Source: a virus. From it: DNA of 36,636 bases. Each line of letters opens with the position of its first letter. Within the stretch, counting starts at the first letter, position 1. The notes beneath the pieces are model-generated. The model saw only the letters and a list, made by a program, of their open reading frames with translations, did not search any database and was not told the DNA's origin. Positions 1 through 36,636 of this stretch are shown here, one piece after another. Both the position numbers and the translations under genes were made by a program. The DNA is taken from positions 1-36,636 of the IMG/VR virus record IMGVR_UViG_3300020185_005105; one strand, written 5' to 3'.

Positions 1-232
1 CCGTAATTGTTGGGGTTATAGTTGGACTTACCGTAATTGTTGGGGTTATAGTTGGACTTACCGTAATTGTTGGGGTTATAGTTGGACTTACCGTAATTGT
101 TGGGGTTATAGTTGGACTTACCGTAATGGTTGGGGTTATAGTTGGACTTACCGTAATGGTTGGGGTTATAGTTGGACTTACCGTAATGGTTGGGCTTACT
201 GTAATGGTTGGAGTTATTGTTGTGGTGGGTGT
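1..232. repeat. 30-bp tandem repeat array
   Basis: A 30-bp unit is repeated in perfect phase: 1-120 holds four identical copies. Copies five and six (121-180) differ by one base (ccgtaattgt becomes ccgtaatggt), and 181-232 is a degenerate remnant. Read on the minus strand it encodes SPTITPTITV repeatedly. The one variable base is synonymous (Thr ACA/ACC). There are no spacers, so it is not a CRISPR. Base 128 is the first that departs from the perfect repeat, so true copy number to the left is unknown. Confidence 0.95.
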
Positions 233-535
233 AACAGTAGAGCTAGGTGTTGGGCAAATAAATTCTACTCCAGAATACAAAGGATTAATACAAAAAATTT
301 CAGCATTATCATTATATGCAGAAACTTTATAATTGTACTCTATATTACAATCGTTTACTAAATCTATACCACTAATAATTAAATTTTTTCCTAATCCAGT
401 AGGAGTTATTTGAGCTACCTGAATATAGGTTCCACTTGTTCCACCTATAACTTCTTGTCTATAAAGCTTGTAATAATCAGTCTCGTATGGAACTTGATTA
501 TCGTGAAGGAAACTATAATATACTTTATATGCCAT
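1..535 (-). CDS. Fibronectin-III-like fibre/stalk protein with Thr-Pro decapeptide repeats (partial, C-terminus off the window)
   Basis: This gene reads leftward from an ATG at 535-533 and has no stop before the edge; 178 codons are visible. The first ~95 residues look like one fibronectin type III-like domain: they begin MAYKVYYSFLHDNQ, continue through YYKLYRQE and a TYIQVAQITPTG strand, and end in EYNYKVSAYND. The rest is a low-complexity stalk of SPTITPTITV units encoded by the 30-bp tandem array. It lies 28 bp downstream of the 453-residue structural gene on the same strand, so it is probably the fourth gene of the leftward unit. A Fn3 domain plus a Thr/Pro stalk suggests a virion surface fibre or decoration; that role is inferred. 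Thr-rich repeats of this kind are plausible O-glycosylation sites, but nothing here proves it. Gene existence is well supported; function is not. Confidence 0.8.
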   Translation of the reverse strand, partial: MAYKVYYSFLHDNQVPYETDYYKLYRQEVIGGTSGTYIQVAQITPTGLGKNLIISGIDLVNDCNIEYNYKVSAYNDNAEIFCINPLYSGVEFICPTPSSTVTPTTTITPTITVSPTITVSPTITPTITVSPTITPTITVSPTITPTITVSPTITPTITVSPTITPTITVSPTITPTIT

Positions 536-563
536 GTTTTATTAGGTACACTTTTTTTTGCGG

Positions 564-1925
564 TTAATCACAAGGAACATACACGGCGACCTGAAACTCT
601 CTCGAAGAAGTGCCTGCTCCCCTTGTAATTGTAAAAATTTGACTACCTCTACCGTCCCATGTTATATCAAAATCAACACCTGTAATATTACGAGTTATTG
701 TCTCGCCTACAGTTGTAAAAGTGTGATTATCAAAAATTAAATTATCATTAACATCTGCACCTATTTTTATAATTTCACCCATTATACTGAGGTACGCAAT
801 TTGTCCCGCAGCACCTTCTAGTTTTATCTTAATTTGTCCACCTTGAAGAATTGTAAAAGAAGCGATTTCTCCAGCCATCATTCTTATGTGCTCTATTGTA
901 GTTAAGAATAAATTTCTAGGAGCTTTAGGATATCCATCGTGAACACTTAAACTAAATGGAGGCAATGGAGCCTGCATTGCTTCTATGCTTAATTGATACG
1001 GAGACAGTGGTGCATAACTTGTTTTCGGAGCTCTAGAGGCGACGGGCTCAGCAAGGGGTCCTCGTGGATAGCGATGCGCTCTAACATTAAAATCAATAAA
1101 ACCTATATATAAACCAGGATGCGATTTCTTTGCCACCCTATCGTTTAGCTTAGAAACTGTAACCCTATCAAGATAAAAGAAACTATCACTATTTCCAACA
1201 TGATAATATCTATCACTTAAATCTTTATAATCGTAAATACCATATTTTAAATCGCCAAATTCATTTAAAGGATGCTCATTAAACCCAACATTTGCAATTG
1301 TGCTTAAATTTAAATCTTTTAATATAGAAAATATACCATCTAATTGATATGAATTTTCAGCAAAAACAACACATCTAATTTTACTTTCTGTAATATCTTG
1401 CCCGCCAAAAGCAAAAGGAATATTTTCGCCTTGTTCATAAGAAGTAAATATAGCTGGTACAACTTGATCGTATGGCTTTATGCCTTCAAATATATCTTGA
1501 TCAAATCTACTATTTTTATCAAATTTTGTTTCAATTAATAATTCTTCTTCTGTTTGATCTGTTATATATGTATTAAAATCTTTTACAGAATATATTCCTT
1601 CAACATTAGATGTCTGATTTGCGAGGGATCGAGGAATTAAAACTCTACCGTTTTCAAAATCATAACGAATACCCTGCTTCCCTCTTTCAATATAATAACC
1701 ATCAAGCACAATACCTTTGATTACATTTGCCCCCTTAATTGAAGAATCCGCAACCCATTGTTTGTGTGGCGACGCAAATGCCACATAATTTTCATCTAAT
1801 CTGTCGTCATTTTGATAATAAAAAGAAGAATCAATATTTTGATATGCTTCACCTCTATTCAGTATAATGTGATCTAACCACAACATGAAGCTAGTAATTA
1901 TCTGATGTTGAAACTGGGGTTTCAT
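564..1925 (-). CDS. Putative virion structural protein (453 aa)
   Basis: A complete 453-residue reading frame; its ATG sits one base after the stop of the upstream gene (TAA-T-ATG), implying translational coupling. No catalytic motif or membrane segment is evident. The N-terminal ~330 residues mix helix and strand and include aromatic/Asp-rich stretches. The last ~100 residues (from about FTILQGGQIKIKLEG to VAVYVPCD) are Gly/Thr/Ile-rich and strand-like, resembling a small beta-sandwich tail domain. Its place after two neck-like genes suggests a neck, tail-terminator or fibre-attachment protein, but I do not recognise the family with certainty. Treat the structural role as inference from position and composition. 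Confidence 0.8.
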   Translation of the reverse strand: MKPQFQHQIITSFMLWLDHIILNRGEAYQNIDSSFYYQNDDRLDENYVAFASPHKQWVADSSIKGANVIKGIVLDGYYIERGKQGIRYDFENGRVLIPRSLANQTSNVEGIYSVKDFNTYITDQTEEELLIETKFDKNSRFDQDIFEGIKPYDQVVPAIFTSYEQGENIPFAFGGQDITESKIRCVVFAENSYQLDGIFSILKDLNLSTIANVGFNEHPLNEFGDLKYGIYDYKDLSDRYYHVGNSDSFFYLDRVTVSKLNDRVAKKSHPGLYIGFIDFNVRAHRYPRGPLAEPVASRAPKTSYAPLSPYQLSIEAMQAPLPPFSLSVHDGYPKAPRNLFLTTIEHIRMMAGEIASFTILQGGQIKIKLEGAAGQIAYLSIMGEIIKIGADVNDNLIFDNHTFTTVGETITRNITGVDFDITWDGRGSQIFTITRGAGTSSREFQVAVYVPCD

Positions 1926-1926
1926 A

Positions 1927-2532
1927 TTATATTATTGAGGAATTCAATTCTTGAATTCTTTTTTCTAATGATTTTATAATTGTAGAAATATATGGCGTTC
2001 TATTAAATTGAGATGTAGATACTTGATTCTTGGACTGTATACCTCCGCCAGACCTACTTTGCGGCGCAGACTTCTCAAGGAATTGTCCAAAATTTGATAT
2101 ACCTTCCTCAATACCCGCAGCCCAACTTCTTCCTTCTGCCCAAGGCATTGGCGTAATTTTATATATGTCATCTTTTGATGGATACAAAATTCTACTTTCA
2201 GAACTTCCATTCTTTCTAACTATTGTTGATGTTAATTCCATCCCCTCAAAAGCTTGTCTAATTGGTAGGGTTGGTTTTGCGTTTGCATCAAACCCAATAA
2301 AAGAAAAAAGGCTTCCCTTTCCGCCCAGCGTTCTTGATATGTTCTCGGCATTTGCCCCCGCTTCAATCTCGCGAGTCACTAAGTGTTCATCAAATTCCTG
2401 AATTGTGTCTCTTTTAATTTTTTGAAATTCATCTCTTACAGCCATTTTGACATATTTCACAAACTCAAAGGACTGCCTTAAGTCCATTGACGCTAAAGCT
2501 TTAGCTCCTTGATTTCTTGGTATCATGACCAT
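1927..2532 (-). CDS. Putative neck / tail-completion protein (201 aa)
   Basis: A 201-residue protein starting at ATG 2532, eleven bases after a GAAGGA-type ribosome site at the end of the upstream gene. A second in-frame ATG lies two codons downstream but is further from that site. The N-terminal half is helical and charged (LRQSFEFVKYVKMAVRDEF); a central segment contains SLFSFIGF and PIRQAFEGMELTSTIVRKNG; the end is a helix (STIIKSLEKRIQELNSS). The pattern resembles neck or tail-completion proteins of the HK97-gp10 type in marine phages, but this is a loose resemblance. It lies between the head-closure-like gene and the 453-residue structural gene with almost no intergenic space. Gene certain, function tentative. 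Confidence 0.8.
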   Translation of the reverse strand: MVMIPRNQGAKALASMDLRQSFEFVKYVKMAVRDEFQKIKRDTIQEFDEHLVTREIEAGANAENISRTLGGKGSLFSFIGFDANAKPTLPIRQAFEGMELTSTIVRKNGSSESRILYPSKDDIYKITPMPWAEGRSWAAGIEEGISNFGQFLEKSAPQSRSGGGIQSKNQVSTSQFNRTPYISTIIKSLEKRIQELNSSII

Positions 2533-2539
2533 AATAATA

Positions 2540-2998
2540 TTATCCTTCGTCTACGGGTTTTAAATAAAAAGTATAATATCTTGGAGCAAACAATCCATGA
2601 GGCATTTCATCACTAATTACACTAAATTTTCTACCATCAAACTCGCAGCGCTTGGTATCTTTTAAATATTCATATCCATCGGCGCCCACCTTGATTCTAA
2701 CTTCCCCCACATGTTTATCGACTTTAATTTGAGCACCAGCCTCGCCATCAAACAAGTCTTCATTCTGCCGACCTACATATAATATTCTGGCATTAAATTT
2801 AGATTCTACAATTTTTCTTTTAACAGATGTAATTTGCCCTCTTGCATTTTTATATAAATAATTATAATTTGGATCTGTGCTTAATATTATTCGTTGCGCA
2901 TCTTTTATAAATTTTATTTCTCTAGAAAAAGTGTCGTGTATATGGTCAAAAACTGACTCAAGTATATCTTTGTTTATGTTGTTGATTAGCGATCCCAT
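2540..2998 (-). CDS. Putative head-closure / connector-like protein (152 aa)
   Basis: First gene of the leftward unit. I take the ATG at 2998-2996 as the start (MGSLINNINKDILES). An in-frame TTG six codons upstream at 3016 is possible but would leave almost no leader before the proposed promoter. The protein has an N-terminal helix, a segment with FSREIKFIKDAQRI and STDPNYNYLY, then strands (FNARILYVGRQ, AQIKVDKHVGEVRIKVGADGYEYL), ending in APRYYTFYLKPVDEG. This strand-rich layout, with 'FxREIxxxKxA' near the start and 'ARILY' mid-protein, resembles head-closure or stopper proteins of siphoviruses. The structural comparison is from memory. Gene confidence is high; the role is a moderate-to-weak inference. 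Confidence 0.8.
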   Translation of the reverse strand: MGSLINNINKDILESVFDHIHDTFSREIKFIKDAQRIILSTDPNYNYLYKNARGQITSVKRKIVESKFNARILYVGRQNEDLFDGEAGAQIKVDKHVGEVRIKVGADGYEYLKDTKRCEFDGRKFSVISDEMPHGLFAPRYYTFYLKPVDEG

Positions 2999-3055
2999 AC
3001 TTTTTTTTACACACAAAGCTATAATAAGTGTATCATTAAATTGGTAAAAGGTTTT
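2999..3055. promoter_or_regulatory. Divergent promoter region
   Basis: This 57-bp gap separates the leftward and rightward genes, so both units should start here. Rightward: a perfect TATAAT at 3020-3025, though no good -35 element lies 17 bp upstream. Leftward: TATTAT (plus positions 3026-3021) with TTTACC (3048-3043) 16 bp away, a reasonable sigma-70-like pair. A GTGTAT string at 3028-3033 also occurs ahead of two later genes at nearly the same distance. An AAAAGG ribosome site at 3046-3051 sits just before the ATG at 3056. Confidence 0.4.
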
Positions 3056-3337
3056 ATGGAAGCAAAAGAATTTCTTTCGGATAGGGTTAACGGTAGTACT
3101 AAAAATTTATTTAAAAGTTTTTTAGTTCTAATTGAGGATCTACACGCCGACAATCAAATGGCATTTAGTAAACTCAAGCGCAATTTACCTGAGCATCAAA
3201 AGCTTATAGATCAAGCGAATTATTTTGATGAAGAGAAAATGCAATACCTTCGAAAGAAAATTCTTGACATAGGAAATGAATCAATTAGAGGTTCAAATTC
3301 AGATTTAGAAAAATTTACTATAAATTTTAAATTTTAA
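3056..3337 (+). CDS. Small helical protein of unknown function (93 aa)
   Basis: I chose ATG 3056 because AAAAGG ends four bases upstream; an in-frame TTG at 3041 would bury that ribosome site inside the gene. The 93-residue product is charged and probably all-helical (MEAKEFLSDRVNGSTKN, then LIEDLHADNQMAFSKLKRN and EKMQYLRKKILDIG), with no Cys, signal peptide or membrane segment. It is the first gene of the rightward unit and precedes the two probable chaperone genes by about 30 bp. I do not recognise the family. From position it might assist tail assembly or be a small tail component; that is a guess. Confidence 0.7.
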   Translation: MEAKEFLSDRVNGSTKNLFKSFLVLIEDLHADNQMAFSKLKRNLPEHQKLIDQANYFDEEKMQYLRKKILDIGNESIRGSNSDLEKFTINFKF

Positions 3338-3370
3338 TATTAATATAGTTTAATAACCAAGGTACAAGGC

Positions 3371-4216
3371 ATGTATACAAAATCAAATAAAGAAATATAT
3401 CGTTTTAAATTAAATCTCGAAGAAGAGATTGAAAAAGAAATCGAAGTCGAAAAAGAAATCGAAGTCGAAAAAGAAGTTGAAGTTGAAAAAACTCGCAAAA
3501 ACGCGGAAGGTAAAGACGAAAAATATACTGACATCGAAAAAAAGATGGTCAAAGAAAAACAAATCGTCAAAGAAAAAAGAAAGCAAAAAGAAAACAAAGA
3601 ACATACTTTTGTAATTAAGCAGCCTACCCGTAGACAAATGGAAGAAGCTGACATGGAATTCAGCATACAAATGAGTAAATGCGTAAAAGAGGGAATTCTT
3701 ACCAAGGCTATGCTTCTAAATAAATATTCAGATACTGGAGGATTAATGAGTGAAGCTGAAGCTAAAGATTTAGCAAAGCTTTACGGCAGGCTTGGAGAGT
3801 TACAAACTGAATTCACTAGTTGGAAAATGACCGACAAAAGGAAATTCACCGAAAAGCAGCAAAAAGTCGTAGAAGATATGGCAGCGCTTCGCAGGGAGAT
3901 CGCTCAAACCGAAACAAATTTTGCAGCACTTTTAAATCATACAGCCGACCACAAAGCTCAAACTAGAGTAGTAACATGGTATCTGTTGTCTTTGTCGCAC
4001 ATCGAGCGAGATGGAGAAATTGTTCCATACTTTGAAGGCGATGACTTTACAGCTAAAGAAGAATTTATGTTTAAGCTCGAAGAGGAGGAGGATGACTTGT
4101 TCGCCGCAGTGTATCAAAAACTTACAGCATTCATTAGCTTTTGGTACTTTAGTGTCTCAGCGGAAAAAGAAGATTTTGAGAGCCTCGCAGAAGACATAGA
4201 AAAAGGCGAGATATAA
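3371..4216 (+). CDS. Probable tail assembly chaperone, gpG-like position (281 aa)
   Basis: Starts at ATG 3371 with AAGG eight bases upstream (3359-3362). The first ~80 residues are an unusual Lys/Glu-rich segment, including three EKEIEV-type hexapeptides from an 18-bp tandem repeat. Residues ~85-281 are helical and contain a conserved-looking TFVIKQPTRRQMEEADMEF stretch and an acidic C-terminus (FKLEEEEDDLF, ESLAEDIEKGEI). It sits one gene upstream of the tape measure gene, where siphoviruses carry tail assembly chaperones (lambda G). It runs directly into the next gene (stop 4214-4216, next start 4218). Chaperone identity rests on synteny, acidity and helical character, not on a diagnostic motif. 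Confidence 0.75.
   Translation: MYTKSNKEIYRFKLNLEEEIEKEIEVEKEIEVEKEVEVEKTRKNAEGKDEKYTDIEKKMVKEKQIVKEKRKQKENKEHTFVIKQPTRRQMEEADMEFSIQMSKCVKEGILTKAMLLNKYSDTGGLMSEAEAKDLAKLYGRLGELQTEFTSWKMTDKRKFTEKQQKVVEDMAALRREIAQTETNFAALLNHTADHKAQTRVVTWYLLSLSHIERDGEIVPYFEGDDFTAKEEFMFKLEEEEDDLFAAVYQKLTAFISFWYFSVSAEKEDFESLAEDIEKGEI
3431..3490 (+). repeat. 18-bp in-frame tandem repeat
   Basis: Two identical 18-bp units (3431-3448 and 3449-3466), a diverged third (3467-3484) and a 6-base remnant encode EKEIEV, EKEIEV, EKEVEV, EK. The array is in frame with the probable chaperone gene and probably arose by slippage, lengthening a charged helix. Confidence 0.85.
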
Positions 4217-4217
4217 T

Positions 4218-5222
4218 GTGGATGCGTCCGCATATAGAAAAATCTTTAGAGATGTAGTTAAAGGTAGATCAGATGTATTAATTGATGGCGATAAATACTA
4301 CATCAAGCACCTAAGTGCGTTAGATCAAGTTGATATTGACGACATTAAAGACGCGTACCTCAAGACTGCTGTAGATAGGGGTATACCCACAAAAGAGTCT
4401 GTTTTATCTACCCTTAAAAAAGACGGAATTTGGACTGATGAAGATGAATCTGAAATTAAAAAACTTGATCTTTTCATCATCCAACTGCAAGAAAATAAAA
4501 CACAACTTGTATTAAAATCTCAAATTGATAAACAAAATGCTCAAATTAAAGAGACTCGAGAAAAAATACAAGCATTGCATCAAAAGAAGCAGGAATTAAT
4601 AGGCGTTAACGCCGAAGATTACGCAGAAAAAAGATCAAATGATTATTATATAATTAAAAGCTTTTATGAAGATGCTGACCTAGAAAAACCAATGTTTCCT
4701 AAAGAAACAGACTTTAATGAATTATACGCTGAAGATGTTTCTAGATTTGTGCAATCCTACAATGAAGTTTTTCAGAGGTTTGAAGAATTAACCATACAAA
4801 CAATGATTCTTCAAGATTTTTATTATATTTATTTCCCTTTTAGTGATGATACTGTTGGTTTTTTTGGCAGACCAGTTGTGGAGTTAACTTACAATCAATT
4901 AAAATTAATTGTATATACAAAAATATTTAAAAATATATTTGAAAATAATAAACATATTCCCGCTAAAATTAAAAAGGATCCAGAGGCACTACTGGATTAC
5001 GGCAGTATTTCCGATGAGGCTAAACAAAAAGTTCAAGATAAATTCAACAGTGATAAAGATGGCTCTACATTGTTCAATGCTACTGATGAAGACTTTGAAT
5101 ATGCAGGCTTAGAAAAACCAAGCGATAAAGCTGGCGTTTCTTTACATAAAGCTGCAGAGAAAAAAGGTGGGTCGTTAAATATGCAAGATCTTATGGAATT
5201 AAGTGGTATTCCTCAAAAATAA
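4218..5222 (+). CDS. Probable second tail-assembly-chaperone component (334 aa)
   Basis: The frame begins at a GTG at 4218 (MDASAYRKIFRDVV), two bases after the previous stop, with AAAAAGG about 12 bases upstream. The same frame is open back to 4200, so it could instead be reached by ribosomal frameshifting from the upstream gene, as lambda makes gpGT. Residues ~85-135 form a coiled coil (FIIQLQENKTQLVLKSQIDK and on to QALHQKKQELIG). The middle has aromatic-rich helices (DFYYIYFPFSDDTVGFFG). The C-terminus ends NMQDLMELSGIPQK. It directly precedes the tape measure gene. Existence is firm; chaperone role is from synteny, and how translation starts is unresolved. Confidence 0.75.
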   Translation: MDASAYRKIFRDVVKGRSDVLIDGDKYYIKHLSALDQVDIDDIKDAYLKTAVDRGIPTKESVLSTLKKDGIWTDEDESEIKKLDLFIIQLQENKTQLVLKSQIDKQNAQIKETREKIQALHQKKQELIGVNAEDYAEKRSNDYYIIKSFYEDADLEKPMFPKETDFNELYAEDVSRFVQSYNEVFQRFEELTIQTMILQDFYYIYFPFSDDTVGFFGRPVVELTYNQLKLIVYTKIFKNIFENNKHIPAKIKKDPEALLDYGSISDEAKQKVQDKFNSDKDGSTLFNATDEDFEYAGLEKPSDKAGVSLHKAAEKKGGSLNMQDLMELSGIPQK

Positions 5223-5252
5223 AGTGTATATAATCCTTAAAAGGAAAAAGGT

Positions 5253-8200
5253 ATGGCAGTAGGAGCAGGATTAAGAACACATGTAGTTGGCTTAAGAGAA
5301 GACATTGAGCGAATAGTCGCTGGCGTCAACAGAAAAGGAATAGTTATTAGGGTTAGAGCTAGTGACTTTACCCAGCCTTTAGGGCGCATGTCAGCAAAAG
5401 CTAACGAGTTCAGTAAATCTCTAGAAGCCTCTAATGCTCGCGTTATAGCCTTCGGCGCATCTGCAGCAATTATTGGTGGAGTTACAACCTCTTTTGCTCA
5501 ACTCTTCGTACAGGCTCAAAAAGTTGAAAAAATTCTTACAGATATTAATGTTGTTCTTGGCACAACTGCAAGCAATCTTCAGAAATTTGGTGACGGTTTA
5601 TTTAAAGTCGCAAAAAATACATCCCAAGCGCTAGAGGTTGCCGCAGAGGCGGCTTTAGAATTTTCTCGTCAAGGTTTATCAATGGAAGAAACCCTCAAAA
5701 GAACAAATGATGCCCTTATTTTGACGAGATTAACGGGAATAAAAGCTGCAGACGCCGTAAAAGGTTTAACTGCAGCAGTTAATGGTTTTGCCGATGCGGG
5801 GTTATCAACCACGCAAATAATTAATAAACTTGCCGCTGTAGATGTAAAATTTGCTGTCAGCGCTGACGATTTAGTTGACGCTCTCGCTCGCGCTGGAGCA
5901 GTCGCTCAAGATGCGGGTGTTAGTTTTGACCAACTAATAGGATCTGTTACTGCAGCTCAACAAATTACAGCTCGAGGTGGCGCAGTTATAGGTAATAGTT
6001 TTAAAACAATTTTTACAAGAATCCAAAGGAGTAGTACAATCACGAGGTTGGAAGAGCTTGGGGTTGCTGTTCGAGACATTCGAGGTAACACATTGCCTGC
6101 AATTACGGTTTTGACAAACTTATCAAAAGCTTACGATCAACTCGGAGACACAACAAAGGCAGCTGTAGCGGAACAAGTTGGTGGCGTTTTTCAAATCAAT
6201 ATATTAAAAGCGGCACTTAAAGATTTAGGCAATGAAACATCCCTATACGCTCAAGCTACGAAAATATCTAGTCAAGCGACAGACGAAGCGCAAAGAAAAA
6301 ACGATCAACTACAAAAAACATTAGCAGCAATCTCTAATCAAAGCTTCACAAATCTTAGAGAACTAACTGCAAATTTAGGTGAATTAACTGTAGCACCCGC
6401 CCTAAAGGAATTCCTTAAGAGTTTTAATCAAATAGCTGAAGTTATGAGTAAACTATTTGGTTCAGAAGAAGGCGAAAGCATAGGTGGCGATTTTGCTAAA
6501 GGATTCGCTAGAGCTTTCGGTTCCGTATTAACAGGTCCTGGCTTAATGGTTGGAGCTTTAATTTTTGGCAAATTATTTCAAATGGCTTTTAAGTTTGCTA
6601 AAAATTCGGTAAAAGATATTTTACAAATAAAAACGATCAAAGATCAAGAGCTTGCCATTCAGGAAGCTATTGTTGATGCTATGGTTCAAAATGTAGCCTT
6701 AAACAAAGAATTATTCAAATTAGACGGCGACCAATTAAAGCAAGAGCAAGTCATGTTAAAATTGCTTAGCAAACAAACTGCATTTCTAGAAAAGCAAAGG
6801 CAAATAGCCTCATCTATAGCACCAGGCTTAAGGGTGGCTGGCGTAAATGAAAATTTAACCGTCACAAAAGGATCGAAAAGTAAAAATCAAAAATCTGAAG
6901 GCTTTATACCTAATTATGCATCCAAAAATGCAGCAAATAACTACGGTGGAGTTACTCCATTGGAGAAGCAGTCCGAGTTAGCTGGAGCAATGAAGGCTGG
7001 ATATCAGCCAGGCTCCATTAAATCAACTAATATAAATGGCCTAGGGAGAGTGATTTATAATGACGCGGAAACTATCAAGCAGTTCCCAAATTTAAATCAG
7101 CCAGCAATCATGCCTCCACTGAACTCAAAAGCTGGCAGAAATTATAAGGTCGACTTTAGGGCTAAGCATGGATTCAATCCTTATGAGCAAGGTGGCAGTA
7201 ATAACTCAACTTATAGTAACGGTTTTATTTCTAATTTTGCCGCCCAACCTATGGCTGTAAAATCTGCAATTCGCGCTGCCCTTAAAAAAAGAGGGGCTAG
7301 AATGCGGCCCAATGACCCCAAGCTTGATTTTCATGTTCAAAGATATTTATCGGCGACGAAAAATCGCGACTTCCCCAATGAATTCATAAATATAGGTGGC
7401 CATAAAATTAACATGAATGAAATAACCTTAGCCTTAAAAAAGCAAGGTGGCTACCATAATTCTTTTAATGAAAGTAAAGCAATTAACCTTCAGGGTAGTT
7501 CAAACAACGAAACTTATAATAGCGGCTTGATACCTAATTTTGCGCTTGCAGCGCAAAGGCTTGGAAACACAAATATTTTAAGGTTGCCGACTGCTAAAAT
7601 GGTCACTCAAACTACTCAATCAGACTTCAAAGGAAATAAAGTAAAAGGCTGGCGCACTCTTGAAGCTCCGCTTGATAACGTTTTAAAGTTCGCGGCCAGT
7701 TACAAGAAACAATTTCAAGCATTAAAAAGTTTAGGTTTTAACTCCTTGCAAAGAAAAATGTATTTTGGTAATCAGCCAGAAACATTAACAAGGTCAGATA
7801 GGCAAGGTTTGCGTAGTAAAAATTTAAATAAAAAAGGTGATACGTATGAGGGAGTATTGTTTAAAAGTGGACTTAAAAATAAAGGCTACTCCAGAACTTA
7901 TGATCCAGATTCAAAGCAAGGGTACAAGAATGCTACGGTTGATTTTGCGAAGTCTGGTAAAATCCCAATTGAGGCTAAATTCGGCAAATTTGTTCCCGCT
8001 AATTTGTTAGCTAAAAGCATAAGGCTATCTAAAGATAAATATATAGAAAATTTTTTATCAAGCAAACGTTTTTCAGGCTTAGCTGCTGAAATGTCTGACA
8101 AGAAATTAGGGGAAGCTAAGAACACTCTCGATAAAATGGGCTTCCCAGATGCCAACAGTAATTTAATTGATACAATGGGCCTATCAAGCGGTTTTATTCC

Positions 8201-11200
8201 AAATTTTTCTGTTAAAAAAATACAAAATGTTATTGATGGAGATAGCGTAGTAGCCGATGTTTTTGTTGGAACGCAATCAATTGACCATCGACTTAAAGGT
8301 GTAGATGCGGTGGAAAAAAATCAAGCATTTGGAACTAGAGCTCAAACCCTAGCTAAATCAAGATATAAAAATAACAAAGAAGGCAGGACCCTACTTGAAC
8401 GCAATAGGGTATCTAAAGGTTCTGCCGCATATAACCGAGGCCTTTTTGCTGACGAACAATTAGCAAAAGATTTAGTTGCGAAAGGCTACGGAATTCCAGA
8501 TATTGGATACCTAAATAAAGCAGAATATAAATCATATGTCAGGGACGTTGAATTCGCCCGTAAAGCTAAAAAGGGTATATGGGGAAAAAGCCATTTCAGG
8601 GAAAATAAAAAAACTGGAAAGGTAGATTATCTTCACCCAAAAGCTAAAATGTATATACATCAATGGGAACTTTCTCAAGGAAAAAAATGGTCAGATATTA
8701 ATGTTAGAAATACTAGATTTAAAGGCGCCAATCAAGCTACATATGGATACGCCTCAGGCAAAGGGTCAAAAGGGAAAAATACATATAGTTTTGGTCTGGT
8801 CCCAAACTTTTCAAATCCGCTTCAAGATGCGATTCAAAGAGAATCAAATGCTGGAGTGCCAAAATCCTTAATTCGAGTAGATCAAGATAATAGTCTGCGC
8901 TCAACCCAAAACCCTATGGGTCTTGCTGTGATCAATACTAGAGATGAACCTGCTGGAGTAAAGCAAGGTATACAAAGGGCCAAACAAATGGGAATTGATC
9001 CAAAATCCCATGGAAGTAGCTCAGGATTTTTACCTAATTTTAATACATTTACTCAACAAGGAGGTAAGGCGGTCCATAGTTCAGGTAAATATGGATTTAA
9101 AGAAAAATCAAAAGGCGCAGAAAAAGCCACAAAAGAAGCAGGTGGCGCGATGGATGGATTAATGATGAAAATGTTTGCTTTGGCCACGGTTACTTATGCT
9201 TTAGACGGAGCGTTGGGTGAAGCTGAAAGTGGAATGTCTCAATTTATGAAAGTTACGAATTCTGCCATTATGGGCTTAAGTCAAGCATCAATGGTTGCGG
9301 GATTAGGTAGAGAAACAGGAAAGAGCTTAATGGCAAAAGGGGCCCAGAAGGGTAACCTAATGGGTGGGCTTCAAAAAGCTGGCGGTTTAGGCATGATGGC
9401 CCTTGGCCCCCTTGGCGCTGCAGTAGCTGTTGCGGTTCCTGTCTTTAATTCCTTAAAGGAAAACACAACTTTATTAGACAGCGGACTCGATACTTTACGA
9501 AAATCAGCAGAAAAAACCTCAAAAGGAATTAATGTTTTGGGTTCAGCAATGACAGCAGCCACAGGAATCCAAGAAACTCGCACTAAACTTGTTGAACTAG
9601 ATGCGTCCGCGATGTCTGGCACCTATCAAGGCGAAATGAAGCGTTTAAAATTAAACGCTCAGCTAATTAAACAGCAATCCGAACTAGGAAGTCAGGCAGC
9701 CACTCTAGGTAAAAATTTAAATTTGAGTGGTAAAGAAATTCAATTGATGACTTCGGGCACAGCTGAGGGAATGAAAAAACTGCAAGAAGCAATGCTTAAA
9801 GCCGAACAGTCAATGGCTGTGCAAAATGCGATGTCAGGCTTTATACTTGGGTCGAAAGGCGGTGGAATCTTTGGCGACGATCCAGATCCTTTAATGGCAG
9901 GAATTCAAAAGTTAAATTTAGCAAATATAGTGAGCACTTCAGTGGATTCTGATAAGTTAGAAGCTAATTACGCTACAATGCTAGAAAAAGTAAAGGAAGC
10001 AGGGGCCGAAGTGAATGATGTTCGTAAAAAGCAAACCGTCGAAGGTGGTCTTTTTAATGATGTTGAAAGATTTGGGGTCCCAAAAATTATTGAAGACTTC
10101 AAAAAATCAATCTCTGAATCAGATCTAGATTTAGTCCTAAAATCCCAACTTAGTGCAGCGTTAGACGGCGGGAAAAGCTTCGAAGAAATTGCAAAATTTT
10201 TGGAAGAACAGGAAATCACAGTCAAACAATTAAATGGCAAAAATAAAAAACAAGCCAATCAAACTGAAGTCAATTTACTTTTAATGCGAGAAATCGCCAA
10301 GCAAAGAAAAAAAATTCTTACAGGTTTAAAAATAGAAAGCATTGCTTACGAAAGTCAAATAAAAATATCTAAAATGGGTCAAGATTTTGATATACAAAAA
10401 CTAGTCCATCAAAATAAAATAATTGAGTCTTTAGGAATACTTTCCAATCAGTCTATTGCCGACTTACAAATGAAAGAGAAGTCTCAAGCAATTGACAATG
10501 ATTTTAATAATAAAAAAGAAGCCCTCAACAGAGAAGCTTTGCAAGCTCAAAGAGGTATAGTAAAAGATCTTTTTACTGAAGGGGGCAAATTTAACTCTGC
10601 AGAAATGTTTGCTGATTTAAGAAAATCTTTTACAACGGCATCAATGCTAGACGCCAATATGGAGCCTTTTACACCCCTTGGTCCAGATGTTCAAGGGCCA
10701 AGGAGGCCTTCTTTCTATGCAGGCGAGAAAACATTTGAAGGAGGCACAAAACAAGCACACGAAGGGCAATTAGAAATAATCAGAAAAAATCTTACAAAAG
10801 CTGGAGAAGAACAATTAGCTGAGCAATTAGAAGGCGTGGAAAATTACCAAAGGGCAAATAATGTAACAGTGGATTATTTATTAAGCTTGAAAAACCAAGC
10901 TCACCAAGCTTCTCTTTTATATAAACTTCAAGATCAAGGAATAATTCCTGCAAATATTGAAATAGAATCACTCTTAGAAGAAATTTCAGACATGGAAAGT
11001 GCAAAGCTTGATGCGGTTAAAAAAGAGAGAGAATTTAGAATAAAAAATCTAAATTTAGTCCGCAACGAATTAGAGGCTAACTCTAAGACTGTAGAATATG
11101 CAAAAGAAAGAGCGGCAGAATACGAAAGACAAAAAGCTGCCCTCGGAGGTATTACTGGAGTAATGAAAGCGGTAGAACAAAAATACTACGAAGAAATTGA

Positions 11201-13484
11201 TTCAAGAAATGAAAACCTTAAACAAGATAAAGAAATATCTAATGCAAAGTTGCAAGTATTAACTAGCGCAAAATATCAAAAAGATTTAGCGGAATCTCTT
11301 GAGGGAACAGTCCAGAAGCAATTGATCACTGAATTAGGATCGCTAGTCGAGCAAGGAGCTCGATTAGATGCAGAAGAAGAAGTAAGAAAAAACACTCAAT
11401 TATTCGCTAAAATTTTAGAAACCAAAGTAAAAAATGAAATTAAAGAATTAAACAAAGGGGCAGGGGATGATACTGATTTACTGCAAGAAGAGTTGAGGCA
11501 GGGTAAATTTCGTAGCGAAGCTAATGCTAATTACATAACCAGTCAAAACAATCTAACTCGCCAGCAGGAAAAGTTTACTGAAGCCTTGCAACGCGGCCAA
11601 TTCGGCTTGGATGCCTTGGCCGAAATTCAGGGAGCCGTTAATGATTTAATTAAAAGCATGGAAATGGCAAAAACTCAAATGGCATTTTATGCAAATCAAG
11701 AAGGCAGCGCGGGTACTGGCAATGAAATTAAAGGAGCTGAAGCTACCCTAAAATATGCTCAAGCTCAAAAAGAATTGAACATTGAACAAAACAAAGGCAC
11801 TCTGTTCGCTGACAGTATGGCAGTTAAAATTGCTGAGGCGAATGCTGAAATGGCTCGATTTGGTGAAACTTTAGCAAATACAACTTTTGACGCCGTGCAA
11901 GATGGATTTAAGGGCTTTGTGAACGATATGATTAGTGGCACAAAATCCCTTGGGGATGCGGCTTTGGGATTTGCTCATGGCATTGTAAGTAAAATACACG
12001 AACAACTCTTAAATAGAGCAACCAGTCAAATTACCGCAGGCATATTTGAAGGTTTAGGTATGGGGGCAACAACTTCCAAACAAGGCGGAGGTATAGTTTC
12101 AAGATATTCAACTGGAGGCAGTGTTGGCAGGGTGCCCGCGATGCTTACGAATGGAGAATATGTTGTGAAGAAAAAAATCGTCGACAAACTTGGCGTTAAT
12201 GATTTGAATAAAATCAATCAAACTGGGTCACTAGAAGATTTATACAACAAGCCAAATGAAAATGGCTTCGAGATGATGAATAGTGGAGGTTTAGCGATGC
12301 CTCCTATTATAAAGTTAAAAGAAGGTGGCTCGATTCAAAACTATCTAGCGAAACGAGATCAATCCTCTGACTCAGGCTCGCAAAACGAAAGAACTATTGT
12401 GGACGGCGAGGTAGTTAACACTTTATCTAATACGATTGCTAAATTTATGGGCGGATTAGCTAAATTTAGTTTTGGAGGCAGAGTTAAGGAAGCGACTAAA
12501 AATTCATTAATTTCAGACCCGAATGACACCGCTGGAGTTAAAATAGCTAAAGGTTCAGGTTATCTGGCGGGAACGGTTGCTGGTGGATATCAAGGCTACG
12601 AAGCCCAAGCGTATAGCGGTTCAGCCCCAATTAGAGTAAACCCCCTAAATACTAGATCCATGTTGAATGTTGACCCTTCTAGCCGCTCTATGAGCGCTCG
12701 ATTTAGGGCTCAAGATGATTACAGTAGTAAGTATGGCGATTATCTTCTTGATAAATATCAACATGATGTCAATCAAAGAAATGAAAAGCTAAAAAGCAGA
12801 GCCTCAATGATGCAAGGTATCGTCAACCAAATTGGAATGATGGGAGTCATGTATGGAACCGAGCAAGCTGTACGCTCAGCATTTCAACCTGAAAAAAGAA
12901 AAGAATACCATACAAGTATTGATAACTCTCAAGTCAACGCCTTTCGAGACTATCAAGTAAACCAACAAACAAAAAGCGATAAATTTTTAAATAAAAATAC
13001 CTCAATTTCTCAAAACAATATTAGTTCAGCTTATTCTATCGGCGGCGGAAATTTATCCAGCAATGAAGAACGATTTTTTGCCAAAAATTCTGGCTACAGT
13101 GAAGGAGGTAGAGTTCATGGCCCAGCAGGCATCGATAAAGTCGGACCTGTAATGCTTGATAGAGGTGAGTTTGTAATTAAGGCTTCTAGCGTCAATAAAG
13201 TAGAAAAACAATACCCAGGTTTCTTTGATCAATTAAACACCATGAAATTCAATCAAGGTGGAGTTGTGGACCCAAGCGCAAGTTCTGCTAATGTGCAAAA
13301 CTCAGAAGTTACCAACAATCAGAGTTCTTCCAGTAATGTAACGGTTAACATTAATGTGTCAGCAGGAGGAGAAACAACTGTAAATGGAGGCGCTGGCGAC
13401 CAACAAGCTTTTGCTTCGAAAATTAAAGAAGCTGTTGTTAATGTCATTTCTCAAGAAAAAAGAGTCGGAGGAATGCTTAGGTAA
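5253..13484 (+). CDS. Tail tape measure protein with embedded nuclease cassettes (2743 aa)
   Basis: Sets tail length and is normally ejected into the cell ahead of the DNA. ATG 5253 follows AAGGAAAAAGG. Residues ~90-340 match the TP901-type tape measure core (DINVVLGTTASNL, LEFSRQGLSMEETLKR, GGVFQINILKAAL). Hydrophobic stretches lie near 427-445 and 1375-1400. Residues ~550-1260 are atypical: six GF[IL]PNF-type motifs (Gly at 550, 657, 758, 980, 1181, 1258) separate compact cassettes, two of which look like nucleases. Residues ~1400-2200 are long charged helices. A lambda-H-like C-terminal helix region lies at ~2210-2270. Two tape-measure 'MLxxGExV' motifs follow at 2297 and 2634, and the end (VTVNINVSAG...GGMLR) is typical. 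The length far exceeds lambda H (853 aa). TMP identity is secure; cassette functions are inferred from motifs. Confidence 0.95.
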   Translation: MAVGAGLRTHVVGLREDIERIVAGVNRKGIVIRVRASDFTQPLGRMSAKANEFSKSLEASNARVIAFGASAAIIGGVTTSFAQLFVQAQKVEKILTDINVVLGTTASNLQKFGDGLFKVAKNTSQALEVAAEAALEFSRQGLSMEETLKRTNDALILTRLTGIKAADAVKGLTAAVNGFADAGLSTTQIINKLAAVDVKFAVSADDLVDALARAGAVAQDAGVSFDQLIGSVTAAQQITARGGAVIGNSFKTIFTRIQRSSTITRLEELGVAVRDIRGNTLPAITVLTNLSKAYDQLGDTTKAAVAEQVGGVFQINILKAALKDLGNETSLYAQATKISSQATDEAQRKNDQLQKTLAAISNQSFTNLRELTANLGELTVAPALKEFLKSFNQIAEVMSKLFGSEEGESIGGDFAKGFARAFGSVLTGPGLMVGALIFGKLFQMAFKFAKNSVKDILQIKTIKDQELAIQEAIVDAMVQNVALNKELFKLDGDQLKQEQVMLKLLSKQTAFLEKQRQIASSIAPGLRVAGVNENLTVTKGSKSKNQKSEGFIPNYASKNAANNYGGVTPLEKQSELAGAMKAGYQPGSIKSTNINGLGRVIYNDAETIKQFPNLNQPAIMPPLNSKAGRNYKVDFRAKHGFNPYEQGGSNNSTYSNGFISNFAAQPMAVKSAIRAALKKRGARMRPNDPKLDFHVQRYLSATKNRDFPNEFINIGGHKINMNEITLALKKQGGYHNSFNESKAINLQGSSNNETYNSGLIPNFALAAQRLGNTNILRLPTAKMVTQTTQSDFKGNKVKGWRTLEAPLDNVLKFAASYKKQFQALKSLGFNSLQRKMYFGNQPETLTRSDRQGLRSKNLNKKGDTYEGVLFKSGLKNKGYSRTYDPDSKQGYKNATVDFAKSGKIPIEAKFGKFVPANLLAKSIRLSKDKYIENFLSSKRFSGLAAEMSDKKLGEAKNTLDKMGFPDANSNLIDTMGLSSGFIPNFSVKKIQNVIDGDSVVADVFVGTQSIDHRLKGVDAVEKNQAFGTRAQTLAKSRYKNNKEGRTLLERNRVSKGSAAYNRGLFADEQLAKDLVAKGYGIPDIGYLNKAEYKSYVRDVEFARKAKKGIWGKSHFRENKKTGKVDYLHPKAKMYIHQWELSQGKKWSDINVRNTRFKGANQATYGYASGKGSKGKNTYSFGLVPNFSNPLQDAIQRESNAGVPKSLIRVDQDNSLRSTQNPMGLAVINTRDEPAGVKQGIQRAKQMGIDPKSHGSSSGFLPNFNTFTQQGGKAVHSSGKYGFKEKSKGAEKATKEAGGAMDGLMMKMFALATVTYALDGALGEAESGMSQFMKVTNSAIMGLSQASMVAGLGRETGKSLMAKGAQKGNLMGGLQKAGGLGMMALGPLGAAVAVAVPVFNSLKENTTLLDSGLDTLRKSAEKTSKGINVLGSAMTAATGIQETRTKLVELDASAMSGTYQGEMKRLKLNAQLIKQQSELGSQAATLGKNLNLSGKEIQLMTSGTAEGMKKLQEAMLKAEQSMAVQNAMSGFILGSKGGGIFGDDPDPLMAGIQKLNLANIVSTSVDSDKLEANYATMLEKVKEAGAEVNDVRKKQTVEGGLFNDVERFGVPKIIEDFKKSISESDLDLVLKSQLSAALDGGKSFEEIAKFLEEQEITVKQLNGKNKKQANQTEVNLLLMREIAKQRKKILTGLKIESIAYESQIKISKMGQDFDIQKLVHQNKIIESLGILSNQSIADLQMKEKSQAIDNDFNNKKEALNREALQAQRGIVKDLFTEGGKFNSAEMFADLRKSFTTASMLDANMEPFTPLGPDVQGPRRPSFYAGEKTFEGGTKQAHEGQLEIIRKNLTKAGEEQLAEQLEGVENYQRANNVTVDYLLSLKNQAHQASLLYKLQDQGIIPANIEIESLLEEISDMESAKLDAVKKEREFRIKNLNLVRNELEANSKTVEYAKERAAEYERQKAALGGITGVMKAVEQKYYEEIDSRNENLKQDKEISNAKLQVLTSAKYQKDLAESLEGTVQKQLITELGSLVEQGARLDAEEEVRKNTQLFAKILETKVKNEIKELNKGAGDDTDLLQEELRQGKFRSEANANYITSQNNLTRQQEKFTEALQRGQFGLDALAEIQGAVNDLIKSMEMAKTQMAFYANQEGSAGTGNEIKGAEATLKYAQAQKELNIEQNKGTLFADSMAVKIAEANAEMARFGETLANTTFDAVQDGFKGFVNDMISGTKSLGDAALGFAHGIVSKIHEQLLNRATSQITAGIFEGLGMGATTSKQGGGIVSRYSTGGSVGRVPAMLTNGEYVVKKKIVDKLGVNDLNKINQTGSLEDLYNKPNENGFEMMNSGGLAMPPIIKLKEGGSIQNYLAKRDQSSDSGSQNERTIVDGEVVNTLSNTIAKFMGGLAKFSFGGRVKEATKNSLISDPNDTAGVKIAKGSGYLAGTVAGGYQGYEAQAYSGSAPIRVNPLNTRSMLNVDPSSRSMSARFRAQDDYSSKYGDYLLDKYQHDVNQRNEKLKSRASMMQGIVNQIGMMGVMYGTEQAVRSAFQPEKRKEYHTSIDNSQVNAFRDYQVNQQTKSDKFLNKNTSISQNNISSAYSIGGGNLSSNEERFFAKNSGYSEGGRVHGPAGIDKVGPVMLDRGEFVIKASSVNKVEKQYPGFFDQLNTMKFNQGGVVDPSASSANVQNSEVTNNQSSSSNVTVNINVSAGGETTVNGGAGDQQAFASKIKEAVVNVISQEKRVGGMLR
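7527..8180 (+). other. PD-(D/E)XK-like nuclease cassette inside the tape measure protein
   Basis: This cassette lies between the third and fourth GF[IL]PNF motifs (residues ~760-977). It shows the order expected of a PD-(D/E)XK fold: Glu866 in a helix start (GDTYEGVLF), Asp897 (ATVDFAKSG), then Glu907-Ala-Lys909 (IPIEAKFGK), with a helix after (LLAKSIRLSKDKYIENFL). The D-x9-E-x-K spacing fits metal-dependent nucleases. PD-(D/E)XK families are very diverse and motif-only calls can be wrong, so this is a moderate call. The first ~90 residues of the cassette are not recognised. Confidence 0.55.
8211..8588 (+). other. SNase-like (thermonuclease) cassette inside the tape measure protein
   Basis: Residues ~987-1112, right after the fourth GF[IL]PNF motif, match staphylococcal nuclease in order. 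VIDGDSV gives Asp995 and Asp997 (calcium ligands), HRLKGVDAVE gives Arg1013, Asp1018 and Glu1021 (counterparts of R35, D40, E43), AYNRGLFAD gives Arg1062 (R87). The domain ends ARKAKKGIWG, the usual C-terminal signature. The Pro before the catalytic Glu is replaced by Val. All catalytic and metal-binding positions I can align are retained, so an active Ca-dependent DNA/RNA nuclease is predicted. Confidence 0.8.
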
Positions 13485-14287
13485 TGGCTACAAAAAATGC
13501 TGTTTTAAATTACGAACAACAATTTTATCTTTCAGGGATATTATTGTCTGGCGTAACAAGCATGAATGGCGGATATTCGGTATCTGAAGAGCCTATCAAT
13601 ATCATTGGCAAAGGGCATACCTTTCCAACAAGACAGGGCCCCTTAGTTGGCAATTTTTCAATATCTAAATATTATATAGGAGAAGAACCTTTATTGAATT
13701 ATACTGGAGACCACCCAATCAGTGGAAGTATCAACTTTAATGACAGCAGTTTCGGATTTAAAGATGGATATTTAACTGAATATAGTATGTCTGCGAGTAT
13801 AGGTCAGATTCCTAACGCTAGCGCTTCTATTGTTGTTTATGGCGATATTGGGTCTGGCATAAACGCTTCAGGGTCTAACCCCCACCCTGACATTCAAATT
13901 CCTAATCAGGGGTCCATTAGCTTAAATGCCTCGGGCTATCAAACAAACAGAATCACGGATTTTTCATACACCATTAGAACAGACAGAAATCCTATTTATA
14001 AAATAGGCTCACCTTTTCCAGTTCAAGTAGATAGAAAGTTTCCACTCATCCAAGAGGCTAGCTTTTCGATTGAAGTAGATGACCTAGAAGTTAGCAGAAT
14101 ACAAGAATATTTAATTAAACCAAAACAACAAGATTTAACAATATCATTCGCCAATCCAATTAATGCAAGCGCCATTGAATCTTTTACAATTGAAAAAGCA
14201 AGATTATTAGATCAGTCTTTATCTTCTAGTAGTGATGATTTATTAACTATTGATTTTAGGTATATAGGTTATATTAACAAAAAATGA
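13484..14287 (+). CDS. Tail-tube-like structural protein, copy 1 (267 aa)
   Basis: ATG overlaps the tape measure stop (TAATG), and a GGAGG-type site lies upstream, so it is coupled to that gene. The protein is strand-rich, without Cys or membrane segments. It shares with the next gene a 'DGYLTxxx...VYG' block and a 'FSYxIxxDRxPxYxI' block (here ITDFSYTIRTDRNPIYKIG), so the two are paralogues or share a domain. The second block and following strands recall tail-tube or distal-tail folds, in which a beta-barrel is repeated along or at the end of the tail. Lambda has no gene at this point between H and M. It could be the tube subunit, a distal tail protein, or a tube decoration. Confidence 0.8.
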   Translation: MATKNAVLNYEQQFYLSGILLSGVTSMNGGYSVSEEPINIIGKGHTFPTRQGPLVGNFSISKYYIGEEPLLNYTGDHPISGSINFNDSSFGFKDGYLTEYSMSASIGQIPNASASIVVYGDIGSGINASGSNPHPDIQIPNQGSISLNASGYQTNRITDFSYTIRTDRNPIYKIGSPFPVQVDRKFPLIQEASFSIEVDDLEVSRIQEYLIKPKQQDLTISFANPINASAIESFTIEKARLLDQSLSSSSDDLLTIDFRYIGYINKK

Positions 14288-15453
14288 AGTTTTTACCGTA
14301 TGAAGATGTCCCCTTGTATCTTGCCGTTAGCGGGCAAGAAGGAGAGCATATTTTTGCCGAAAGCGCAACTCTATCAATAGAGCATTCAACAGCACCAACT
14401 CGACATATTGAAGACAATATACTGAGAATTTGTGAGTTCGGCACAGGATCTACAATGATATATGATTCACCTGATTTTTTAGCCAACGAAACATATACAG
14501 GTGTGGTTGGCCCAAGCGGTGGTCCTCCAATGACATTATCAACTTCCATTTTTGAAATACCTAGCGGAACCAAAATTACTTTTCCTAATGGAAAACATTT
14601 GCATTTTAACTCAACTATTCGCCCTAATGGACACGACTATCTTGTTGAACTTTACTCAAAAAGTGGCGGCTGGAATCTAACTGAGGGCGAAGCTCAAAGT
14701 GGGTATTTTGAACCTATCTATAACTATGTGACCCAATCTCCAGTGCAAGGCTCTTTGAGTGTTAATTTTTACATTAACACAGGTAACCTTCAAAGTTTTT
14801 TCAACATCACTGGGCTGTCGAATCCAAACCAATATCCCCCGATAGACGAAGAGAAAATAACGGGATACTTGGGTGAGTTTGTTTTTTCTGATGCATATTT
14901 AACTAGCTTTCAATTCGGCCTTTCACCCAATTCAATATCTCAAGCTTCTGCCAACTTTCAAGTTTACGGCACGTTATCTAAAGATTCGAGTATTACCGAT
15001 AGCTATTTTTCTTCTTCTTTATATGGCCAGCAGTCAATACCTCACGGGCAATACAGTACCGTAGAAGGGAGTGAAGACTTAGGTTTAAATCACGTTACAT
15101 CTTTTAGCTATGCTATTAATGTGGACAGATCCCCAAGGTATTCAATTCCGACTGGAGTAAACGATGATAATATAGGGTTAGTTCCCGACAGGGTATCAAA
15201 AAAATCAACGACGGTACAAATGTCAATCGAAGGAGAAAATCTTGACCCAAATATACTATCCGATGGATTTAATGGCAAGCGAGCCAATCTCAAGGCATCT
15301 ATTCGCGATCTTTCCTACAGCTGGGCGGAAGAAAATGCAAACGGATTTATGCACATGTTTGAATGTAGTGGAATTATTAAAAATCAAAGCCTTTCAGTGA
15401 ACTCAGCTGGCTATCTAAATGGAGCTATCTCTGTAGAACAGTTACTTAAATAA
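14284..15453 (+). CDS. Tail-tube-like structural protein, copy 2 with extra N-terminal domain (389 aa)
   Basis: Overlaps the previous gene by ATGA and the next by TAATG. The C-terminal ~200 residues parallel the preceding protein: SDAYLTSFQFGLSPNSISQA...VYGTLS corresponds to its DGYLTEY...VYGDIG, and VTSFSYAINVDRSPRYSIP to its ITDFSYTIRTDRNPIYKIG. The N-terminal ~180 residues are an additional beta-rich domain (MKFLPYEDVPLYLAVSGQ onward). Two related proteins of different size between the tape measure and M-like genes suggest a distal-tail ring plus an adaptor, or two ring types. No enzyme motif is seen. The structural role is a reasonable inference; which ring it makes is unknown. Confidence 0.8.
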   Translation: MKFLPYEDVPLYLAVSGQEGEHIFAESATLSIEHSTAPTRHIEDNILRICEFGTGSTMIYDSPDFLANETYTGVVGPSGGPPMTLSTSIFEIPSGTKITFPNGKHLHFNSTIRPNGHDYLVELYSKSGGWNLTEGEAQSGYFEPIYNYVTQSPVQGSLSVNFYINTGNLQSFFNITGLSNPNQYPPIDEEKITGYLGEFVFSDAYLTSFQFGLSPNSISQASANFQVYGTLSKDSSITDSYFSSSLYGQQSIPHGQYSTVEGSEDLGLNHVTSFSYAINVDRSPRYSIPTGVNDDNIGLVPDRVSKKSTTVQMSIEGENLDPNILSDGFNGKRANLKASIRDLSYSWAEENANGFMHMFECSGIIKNQSLSVNSAGYLNGAISVEQLLK

Positions 15454-16583
15454 TGGATATTAAAAATACAGACGCATCATCAATAGAAGTTCTTCCATCC
15501 TTCGGGGCAACGGCATCTTTTACTTCTTTATCTAATTCAATTACTTACGGAGACAATCATAGCCAAAGGCACTTAAGAGGAATTAATGCTTTAAAAATGT
15601 CTTTAAGTTTAAATTTTAATGAATTAACTGATATTGAAAACCAAAGATTAATAAGTTTTCTTCAATCTCATTTTATTTATGAATTACAAAGTTATGATTC
15701 TGCTGGTTTTTTTGACAACAAAAGAATAACACCTTTTGATTATCAACCGTTTTACCCATACAAGCAGAACAAATTTAACTGTATTGATTTCTCTCAAGAT
15801 AGATCTTACTATAATGTAAATAATGTTAAAGCTACATTTACTGCGGTAGCTCCAAGCATTCTATCAAGCGTTGAGTCGGGGCCAGACCATAATCCAGTTA
15901 TAGATGGAACAATCGCAGTAGTAGATGGTGGAGTTTCTACTGTTCGTGGCAATAGCTTAAACCTTCCAGCTAACTCTGTAGTTTATCACTCTGGAGATTA
16001 TAGAAATGCGACAGTTAATAGCGACTTTAATGTGGCTGAAAATGCTACCCAAGCTTTAGACATTTCGGCGCCCTTTGAATTTCCTGATGGCACTATATCT
16101 TCCAACCAAACCTCATTGAGGAATTCTATTTATATTCATAATCCCAATGATTGTTTTTATTATCCATATGCACCGATACATGAAGACGGCAATTTATCAG
16201 TTAGAATGTTTGATTTCAGACCAAGTGAATCAGTATCTATTTCAAATTCACCAAAATACAGACAAAGCACAATAGATGATATTTATAAAAAATTTAGTAA
16301 ATATGGATTTAATCCTAATTTAATGAATTTAAGATTATCATTTAATGGTCGTTCTGATTTGGAAGCAAAAAGAATATTATTATTCTTGGAAGCTCATCTT
16401 GGATACAAGAAGTTTGGGTTCCATTTATTACGCGATTATGTCGGCGGCACATCTGATACAACTTTTCATTCTCCTCACAGGAAATCTCTGTCTTTTTATT
16501 ATTGCCCTGAGTGGCAGCACACATTTAATTATAAAGATAATCATACTATATCTGCAAGCTTCATTGAATGTATTGATTATTAA
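15453..16583 (+). CDS. Minor tail protein M-like, duplicated domain (376 aa)
   Basis: Position (after the tape measure region, before the L-like gene) and sequence fit the lambda M-type minor tail family. The two ends of the protein resemble each other. Residues ~25-135 contain LKMSLSLNFNELTDIENQRL, ISFLQSHF, then NVKATFTAV. Residues ~265-375 contain LMNLRLSFNGRSDLEAKRIL, LFLEAHLGYKKFGF, then HTISASFIEC. Each half shows a strand, a helix with 'LxFLxxH', and a closing strand pair, so the gene appears to have arisen by tandem duplication around a Gly/Ser/Asn-rich linker. Lambda M is a single-domain protein of about a third of this length. Its likely role is joining the tube to the tip complex. 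Confidence 0.8.
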   Translation: MDIKNTDASSIEVLPSFGATASFTSLSNSITYGDNHSQRHLRGINALKMSLSLNFNELTDIENQRLISFLQSHFIYELQSYDSAGFFDNKRITPFDYQPFYPYKQNKFNCIDFSQDRSYYNVNNVKATFTAVAPSILSSVESGPDHNPVIDGTIAVVDGGVSTVRGNSLNLPANSVVYHSGDYRNATVNSDFNVAENATQALDISAPFEFPDGTISSNQTSLRNSIYIHNPNDCFYYPYAPIHEDGNLSVRMFDFRPSESVSISNSPKYRQSTIDDIYKKFSKYGFNPNLMNLRLSFNGRSDLEAKRILLFLEAHLGYKKFGFHLLRDYVGGTSDTTFHSPHRKSLSFYYCPEWQHTFNYKDNHTISASFIECIDY

Positions 16584-16596
16584 TTTAATATAACAT

Positions 16597-17469
16597 ATGG
16601 ACCAAAGTATACATAAAGAAATCTTCGACCTTGAGCCGTCGACTATGGTTATACTATATGAATTGGTGCTGAAAGGCTATGGCTCAAGTTATTATTTTCA
16701 CGCTGGAGAAAACGGATATACCAATGAAATAGTTTTTCAAGGCAATAACTATTATTATATACCAATCAAAGCAGAAGGATTTAACAGCTCAGATACATCC
16801 TTACCTAGACCAACATTAACCGCCGACAATACAGACTCATTTTTTAGCTTAAAAACTAGATTTTTTAAGGATTTTATTGGATACACTTTTAAAAGAACGC
16901 GAACTTTTGTTAAGTTTTTGCATGGAGACAATTTCCCAAATGACACAAATCCTTTTGGTAGCCCAACTGAAGTGTCTTTTCCTGTTGAAAAATATGTTAT
17001 CAATAAAAAAGTAGTCGAAAATCAAAATGTAATACAATTTGAATTAACCTCACCACTAGAAAAAGAATCTGCCTTTATACCTAATAGGAAAGTTGTATAC
17101 AATACATGCCAATGGCAATATAGGCATAGTATAGGTTGCGGATATTCAGATATACCCGTAACAGACGGAAAAGGAAACTTGCTAGACTTTACTGCGACTG
17201 GTACGCCCATTACAGAATTTAATATCACCGACACCTACAACTCGGGAGAATATGTTGTTGTTCCAGCTGAGGCAGGCTCTATACATCCAGATAGGGTGTT
17301 TGTTTGTGTTCAAGATGGCACTATAGGCAAAGAGCCTAAAAATGATAAAACTTCTTGGATTCTGGATGCTTGCCCTAAAAACATCAGTGGGTGTCGCGCA
17401 CGATTTGGAGCAACTGAAAATATAAATGGACTACCTTTCGGAGGATTTCCTGGGACTTGGCAACAGTAG
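16597..17469 (+). CDS. Minor tail protein L-like with four putative Fe-S cysteines (290 aa)
   Basis: Matches the lambda L family. The N-terminal part is the usual strand-rich domain (IVFQGNNYYYIPIKAEGF, TLTADN), followed by PVEKYVINKKVVENQNVIQFELTS-type strands and the family signature around RKVVYNTCQWQYRHSIGCGY. Four cysteines, C171, C181, C259 and C266, are placed as in lambda gpL, where such residues bind an iron-sulfur cluster; cluster binding here is inferred. The insert between the pairs (~residues 185-255) resembles a small carbohydrate-binding-like loop (DTYNSGEYVVV). The gene starts at ATG 16597 after a 13-bp gap and overlaps the K-like gene by 44 bp. Identity is secure. Confidence 0.9.
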   Translation: MDQSIHKEIFDLEPSTMVILYELVLKGYGSSYYFHAGENGYTNEIVFQGNNYYYIPIKAEGFNSSDTSLPRPTLTADNTDSFFSLKTRFFKDFIGYTFKRTRTFVKFLHGDNFPNDTNPFGSPTEVSFPVEKYVINKKVVENQNVIQFELTSPLEKESAFIPNRKVVYNTCQWQYRHSIGCGYSDIPVTDGKGNLLDFTATGTPITEFNITDTYNSGEYVVVPAEAGSIHPDRVFVCVQDGTIGKEPKNDKTSWILDACPKNISGCRARFGATENINGLPFGGFPGTWQQ

Positions 17470-18175
17470 ACCCATTACGGCATGCATAAAGCATGGTTTA
17501 GGTAACTGTAAAAGAGAGCGCGCGGGCTTCTTCGTATTTAAAAATAATAACTATGACTATGATTTTATATCTAGTGAAAATTTAGATACAAAAGACCCAA
17601 ATCATTTTTCTTTTAATAATTCTGAATTTTATAAATATTATTTAGATTCTAAAGTTTTTTCATTATTTCATACTCATATTATAAGTTCGCCTACACCGAG
17701 TGAATTAGACATTGAAATTGCTGAATCACTAGGTCTTCCATCTTACATTCTTTCATGCAAGAGTAAAGAGAGCTACCTATATTATCCCAGTAGTTATAAG
17801 CCAAAACAGTTATATGGCAGGATATTTATACCTTTTTTTCAGGACTGCATAACCTTTGCAAAAGACTTTTATGAACTTGAATTTAATATACGCTTATCAG
17901 ATAAAATAAATAACTGGAGTAGGCAATCAAAATTATCGAATATTAAATTAATAAATGAAATAGAAAATAATTTTATTGAAGTGAATTTTAAAGATAAAAA
18001 ATATGGAGATTTAGTTATTTTAGAACCTTCATTAACTAACCTTTTTCATGTGGGTGTTATCAATAATAACGGCAAACTCTCACACCACCCAACAGGAGGA
18101 ATTCCTGTGGATGAATTATTTAATGATCAAAGCGCTAATAAAGTGTATAAGTTATATAGGTATAAGGATTTATGA
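17426..18175 (+). CDS. Tail tip peptidase K-like: JAMM metalloprotease + NlpC/P60 (249 aa)
   Basis: Fits lambda K. The N-terminal domain has a complete JAMM metal motif: H82-T-H84, seven residues, then S92-E-L-D95. The C-terminal domain is an NlpC/P60 cysteine peptidase with C141 (QDCITFAKDFY), H208 (LFHVGVINN) and a following strand with SHHP. Such proteins cut peptidoglycan cross-links or process tail proteins at the tip. The first codon is uncertain: ATG 17426 lies 44 bp inside the L-like gene without a close ribosome site, and the recognisable domain starts about 18 residues in. The stop overlaps the next ATG (ATGA). Both catalytic sets look intact. Confidence 0.9.
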   Translation: MDYLSEDFLGLGNSRPITACIKHGLGNCKRERAGFFVFKNNNYDYDFISSENLDTKDPNHFSFNNSEFYKYYLDSKVFSLFHTHIISSPTPSELDIEIAESLGLPSYILSCKSKESYLYYPSSYKPKQLYGRIFIPFFQDCITFAKDFYELEFNIRLSDKINNWSRQSKLSNIKLINEIENNFIEVNFKDKKYGDLVILEPSLTNLFHVGVINNNGKLSHHPTGGIPVDELFNDQSANKVYKLYRYKDL

Positions 18176-21100
18176 AGAAGTTTGTATTGCATGGTGAAAT
18201 GGCGAATCAGTTCTGTGAAAGCATAGAGCTGAACGTTAAAACTATGCGTGATGCAATCGATGGAATAGCTTGCAATTATCCTTCTTTCAAATCGTTTTTT
18301 GTTAACAAGTCCATTAAAGGCGTTTCTTATGTTTTTATAGGTAAATCAGGCGATAGACTTGAAAATTTTTGCATGGACTTACCTTTAACTGAAAAAGAGT
18401 ATAATATTGCTCCAATTGTTGAAGGTGGCTCAGCTGGTATGTTAAATGGAGGCATGGGCTTTCTAGGCAATTTCGCGCTCGGCTTCGCGATGCAAAAACT
18501 AAGCGACGCAACAAAACCGCAAGATGATGGTACTCCAGAATATGAAATCATTACAACTAATTCAAGTATTTATTCGCAAAATGAAAACAGAACAGAGCAA
18601 GGACTTCCTGTTCCTGTAGTTTATGGTCAAATTAGAATCGGTTCTCAAGTTATACATTCAAGTATTCATAACTATGATATGGATTTTGATAATAATCTTT
18701 TATATGCGGGTAAGCCGAAAAGAACAAGGTTGTCAAAGCTTATAGGCGGCGCAGATTATTCTTTTATTGACTCCACTGAAGTTACTGATTTTCGTGCGGG
18801 AACCGTAGAAAGTTTTAATACATATTTAGGCAATGAATTGGATCCTAGCAAAAGAAACTTGTTTGAAACAATTGAAGACCAAACCAAAAACCTAACTCGA
18901 GACCACGAAAATGAAGCATTTAATGGTGGATTCGCTAATAATGGTCAAAGTTCAAACGAATTAAGACAATTCGGGCCATCTGAAGATACTCCAGAATATT
19001 CTCGAGCAGCTGCGGACTGGTGGGATCACACTCAATCAACAAACCCAAGACCGTTCTTATACCCTCAAACCGATGACATAGACTCAAACATGAGACCTTC
19101 TGGGCCAAACGATATTACGGTTGAAAGAGTTTCTAAAGCTGGAGCAGCCCCAGACAATGACGATGACAGAATTTTATCTTGGAAAAATGCAAACAAAGAG
19201 CTAACAGTTGGATCGCGCGGGCAATATCAAAAACTCGAGTCTTTGGGTATGTATAAATCTTTAGAAATTTTATCGGAAGGTCCAATTGCAGGTCTCGCCA
19301 ATCCGATCACTGGCCTTGATAGAGATAATGGTTACATTAATTACCCGTACGGAAAAGTGGATCCTACCATTCCAGAAGGTGCCGCATTTGTGGGGTTTTT
19401 AAAATATGATTTTGATAGTGACAGTTTATTATCCGAAAGCGATGATTTAAGCGTTACAATAGAAAAATCTGGGCAAAATTATACTGACGGAACATATACA
19501 TTAACTGGCGACGGAAAGGCTGTAGGTGACCTTTTTATTCGTGCCGACAAACCAGTTAGTTTAAAAGCTGCGAAAATTAATAATATTAGCTTTCGTGAAG
19601 AAGATGTAGTTTATCATATCAATAACATTGAAACCGCTACTGAGCCAAAATATTATTCAAGTAATGGGTTGTTTTTATTGAATTCTGGCGATGGCTCGAT
19701 ACACCCGAACACAAACAATGACATCGTCAATATTGCAGGAGCTTTAAGTGATGCTTACTTAGGTGACGAAAATACTGATAACGCTGGTGCTACTGGAGTT
19801 TTTAATTTAAATGCCTTGCAAACAGATTCTGAAATATTAAATAAGAGCTTTAAAATTGGATCAAGCTACGGAAATAGTCAAATAAGTCATACCATCAGTC
19901 CAGTTTCGGAAGCTCTTCAATATAAATGTGAGATTAAAAAAACCACAGAACGCAACAGAATAAGTCAAGCTGAAGTTTTAGACTTAGGCTCTCGCTATAA
20001 AGACTTAATAGCTGATCCAGATTTCCAAAGAATTTACGACAATGAGTATAAAGATGCAAATTCACCTACTTTACCATTTACCACTTCAACTTGGGATCAA
20101 ATAGCTAGGATTTATGTAGATGGAGATTATGGTATTGAAAACAACCTAGATCAATCAGTAGCTATTATTGTTGCAACCAACAATGCTTCTCGATCAAGAG
20201 ATAGAAGGGTAGCCACAGTAACGGTCACCCTACAAGAATATGTCAGTTTGAGTGATGTAACGATTACAGTGGACGCAGGAAGCAGAGCTTCTAATTTTAC
20301 TGCCGCACAAGTTCTGTACAGTTCCTTCAGTGCGGACTCGGACGGCTTTAATTATTTCGCTGGAAATGAAACTGCAATAATTAATTTAGGAATACTGTTA
20401 AGAAGCGCAGCATTCGCAAATGCTTTATTTGACCAATTTAATGCGATAGCAGGCATTAATATGAATCCTGTTACTCTTCCAAGCATGACATATGCAGACA
20501 TAACTCATGGTGGAGGAAAATATGTTAAGTTTGGTGTCGGATCGGGCTCTAACACAAGCCCCTCTGTTAAAGTCGCCAATAATTTACCTCAATATATGAT
20601 AGAAGGAGGGAATGACAATTTTGACTCTGTAACTATCATAGAAGACGGCTCGATTGATGAAGATGAAAGCGCTATACCAAAAGGTTTTTATAGCCCCTTT
20701 TTATATCCCCGCGTTACAGTTTTTGTATTGCGTAAAAGTGTAAGTTTTGGATTTACTAGATTTTCAATGCTTCCTACTTCAATTGATTGCGTTGCATCAG
20801 TTTCAGCTCAAGGAACTATTTCAGGAATACACCTGTTAAAAGTTCCTGACCTACCAGTTTTTGACTCAAATCTTGGGGGGTTTACCCCAATTATGCCTCA
20901 TGAAACTGAAAATAGAGATTTGCCATTTTTTATGTCTAGTGATGGCGATAATTATCAAGATCTTGGACTGTACTGCAAAATCGATCCAAGCAATGAGTCG
21001 ATTCCAATCAAATTAGATATCAACAATGGAAGTCTAGCAATTAACGCAGTCAGAAGGTCAAGCTTCACGGCAGAGCTTAATTGGAGTGATCACATCAGTT

Positions 21101-24100
21101 TAAACACCCCTTCAATTAGGGGAGGTTTCGGTGCGGGAATTTTTAGTGAATCGCGATTACTTGCGGACTATAATGATAATACAAAAAATATTACTACAAA
21201 TATAATACTAGATTCACCACCCTCACACGTTAACGACCCACAAACAAATGCTGTATTAAGAATTAGAGCTGAATCGATAGATATCAGTGATACTGCCGAA
21301 TTTAAAGTTAACCGCATAACTAGCGCAACTAATGGCGGTAATTTCAATTATATCTGCACAGGCCGCCCTGTTAGAGCAACATTAACAAACGTGGGCGCAG
21401 GATACACAGGAAAAAATGATAACGATATCAATGGCACACAATTAACTTTTCCAGTTTTTCATGAAACTTTTACCGTGTCTAAAATTGATATTAGCTCGAG
21501 CGGAAATCAAGGTTATAAACCGAACGATGAATTTTATGTTTATGGCATTAGTAGCACAAAAAATAATTGGCCAAATGAAACACTTGCTCCTATTTATTTT
21601 TCATTTAAAGCGAAAGTGATTACAAATAAATATGGCGAAATTAAAGAATTTGATATTATAGACGGAGGTTATGGGTTTAGCAGTATTTTTGATGAAGATG
21701 ATCTTATATTTTCCCATCAAGCGGACGGCGATCATACTGGGGCGGCTGCAGCTCTTGGCTACCTTCCTAATCCAGATGATACTTTTAATTTAGATCCCGA
21801 CACACACTTTCCCAAGCAAGACTTAATTCTTACTGTAGACTCAGGTCATTTGAATTTAAATGGAAATGCTGGCTCGGTCTCAAAATTCTATGTAGAACAG
21901 ATAGGTAAAGGGTTTGTTCGCAATCAAATAATAGAAGACCCATTTGAAGCCAATTCTTATGTCCCTCCTGTTTTTCAAGTTGTTGTCGCAGGAGGATCAG
22001 TTTCAAGCGTTACAATTATAGATCCCACAGCAAAAGGGTACTCGTCAGATGATACCAATATTCGCTTGCAATTTTCTGCCCCACAAAATCCTGCATTTTT
22101 TGGCGCAGATGATCCAACTCAAGATGCAAATGCTTGGGCAAGATCGATATTCCTAAGCGATGTTCCAATTAGAGACAGGAATGATAGATTTAATTTTTCT
22201 AAATTTCACTTTGATATGCGCATTGGTCACGCGAAAAACGGTAACGGCGACAGTAATTTACTAGATAATACACTGTTATCTCCAAGTACGCAACCGAACA
22301 TGATTAGCGATGAATTTAAATTGCCATCGTTCACCAAGCAGGTAGATTATCCGCTTTATGGGCCTCGAAATGAAGGCGAGAAAGATTACTATTATACGCA
22401 TACCATTAAAAATCCCGAAGTTTCTGTAGTAGGTCTTTCTATTAAAATAGAAGAATTGCACTATATTTATGAAGGAGACGAAAGCACTCTATACGTCAAC
22501 TTAATACCGTTATTAGCTGCCGCTATTGGATTCATGATAGGCAAAGCCTTGGCTGACGGTATAGCTGCAGCAGTAATTCCAGACCCAGTCTCAGGAGTCT
22601 CCGCGGGCATAGGCACACTAACTGTTGGAGCGCCAGTCGGCGCATGTGTGGCTACAGGAGGGGTAGTAGAGACAAGCGTTTCAATTTTGCCCACACAAGT
22701 CTTCGCAGCGCCAATTGGCGAAATCACAAAACAAGCAGTCATGGTTGGATTACTAGCAGGTTTAGCAGGTTTAGTTGTTGGCACTGCAATTAATTATCTA
22801 GCAAATAATTTAATAAAGTGTAGTGATGTTCCTTGGCTCTGTTTTAAAGTCGGCGAGCTTATTAAAAACAGTGGAGAAATTTGGCCTGCAAAAATGCGAC
22901 TAAACATAGAATACGGTGTAGAAGGCGAAGACTTACAGACCGACGTTATTGAATTTAAAGGCTGTGCTACAAATCCATACATTAAAGATATAGTAGTTGA
23001 AAATCTTCCAAACGCAAAGGGTGTTGGAAATAATTTCAAAAATAGAATCATTAAGGTCTACAGAACGACACGTGAAACGGACCCCGTAACAGGTGGAATC
23101 ATAGAGGCTAGATATAAAATTAACGCATCATTAGCTTCAGTTACAGAGCATGTTGAAGGATTTTTTGGTTATCCAAATACTGCCATTATAGGCACCCGCT
23201 TAAACTCTAGGGATCATCCGCAAATCCCCAAAAGAGAATATTTAGTGAAAGGTAGGTTAATAAATATTCCCTCTAATTACCTCGCAGAATCTGGCACTTA
23301 CTCTGGAAATTGGGATGGAACATTCAATGAAAACATTGAGTGGACCAGTAACCCAGCTTGGATTATACTTGACTTATTAACCAATGAACGTTACGGCATG
23401 GGCAAATACGGTATAACACTTGATGACATTGACGTTTGGTCTTTTTATACTTTTTCTAAATTTTGCGATGAAAGAGTGGAAGCGATTATTGACGGAGTTA
23501 ACACCAATGAAAGAAGGCATATGTGCAATATTTATATTGATGCAGAAAAACAGGCTTATGACTATATCAAGGAATTGTTATATATCTACAATTCTTCTAT
23601 AAACTTTAGCAGCGGAAAAATCTACATCACCACAGACTCCTCTATCTCGACAACCAATGGCTCTATTATGCTTTTCACAAACTCTAATGTATCTGAGGCA
23701 GGTTTTTCTTACTCTAGCACCCCAGAAACTCAAAGGGTAACTGCAGTTACGGTGGATTATCTAGATGAACGCGATAACTATATGCAAAAATCCGAATATG
23801 TAGAAGATTCTGAAGGAATGAAAGAGCATGGATATATTCATTCTAAAATTGCTGGACTAGGAGTTACGCGAAGAGGTGAAGCGCACAGACTAGCTTGGCA
23901 CAAGATGCTTTCATTTCAACTTGAAAAAGAAATTATTGAATTTACAACTGGGCTACAAGCCTCTTACCTTCGCATTGATGACGTGGTTGAAATTTTAGAT
24001 AACAATAAAGTATCAAAACATTCTGGCGGCAGAATTGTAAGGATCATCAATAGCACAACAATTGAATTAGATATACCAACCGCAGCTTTAGATGCATCCA

Positions 24101-24486
24101 CAACTTCACTATTACTACAAAGACCGATAGATTCTGACGACGATTCAGAGACCACTAACTCTTCTCAGATTATTGACAGGCGCGAATCTCAATACCAAGA
24201 ATATACAATTAATTCAAAAAATGGATTTTTAGTAGAGTTTACCGATACTATAGACAGTTCAATAACAAAAGGTTCCACTTGGATCATCAATGAAAATACC
24301 GTAGATAAAATAAAACCAAAAAAATATAGAATCAAAGATATAAAAGAAGCCTCTCAAACTCAATACCAAATTGTCGCCATTGAATACCTAGAAGACAAGT
24401 ATGAACAAATCGATGCCAGCACTTCCGCTAGGGGTGGAATTTATGTTGAAGAAAGAGAGTATTATGGTCATAATATAACTGTTTAA
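18172..24486 (+). CDS. Tail tip protein: I-like domain fused to J-like host specificity protein (2104 aa)
   Basis: The N-terminal ~115 residues match the lambda I family (VLHGEMANQFCESIELNV, then a Gly-rich hydrophobic stretch GMLNGGMGFLGNF). The J-like part starts near residue 125 with TEQGLPVPVVYGQIRIGSQ. The conserved tip domain lies around 1700-1950 (IEWTSNPAWIILDLLTNERY, W1724 on). Between are beta-rich inserts with several 'GxGY'-like turns (VGAGYTGKN, GNQGYKPND, AKGYSSDD). Two strongly hydrophobic stretches (~1445-1471 and ~1523-1548) flank a Gly/Ala/Val-rich segment. It recognises the host and forms the tip. It is nearly twice lambda J's length. The start overlaps the K-like stop, and AAAGTGTATA lies 32 bp upstream. 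I-J fusion and J identity are secure. Confidence 0.9.
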   Translation: MKKFVLHGEMANQFCESIELNVKTMRDAIDGIACNYPSFKSFFVNKSIKGVSYVFIGKSGDRLENFCMDLPLTEKEYNIAPIVEGGSAGMLNGGMGFLGNFALGFAMQKLSDATKPQDDGTPEYEIITTNSSIYSQNENRTEQGLPVPVVYGQIRIGSQVIHSSIHNYDMDFDNNLLYAGKPKRTRLSKLIGGADYSFIDSTEVTDFRAGTVESFNTYLGNELDPSKRNLFETIEDQTKNLTRDHENEAFNGGFANNGQSSNELRQFGPSEDTPEYSRAAADWWDHTQSTNPRPFLYPQTDDIDSNMRPSGPNDITVERVSKAGAAPDNDDDRILSWKNANKELTVGSRGQYQKLESLGMYKSLEILSEGPIAGLANPITGLDRDNGYINYPYGKVDPTIPEGAAFVGFLKYDFDSDSLLSESDDLSVTIEKSGQNYTDGTYTLTGDGKAVGDLFIRADKPVSLKAAKINNISFREEDVVYHINNIETATEPKYYSSNGLFLLNSGDGSIHPNTNNDIVNIAGALSDAYLGDENTDNAGATGVFNLNALQTDSEILNKSFKIGSSYGNSQISHTISPVSEALQYKCEIKKTTERNRISQAEVLDLGSRYKDLIADPDFQRIYDNEYKDANSPTLPFTTSTWDQIARIYVDGDYGIENNLDQSVAIIVATNNASRSRDRRVATVTVTLQEYVSLSDVTITVDAGSRASNFTAAQVLYSSFSADSDGFNYFAGNETAIINLGILLRSAAFANALFDQFNAIAGINMNPVTLPSMTYADITHGGGKYVKFGVGSGSNTSPSVKVANNLPQYMIEGGNDNFDSVTIIEDGSIDEDESAIPKGFYSPFLYPRVTVFVLRKSVSFGFTRFSMLPTSIDCVASVSAQGTISGIHLLKVPDLPVFDSNLGGFTPIMPHETENRDLPFFMSSDGDNYQDLGLYCKIDPSNESIPIKLDINNGSLAINAVRRSSFTAELNWSDHISLNTPSIRGGFGAGIFSESRLLADYNDNTKNITTNIILDSPPSHVNDPQTNAVLRIRAESIDISDTAEFKVNRITSATNGGNFNYICTGRPVRATLTNVGAGYTGKNDNDINGTQLTFPVFHETFTVSKIDISSSGNQGYKPNDEFYVYGISSTKNNWPNETLAPIYFSFKAKVITNKYGEIKEFDIIDGGYGFSSIFDEDDLIFSHQADGDHTGAAAALGYLPNPDDTFNLDPDTHFPKQDLILTVDSGHLNLNGNAGSVSKFYVEQIGKGFVRNQIIEDPFEANSYVPPVFQVVVAGGSVSSVTIIDPTAKGYSSDDTNIRLQFSAPQNPAFFGADDPTQDANAWARSIFLSDVPIRDRNDRFNFSKFHFDMRIGHAKNGNGDSNLLDNTLLSPSTQPNMISDEFKLPSFTKQVDYPLYGPRNEGEKDYYYTHTIKNPEVSVVGLSIKIEELHYIYEGDESTLYVNLIPLLAAAIGFMIGKALADGIAAAVIPDPVSGVSAGIGTLTVGAPVGACVATGGVVETSVSILPTQVFAAPIGEITKQAVMVGLLAGLAGLVVGTAINYLANNLIKCSDVPWLCFKVGELIKNSGEIWPAKMRLNIEYGVEGEDLQTDVIEFKGCATNPYIKDIVVENLPNAKGVGNNFKNRIIKVYRTTRETDPVTGGIIEARYKINASLASVTEHVEGFFGYPNTAIIGTRLNSRDHPQIPKREYLVKGRLINIPSNYLAESGTYSGNWDGTFNENIEWTSNPAWIILDLLTNERYGMGKYGITLDDIDVWSFYTFSKFCDERVEAIIDGVNTNERRHMCNIYIDAEKQAYDYIKELLYIYNSSINFSSGKIYITTDSSISTTNGSIMLFTNSNVSEAGFSYSSTPETQRVTAVTVDYLDERDNYMQKSEYVEDSEGMKEHGYIHSKIAGLGVTRRGEAHRLAWHKMLSFQLEKEIIEFTTGLQASYLRIDDVVEILDNNKVSKHSGGRIVRIINSTTIELDIPTAALDASTTSLLLQRPIDSDDDSETTNSSQIIDRRESQYQEYTINSKNGFLVEFTDTIDSSITKGSTWIINENTVDKIKPKKYRIKDIKEASQTQYQIVAIEYLEDKYEQIDASTSARGGIYVEEREYYGHNITV

Positions 24487-24487
24487 T

Positions 24488-26737
24488 ATGGCATTACGCA
24501 CAACAGGATACATTGACTTTAACTGGACAGCTACTCCAGATATTGATGGATACTATCTACATGTATACAAGAATGGCACCAATTTTAATACTTTCAATTT
24601 ATCTAACAATACTTTTCGCTTGTCTGGCCTTAAAGAAGGGGATTTCGCAGATGCTAAAGTTTACACTTATGTAGGCGATAATATTTCAAACACTTATACA
24701 AGCCTAGTCAGGCAAACCGTTCCAGTATTTAACTTTCATGTATCAGGTAAAACTTTTGAATTCAATAAACTATCCTTAAACAATCAATCTTTAAATTTTT
24801 CCGACACAATCAGTGGATATCACGCAACAGGTAAATATTCAAATAATCAATCTCTCTTGAGTTTTTCAGTAACCAACCCAAGAGATGATGCAACGCTATC
24901 ATACTTTGGTGAAGACCCTTTTTTTTCTAGCGCTAGATATATAGCAAAAAAAGATTCTGTAGAGCTGGAATCCTTTGATTTAAGTTCTTTTACTTTTAGC
25001 TCAAGAAACTCTTACGATTCTAGAAACTACACGGCACAAATAGTGGTTAACGATTATTATGGTTCGGGCATTACTGGAAATATACATTTAAATAATGACC
25101 CTATATCAATAAATTCTGTAACTCTTCAAAACACATATCTTGATAACAGCACGGCGACTGTAACAGTCATACCTAAATATTCCGCAAGAGCAACGGGCGT
25201 AGAATATATATTATATGATGACGACACTTTGTCTACATACCATAATAGCGGAATAACTGCGAGCACAGCAAATTTCTCAACAACAATTCCATTTGATTCG
25301 ACAGGTTTTTTACATCTCCGCCCTTATGACTGGTTTGGTTCTGGGCATTTATTAGAGCGCGATCAGCTAATCTATTTAAGTTCTGAGGAATTTATACCCA
25401 AAAATTCAATCAAAAACTTTAGAATAGAAAACGATGAAACTCCAAATTACTTATCGGTTTATGCGGACTACAATAACATTACAACATCTGGCAGCTACTT
25501 CACTCTATCGATTGACCCCGACGCAAGCCAATCCTTTGGTGGCGATTCTTACTTCACTGGCATAATAGAAGATCTAACAAGTGGATTTTTATTTAATAGT
25601 TTCGAAAATAGAACAGGAGATCATGAGAATTTTTATTTTAATTTAAATTTATATCAGAGTGGCAGTAATTCTTTTGAGGATTCTGCTCAAAAATTTTCTT
25701 TTTCTTCCAAGCCTAAATTTATAACATCTGGCATATCTTTTGATTACATTAATGGCGTTACTACTTTAGAATTTGATTCAGAGCCTCAGTATTCTTTCTC
25801 TGGTATTGATGTCCTGTTTTCTGGACAAGACACTATGTCCTATGAGTTATATAGTGGAATCACCTATCAATCGGGAGACATAGAGGTTCAAGCTTCAGTA
25901 AAACTGGTTAATAGCAACGACAACACCCAAGTATTTGATCAATTAAATTTTAGCGGATCTGGCGCTAATCAACTACTAAAAGCATCTCCTTTAGGCGGAG
26001 TTTCTAATGCTGCAGATGGATTAATTTATTTCTCACTTGAAAATGTAAAGCCCTCTATCTCAATTAATTCAGTTAATGTATACCGCCAACCTTCCTTAGT
26101 TGAAACCTCCGTTTCTATTGGCGAGGAATTGTCGGGAGTAAGAATATTTGAAAATTACGCAAATCACCTTCAAGAAGTGGCCTCCATAGGAAACTACCCC
26201 TCTTTTGCTCCCACTGGCATGAAAAAAAATGCAATCTATGAAGCTACAGGGGTTGGATTCACGGGTGAATATGAAAGCGGTAGATATTTCGCTTATCGAT
26301 TTGAGCCCGTCAATGGATACGGAACTGGTGATGCCACGCAAGCATTTACGAGTGAATTTACTTTAAACCCGATTTCTCAAGAATTGGAAAATGAAATTGA
26401 ACAATTAGGTGAAGAGGTTGATGGCCTTTCCTCTATCAACTATTATGTTACTCGCTCGGGAATTGCGTCAGGTGTATGCCATATGAATGTAGATTGGTCT
26501 ACTGAATTTCAGCCACAAATAACACCAATACTCTCAGCTAATATCGTTAGCTTCAATCCTGAAGATCATATTATGGGTTCGCAGATTAGCGGCATACCAA
26601 CGACTAGCGGAGCTACGTTTATATTTACAGACGACATACCAAATACGGGTTACTTTTTGGAAATTATTGCTATAGAGCCAGAAGTCAATTTTGCTTCTTC
26701 TCAATCCAGTTTGACATCTCAATCCAGTTTATCTTAA
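24488..26737 (+). CDS. Beta-rich tail tip / fibre protein with Fn3-like domains (749 aa)
   Basis: The ATG follows the J-like stop after one base. Residues 1-75 look like a fibronectin type III domain (GYIDFNWTATPDIDGYYLHV, then FRLSGLKEGD). Several further strand-rich modules follow, each opening with phrases such as ISINSVTLQNTYL, SIKNFRIENDE and KFITSGISFDY. Near 630 a short coiled coil (ELENEIEQLGEEVDGL) leads to a terminal domain, and the last residues are SSQSSLTSQSSLS. The run of Ig/Fn3-like modules, lack of enzyme motifs, and place after J indicate a tip-attached fibre or receptor-binding protein. The terminal SQSSL repeat recalls the stalk protein at the right end of the window. Confidence 0.8.
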   Translation: MALRTTGYIDFNWTATPDIDGYYLHVYKNGTNFNTFNLSNNTFRLSGLKEGDFADAKVYTYVGDNISNTYTSLVRQTVPVFNFHVSGKTFEFNKLSLNNQSLNFSDTISGYHATGKYSNNQSLLSFSVTNPRDDATLSYFGEDPFFSSARYIAKKDSVELESFDLSSFTFSSRNSYDSRNYTAQIVVNDYYGSGITGNIHLNNDPISINSVTLQNTYLDNSTATVTVIPKYSARATGVEYILYDDDTLSTYHNSGITASTANFSTTIPFDSTGFLHLRPYDWFGSGHLLERDQLIYLSSEEFIPKNSIKNFRIENDETPNYLSVYADYNNITTSGSYFTLSIDPDASQSFGGDSYFTGIIEDLTSGFLFNSFENRTGDHENFYFNLNLYQSGSNSFEDSAQKFSFSSKPKFITSGISFDYINGVTTLEFDSEPQYSFSGIDVLFSGQDTMSYELYSGITYQSGDIEVQASVKLVNSNDNTQVFDQLNFSGSGANQLLKASPLGGVSNAADGLIYFSLENVKPSISINSVNVYRQPSLVETSVSIGEELSGVRIFENYANHLQEVASIGNYPSFAPTGMKKNAIYEATGVGFTGEYESGRYFAYRFEPVNGYGTGDATQAFTSEFTLNPISQELENEIEQLGEEVDGLSSINYYVTRSGIASGVCHMNVDWSTEFQPQITPILSANIVSFNPEDHIMGSQISGIPTTSGATFIFTDDIPNTGYFLEIIAIEPEVNFASSQSSLTSQSSLS
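26698..26732 (+). repeat. Short direct repeat at the fibre gene's 3' end
   Basis: TCTCAATCCAGTTT occurs twice, five bases apart, just before the stop, encoding SQSSL twice. The same pentapeptide is found in the stalk protein at the right edge. Confidence 0.7.
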
Positions 26738-26743
26738 TTAATT

Positions 26744-27115
26744 ATGAAAATCGAGCATCAAAAAGAATTCATCAAAGGCCTTCTTTCTTATAAAAATAAC
26801 ATTCAAGAAGAATCAAAAAAACACATGGTAAACAACATAGAGAAAGATACAGCAGAAGCTTTTGCTAAGCACTTTTATAAAGGTGAAGTGGATCCAAAGT
26901 TAAATATCTCAGCGGAAGACGTTTTCGCTTTGGCGGAAAATGGTAATATTGAGCCTATAGAATTAATTGAAAACATGTTTACAATGGTTGCGGAGTTGGA
27001 AAATATTCAACATCAAGGTCGAGATATTGACCTATCTCCCAGTAAAAAAATATTCGATCAATTAAAAGAAAATTTCATCAAATCAAAAGAAGAGGAAGAT
27101 ATTAGAAACTTTTAA
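26744..27115 (+). CDS. Small helical protein of unknown function (123 aa)
   Basis: A 123-residue, charged, probably all-helical protein (MKIEHQKEFIKGLLSYKNNI, HMVNNIEKDTAEAFAKHFYKG, then ELIENMFTMVAELENIQHQG). It has no Cys, signal peptide, membrane segment or known motif. It starts six bases after the fibre gene stop and ends about 20 bp before the glycan cassette, so it is the last gene of the tail block or the first of the cassette. Small helical proteins after fibre genes sometimes act as assembly chaperones, but I see nothing specific to support that. Confidence 0.75.
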   Translation: MKIEHQKEFIKGLLSYKNNIQEESKKHMVNNIEKDTAEAFAKHFYKGEVDPKLNISAEDVFALAENGNIEPIELIENMFTMVAELENIQHQGRDIDLSPSKKIFDQLKENFIKSKEEEDIRNF

Positions 27116-27137
27116 ATATCTAGTGTAATTAAACCTA

Positions 27138-28205
27138 ATGAATGTACTATTAACTGCAAGCTTCGACAAAGGATTGTTCACCAACGGACTACAGCAAAAT
27201 ATTGTTTTTTTAGCTGAACTATTGCAGGATATAGGGCATACCCCTATAGTGGCGGTAAATCATAGTATCGATAAATGTGTAGACCCTCCTACAGGCATTC
27301 TAATTATAGAAGAAAAAGAAATCCTCGACTATGATTACGGTTACATTTGCCAAACAGGATATGTATTAGATAATCAGATGGTCGACAAAATTAAAGATAA
27401 AAATCCCGACACTAAAAATATACATATTCACTATGGCAACAGAATGCTTGCTGATATAGAGCAATGCAAATGGGACAATATTGCAATCTCTGGTCACAAA
27501 GTTGATGAGATATGGACATCGCCCCACTATGAAATAGCGATACCATACTTCAAGGCTTACTATAATACTCAAAAAGTCTTTGTGCTGCCTTATATTTGGG
27601 AGCCAAAATATATTGACATGCATGACAGGTTATGGACGAAAGCTGGCAAAAGCTGTAAATATGACCCCAAGAGACCGAAGAATATAGCCATAGTTGAGCC
27701 AAACTTAAACATGACAAAAAACTGCATGCCTTCTATTTTAATAGCCGAAGAAGCATTGCGCACCAATATTGATTTATTTGACAGGCTTACAGTTTATTGT
27801 TCTGACACAATTCGAGAAAAGAAATACTTTCGCTCTTGGATGTGGAATTTGAATTTACCAAAAGTTGGGAAAGTAGACTTTTCTCCAAGGAAAAGAATTT
27901 CAACCATCTTTTCATCAGAAGCCAATATAGTTATATCTCATCATTTAATGAACGCTTTAAATTATACTCACTTAGAAGCGCTTCACTTAAATATTCCATT
28001 AGTTCATAATTCAGAGTACATGAAAGGTGCGGGATATTATTATCCTGATTATGACATCCAAAAAGGGGCAAAGCAATTAATTGACGCTCTTACTTATCAT
28101 AATCAAAATTTAGAAGAATATAAATCTAGAGCAGAAAAAATAAAATATCAATTTTCGAGGCACAACCCCTTAGTTAAAGCGGAATATAAAAAATTATTTT
28201 CATAA
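27138..28205 (+). CDS. DUF2827-type glycosyltransferase-like protein, copy 1 (355 aa)
   Basis: Matches the DUF2827 family by its N-terminal FTNGLQQNIVFLAELLQDIG, the mid-protein IAIVEPNLNMTKNCMPSILI and the C-terminal HLEALHLNIPLVHNSEYMKG followed by GYYYPDYD. That last stretch is the family's counterpart of the sugar-nucleotide-binding end of GT-B enzymes. The family is uncharacterised; a GT-B-like glycosyltransferase role is inferred from fold-level similarity and from the surrounding glycosyltransferases. The next gene is a clear paralogue starting at the stop. A GTGTA string lies 15 bases before the ATG. Family membership is confident; substrate unknown. Confidence 0.85.
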   Translation: MNVLLTASFDKGLFTNGLQQNIVFLAELLQDIGHTPIVAVNHSIDKCVDPPTGILIIEEKEILDYDYGYICQTGYVLDNQMVDKIKDKNPDTKNIHIHYGNRMLADIEQCKWDNIAISGHKVDEIWTSPHYEIAIPYFKAYYNTQKVFVLPYIWEPKYIDMHDRLWTKAGKSCKYDPKRPKNIAIVEPNLNMTKNCMPSILIAEEALRTNIDLFDRLTVYCSDTIREKKYFRSWMWNLNLPKVGKVDFSPRKRISTIFSSEANIVISHHLMNALNYTHLEALHLNIPLVHNSEYMKGAGYYYPDYDIQKGAKQLIDALTYHNQNLEEYKSRAEKIKYQFSRHNPLVKAEYKKLFS

Positions 28206-29303
28206 ATGAAGATTGGTATAACTTTAGATATGTCTATAGCATTCTGGGCAAATGGAATGCAACAAAACATTGTCTTTCTTTATAGCCTATTAAAACAAAT
28301 ACCAGAAAATGATTGCTATTACATAACTCACAAAAAACCAGCTTACATTTTAAATAAAAAACATCAAGGCATGATGCTCGACGACCTCATGTCAGATGAT
28401 GGAGAGGCATTGGACGCTTTAATTATTGCTGGCTTTGATCTTCTTCCAGAAATGTATGATAAATTAAAGCAAAGAAATCCTAATATTAAAATTATATTAA
28501 TTCACTTCGGCAATAAACTAATGGACGATATTCATTATACAGTAGCTCCATCAAACTATAAAAAACAGCCCATTACTCCACCAAAATATTTATCTCAAAT
28601 CTGGATATCGCCCCATCATGAATACGGCAAAGAATATATAAAAACTTATTACCAGCATGAAGATGTTAGAGTTATACCTTATATATGGGATCCTTATTTT
28701 GTACAAGAAAAAATAAAAGAATTAAAAAATAAAAATTTATCACCATTTTTTAGCGCAGAAAAAAGTCGATCTGTCTGCGTTTTTGAGCCAAACATTTCTC
28801 ATCTAAAAAACTGTATTATTCCTGTCGCAATATGTGAAAGATTTGATTCACTACATCCCGATAAATTAAATGCGATCAATGTATTCTCTACCGATAGAAT
28901 TAGAGAAAAAGAGTATTTCTCCTCGTTAATGAAAAAATTTAAAATAGTGCAAAAAAAAGATTTTATATTTTTTAATAATCGCTGGGGTAGTTTGGATGCA
29001 TTAAGTAAATTTGGCAGTATTGTTGTGAGTCACCAAATTAATAATGAATTGAATTATTCTCATTTTGAGACATTATACTTAGGTCTTCCTTTAATTCATA
29101 ATTCTCCTAGACTAGAAAGTCATGGATACTATTACCCTGAGTTTGACGTAAAAATGGGAGCCAATCAACTCATGAGCGCAGTATTAAACCATCAGATTGT
29201 CCAACAAGATTACCAAAGGGAATCAAGAGAGTTTCTTCTTCCCTTTAGCCCTTATAATCAAAAAAATGCAGGAATATATAATTTATATTTAAATGATGAT
29301 TAA
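28206..29303 (+). CDS. DUF2827-type glycosyltransferase-like protein, copy 2 (365 aa)
   Basis: A tandem paralogue of the preceding gene, with equivalent blocks in order: FWANGMQQNIVFLYSLLKQI, VFEPNISHLKNCIIPVAI, ELNYSHFETLYLGLPLIHNS and GYYYPEFDVKMGA. It begins directly after the upstream stop and overlaps the GT25 gene by 11 bp. The copies have diverged well beyond recent duplication, so they probably add different residues or linkages. It has no signal peptide, so it acts in the host cytoplasm if it is a sugar-nucleotide-dependent enzyme. Substrate and acceptor cannot be read from the sequence. Confidence 0.85.
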   Translation: MKIGITLDMSIAFWANGMQQNIVFLYSLLKQIPENDCYYITHKKPAYILNKKHQGMMLDDLMSDDGEALDALIIAGFDLLPEMYDKLKQRNPNIKIILIHFGNKLMDDIHYTVAPSNYKKQPITPPKYLSQIWISPHHEYGKEYIKTYYQHEDVRVIPYIWDPYFVQEKIKELKNKNLSPFFSAEKSRSVCVFEPNISHLKNCIIPVAICERFDSLHPDKLNAINVFSTDRIREKEYFSSLMKKFKIVQKKDFIFFNNRWGSLDALSKFGSIVVSHQINNELNYSHFETLYLGLPLIHNSPRLESHGYYYPEFDVKMGANQLMSAVLNHQIVQQDYQRESREFLLPFSPYNQKNAGIYNLYLNDD

Positions 29304-30429
29304 TAGAGTATCAAAATCTTTTTTTATTAATTTAGACCGCCGAACGGATAGATTAGACCATATACATAAAACTTTACCTTTTTATGCAGAAAGGTTTTCA
29401 GCTGTAGATGCTAAAGATCTTACATTGACTGAAGAAATTAAAAAGCTATTTCCAGAAAAATACCACCAACTCACAAAAGCAGAAATCGCATGCGCGTTAA
29501 GTCATTACAGATTATGGAAGCAATTAACTCAAGATAAAAATAGCAATAACTATCTAATTCTAGAGGATGATGTAGTTTTCGAGGATGGTTTTCTTGAATT
29601 ATGGAATAACAAATTTAGTCAAGATTTACCCAAAAACTTCATGATCGCTTATCTGGGTGGCTGCCAACCTTGGAATAAAACGCATTATCATAATGTACTT
29701 GAATATAAAAACAATCATTTTTTTACAGTAAAAAAGAACGACTTCTTCACTCCAAACGACTACTACTGGCATATGAACGCATCTTCATATATAGTCAGCA
29801 AGCAAGCCGCCTCCTTACTTTGCCAATGGGTTGAGCAGTTTGGCTTTAATGCTGCTTTTGATGTTTTCATTATAAAATTCCTAACAACAAATAAATTATT
29901 CTCAGCCCCAGATAGAATACTTCATTTAAATCCGCTAATGGCTAGGCAAATTCATGAAGCGAATGGAAATATCGAAGCCGATAAAAAGTCTGACTTAAGG
30001 TTCTGCAATGATCGATTTGAAAAAGAGGAAAAGCAAAAATTAAAATTAATCTGGCAGGTTGATCCAAATAACCTAAAACAAACCTATGAAACAGATTGGA
30101 TTAGAGAAATTTTTTCAGAGCTTGATTTAGAAGAAATTATCGACACAGAATTTAAGGTTGTATCTGATGATTCCATTATTGTATATACTGATATTTGGCC
30201 AGCCAGCAAAAAAGGTGGTGACCAAGACGCTTTATATCTTTACCTCGATAAAGCTGCCAAGCAAAATAATGTCTCCATTGTTCATTTAGGCGATGAATAC
30301 ACTCATGCACGGACTGATCATTATGAAAATTTTCGCAACACATTTCGCACAACTTACAATGAGTCTGTATCTCATATGAAAAATGTCACTCAAATACCAT
30401 TAGGCTACAAGCGAGGATTCCATGATTAG
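29293..30429 (+). CDS. GT25 glycosyltransferase fused to N-terminal half of an exostosin-like domain (378 aa)
   Basis: Residues ~1-225 are a glycosyltransferase family 25 domain (LPS galactosyltransferase-like): FFINLDRRTDRLDHI, AEIACALSHYRLWKQL and the acidic metal/sugar motif E91-D92-D93 in NYLILEDDVVFEDGF. From ~293 the protein changes to the start of an exostosin-like domain (DDSIIVYTDIWPASKKGGDQ to IPLGYKRGF) and stops at once (HD, TAG). The rest of that domain appears two genes on, so this protein carries only its N-terminal half. It overlaps the DUF2827 gene by 11 bp and the sulfotransferase gene by 8 bp. The GT25 call is secure; the exostosin half is supported by how well the two pieces join. 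Confidence 0.85.
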   Translation: MMINRVSKSFFINLDRRTDRLDHIHKTLPFYAERFSAVDAKDLTLTEEIKKLFPEKYHQLTKAEIACALSHYRLWKQLTQDKNSNNYLILEDDVVFEDGFLELWNNKFSQDLPKNFMIAYLGGCQPWNKTHYHNVLEYKNNHFFTVKKNDFFTPNDYYWHMNASSYIVSKQAASLLCQWVEQFGFNAAFDVFIIKFLTTNKLFSAPDRILHLNPLMARQIHEANGNIEADKKSDLRFCNDRFEKEEKQKLKLIWQVDPNNLKQTYETDWIREIFSELDLEEIIDTEFKVVSDDSIIVYTDIWPASKKGGDQDALYLYLDKAAKQNNVSIVHLGDEYTHARTDHYENFRNTFRTTYNESVSHMKNVTQIPLGYKRGFHD

Positions 30430-31012
30430 CCACGAACACAAATGTATATTTATACATGTACCCAAAACTGCTGGCGAAAGCATTGAAACCGCTTTGATGG
30501 GTCGGCCAAACTGGGAAAACGATGATCCGAATTACGCAAGCTTAGGCTTGCCAGAAGGCAGCGAGATTGGAAAAGATAAGCATTATACTATTGCCCAATG
30601 GAAAGATCACATCAACTTTACTAATTATTTCAAATTCTCTTTTGTTAGAAACCCATGGGATTCAGCTTATTCATTTTATAGATATAGAAAAGAAAGAGAT
30701 AAGTTTGATCACAGTTTTACAGATTGGGTGAAATTAATTAATCCTAAATTCTGGAAAGAATTCTTGTCTCCACTGAAATATGTTTTATTAAACAATAAAG
30801 AGGGCGTAGACTTTATTGGAAGGTTTGAAGATATTGAGGCTGACTGGGATTATATTTGCTATAGATTATCGCAAGACATAAAACTACCTCATATAAATAA
30901 GGGGGACAACCAATCAGATTATATTGATCACTATGACAGCATTTCTCGTGATATTGTCCATGAACATCTTAAGGAAGATATAGAGTATTTTAATTATAAA
31001 TTTGAAGGATGA
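30422..31012 (+). CDS. PAPS-dependent sulfotransferase (196 aa)
   Basis: A compact sulfotransferase-2-type protein. The 5'-phosphosulfate loop is IHVPKTAGESIE (K15 the expected catalytic/PAPS residue), and the 3'-phosphate site is FVRNPWDSAYSFY (R76, S84). FIGRFEDIEADWDYIC and PHINKGDN are typical later motifs. It would move sulfate from PAPS to a sugar hydroxyl, giving an anionic glycan. The ATG lies inside the last codons of the GT25 gene and the TGA overlaps the next ATG, so it is inserted without any spacer between two parts of an exostosin-like domain. Family assignment is confident; the acceptor sugar is unknown. Confidence 0.9.
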   Translation: MISHEHKCIFIHVPKTAGESIETALMGRPNWENDDPNYASLGLPEGSEIGKDKHYTIAQWKDHINFTNYFKFSFVRNPWDSAYSFYRYRKERDKFDHSFTDWVKLINPKFWKEFLSPLKYVLLNNKEGVDFIGRFEDIEADWDYICYRLSQDIKLPHINKGDNQSDYIDHYDSISRDIVHEHLKEDIEYFNYKFEG

Positions 31013-32757
31013 AAACAATTTTTGACAAACCCTATGTATGGTCTTTTTTGGGACAAGTAAAAGGAAAGCCAACGCGCGAAAATATGCTTGCGGAACTCAA
31101 GCAAGTTCGCGGCGAACATTTTATACATATCACTGAACGCTGGAACGATCAGAACCAAATAGACGTCAAAAAATATAAAGAAATACTATCTGATAGCATT
31201 TTTGTTCCTTGCCCTAGCGGTTGGGGCGGCGCGAGAGGTTTGAAGGATTGCTTTAGGTTATATGAGGCATTAGAGGCTGGATCTATACCTATTGTCGAAA
31301 AAGATGATTTCGCCTATTTCGATAAATTTTTTCCCAATCACCCAATTCTGCAAACTCCTGATGACTGGCTTGGTATAAGTGATGATATGGAGTCTTTACT
31401 TGAAGAACCAAAAAAATTGCAAGAATATAATGAGGCATTAATAAAATGGTGGCAAGACTACAAGTCAAACTTAAAAACAGAAATCAAAAATAAGTTTTTA
31501 AATTCAAAAAAAAATATTTCTGTTATTATTCCAACTATTTGGCAAGCCAATGAATACCTCAAGAAATCCTTAATATCGCTAGAGTCTAACGCTTTTATAT
31601 CTGAAGTTTTAATTGTAAACAATGAAGTCAGTCAAACCCCCAGTTGGATAAGTGTTTTCAAGAAAGTTAAAGTATTAAATCAGAAAAAAAATTTATATTT
31701 TAACGGCAGCTTAAATCTAGCCGTTCCACTGTGTCAATCAGAGTTATGTTGCGTCTTGAATGATGACGCCAATATAGATAACGAATGCTTTGAGTTTATG
31801 TTAAACCAAGATATGAATTCTGTTGGCGCAGTGTTTATAGACCCCGCATGCATCAAGGGAGAGGGCGTACCAGATAGCCATCTTTTTAGTGGCCGCAACT
31901 TTAATGATGAAAAACTCTTGAAGCCCTATGATGAATTCTTTAATCACGGGCCTGGTATGATATTTTTCTTAAAACCTCAAAACTTCAAACCTATACCAGA
32001 AGAATTAAAACATCACTGCGGAGATAGATATATCTTTCAGTCTAATAAAAACGCTGGACTTAAAAACCTCTTCATTCAGGGCTTTCAACTAAAAATACCA
32101 TCAGTAGGTTCCGCCAGTCGATGCAGCGCAAATATTGAATCTGTGATTCGTCAGGATTATGTAGCAAGAGATAAAATATTTAACCTAAAACAAGCAAAAA
32201 AAAATGTTTTTGAATACATCAAACTTGACTTAAATTATTCACCAAAAAATAAATGGAAAATTATTTCTCATAAATTGAAATCAGGGTCTGATATTTTGTG
32301 TGTTGGTGGTGATTTATTGCAGGTGAGCGACGATATTGATATTAAAAATATTTGCGAAAAAGATATAGATATAGCTTTATCAAAACACAATTATAGCGCT
32401 TGGGGTCAAAAACTAGAAGGGGAGTTGTCGTCTTGTTTTATATACATTAAAAGCACCCCTCAGACTATTAATTTAATTGATAGTTTATTGTTTCAAATAG
32501 AGGGTATTAAAACTGATCAAAGATTTTTTAGTTATTCTGAGCAATATATTGACCTCGCTTTAGAAAAATCATTAACTGCAAGCAATATCAAATTTCAATC
32601 AATTCCAAATGATAAATTTGCTGTATCTGAAGAAATATACGGCAAAAATATAGAACATTACAAATCCAATCCTCCTGCTTATATTAATTTTGATAGAAAT
32701 GTATATACAGAAGAATTAAAAAAAATATATTTTAATGCGTATACTAATATTAAATGA
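31009..32757 (+). CDS. Exostosin-like C-terminal half + GT2-type glycosyltransferase + third GT-A-like domain (582 aa)
   Basis: Residues ~1-160 are the second half of an exostosin-like domain, beginning abruptly (KPYVWSFLGQVKGKPTREN, SDSIFVPCPSGWGG, LYEALEAGSIPIVEKDDFAY). These are the family's central and C-terminal motifs with no N-terminal part. Residues ~168-390 resemble a GT2-type domain (ISVIIPTIWQANEYLKKSL; VLNDDANID with D252-D253 as the DxD-like acid pair). Residues ~398-582 look like a third, GT-A-like region (SGSDILCVGGDLLQVSDDID) with a degraded metal motif. The start overlaps the sulfotransferase stop; the end overlaps the next gene by 23 bp. First two assignments are good; the third is tentative. 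Confidence 0.85.
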   Translation: MKTIFDKPYVWSFLGQVKGKPTRENMLAELKQVRGEHFIHITERWNDQNQIDVKKYKEILSDSIFVPCPSGWGGARGLKDCFRLYEALEAGSIPIVEKDDFAYFDKFFPNHPILQTPDDWLGISDDMESLLEEPKKLQEYNEALIKWWQDYKSNLKTEIKNKFLNSKKNISVIIPTIWQANEYLKKSLISLESNAFISEVLIVNNEVSQTPSWISVFKKVKVLNQKKNLYFNGSLNLAVPLCQSELCCVLNDDANIDNECFEFMLNQDMNSVGAVFIDPACIKGEGVPDSHLFSGRNFNDEKLLKPYDEFFNHGPGMIFFLKPQNFKPIPEELKHHCGDRYIFQSNKNAGLKNLFIQGFQLKIPSVGSASRCSANIESVIRQDYVARDKIFNLKQAKKNVFEYIKLDLNYSPKNKWKIISHKLKSGSDILCVGGDLLQVSDDIDIKNICEKDIDIALSKHNYSAWGQKLEGELSSCFIYIKSTPQTINLIDSLLFQIEGIKTDQRFFSYSEQYIDLALEKSLTASNIKFQSIPNDKFAVSEEIYGKNIEHYKSNPPAYINFDRNVYTEELKKIYFNAYTNIK

Positions 32758-34426
32758 TAGACCTTGGCATTATGAGTGCTATATTCATATTATTGATTTT
32801 TGCATAGCATACAATATAGAAGTTGATATTTTAGAAGCTTATTCAGATTCTTTGGGTGTTAAAGAATTTTACTTAAATCATTTTAGAGACAATATAAGGT
32901 ATGTTAAGGGAGTTAATAAATTAAAAGACAAATGTCTAGCTGATCCATTTACTAACATTAAATATGATAAAGTTTTTTTAGTTACCGATAACTTTATTAA
33001 AACGCAATATTTTAATTACTTTAAAAGTTTAGAGCCCAACTCAAGCGCTGACGATCAATTAATATTCATAGATCATTCTAATGAAATTCGAAACCGATTC
33101 TCTAACCATATTGACATAAGACATTTTCCAGACAAAAATAATAACTATGCTTATACATGCATTGATTTAATCTCAAAAGAAGAAAAGCAAGAATTTTTAT
33201 CACAAGAAAAACAAACCAACATATTAATATCAGCTAATCCAAGCAACATTAATATCACCAAAGAAATACAAACCTTAAATGATATTAATCCCAATGCTCA
33301 TATCCATTGGGTGTCACGCGATTTATCAAAACTAAAACAATTTAAACTCAATAACATATCTTACTATGAGTCATTAAATCAGACTGAATTAAATGAACTA
33401 TTTAAAAAATCCCATTATGTTTATGTTCCAAAATACCACAATAAAAATTATCGAACCGAATCAACAACTGGCATTTTAGGATTTGCTTACAGCTATTTGT
33501 GTCAAGTCGTATGGGGAGGCGCAAATTATAACAAGCATTACAGGCTATATTCTCCATTCGAATATTCTAAAGGTTTAGGTGTAGATGATAATTCAAATAT
33601 CAACTTAGTAGCAAAAGAACGCCGTGAACTCATAAATCATAGAAATAAAGTTTTTTCTAGCTTCCTTACTGAAAGCAAAATAAATTTATTATATTTCAAG
33701 GGCAGGAATTTTGGTAATTTTGGAGACGAACTTTCTCCATATATTGTAAAAAAAATTCTTAATAATGAAAATATAGCCGAAAACGGCAACCCAGAAAACC
33801 ATAAAAAAAATTTAATAGCGCTCGGGTCGTATATTCAAACAGCTCAGGATAATTTTTATATATTTGGGTCGGGAGTTAGAGCTTTGTTCCATGATCTCAA
33901 TTTTAACAAATTAAATATTATAAGTGTTCGTGGACCATTAACCAGAAAAGTCTTGTTGGCAAAAAATATTGATTGCCCACAGGTTTACGGGGATCCAGCT
34001 CTACTTCTCCCAGAGTTTTACCAACCAGATAAAATCACGAATCTATCAAGAAAAATTGGCGTAGTTCCGCATCTGAGTCAAATTCAAAATTTTAAAAACC
34101 CTAACCCTGCAAAGTATTTTATTATTGATCCTACCCAATATTGGAAAGTTGTCATTGATCAAATTTATTCATGTAAATGTGTTTTAGCTTCATCTCTACA
34201 TGGGTTGATTTGTGCTGATGCATACAATATCCCCAATTTGTGGTTTAGGCAAAAAATTCAAGAGGGTAATTTTAAATTCTTAGATTATTTCGCTAGCCAA
34301 GGTAGGAAAAAAGTTTATATTTCAAGTTTAGAAGAATTCTGTGAATCAAAGTTGTATAATGACGGCAATAAAATTGACATGAATATAGCATTAAAAAAAT
34401 TTAAAAACAGTAATTTATTGAAATGA
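32735..34426 (+). CDS. GT-B-like domain fused to polysaccharide pyruvyl transferase (563 aa)
   Basis: The C-terminal ~250 residues match the polysaccharide pyruvyl transferase family: NFGDELSPYIV (G330-D331-E332), LIALGSYIQTAQDNFYIFGS, SVRGPLTRKVLLAKNIDCPQ, VYGDPALLLPEFY, and SSLHGLICADAYNIP with H489. Such enzymes add a pyruvate ketal to a sugar using PEP. The N-terminal ~310 residues look like a separate glycosyltransferase (start MRILILNDRPWHYECYIHII; later HYVYVPKYHNKNYRTESTTG and VVWGGANYNK), probably GT-B, though I do not recognise the family. ATG 32735 lies inside the previous gene. Pyruvyl transferase call is strong; the N-terminal call is moderate. Confidence 0.85.
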   Translation: MRILILNDRPWHYECYIHIIDFCIAYNIEVDILEAYSDSLGVKEFYLNHFRDNIRYVKGVNKLKDKCLADPFTNIKYDKVFLVTDNFIKTQYFNYFKSLEPNSSADDQLIFIDHSNEIRNRFSNHIDIRHFPDKNNNYAYTCIDLISKEEKQEFLSQEKQTNILISANPSNINITKEIQTLNDINPNAHIHWVSRDLSKLKQFKLNNISYYESLNQTELNELFKKSHYVYVPKYHNKNYRTESTTGILGFAYSYLCQVVWGGANYNKHYRLYSPFEYSKGLGVDDNSNINLVAKERRELINHRNKVFSSFLTESKINLLYFKGRNFGNFGDELSPYIVKKILNNENIAENGNPENHKKNLIALGSYIQTAQDNFYIFGSGVRALFHDLNFNKLNIISVRGPLTRKVLLAKNIDCPQVYGDPALLLPEFYQPDKITNLSRKIGVVPHLSQIQNFKNPNPAKYFIIDPTQYWKVVIDQIYSCKCVLASSLHGLICADAYNIPNLWFRQKIQEGNFKFLDYFASQGRKKVYISSLEEFCESKLYNDGNKIDMNIALKKFKNSNLLK

Positions 34427-35823
34427 AAATAGCAATAACAACATTATATACTCCAGAAATAGCAGACTTTTCAGTAGAAGCTGTTAAGAATTTTAAAATG
34501 TATTGTGATTTACATGGTTATGATTTATTTTCATACAACAAAACATTAAAGGAGGGATTGCGCGGTAACTGGTGCAAACCTAAAGTTGTACTCAATCATA
34601 TTAAAGACTATGATTATGTTGTGTGGCTGGATAGCGATATAGCTATATTGGATATTAATCGAAAGCTAGAAGATATTATTGAACCACATAAAGACAAGCA
34701 TTTTATTGCTACGGATGACATGGGTGGGTGGAAACTAAATAATGGATTCATGATTTTTAAAAATACAAAATATGTTAAAGACATGTTGGGTGTGTTATGG
34801 AAAATGCAATCTCAGTTCACCAATAAGCGCAGGGGTGACCAAAAGTTTTTTATAAATTTTATTGAACAGCTTAAGTTAACGGAAAAAACTTACCACCTTT
34901 ACCCTCAATCAGAATTATGTGCGCCCCTCTTAATTAAAAACCATCATTCCTTTTCCGCGCATTTAATGGGCATTCACATAAATGACGTTCGTAAGGAATA
35001 TATAAAATATATCAACGATCAAAACACTACTGTTTTAAATTTAAAATCAAAACAAAAACAATTTTTACACCTAAGAGATAAATGGGCAGATTTTATTGAT
35101 GGTAAAATATTTGGCAGATATAGAAATTTACATGACTGGATTGGGTTCGTCTCGGAAACTGTTAAAATCACAAAGCCGCCCAAGGAAAAATATTCTTGCT
35201 ATAATGCTGGAAAAAAAATTGGCATAGTAACTTTATACACTTCTGAAATTGCCGATTTTGGAGCGCATGCAGAAATTAGCATCAAGCAATACGCTGAAAA
35301 ACAGGGTTATACATTTCATGTTTATCGCGAAACATTAGATAGCAATACTCATCCTAATTGGTCAAAACCTCGAGCAATTATGAATCATATTGATGATCAT
35401 GACGTTATCATATGGATGGATGCCGATACGATTATATTTAATCCTGAGAAAAAATTTGAAACTATTCTCGCTCGATGTGTTCCAATGAAAAAAGTTATTG
35501 CATGCAGAGATGTGGGAATAAAAGGTTCAATGCTTAATAGTGGAGTCTTAATGTTCCGCAATCATCAGTACTCAAAAAATATAATTAAAAAATGGATGGC
35601 ACATGAATGCGATAAGTCTGGATTATATACAGGAGGTGGAGACCAAAATGTTTTATGTGATATCTTAAAAAAAGTAGATGGATTTGGACATAATACAAAA
35701 ATTTTTCCAATGAATAAATTTAATACCGACCCTAGATTAGTTGATGATGATACATTTATATTGCATTTTATGGCTTATCCGCACCCTCTTAAAAAGATTT
35801 TTATGAGTTATTGGAATAGTTAA
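34423..35823 (+). CDS. Tandem-duplicated GT34-like galactosyltransferase (466 aa)
   Basis: Two copies of a GMA12/MNN10-type (GT34-like) domain. Copy one (~1-210): KIAITTLYTPEIADFSVEAV, NWCKPKVVLNHI, WLDSDIAI (D70-x-D72), LNNGFMIFKN and GDQKFF. Copy two (~265-466): KIGIVTLYTSEIADFGAHAE, NWSKPRAIMNHI, WMDADTII (D333-x-D335), LNSGVLMFRN and GDQNVL. Both metal-binding DxD motifs are intact, so both may be active and add different or repeated sugars. A linker with RYRNLHDWIGF joins them. ATGA overlaps the upstream gene. It is the last gene of the cassette, and the fibre gene begins about 50 bp on. Family call is good; sugar donor is unknown. Confidence 0.88.
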   Translation: MKIAITTLYTPEIADFSVEAVKNFKMYCDLHGYDLFSYNKTLKEGLRGNWCKPKVVLNHIKDYDYVVWLDSDIAILDINRKLEDIIEPHKDKHFIATDDMGGWKLNNGFMIFKNTKYVKDMLGVLWKMQSQFTNKRRGDQKFFINFIEQLKLTEKTYHLYPQSELCAPLLIKNHHSFSAHLMGIHINDVRKEYIKYINDQNTTVLNLKSKQKQFLHLRDKWADFIDGKIFGRYRNLHDWIGFVSETVKITKPPKEKYSCYNAGKKIGIVTLYTSEIADFGAHAEISIKQYAEKQGYTFHVYRETLDSNTHPNWSKPRAIMNHIDDHDVIIWMDADTIIFNPEKKFETILARCVPMKKVIACRDVGIKGSMLNSGVLMFRNHQYSKNIIKKWMAHECDKSGLYTGGGDQNVLCDILKKVDGFGHNTKIFPMNKFNTDPRLVDDDTFILHFMAYPHPLKKIFMSYWNS

Positions 35824-35827
35824 TTTT

Positions 35828-35855
35828 TTTAAAAAATCCCTAAAAATAGGGAAAC
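35828..35855 (-). terminator. Possible weak terminator hairpin, minus-strand orientation
   Basis: TCCCTA-AAAA-TAGGGA (35837-35852) can form a 6-bp stem. On the minus strand it is followed by a T-run, the layout of a factor-independent terminator, but no minus-strand gene is seen to its right. On the plus strand the T-run is on the wrong side. It may act only as a processing or pausing structure between the glycan cassette and the fibre gene. Confidence 0.25.
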
Positions 35856-35876
35856 TATGTGTATATACATGGTAAT

Positions 35877-36636
35877 ATGGGAAAAATATTCCGTACAGAA
35901 AAACTATCGCTTAATGCAGACAATATCCGCATTAGGTCTGAGGACGTAGGTGAGTTTGAAATTACAGACTCCGAAAACAACGTCTTAATAAGTAGAGCGA
36001 CAATCGAAAGTGATATCTCTAGCTTGGCTTTGCAAAACAGCCAATCAAGCTTGCAGAATGTTGAGCAAAACTCTGACATTTCTAGCTTAGCTATCACAGT
36101 CACAACCAACGATTCCGACCTGTCAAGTCTTGCAGCTACTGATGTAACTCATAGCTCTGACATTTCTAGCTTGGCGACCAGCCTTGGCGGAGGTACAGAA
36201 CAACTTGATTCTGACATTTCCAGCTTGGCTTCGGCTTCTAGCTTGGAATCCAGCCGTCGTGATTCTGATGTATCCAGCTTAGCTTTAGCTTCTGAAAATG
36301 CTGATATAGCTCATTCTTCTGATATTTCCAGCTTAGCAGGAACGATCACAAGTAATGACTCTGATCTGTCCAGTCTTGCAGCTACTGATGTAACTCATGA
36401 TTCTGACATTTCCAGCTTGGCTTCAGCTTCTAGCTTGGAATCCAGCCGTCGCGATTCTGATGTATCTAGCTTGGCTAACACAATCACAACCAACGATTCC
36501 GATCTGTCGAGTCTTGCAGCTACTGATGTAACTCATAGCTCTGACATTTCTAGCTTGGCGACCAGCCTTGGCGGAGGTACAGAACAACTTGATTCTGACA
36601 TTTCCAGCTTGGCTTCGGCTTCTAGCTTGGAATCCA
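35877..36636 (+). CDS. Coiled-coil stalk fibre protein with SD[ILV]SSLA repeats (partial, C-terminus off the window)
   Basis: ATG 35877 opens 253 visible codons without a stop before the edge. Residues 1-~44 (MGKIFRTEKLSLNADNI, FEITDSENNV) look like an attachment head. The rest is 13 copies of SD[ILV]SSLA at 14-, 18- or 21-residue spacing. Fourteen and 21 are multiples of seven and 18 is 7+11, so Ile/Val and Leu fall on the a/d core of a heptad/hendecad coiled coil, as in trimeric stalks. Ser, Asp and Thr dominate the surface. A tail fibre or whisker attached near the tip is the likely role. Spacing before the ATG is AT-rich with a TGTGTATA string. Gene and repeat structure are secure; the head's partner is unknown. 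Confidence 0.88.
   Translation, partial: MGKIFRTEKLSLNADNIRIRSEDVGEFEITDSENNVLISRATIESDISSLALQNSQSSLQNVEQNSDISSLAITVTTNDSDLSSLAATDVTHSSDISSLATSLGGGTEQLDSDISSLASASSLESSRRDSDVSSLALASENADIAHSSDISSLAGTITSNDSDLSSLAATDVTHDSDISSLASASSLESSRRDSDVSSLANTITTNDSDLSSLAATDVTHSSDISSLATSLGGGTEQLDSDISSLASASSLES
36009..36636 (+). repeat. Nested stalk repeats with a 384-bp (128-residue) super-period
   Basis: SDISSLA-type units are arranged in a higher-order pattern: 36111-36252 recurs at 36495-36636, offset 384 bp, with only two mismatches (36119/36503 and 36125/36509). A third, shorter version near 36357-36480 lacks 54 bp (18 codons) between two 'TCTGACATTT' copies, consistent with in-frame slippage. The last 127 bases of the window (36510-36636) are identical to 36126-36252. 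Confidence 0.92.

Follow-up and report, generated by a model that had tools for sequence, protein, structure and literature searches.

Results

The tape measure protein and its motif array

The window, by which we mean the entire 36,636-nucleotide stretch of viral DNA analysed here (IMG/VR record IMGVR_UViG_3300020185_005105), encodes a siphophage tape measure protein (TMP) in a single open frame of 2743 residues. The protein has a TP901/PhageMin_Tail-type N-terminus (Pfam PF10145, residues 120-311, 7.8e-23), which bears out the TP901-like start proposed from the sequence alone, it matches the PHROG TMP family phrog_4211 (6.4e-45), and its gene lies in a tail module, followed by those for a lambda-L protein (7.8e-36), an NlpC/JAB protein and a Phage-tail_3 protein. 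Its N-terminal part of about 500 residues is 40-92% identical across the clade, and beyond the motif array described below it continues for about 1480 residues. The features are as follows.

5253..13484, plus strand: TMP gene, 2743 residues, matching PHROG TMP families and PhageMin_Tail
5610..6185, plus strand: TP901-type N-terminal TMP domain (PhageMin_Tail, residues 120-311; Pfam)
6900..6917, plus strand: motif 1, GFIPNY, residue 550
6918..7220, plus strand: cassette 1, from family K3, which supplies the conserved first cassette in many TMPs of the clade; modelled as compact
7221..7238, plus strand: motif 2, GFISNF, residue 657
7239..7523, plus strand: cassette 2, family K8 (7 members in the set); compact in the model
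7524..7541, plus strand: motif 3, GLIPNF, residue 758
7542..8189, plus strand: cassette 3, family K5 (17 members), with an E-D-ExK signature (E866, D897, E907, K909)
8190..8207, plus strand: motif 4, GFIPNF, residue 980
8208..8792, plus strand: cassette 4, SNase, family K9 (6 TMPs), assigned by Pfam score, invariant residues and PDB profile
8793..8810, plus strand: motif 5, GLVPNF, residue 1181
8811..9023, plus strand: cassette 5, from family K1, which supplies the conserved last cassette in the clade (61 TMPs)
9024..9041, plus strand: motif 6, GFLPNF, residue 1258, end of the array
9387..9443, plus strand: hydrophobic segment 3' of the array, residues 1379-1397

Six copies of a G[FL][ILV][PS]N[FY] motif thus bound five cassettes, and the six GF[IL]PNF-type motifs bracketing cassettes of 77-222 residues, as described in the sequence-only reading, stand, the lengths being counted from motif to motif. 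In 500 shuffles of the TMP the mean count was 0, and the other open reading frames of the window contain no copy. The peptide borne by the linkers reads [AS]-x-G-[FYL]-[IV]-P-N-[FY]-A. Synonymous codons of the motif copies agree barely above expectation (0.549 versus 0.500), so the motif is selected as a peptide and not as DNA, and a DNA-level recombination site was rejected by the same test. In a structure model of the array, domains 1, 2, 3 and 5 are confident and the motifs fall into low-confidence linkers; the whole modelled array found no match in the PDB with Foldseek. The motif presumably acts as a linker or docking peptide, and possibly as a processing site. Interruption of the TMP by a homing endonuclease, intron or intein was rejected, as the frame is uninterrupted and a Pfam scan of the TMP found no homing-endonuclease or intein family.

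The cassettes of the window

Cassette 4 is a staphylococcal nuclease (SNase) homolog with an intact active site. Its Pfam match (residues 1013-1111) scores 21.6 bits against a cut-off of 21, the range over the window and its relatives being 21.6-24.1 bits, and its profile matches solved thermonucleases in the PDB at 1e-7. When aligned to thermonuclease, the catalytic-type residues D, R, D, E and R lie at positions 997, 1013, 1018, 1021 and 1062, and all five are invariant across six divergent TMP copies. The SNase-like cassette suspected from the sequence is thereby supported; the region that would form its OB-fold is of low confidence in the array model, and this model has no PDB match. The same family, flanked by motifs, occurs in two relatives (L097 and L113) with N-termini 43-47% identical to that of the window, and it sits in a slot that is exchanged among relatives.

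For cassette 3, the sequence-only reading had suggested a PD-(D/E)XK-like enzyme. Here the E-D-ExK signature held up, as among 15 copies of the family E109 is near-invariant and D140, E150 and K152 are invariant, but the nuclease fold did not: the model is confident and compact (pLDDT 86.8, pTM 0.84), and Foldseek found no fold match to it in the PDB or in the viral BFVD (best E 0.6). As the model matches no known fold, we do not assign the cassette to PD-(D/E)XK; that reading comes from the signature only, and a second nuclease is unproven.

The remaining three cassettes had been described as compact and unrelated to each other. Compactness is seen in the model for cassettes 1 and 2, but the second part is not quite right, because the first and last cassettes of a relative (L002) are weakly similar (31%, E 1e-6). 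Cassettes 1 and 5 belong to the families that the clade conserves at the start (K3) and end (K1) of the array, and are thus nearly fixed terminal elements and not free cargo.

Related TMPs and their cargo

The modular architecture recurs in related TMPs. Among 79 long TMPs gathered by N-terminal homology alone, the motif playing no part in their choice, 75 have at least two motifs, with a maximum of 11. The 422 cassettes collected from 135 TMPs group into about 123 families, 70 of them singletons, and most families show no recognisable enzyme. Besides the SNase, which the window combines with other domains, several effector-type domains can share one polypeptide in relatives (GNAT, GHKL, P-loop): GNAT cassettes exceed the Pfam cut-off in three TMPs, GHKL, P-loop and PcfJ-like cassettes occur, as do HAD-like and metallopeptidase-like ones, and HExxH, as of a metallopeptidase that might separate the domains of a polyvalent protein, is found in a few relatives' cassettes only, none being seen in those of the window. 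The commonest cargo is a superfamily with an FE...DF...DAK pattern, including K2, K6 and K10, which hhalign joins with K20, K21, K27, K30, K41 and K44 into one group but not with cassette 3 of the window. By signature only, this superfamily may be PD-(D/E)XK-like; a search of Pfam and the PDB with its profile, allowing E values as high as 10, gave nothing nuclease-like. A match to NMNAT was seen in two arrays, its place within them not being pinned down.

Exchange at the motifs

Cassettes are swapped precisely at the motifs. In one pair of contigs (L003/L004), the sequences are 99.7% identical upstream and 99.9% identical over 6954 nt downstream of one cassette that is wholly different (1044 versus 834 nt), with both breakpoints inside motif codons. 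Other pairs with N-termini 99-100% identical have exchanged the SNase for K44 (L144/L145) and K2 for K10 (L170/L172). Beyond the first pair, 51 of 75 alignment-block ends lie no more than 30 nt from a motif, against 11.8 expected (p<=0.0005). Cassette-sharing statistics were taken from non-redundant TMPs, duplicate contigs having been removed. Relatives further contain a tandem cassette duplication (98.8% amino acid identity) and near-empty slots. Related TMPs thus clearly vary in this region instead of sharing the same residues, and the proposal that cassettes can move between phages has proved correct: they have been swapped, duplicated and emptied at the motifs.

Discussion

What could a tail gain from carrying such an array? 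We favour, as probable though well short of certain, a role of the cassettes as TMP-borne effectors that are ejected with the genome, a soluble payload exchanged between phages. The TP901-like N-terminus and the long C-terminal part of the carrier would keep up its normal work in the tail, while the middle would form a row of independently folding soluble domains, with the motif carried by the disordered linkers in between. In other siphophages the TMP is known to exit the tail either before the DNA or together with it. Doing likewise at attachment, the TMP described here would bring its cassettes to the inner membrane or into the cytoplasm, where they could act immediately, earlier than any phage gene expression. 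Their most likely role would be enzymatic, with host defences, competing DNA or host regulators as targets. The payloads would be an SNase in the window and acetyltransferase-, GHKL-, P-loop-, HAD- and metallopeptidase-like domains in relatives. As every cassette forms a whole domain with a copy of the same peptide on either side, we propose that motif-to-motif recombination yields an in-frame TMP, and that the payload could therefore be replaced quickly while the tail stays unchanged.

Delivery into the cell, catalytic activity and targets are what we infer here. Cytoplasmic delivery of effectors is consistent with known TMP behaviour and with the enzyme-like content of relatives. With TurboID placed on ManZ, an inner-membrane protein, the lambda TMP becomes labelled during injection (PMC13190303), and the polyvalent proteins that phages inject include ART, kinase and GNAT domains (PMC5512222). 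It also counts for this reading that a hydrophobic segment lies within the array in just one of 86 TMPs. Several points stand against it. Most cassette families show no recognisable enzyme, the commonest cargo superfamily is PD-(D/E)XK-like by signature only, the cassette 3 model, though confident, resembles no structure in the PDB or BFVD, and the SNase is poorly modelled in the array. In addition, folded domains of 200 residues, in the several TMP copies of each tail, must fit a tube of about 4 nm or refold afterwards. More tentatively, and with the odds slightly against so full a version, the TMP may represent a new class of phage weapon, an exchangeable multi-effector cartridge. Its dedicated peptide, [AS]xGF[IV]PNFA, would be a universal joint by which cassettes are fitted into the lumen of the tail or tagged for release, and the members of one large clade would trade single cassettes with anti-host or anti-defence enzymes, delivered along with the genome before expression.

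Alternatively, the cassettes could serve genome entry by adapting the TMP to the periplasm or the inner-membrane partners found in different hosts, with swapping following host range instead of payload. TMPs do set the inner-membrane requirement, and in lambda-type TMPs a region around residues 300-400 tracks ManYZ dependence (PMC13190303). In most TMPs the array lies about 100 residues past a hydrophobic segment, and the conservation of the K1 and K3 end cassettes is as expected of a structural role. However, none of the SNase, GNAT, GHKL ATPase and P-loop domains has a fold that binds the envelope, and most such enzymes generally have their usual substrates and cofactors in the cytoplasm; we regard this explanation as unlikely.

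Selfish mobile elements at the level of domains, whose nucleases cut cassette-free alleles and for which the motif is a tolerated insertion point, are improbable. Nuclease-like content is frequent, duplicated and near-empty slots would suit such elements, and phage TMP genes are often interrupted by homing nucleases (PMC10448857). Yet non-nuclease cassettes are exchanged too, unrelated cassettes take the place of whole existing ones and do not fill a vacant site, the arrays gave no match to a homing-endonuclease family, and the motif is kept as a peptide and not as a DNA target. Most improbable is a length or packing filler of neutral globular domains shuffled by recombination, for although array length does not follow that of the remaining TMP (r=0.05) and most cassettes have no recognised function, the invariance of the SNase residues in six divergent copies and of D, E and K across the 15 cassette 3 copies points to selection on activity.

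In the literature covered, with most subscription papers and all preprints outside its scope, we found no description of a motif-bounded cassette TMP and no paper joining GFIPNF with a tape measure protein. Polyvalent proteins and the TMP-derived effectors of contractile injection systems come nearest. The former, known from phages and conjugative elements, carry GNAT, ART, kinase and metallopeptidase domains, are thought to enter with the DNA, and likewise unite several unrelated effector-like enzyme domains in one large polypeptide (Iyer et al., 2017; PMC5512222). Tape measure proteins go unmentioned there, whereas here the carrier is the ruler of the tail, one recurring peptide bounds the domains, and swaps occur at that peptide. 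Tme (PMC11126660), with a C-terminal endonuclease of demonstrated activity, and Sle1 (PMC13277306) are likewise derived from TMPs and carry an exchangeable functional domain in a tail-like particle. However, they belong to genome-less bacterial contractile particles and have one C-terminal effector domain with DUF4157 in or beside it, whereas the clade of the window has a siphovirus-type phage tail and carries up to ten cassettes, bounded by motifs, inside the TMP. A Tme-type identity was rejected, as a Pfam scan found no DUF4157 in the window TMP and its tail-tip genes are lambda-like. The MuF polymorphic toxins of temperate phages are also virion proteins with exchangeable toxin or enzyme domains and proposed delivery during DNA injection, but they are associated with head or portal and have a C-terminal toxin and a small candidate immunity frame downstream (PMC5576092), while the window's cassettes are multiple, tail-borne and internal. 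With about 1480 TMP residues following the cassettes, a MuF or polymorphic toxin identity was rejected as well. Catalytic domains within TMPs are also found in TM4, with its peptidoglycan-hydrolase motif, and in YomI of SPbeta, a transglycosylase, but these are fixed cell-wall hydrolases that aid entry, and we know of no motif-bounded exchange among TMP enzymes of this type.

If the cassettes do enter the cell, they would amount to a catalogue of more than 100 mostly unknown domain families acting at the very start of infection, with a recognisable peptide marking the limits of each. It would then become testable how phages face defence systems ahead of any expression, and the large size and variability of some TMPs would be explained. 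Although uncultured, the clade occurs commonly in viromes from marine and fresh waters, and the system went unseen because there is no close cultured member. A tblastn search of the arrays against 50,697 GenBank phages gave no match; by N-terminus, the nearest isolates have SPbeta-type TMPs at about 27-30% identity.

The window tape measure protein and its motif

The window, a 36.6-kb virus contig, encodes a tape measure protein (TMP) with a PhageMin_Tail domain at residues 120-311 (Pfam, 7.8e-23). As its gene is followed 3' by those of lambda-L-like, NlpC/JAB and Phage-tail_3 proteins, the region is assigned to a siphovirus tail module. Immediately 3' of this module lies a phage-borne glycan-modification cluster.

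5253-13484, + strand: tape measure protein ORF, 2743 aa; PhageMin_Tail and several PHROG TMP families
27138-35823, + strand: glycan-modification cluster; two DUF2827 paralogues, a GT25 glycosyltransferase, a sulfotransferase, and GT2/RXYLT1-type, pyruvyl-transferase-type and GT34-type proteins

The six motifs, G[FL][ILV][PS]N[FY], which a sequence-only reading had described as bounding five cassettes, are indeed present, and 500 shuffles of the protein yielded none. Of the two enzyme types suggested by that reading, the SNase, in cassette 4, is supported by a match above the Pfam cut-off, a 1e-7 profile match to thermonuclease structures, and catalytic-type residues that are invariant in six copies. 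Cassette 3, the PD-(D/E)XK-like candidate, has the residue signature, with D, E and K invariant and a further E near-invariant in the order of these enzymes; its confident, single-domain model, however, found no structural match in the PDB or BFVD (Foldseek), so that we do not count it among the established nucleases.

In the array model, the motifs fall in low-confidence linkers between confident domains. Over 313 copies of the motif, G and N being preset by the search pattern, P occurs in 99%; position -2 is A or S in 83%, and position +1 is A in 63%. The conserved entity is the motif peptide, not the DNA, because the synonymous codons of copies within one gene vary almost as freely as those of the gene (0.549 identical versus 0.500 expected); the peptide may serve as a flexible joint, for docking or as a processing site.

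Distribution and architecture

Collecting by a DNA pattern of the motif gave some 70 large ORFs, each bearing 2-8 motifs. To avoid such motif-based choice, a second search used an alignment (A2) restricted to the TMP N-terminus: among the 79 resulting ORFs with a length of 900 aa or more, 75 carry two or more motifs, one carries a single motif and three none, one of which (L183) has near-variants. The cassette-TMP pattern is real, unusually clear and widespread; no description of it was found in the literature searched. The window's N-terminus is matched at 40% identity or more by each of the 44 motif-bearing TMPs in which this region is complete, which makes them one TMP clade. The motif is absent from the distant Firmicutes TMPs compared, and the nearest isolated phages, SPbeta-like, reach 27-30% identity over part of the TMP N-terminal region only. 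Genomic occurrences lie in MAG bins, Halobacteriovorax, Flavobacteriaceae and Verrucomicrobiales among them, which leaves the hosts uncertain.

The 422 cassettes of 135 non-redundant TMPs fall into 123 families (phmmer), 70 of them single. Among 89 TMPs with a full N-terminus, family K3 (window cassette 1) comes first in 35, and K1 (window cassette 5) or K4 last in 56. The plan is therefore an N-terminal TMP part, K3 as first end piece, variable cargo, K1/K4 as second end piece and the remaining TMP. Cassettes number three per TMP in the median and ten at most; array length is uncorrelated with remaining TMP length (r=0.05), and a hydrophobic segment lies within the array in only 1 of 86 TMPs. 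One ORF, from nt 8850 of contig L141, has 11 motifs and ten cassettes and reaches the end of the stretch examined, so that it is possibly longer. In L186 and L003, near-empty slots leave 15-16 aa from motif to motif.

Cassette replacement

Five close relatives, chosen by homology, carry motifs of this kind, and their cassettes vary: BLAST of the pieces matches from motif to motif, with some cassettes replaced. The clearest case is the contig pair L003 and L004, 99.7% identical upstream over 4344 nt and 99.9% downstream over 6954 nt, which differ in a single wholly different cassette (1044 versus 834 nt) with both junctions inside motif codons. Both TMPs also have a nearly empty slot and one 169-aa cassette in tandem duplicate (98.8% aa identity; L003:2344-3375, same in L004), a snapshot of cassette duplication. 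Further clean replacements are L144/L145 (SNase to K44) and L170/L172 (K2 to K10). Over 19 chosen pairs, 51 of 75 array BLAST block ends are no more than 30 nt away from a motif, versus 11.8 expected (p<=0.0005, only indicative as the pairs are not independent).

Where the N-termini of two TMPs are 95% identical or more, the cargo is the same in 61% of pairs; below 55% N-terminal identity, 81-95% of pairs share none. Cassette identity may far exceed that of the carrier, as in the SNase family K9 (80% versus 55% for the N-terminus). When viral contigs were scanned with the SNase cassette only, 6/6 relatives started exactly at a motif, in a long ORF with 4-6 motifs.

Proposed delivery, and cargo

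Where would such cassettes act? In other siphophages, TMPs exit the tail and arrive at the inner membrane, lambda gpH being labelled during injection by TurboID placed on ManZ, an inner-membrane protein (PMC13190303); one contractile system has a TMP-related effector with nuclease activity (PMC11126660). By inference from these precedents, the cassettes would be ejected together with the genome and act prior to phage gene expression; this proposed delivery into the cell is the best-supported reading. A DNA-degrading SNase would have to spare or precede the phage's own DNA, or target RNA or competing DNA. In combining nuclease-like, GNAT and ATPase domains, the cassettes resemble phage polyvalent proteins (PMC5512222); we rate cassette TMPs as kin to injected multidomain effectors, a known kind, and see a fair chance that they merit their own class.

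The commonest cargo superfamily in relatives (K2, K6, K10, K20, K21, K27, K30, K41 and K44, joined by hhalign) has an FE..DF..DAK pattern with conserved E, D and K, for which no database match was found. Clearer are GNAT, over cut-off in three TMPs, a GHKL ATPase slightly under its own cut-off, a weak P-loop match, PcfJ-like content and one HTH; HAD-like, kinase-like and HExxH patterns were spotted by eye. The last cassette of three TMPs (L033, L048, L194; 762-800 aa) combines a GHKL ATPase region and an HExxH metallopeptidase-like motif in one piece. Two arrays from alignment A1 gave a candidate nicotinamide-nucleotide adenylyltransferase (NCBIfam, 1.2e-5), whose place within the arrays was not found; if real, this enzyme might counter NAD-depleting defences.

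Follow-up and report, generated by a model that had tools for sequence, protein, structure and literature searches.

Tape measure proteins (TMPs) line the tail tube, are expelled from it, and insert in the cell membrane, and a study of contractile injection systems makes the case that a TMP-like effector domain can adjust to the tube and then fold once it has been ejected (PMC13277306). Polyvalent proteins, which occur in phages and conjugative elements, are thought to be injected with DNA (PMC5512222), and neither "tape measure" nor "SNase" appears in the text of the paper that describes them. A survey of mosaicism among phage proteins, from 2023, could confirm no genuine recent case in TMPs (PMC10684548). 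Here we describe a phage TMP that carries an internal row of exchangeable domains, including a staphylococcal nuclease-like (SNase) domain, bordered by short motifs of the GFIPNF type. A limited literature search found no description of a TMP with such a motif-bordered cargo row, and the search returned no mention of the GFIPNFA motif.

The window analyzed here is a whole viral record of 36,636 nucleotides (IMG/VR IMGVR_UViG_3300020185_005105), probably a fragment of a genome, and the tape measure gene and its parts described below lie on its plus strand. Its open reading frame at 5253–13484 encodes 2743 residues, none of them cysteine, and is the tape measure protein of a siphovirus: it matches the Pfam profile PhageMin_Tail (E 7.8e-23; TMP backbone domain at aa 120–311, 5610–6185) and six PHROG tape-measure families (best 6.4e-45), and profile searches place it among tail genes, with lambda L- and K-type genes downstream. 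The gene that follows directly, at 13484, has a weak match to a minor tail protein family. Searches of cultured phages found none with a GFIPNF-type TMP; the relatives they contain match within the N-terminal domain, at ~30% identity or less. Since the four matches from a search of bacterial genomes all sit in contigs of metagenome-assembled genomes, which are possibly co-binned phage, we claim no host. Beyond the tail genes, a block at 27138–35823 encodes two DUF2827 proteins, a family 25 glycosyltransferase, a sulfotransferase, an RXYLT1_C/GT2 protein, a polysaccharide pyruvyl transferase, and a GT34-like protein, which may serve virion decoration or change host surface glycans.

An earlier note on this DNA, made by reading the letters alone, had proposed an SNase-like domain inside the TMP at 8211–8588, and both the profile search and the structure prediction that it called for bear this out. 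Scanned alone, the segment matches PF00565 (SNase) at E 6.4e-6 with 27 bits, above the cutoff of 21, and phmmer finds thermonuclease among PDB sequences (8e-5). An AlphaFold model built from the aligned sequences of 13 TMP-borne SNases has a pLDDT of 83 overall and above 90 in the core; Foldseek ranks staphylococcal nuclease first (E 2.8e-7), and VIA-align superposes the two with a Z of 12.4 and an rmsd of 2.8 Å over 119 residues, so that the OB fold of the family is recovered by both tools. With every tested feature present, the domain is a member of the SNase family. The fold spans residues 987–1111 of the TMP and ends, as the note had said, in KKGIWG (aa 1106–1111); it is followed by a family-specific C-terminal extension, in which the alignment of 13 sequences reveals a conserved HPKA..Y..Q segment. 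The end that the note gave, 8588, thus falls near the end of the fold, but the unit that is exchanged extends to 8792.

The active-site residues that the note listed are all present, in order and in register with staphylococcal nuclease. Alignment to the PDB thermonuclease pairs Asp995 and Asp997 with D19 and D21 (8235–8243), Arg1013, Asp1018, and Glu1021 with R35, D40, and E43 (8289–8315), and Arg1062 with R87, next to the also retained Tyr1060 (Y85; both at 8430–8438). Given the domain-long match of the model to nuclease structures, these residues are predicted to converge in space. Staphylococcal Thr41 is replaced by Ala1019, as it is in 13 of 13 TMP-borne SNases; Thr41 binds Ca2+ via its backbone carbonyl, so the change need not matter. 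The catalytic residues and Tyr1060 are invariant in all 13 TMP-borne SNases, which come from 13 contigs, and the other twelve share 30–55% identity with the domain in the window. Pairs that include the window sequence are at or near saturation in our estimate of dN/dS, and the pair L124/L125 gives a ratio of ~0.24, indicating purifying selection. From the invariant catalytic set and this ratio we take the domain to be maintained for catalysis, as the note had argued, and we have high confidence that it is catalytically competent. The note's contrast between an active domain and a decayed insert holds in that the invariant set in 13 sequences leads us to reject decay; insert it is nonetheless, as a cassette that can be swapped and has GFIPNF motifs at its borders.

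The cassette belongs to an array of six motif copies (G[FL][ILV][PS]N[FY][ASN]) at aa 550–1264 of the TMP, between the conserved N-terminal domain and the later TMP regions. The array starts at GFIPNYA (6900–6920), continues with GFISNFA (7221–7241) and GLIPNFA (7524–7544), and reaches the left border of the SNase cassette at the fourth copy, GFIPNFS (8190–8210), the point at which similarity to the related TMPs L155 and L156 stops. The SNase cargo, fold and C-terminal extension together (aa 987–1180, 8211–8792), lies exactly between this copy and the fifth, GLVPNFS (8793–8813), its right border in the motif map and in the comparison with L155/L156. A conserved last module, NPMGLAVINTRDEPAGVKQGI (8814–9023), then leads to the closing motif GFLPNFN (9024–9044); this short NPMGLxVxNTRDEP module has 18 invariant columns in an alignment of 23 sequences and often stands last in the arrays of GFIPNF TMPs. 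Upstream of the SNase, the cargo at aa 765–979 (7545–8189) is 82% identical in L155. Its invariant D133, E143, and K145 (alignment numbering), in a D...E-x-K arrangement, suggest a candidate PD-(D/E)XK nuclease; against its model (pLDDT 82), no Foldseek hit fell below an E of 0.7 and no VIA-align hit rose above a Z of 2.7, and a PDB sequence search gave no match.

Comparison of close relatives reveals how such cassettes move. L155 and L156 are 82–88% identical to the window TMP at the DNA level in the longest flanking matches. Their own flanks, left and right of the slot that holds the SNase in the window, match each other at more than 99.7% identity, and yet the slot itself carries cargo of 271 and 341 residues, respectively, with no similarity found between the two cargoes and with both junctions inside the motif codons. 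The pair is a genuine recent case of mosaicism in TMPs, of the kind that the 2023 survey could not confirm. Likewise, L135 has an SNase where L004 has another domain in the same slot, between flanks that are 93% identical. Our data set includes 22 deduplicated exchange events, of which a few lie beyond the cargo region. Breakpoints fall within 30 nt of a motif in 68% of cases versus 18% for random cargo-region positions, and protein alignments that end in the cargo region do so within 8 residues of a motif in 43% versus 8% at random; since some of these counts share ancestry, both comparisons are descriptive and do not constitute a test. We regard it as nearly certain that the SNase segment is a swappable cassette. 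Cassettes duplicate too, as indicated by a cargo module (KLFKAYDGGG...) repeated in tandem almost perfectly at aa 662–1094 of the L155 reading frame. In L101 and L018, the slot that holds the SNase in L135 and L087 contains GRxFE...(A/V)DF domains, which matched no family and are perhaps alternative nucleases.

The same design recurs widely: cargo segments bordered by G[FLY][IVL]PN[FY] motifs occur in the TMPs of more than 100 environmental viral contigs. A DNA pattern back-translated from GFIPNFA hit at least 120 viral stretches, versus 12 for a reversed-motif control over the whole collection; most matches lie within long reading frames, at two to eight copies each, and 116 long reading frames hold two or more. 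The motif alone recovered the SNase-bearing loci L006, L087, L102, and L109. The 190 cargo segments fall into ~66 homology clusters, defined as having no mutual similarity detected at the cutoff used. Profile matches identify SNases, GNAT acetyltransferases, P-loop NTPases, and a GHKL-type ATPase (HATPase), and the majority of the cargo has no profile match. The two largest clusters share an FE...FD...DxK pattern, are related to each other, and gave no convincing match to any solved structure. Two further SNase-bearing TMPs, L132 (SNase at 7997–8476) and L136 (SNase at 9989–10498), lack GFIPNF; their SNases are flanked on either side by KYAxGGxV / RFxxGGxx stretches, which suggests a second linker type and means that the arrangement is broader than one motif.

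A second property that the cargo shares with its carrier is the avoidance of cysteine. The six tail genes that follow the cysteine-free TMP of the window encode 28 cysteines in 3675 residues. Across 90 non-redundant TMPs, with shared ancestry among them left in, the cargo regions contain 1 cysteine in 51,365 residues, versus 0.65% in the other genes of the same loci, about a quarter of which (74 of 280) also lack it. Base composition is not the cause, because TGY triplets are common out of frame in the cargo regions (3,110 of 102,550, versus a single in-frame occurrence). Among cultured phages, five of the six TMPs checked, up to 2285 aa long, are free of cysteine (lambda H (L164), HK97 gp16 (L170), TP901-1 tmp (L169), Staley TMP (L165), and SPbeta yomI (L166)), and the sixth, P2 T, has one. 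The cargo therefore looks to be following an apparently general TMP rule, on which there was no paper among the matches listed by our literature search. Two standalone phage SNases, encoded outside TMPs, have 4 and 8 cysteines, unlike the SNase of the window and the other TMP-borne copies, which have none. The simplest reading is that the cargo stays joined to the TMP throughout assembly and ejection; possible reasons for the rule are that disulfides or thiols would cause trouble where several chains are packed tightly in the tube, or when the envelope is crossed.

We synthesize these observations as follows. The SNase would be made as part of the TMP, joined to it by GFIPNF-type linkers, and packed, extended or otherwise not natively folded, within the tail tube. 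As infection begins, the TMP would be expelled with its SNase into the host envelope and cytoplasm, where the nuclease would refold and cut nucleic acid, with DNA or RNA of the host as the likeliest substrate. In the producing cell it would stay latent, since free Ca2+ is low there, and the phage's own DNA would be safe during assembly. Recombination at the linkers would swap cargo among related phages, and such swapping fits selection by host defenses. We consider it quite likely that the SNase rides in the virion, and it probably acts in the newly infected cell; host nucleic acid as its main target is a tentative choice. The whole reading, in which the SNase is an exchangeable nuclease delivered by the tail early in infection, is in our judgment reasonably probable. 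Staphylococcal nuclease needs Ca2+ far above the levels of the bacterial cytosol, so activity there requires entry of Ca2+ at injection or the use of another metal. Few TMP copies enter each cell, so that damage to the host chromosome would be limited. More broadly, we lean toward viewing the GFIPNF TMPs of environmental siphoviruses as a general delivery platform that threads a row of interchangeable, cysteine-free effectors into each new host, with the linker as a recombination joint and perhaps a signal for tube packing or release.

Other places and times of action can be imagined. The cargo could act in the periplasm, or from a membrane-anchored TMP, and destroy the DNA of competing phages (superinfection exclusion) in place of host nucleic acid in the cytoplasm. 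The Ca2+ dependence of staphylococcal nuclease would suit this idea, Ca2+ being plentiful outside the cytoplasm, as would the finding that TMPs end in the cell membrane (PMC13277306); we nevertheless judge it unlikely, as the GNAT, P-loop, and HATPase cargo resemble enzymes needing cytosolic cofactors and the phage's own DNA crosses the same space. Slightly less likely still is that the linkers are protease sites from which the cargo is released in the producing cell, to act late without being injected. Short, strongly conserved motifs at cargo borders are what such sites might look like, and protein cleavage is common in phage assembly, but cysteine is as strictly avoided in the cargo as in TMPs, which would be unexpected for free cytosolic enzymes, and no assembly protease was recognized among the scanned genes of the window (itself a fragment), only a JAB/NlpC-P60 tail-tip gene.

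The SNase might also have decayed, or might serve purely as structural filler for tuning the length of the tail, given that TMP length is known to set the length of the tail and that cassettes alter it. This we consider very improbable: the catalytic residues do not vary among 13 diverged copies, structure prediction yields a compact SNase fold, and cargo of different lengths is tolerated in one slot (271 versus 341 aa in L155/L156). Delivery of an active nuclease by the tail remains our preferred reading. If it is true, the enzymes that long-tailed phages bring in with the tail ruler form a changing set and arrive ahead of all phage gene expression, and the cargo is a place to seek early takeover and counter-defense functions. 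The linker motif provides a simple search handle, the sister genes L155/L156 and L004/L135 are natural swaps that offer ready-made tests, and the extension of the cysteine ban to the cargo enzymes suggests that what rides in a tail is physically constrained.

Set against known systems, the SNase of the window has in common with staphylococcal nuclease and PF00565 the fold, the catalytic Asp/Arg/Glu set, the Tyr85 equivalent, and the C-terminal GIW, and it differs in being embedded in a TMP, flanked by GFIPNF motifs, changed from Thr to Ala at position 41, and extended at the C-terminus. Polyvalent proteins unite several disparate enzyme domains in a single large chain, a design that the GFIPNF TMPs may share (across our set the cargo matches GNAT, P-loop, HATPase, and SNase profiles; within the window TMP, the SNase is the one established), but here the carrier is a TMP and the cargo an exchangeable row marked by a fixed motif. 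Polymorphic and MuF-linked phage toxins likewise join a conserved carrier to toxin-like cassettes that recombination exchanges, whereas GFIPNF cargo is internal, comes several to a protein, and is bordered by short linker motifs; in the window it sits at aa 550–1264 of 2743, away from the C-terminal placement of polymorphic toxins, and no immunity gene was identified, the next gene having only its minor-tail-protein match. We do not claim the window TMP as a polyvalent protein or a polymorphic toxin. TMPs with peptidoglycan hydrolase domains, such as SPbeta YomI (annotated as a transglycosylase in related records), also hold an enzyme within the TMP; those hydrolases target the cell wall, whereas GFIPNF cargo includes nuclease-like and other non-wall domains. 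Sle1 and Tme of contractile injection systems (PMC13277306) similarly consist of a TMP-like carrier and a functional domain that can be exchanged, and they are loaded into a tail tube. Their particles are bacterial injection devices, and the TMP of the window belongs to an infecting phage; the variable domain of Sle1 is single and C-terminal, while the GFIPNF cargo forms an internal row.

Follow-up and report, generated by a model that had tools for sequence, protein, structure and literature searches.

What does a phage glycosylate with a long series of transferase genes set among its tail genes? The question is raised by a stretch of viral DNA (the window, 36,636 nucleotides, IMG/VR record IMGVR_UViG_3300020185_005105) that derives from an uncultured, probably aquatic phage and may be a fragment; both of its ends fall within DNA repeats. 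The answer that we favor, with a probability of roughly 0.7, is that these genes form a dedicated cytoplasmic glycosylation kit whose target is a fibre of the phage itself, the Ser-rich coiled-coil stalk.

Organization of the cassette

Seven consecutive open reading frames, all on the plus strand at positions 27138-35823, overlap or almost touch one another. The initial annotation had described coupled glycan genes here, and this is borne out by the reading frames themselves, by their Pfam matches and by the presence of related cassettes in about 30 viral loci, a recurrence because of which the arrangement cannot be attributed to chance. Genes A (27138..28205; PF10933, E 7e-63) and B (28206..29303; PF10933, E 2e-69) encode two DUF2827 glycosyltransferases that are about 31% identical; A, a candidate O-glycan primer, heads nearly all related cassettes. 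Gene C (29293..30429) contains a GT25 domain at residues 8-188 (PF01755 Glyco_transf_25, E 2e-25), and gene D (30422..31012) encodes a sulfotransferase (PF03567 Sulfotransfer_2, E 5e-14; phrog_3347 galactose-3-O-sulfotransferase, E 3e-22). Gene E (31009..32757) combines an RXYLT1/GT47-like C-half at 31024-31491 (PF24785 RXYLT1_C, E 3e-13) with a GT2 domain (PF00535 Glycos_transf_2, E 2e-7) and an unnamed C-terminal part. In gene F (32735..34426), an unnamed N-terminal domain precedes a polysaccharide pyruvyl transferase (PF04230 PS_pyruv_trans, E 1e-13, residues 360-504), and gene G (34423..35823) carries two GT34 domains (PF05637 Glyco_transf_34, E 2e-21, several matched stretches), the second of which is the conserved last domain across cassettes. 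Pfam thus agrees with the domain list drawn up initially for both DUF2827 proteins, GT25, GT2, both GT34 domains, the sulfotransferase and the pyruvyl transferase; the exostosin of that list corresponds to an Exostosin_GT47 match in gene E (2.5e-5) under the Pfam cut-off, and the N-terminus of F, listed as GT-B-like, matches no Pfam family. A conserved unnamed domain that ends the GT25 gene (30076-30423) had been overlooked.

The upstream flank consists of lambda L/K/I-J-like tail genes and, after the J-like gene, a 749-aa protein (24488..26737, plus strand) with a C-terminal domain resembling that of related stalks. It is followed by a 123-aa protein of unknown function (26744..27115, plus strand) that is retained directly ahead of the cassette in lambda-J-type relatives. 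Downstream lies the proposed acceptor, an open-ended stalk fibre gene (35877..36636, plus strand) that encodes a conserved N-terminal domain and then Ser-rich SD(V/I)SSL repeats, and is cut by the contig end. Across 251 motifs from 19 stalks, the repeats have an invariant S-S-L inside the consensus [DEN][ST]D[VI]SSL, and motif statistics find DSD to be frequent in the phage stalks.

A constant frame and a shuffled middle

In the approximately 30 related viral loci, which span three kinds of tail region, the frame is constant: two DUF2827 genes come first, the GT34 domain comes last and a stalk gene usually follows. The middle is made up of shuffled transferase domains; cassettes other than that of the window contain GT32, GT8, WbsX or a GXM-type domain there. 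The smallest cassette, L030, reads DUF2827-DUF2827-GT34-stalk, and since the GT34 domain is retained even there, it may work at a shared step. Co-occurrence of the cassette with Ser-rich stalks in related phages, proposed at the outset as a check, is seen in 18 of 27 cassette records, as judged by the stalk N-domain and including non-adjacent cases; the remaining records are fragments. One locus counts against a dedicated kit, as L050 lacks the cassette although its record includes the stalk together with 11.7 kb of upstream sequence. In the T4-like class, Ser/Thr-rich neighbors at 22 of 32 loci add little when set against a 40% background among open reading frames of the same fibre-rich regions, and SSL counts in the large phages L076-L079 were dropped as a link to DUF2827, the runs falling in leucine-rich-type repeats.

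The sulfated, pyruvylated glycan that was envisaged for this phage has both enzyme genes here, but neither modification is general: the sulfotransferase gene lies inside the cassette only in this phage and its 97% sister L003, and the pyruvyl transferase occurs in a minority of related cassettes. The C-terminal domain of gene C and the GT47-like half of E, which matches the C-half of chlorovirus A075L (E 1e-6), co-occur perfectly. We propose that the former is possibly the N-half of a split GT47-like enzyme, a proposal that neither Pfam nor a search of PDB sequences nor a model of low confidence (pLDDT 68) confirmed. The DUF2827 B and GT47-like half queries matched none of 50,697 phage records, and the GT34 query yielded one partial match, to a 484-kb metagenomic record; no cultured relative was found.

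DUF2827 as a predicted GT-B glycosyltransferase

Both proteins clearly belong to DUF2827 (213 bits for A and 234 for B, against a cut-off of 25, over positions 12-361 of 362), a family for which we found in the literature a mention in one database paper only. The model of B (pLDDT 94.4) has a GT-B fold, with structural matches to TarM (Z 24.0) and BshA (Z 23.9) over 324 residues, and also to SdgB, which glycosylates Ser-Asp repeats. The prediction that DUF2827 is a GT-B glycosyltransferase akin to TarM, BshA and SdgB is thus a confident one, and the initial annotation had missed it. The likeness to SdgB is in the fold alone, as a Pfam scan up to E 0.1 returned DUF2827 and no SdgB/Gtf family, and neither Pfam nor NCBIfam matches of the cassette proteins include an NGT/BAHT family. 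The EX7E motif of CAZy GT4-type retaining transferases is absent, with Asn280 at the first Glu and E/D288 at the second (alignment A11), and the family is therefore not filed as GT4.

MshA is, together with BshA, among the closest folds and both act in small-molecule glycosylation; T4 alpha-glucosyltransferase is matched at Z 20.

Bacterial DUF2827 and trimeric adhesins

In a sample of 150 Burkholderiaceae genomes, 40 encode DUF2827. Trimeric autotransporter adhesins adjoin it in 20 of 30 Burkholderiaceae genomes, where about 0.5 would be expected, and lie beside bacterial DUF2827 clusters in 14 of 15 regions. With adjacency set by the position of the YadA anchor only, and comparison adhesins taken mostly from the same genomes, the median Ser/Thr content is 0.42 in DUF2827-adjacent adhesins and 0.22 in the others (AUC 0.94; p 6e-10, an overstated value because related sequences are not independent). 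A recognizable adhesin is not adjacent to the DUF2827 cluster in 17 of 40 bacterial regions. The partnership of DUF2827 with Ser-rich stalks suggests an unrecognized protein-glycosylation system common to phages and bacteria.

Which molecule is glycosylated?

The most serious alternative, although we regard it as unlikely, is that the enzymes act on a polymer of the host surface, be it LPS core, capsule or some other, blocking superinfection or changing serotype, and that the cassette lies close to fibre genes only because both occupy one recombination hotspot by the host-range genes. LPS and capsule loci typically encode GT25, GT2 and pyruvyl transferases, and O-antigen conversion is a known trait of temperate phages (PMC12619734). 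Sugar-nucleotide enzymes, which also count in favor of stalk glycosylation, are present among the relatives, including one of 146 kb that has further transferase genes, and extension of an LPS core would require no exporter of its own. Against this stands the absence of export machinery: the window's cassette has no flippase, polymerase or lipid-carrier priming transferase, as a Wzx/Wzy-type locus would, and near-whole relatives of 146 and 184 kb have no protein predicted to be polytopic in the way of a flippase or polymerase, none of their 279 open reading frames having at least five predicted membrane spans. The earlier claim that such genes are missing thus holds beyond the window, although it is no proof, as the records are possibly fragments. 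Moreover, the bacterial partners of DUF2827 are protein adhesins with Ser/Thr-rich stalks, and the linkage to the stalk gene is constant over different tail types.

Less probable still is virion glycosylation with another main acceptor, be it the 749-aa protein, the J-like protein, the left-end protein or the capsid, the stalk being a mere neighbor. The 749-aa protein is also adjacent (its C-terminal end is SSQSSLTSQSSLS), the left-end protein contains Pro/Thr repeats, and known phage virion glycans sit on capsid and tail tube, but the SSL stalk is common to other cassette-bearing groups and these candidates are not. Of the two terminal stalks originally put forward as acceptors, the Ser-rich one at the right end is accordingly the likely one, and its Pro/Thr-rich counterpart on the left was set aside for want of a consistent link to the cassette.

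Glycosylation of phage DNA, to which the T4 enzyme match and the frequent DNA-directed role of phage transferases might point, is highly improbable given the tail-region location, the surface adhesins that adjoin bacterial DUF2827, and the lack of a base-hydroxymethylating enzyme among the matches listed (the first 25 per list) for two relatives. The SSL repeats could be a purely structural coiled coil; that the autotransporter stalks are so too, linked to DUF2827 by surface-locus clustering while the enzyme has some unrelated small molecule or lipid as its substrate, fits the BshA and MshA folds and the clusters that have no adjoining adhesin, but has very little probability because clustering alone does not explain the strong difference in Ser/Thr content.

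A model for stalk glycosylation

Under the favored explanation, glycosylation of the phage's own stalk, new stalk chains in the infected cell would be modified on the serines of their (D)SD(V/I)SSL repeats. One or both DUF2827 enzymes would add the first sugar or sugars, as is suggested by the Ser/Thr-rich stalks with which they are paired in both phages and bacteria, and the middle transferases would supply further sugars. Judging from their families, the sulfotransferase and the pyruvyl transferase of the present phage would confer negative charge. An acceptor that stays in the cytoplasm until lysis releases it would need no lipid carrier, flippase or polymerase. Whole-domain shuffling among close relatives would exchange portions of the glycan and leave its core in place. 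We infer that virions carry the glycan, and its benefit might be shielding, stiffening or altered adhesion of the fibre.

More broadly, we see about even odds that DUF2827 constitutes another class of cytoplasmic protein O-glycosyltransferases, dedicated to Ser/Thr-rich stalks in the trimeric autotransporters of bacteria and the tail fibres of phages alike, and that large uncultured phages have it as the invariant opening of a glycan-diversifying island. On this reading, phages would exchange whole transferase domains of the island, and even both halves of one split GT47-like enzyme, and so change the sugar coat of the fibre. If so, DUF2827 would gain a function, autotransporter glycosylation an additional enzyme class, and uncultured phages would have modular glycan factories for their tail fibres, with a bearing on protease resistance of fibres, sticking to particles or hosts and escape from recognition. 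The shuffled modules would also serve as an inventory of uncommon enzymes, namely glycosyl-, sulfo-, pyruvyl- and possibly methyltransferases.

Comparison with known glycosylation systems

The closest parallel is SdgA/SdgB of Staphylococcus aureus, cytoplasmic GT-B enzymes that are encoded with Ser-rich repeat adhesins and act as two enzymes in sequence, with DSD as the minimum acceptor (PMC8561734). DUF2827, for which GT-B is a prediction, forms its own Pfam family (about 365 aa) and lacks the extra domain of SdgB, and the phage cassettes differ in their coiled-coil stalk acceptors and long shuffled series of extra transferases. HMW1C-like NGTs and BAHTs act in the cytoplasm on type V secreted adhesins and are often encoded beside them (PMC8151025), as is proposed for DUF2827; NGTs, however, modify Asn and BAHTs put heptose on beta-helical passengers, whereas the partners of DUF2827 are Ser/Thr-rich coiled-coil trimeric adhesins. 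Chloroviruses (A075L, A111/114R) likewise encode multidomain transferases and assemble the glycan of their virions independently of the host secretory machinery, but theirs is N-linked to the major capsid protein of an algal virus, and here a presumably O-linked glycan would sit on the tail stalk of a tailed phage. Phage-encoded transferases also decorate virion proteins in the mycobacteriophages Che8 and Rita (PMC11256854, PMC12619734), with few transferases and with capsid and tail-tube targets, unlike the many-enzyme, stalk-directed cassette proposed here.

Architecture of the cassette and its recurrence in related viruses

The seven cassette genes (A–G, plus strand, positions 27138-35823) run in a single direction and overlap their neighbours or are separated from them by a few bases. 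The protein families listed for them in the initial annotation were nearly all, though not every one, matched in a profile search. In gene E, RXYLT1_C scores 50 bits (cut-off 27), and the GT47 assignment rests on this match because the Exostosin_GT47 model itself scores under its threshold. The cassette is preceded by tail genes resembling lambda L, K and I-J and by genes for proteins of 749 and 123 aa, and is followed by the Ser-rich repeat gene of the stalk fibre (35877-36636), truncated where the contig stops. The 36,636-base record, with DNA repeats at both ends, is possibly only a fragment of the virus genome. Elsewhere in it, a single ORF of 2104 aa (18172-24486) carries a tail assembly protein I-type profile (aa 1-169) and a central fibre J profile (aa 1566-2084), and the minus strand encodes a Pro/Thr repeat protein (2-535; 30-bp DNA repeat, PTITPTITVS), truncated at the left contig end, which shares a domain with several proteins of G005, a 146-kb relative.

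About 30 related loci emerged when viral contigs were searched using the DUF2827 proteins and the stalk N-terminus as queries. Almost all of them open with two DUF2827 paralogues (A and B in the window), a few having a GT34-type gene between the pair, and close with a GT34 domain if that end is present, usually with the stalk gene next. The middle is variable and includes GT25, GT32, pyruvyl transferase, GT2, GT8, WbsX, GXM-type, sulfotransferase and unnamed domains; the smallest cassette (L030) consists of A, B, GT34 and stalk. Three kinds of tail region accompany this frame: lambda-J-type tails (L005, L008, L010, L030), a different fibre set (L004, L017, L019, L022-L027) and a third arrangement (L012-L016, L018, L029, L034). 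L003, the closest relative of the window, is about 96–97% identical to it in long blocks that end close to domain borders; its pyruvyl transferase domain is in gene C rather than gene F, its gene C has gained a GT32 domain, and its gene E is without GT2. In most relatives, the stalk gene is followed by a gene for a protein of about 226 aa with weak DnaJ similarity (L004:12418-13098, L005:13373-14050 and others), which could be a fibre assembly factor.

The unnamed domain at the end of gene C (30076-30423) and the GT47-like domain that opens gene E (31024-31491) occur together in 13 loci and are both missing from 14, with neither ever found alone (Fisher p 5e-8, the loci not being independent). 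The GT47-like part matches chlorovirus A075L in the C-terminal half only. We propose that these domains are two halves of one putative GT-B enzyme, carried on separate polypeptides.

Link between cassette and stalk

The stalk N-terminal domain (about 48 aa) is present in 18 of 27 cassette records, and the nine without it are all fragments of 12–53 kb. Both elements are also present in L033, where the stalk is close to the cassette on the opposite strand, and in G013, where their positions place them about 10.8 kb apart. Among the records found via the stalk and without DUF2827, L052, L054 and L049 are cut within or beside the cassette or stalk; L050, where DUF2827 is absent from the roughly 11.7 kb upstream of the stalk, is the sole counter-example to the link, and a weak one. 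We counted 251 S-S-L motifs in 19 stalks, with the consensus [DEN][ST]D[VI]SSL; most other large proteins of these loci have zero to three.

DUF2827 as a predicted GT-B transferase

An alignment of 57 DUF2827 sequences shows invariant G17, W133, P158, W161, E194, N196, K201, R259 and H298, with Asn at the position of the first EX7E Glu of GT4 enzymes. The AlphaFold2 model (pLDDT 94.4, pTM 0.91) retrieved BshA as the top Foldseek match (E 1.5e-10), with MshA, TarM and SdgB also matched, and VIA-align gave Z scores of 24.0 for TarM and 23.9 for BshA (324 residues). Because of this model and these matches, DUF2827 is considered a GT-B transferase by predicted fold; by the membership tests made, it does not belong to the SdgB, NGT or BAHT families.

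One scan of bacterial genomes returned nine DUF2827 relatives. In Burkholderiales and one gammaproteobacterium, two or three tandem DUF2827 genes immediately follow the genes of very long Ser/Thr-repeat adhesins, such an adhesin being upstream in 14 of 15 regions; two examples have ESPR, YadA head, stalk and anchor domains. DUF2827 is encoded in 40 of 150 sampled Burkholderiaceae genomes. Across 40 further regions (39 from this sample and one from the Prochlorococcus genome described below), a large Ser/Thr-rich ORF lies alongside DUF2827 in 23, most with a YadA-like end, and was not seen alongside in the others. With YadA anchors located independently, gene positions show that in 20 of 30 DUF2827-positive genomes an anchor and a DUF2827 gene are no more than 1.3 kb apart, where about 0.5 would be expected. 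The median Ser plus Thr fraction is 0.42 in DUF2827-adjacent adhesins and 0.22 in 35 others, most of which belong to the same genomes (p 6e-10, AUC 0.94), the relatedness of the genomes meaning that p values overstate the evidence. Some non-adjacent adhesins are likewise Ser/Thr-rich and could be substrates in trans. This bacterial association is independent evidence beside the phage loci. The only dedicated glycosylating classes named in a review of type V secretion are NGTs and BAHTs (PMC8151025).

In a Prochlorococcus single-cell contig (L102:2-8146), DUF2827 adjoins a C39-peptidase ABC transporter, an HlyD protein and a Ser/Thr-rich (0.28) repeat protein. A separate DUF2827 lineage in large phages (L111-L142) is also kept beside tail-fibre genes, one member (L123) having APS kinase, sulfotransferase and GT25 genes in series.

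Donor supply, mechanism and known systems

A hydropathy scan found no protein with at least five predicted spans among 279 ORFs of G005 and the 184-kb relative G002, a result that argues against the presence of a flippase, polymerase or lipid-carrier transferase. Since both records encode GDP-mannose-dehydratase/epimerase-type enzymes and a protein that partially matches APS kinase, and the scanned set includes nine sulfotransferases of G005, the donor supply may be partly phage-encoded. Far from its tail cassette, G005 has a second, sulfation-heavy glycan region (L085:8157-18046), in which eight sulfotransferase genes related to gene D are interspersed, inside 10 kb, with other genes of 200–290 aa. 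G002 (L092-L101) carries DUF1501, PSCyt2 and PSD1 genes, which are typical of Planctomycetota and Verrucomicrobiota, and our guess is that its host belongs to one of these phyla.

The mechanism with the best support is one in which the stalk would be O-glycosylated in the cytoplasm: the DUF2827 enzymes would prime a glycan, the other cassette transferases would lengthen it, and the sulfotransferase (D) and pyruvyl transferase (F) would contribute negative charge. The functionally closest systems are Ser-rich repeat protein loci, the virus-encoded virion glycosylation of chloroviruses and mycobacteriophages, and SdgA/SdgB. The acceptor requirement of SdgB is DSD alone (PMC8561734).

Follow-up and report, generated by a model that had tools for sequence, protein, structure and literature searches.

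A 36.6-kb IMG/VR virus record, analysed here over its whole length of 36,636 nucleotides (the window), carries in two separate genes what profile homology identifies as the N- and C-halves of one exostosin/RXYLT1-like GT-B glycosyltransferase, designated exoN and exoC. We consider, with a probability of about 75%, that this is a natively split enzyme which assembles in trans and whose gene junction is a slot for the exchange of cargo genes. According to this explanation, the common ancestor of a clade of uncultured tailed phages would have undergone a single split of an exostosin/RXYLT1/A075L-like GT-B gene, at the linker that connects its two Rossmann domains. The two resulting cistrons, joined by stop/start overlap, would encode polypeptides that most probably form an active enzyme in trans, with the acceptor side and catalytic Asp on exoN and the nucleotide-sugar donor bound by exoC. 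Genes for a sulfotransferase, GT34, GT2, GT32, and a 245-aa protein would come and go at the junction and leave the halves unharmed. What could make the junction suitable as a cargo slot is that it coincides with a gene boundary and that the linker in which it falls is dispensable.

Organization of the split gene in the window

The first-pass annotation had placed the first half of the domain at the end of the GT25 ORF and the second half at the start of the ORF after the sulfotransferase, with the sulfotransferase joined to both pieces by overlapping start and stop codons. The ORFs and motifs are as it described (Table 1), and the assignment of the halves is borne out by profile homology to a joined relative in the Pelagibacteraceae genome L010. 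The stop/start overlap is 8 bp between exoN and the sulfotransferase (ATGATTAG, 30422-30429) and 4 bp between the sulfotransferase and exoC (ATGA, 31009-31012). The sulfotransferase matched PF03567 (Sulfotransfer_2; E 5e-14, 53.4 bits against a cut-off of 22) over residues 1-193, which is the whole protein, as well as PHROG 3347 (E 3e-22). The GT2 domain fused behind exoC is not present in the sister phage L002 (L002 ORF 6001-7092). The surrounding genes are lambda-like tail genes; the glycan cassette sits between them, and the substrate of the split enzyme is probably a phage-encoded glycan.

Table 1. Features of the exoN–exoC locus in the window
Feature	Position	Strand	Description and evidence
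ORF 1 (P0001)	29293-30429	+	378 aa; GT25 domain, then exoN
GT25 domain, 5' part of the exoN-ending ORF	29293..30036	+	Pfam PF01755, E 2e-25, residues 8-188
exoN, N-terminal Rossmann half of putative exostosin/RXYLT1-like GT-B enzyme	30040..30426	+	Profile match to joined relatives; AlphaFold2; residue retention; A075L alignment
SD-like GAGGA within codons of the exoN tail GYK(K/R)GF, ahead of the next cistron	30413..30417	+	Sequence; putative function
Sulfotransferase ORF	30422-31012	+	196 aa; cargo between exoN and exoC
ORF 3 (P0003)	31009-32757	+	582 aa; exoC, then GT2
exoC, putative C-terminal nucleotide-sugar-binding Rossmann half	31009..31512	+	Pfam PF24785, E 3e-13; donor-site Arg/Arg/Glu kept
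GT2 domain fused behind exoC	31519..31965	+	Pfam PF00535, E 2e-7
exoN–sulfotransferase–exoC block, 97% identical with L002	30035..31516	+	blastn; limits are exoN start and exoC end

Homology of exoN and exoC to one enzyme

exoC matched RXYLT1_C (PF24785) with 50.1 bits against a curated cut-off of 27 (P0003 residues 6-159). Its match to PF03016 (Exostosin_GT47) was 24.2 bits over model positions 171-260, below the curated cut-off of 33.4. When exoN was placed before exoC, this match grew to model positions 140-260 and crossed the junction, at 30.4 bits still below the cut-off. The C-terminal ~129 aa of ORF 1 that constitute exoN matched no exostosin family by themselves. A profile built from split exoN sequences alone, however, recognized the N-terminal half of joined L010 with an E value of 1.7e-9 (40 bits, against 6.9 bits for the best shuffled decoy), and the combined exoN and exoC query aligned to L010 across residues 1-280. 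In L010 the motifs GYKSG and YLWSF are ~12 residues apart, in agreement with the earlier remark that these motifs lie close together in intact members. Exostosin/RXYLT1-like GT-B enzymes hold both Rossmann domains together in one chain, whereas two ORFs were found in 16 of 16 contigs of the split clade described below.

Position of the cut in structure models

The joined L010 chain, modelled with AlphaFold2, showed a GT-B fold (pLDDT 82, pTM 0.82) with domains at residues 1-116 and 137-285 and a poorly ordered linker at 117-136. It aligned over its full length with known GT-B enzymes, namely Gtf3 (Z 16.9, 267 residues), EXTL3 (14.8), and A075L (14.2). On this model, the split between exoN and exoC falls in the linker 117-136, between the two Rossmann domains. 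The exoN of the window modelled alone gave a pLDDT of 82 and a pTM of 0.81. Its top structural match was the N-domain of the same Gtf3, with a middling Z of 7.0 that lies in a range reachable by common alpha/beta folds, and Foldseek returned no match to it in the PDB at E <= 0.001.

Conservation of catalytic and donor-binding residues

A075L of chlorovirus PBCV-1 belongs to GT114, formerly exostosin/GT47 (PDB 8ASA, 8AVQ, 8Q8I); its structures place the acceptor on the N-domain and the donor on the C-domain, with Asp73 as the base and Arg158, Arg208, and Glu211 contacting UDP (PMC11571054). With the family profile of the joined relatives, both domains of A075L were covered by the match (E 2e-10), and EXT1 was matched at E 3e-9. 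The invariant Asp in the Asp-Glu motif of exoN (HLGDE) aligned with Asp73, and R150, R205, and E208 of exoC (L010 numbering, as below) aligned with Arg158, Arg208, and Glu211, respectively. The chain index used in this alignment runs 3 ahead of the published A075L numbering, and all four positions agree on the offset. D82, E83, and G120 of exoN as well as R150, G197, R205, E208, E211, and P216 of exoC were kept in all 14 split phages compared. Since exoN has the catalytic base, exoC has the Arg/Arg/Glu that binds UDP, and all four residues are invariant in the 14 phages, neither half should work alone.

The dN/dS values were 0.04-0.30 in both exoN and exoC, which indicates purifying selection; as in known genes-in-pieces, both pieces are kept and are under selection. 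The first-pass annotation had left it open whether the two halves assemble in trans or the domain was broken and the cassette altered, and a stop codon and a foreign gene do stand between the halves in the window. It is nevertheless very unlikely that the pieces are decaying remnants of a disrupted domain. Apart from the selection on both halves, internal stops are absent, the conserved residues are kept, and the split clade is old and diverse; remnants are not expected to maintain a catalytic base and a donor site in two different genes. Of the two options, trans-assembly is thus the better one as judged from the sequences, and a broken or altered cassette is disfavoured.

A single clade of split phages

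exoN and exoC were found as separate ORFs, divided at the same hinge, in 16 IMG/VR phage contigs (the window and 15 others, two near-duplicate pairs being included). The order was exoN then exoC in all 16, among which neither a joined form nor a lone half was seen. The sister contig L002 (IMGVR_UViG_3300022909_002166) has the same exoN–sulfotransferase–exoC layout with other neighbours, and relatives beyond L002 were first recovered by an alignment-based scan with alignments of each half. A tblastn search of a phage collection with the whole P0003 protein gave no match and a fused query gave weak matches alone, in phages and plasmids, from which it appears that sequenced isolates include hardly any members of this lineage.

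Because the contig is metagenomic, an artefact of assembly or sequencing had to be considered, and a misassembly had been named as an observation that would speak against the first annotation. The probability of such an artefact is negligible: L002 shows the identical layout with different flanking modules, and 14 further contigs are divided at this hinge as well, so that 15 contigs besides the window carry it.

Uninterrupted homologues, to which the first-pass annotation had pointed as the means to check the break, do exist and align across the junction. Relatives with both halves in a single chain are encoded by two Pelagibacterales genomes, one of which is L010, and by many more distant phages. 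A survey of 297 genomes from the order to which L010 belongs yielded close joined relatives in L010 and G283 only. In the more distant relatives exoC begins at least 113 residues into an ORF, i.e., the form is joined, the exceptions being contig-end fragments. In the exoC tree the distinction between split and joined forms requires one change, and the split clade has an SH-aLRT of 83 (moderate support). On this tree, one old split in the ancestor explains the whole split clade, with moderate support for a single origin.

Cargo turnover at the junction

The contents of the slot differ among the members. In six contigs it is empty, and the halves overlap by 4 bp in L175 and L178 and by 8 bp in L173, L174, L103, and L104. 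The window and L002 have the sulfotransferase there, L171 and L176 a GT34-like gene of 263 aa, and L180 and L181 a gene of 245/246 aa whose family is unknown, L180 having in addition a fused ~320-aa domain before exoC. A GT2 domain is fused ahead of exoC in L177 and L179, GT32 is fused behind exoN in L172, and in L182 exoN continues into a fused GT2-like domain, with GT32 as an ORF of its own.

A complete gene inserted almost seamlessly had been proposed earlier. The sulfotransferase is indeed a complete ORF, but it did not break an intact gene, since the split is present in all 16 contigs, six of them have an empty slot, and others hold unrelated cargo. Judged from this comparison, the sulfotransferase entered, or stayed in, a pre-existing gene boundary. 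A homing endonuclease or intron was likewise not found as the cause of the split; the insert in the window is a sulfotransferase, and other slots are empty or contain glycan enzymes. An Rfam scan of window positions 29000-33000 gave no match to an intron or other RNA element, and the intron reading was rejected.

The overlap of only 4 or 8 bp at the empty slots raises the idea that ribosomal frameshifting or hopping joins the halves into one chain in vivo. This is most unlikely and was rejected, because the frame of exoC relative to exoN varies among the members: a 4-bp overlap (L175, L178) puts exoC in the -1 frame, an 8-bp overlap (L174, L103) in the +1 frame. Moreover, cargo genes with their own stops intervene in most filled slots, and the negative Rfam scan of 29000-33000 speaks against this idea too.

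Close pairs of contigs document the turnover. L178, whose slot is empty, and L177, which has GT2, are 98.7% identical up to L178 position 6365 and 98.4% identical from 6372, and a 726-bp GT2 module lies between these flanks in L177. L175 and L180 differ by a 1.7-kb module at the same junction. As read from these alignments, both pairs represent gain or loss of cargo exactly at the junction. Between L171 and L176, dS was 0.17 for the GT34 cargo and 0.12 for the downstream part, against 0.87 for exoN and 0.77 for exoC, so that in sequence divergence exoN and exoC look like a matched pair around young cargo. Directly upstream of the block shared with the window, L002 has an extra 1.6 kb (pyruvyltransferase and GT32), and downstream of it the window and L002 diverge.

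We also considered that exoN and exoC are kept independently of each other and work with other partners, exoN serving to bind the acceptor or as a scaffold, and exoC serving as a donor-binding domain together with another N-domain of the multidomain proteins. The two reside in different multidomain proteins, with GT32 or GT2-like domains after exoN and GT2 or other domains before exoC in the same chain, and they are sometimes exchanged separately: in the re-paired L175 and L176 the halves are 68% and 90% identical, and some pairs show halves exchanged separately between lineages. This explanation is nonetheless rather unlikely in view of a catalytic base and donor residues that are invariant across two separate genes, an order and co-occurrence that are fixed in 16 of 16 contigs, and a block shared by the window and L002 whose limits coincide with the ends of exoN and exoC. 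The evolutionary distances of exoN and exoC are correlated (r 0.87); the GT34 module correlates equally well (0.87 with exoN, 0.92 with exoC), which points to block linkage and not to contact. The mirror-tree comparison was therefore dropped as proof of exoN–exoC contact.

Sequences at the edges of the slot offer a candidate mechanism for cargo movement at the junction. In most members the conserved tail of exoN, GYK-K/R-GF, is encoded as AAGAAAGGATTT; this SD-like sequence lies just 5' of the next start codon, whichever gene follows, and most relatives have AAAGGA/AAGGG in the exoN tail. The SD-like motif before exoC in the window has zero spacing to the exoC ATG. Sulfotransferase relatives in other phages have the same first codons (ATGAT..) and constant ends, and often abut or overlap their neighbours. 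A portable, translationally coupled cistron is thus plausible as the means by which cargo moves. Direct repeats at the slot edges were clear only in L176, where a 23-nt repeat (91%) with an SD-like motif and start codon brackets the cargo; L181 has an AT-rich repeat of 18 nt, and none was found in the window.

Relation to known split enzymes and significance

A075L, human EXT1/EXT2/EXTL3, and RXYLT1 are of the same GT-B kind as exoN/exoC, the catalytic Asp and donor Arg/Arg/Glu of A075L being alignable, but they keep both Rossmann domains in one chain, whereas the split phages have two genes with cargo between them. ALG13/ALG14 and bacterial EpsE/EpsF likewise consist of acceptor- and donor-side subunits derived from one old gene split, with joined relatives (PMC8993221). 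In the phage enzyme, too, the division lies between the two GT-B Rossmann domains (linker 117-136 of the L010 model). ALG13/ALG14 and EpsE/EpsF differ in sequence family, neither P0001 nor P0003 matching their Pfam families at E <= 1, and no cargo slot between the genes is described in the part of the source covered (PMC8993221).

Phage enzymes in two pieces that reassemble are exemplified by NrdA of Aeh1, the T4 topoisomerase gene 60, and gene 43 of phage 25, in the last of which the split may have preceded the invasion by the endonuclease (PMC2988022). exoN and exoC, which presumably assemble as well, resemble them in this respect. The inserts in those genes are homing endonucleases or untranslated spacers, whereas those between exoN and exoC are varied glycan enzymes, and the cut is exactly at the domain hinge. 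Precedents thus exist separately for natural split GT-B enzymes and for phage genes-in-pieces. In the part of the literature covered, we found nothing relevant on a split phage glycosyltransferase or on exostosin together with phage, and no split glycosyltransferase that an old clade of phages has retained with exchangeable cargo genes at the hinge.

The junction could, as a tentative and somewhat doubtful extension, be a standing exchange platform: the exoN tail (GYKKGF) would lend its RBS to the next gene, the cargo would bring the overlap with exoC, phages would in this way swap glycan-modifying activities, and the split enzyme would dock the flanking multi-transferase proteins into one complex. 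If this is true, a glycan assembly line of the phage would be scaffolded by the very assembly of the split enzyme. The matched empty and filled natural alleles provide material for testing split-enzyme assembly, and the clade as a whole is a natural catalogue of split glycosyltransferase halves that is useful for engineering. In these phages, evolution would treat half an enzyme as a movable module.

Neighbourhood of the split glycosyltransferase

Besides the slot between the halves, exchange also takes place just upstream of exoN, the N-terminal half-gene, again where two domains meet. Immediately 5' of exoN, the sister contig L002 carries a 1.6-kb insertion encoding a pyruvyltransferase and a GT32 protein.

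The GT34 cargo of L176 is flanked by copies of a 23-nt direct repeat (91%) covering an SD-like motif and the start codon, possibly a recombination footprint. The cargo proteins occupying the slot in L180 and L181 (245/246 aa) share 43% identity and had no match in Pfam. The window sulfotransferase and its relatives (L184-L190) have common first (MISHEHKCIF) and last (DIEYFxYxF) residues; in L185 and L186 the relatives are present as tandem copies. An unrelated-looking 264-aa protein of L186 has the same MISHEHK start; these are cassettes with constant ends.

A second joined Pelagibacterales relative (292 aa; genome G283, L192) is 46% identical to L010, the joined single-chain relative, and its gene adjoins a sigma-factor-like gene. 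Among 297 genomes, just 2 have a joined relative this close.

Two tandem DUF2827 genes precede the glycan-modification cassette in nearly all relatives, yet the extent to which they have diverged correlates poorly with the divergence of the split enzyme (r 0.28-0.42). The repeat-rich structural genes near both contig ends (SDISSLA-type and TPTITVSP-type repeats) likely encode tail fibre proteins, and their products are possible targets of the glycan cassette.

Coordinates of the features
Feature	Locus	Positions
Insertion	L002	3437-5026
Corresponding site	window	29998-30034
Direct repeat	L176	6360-6382; 7172-7194
Cargo	L180	6369-7106
Cargo	L181	6368-7108
Sulfotransferase	window	30422-31012
264-aa protein	L186	4210-5004
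Joined gene	L192	1495-2373
DUF2827 pair, 5' of cassette	window	27138-29303
Repeat-rich genes	window	35859-36635; 2-535
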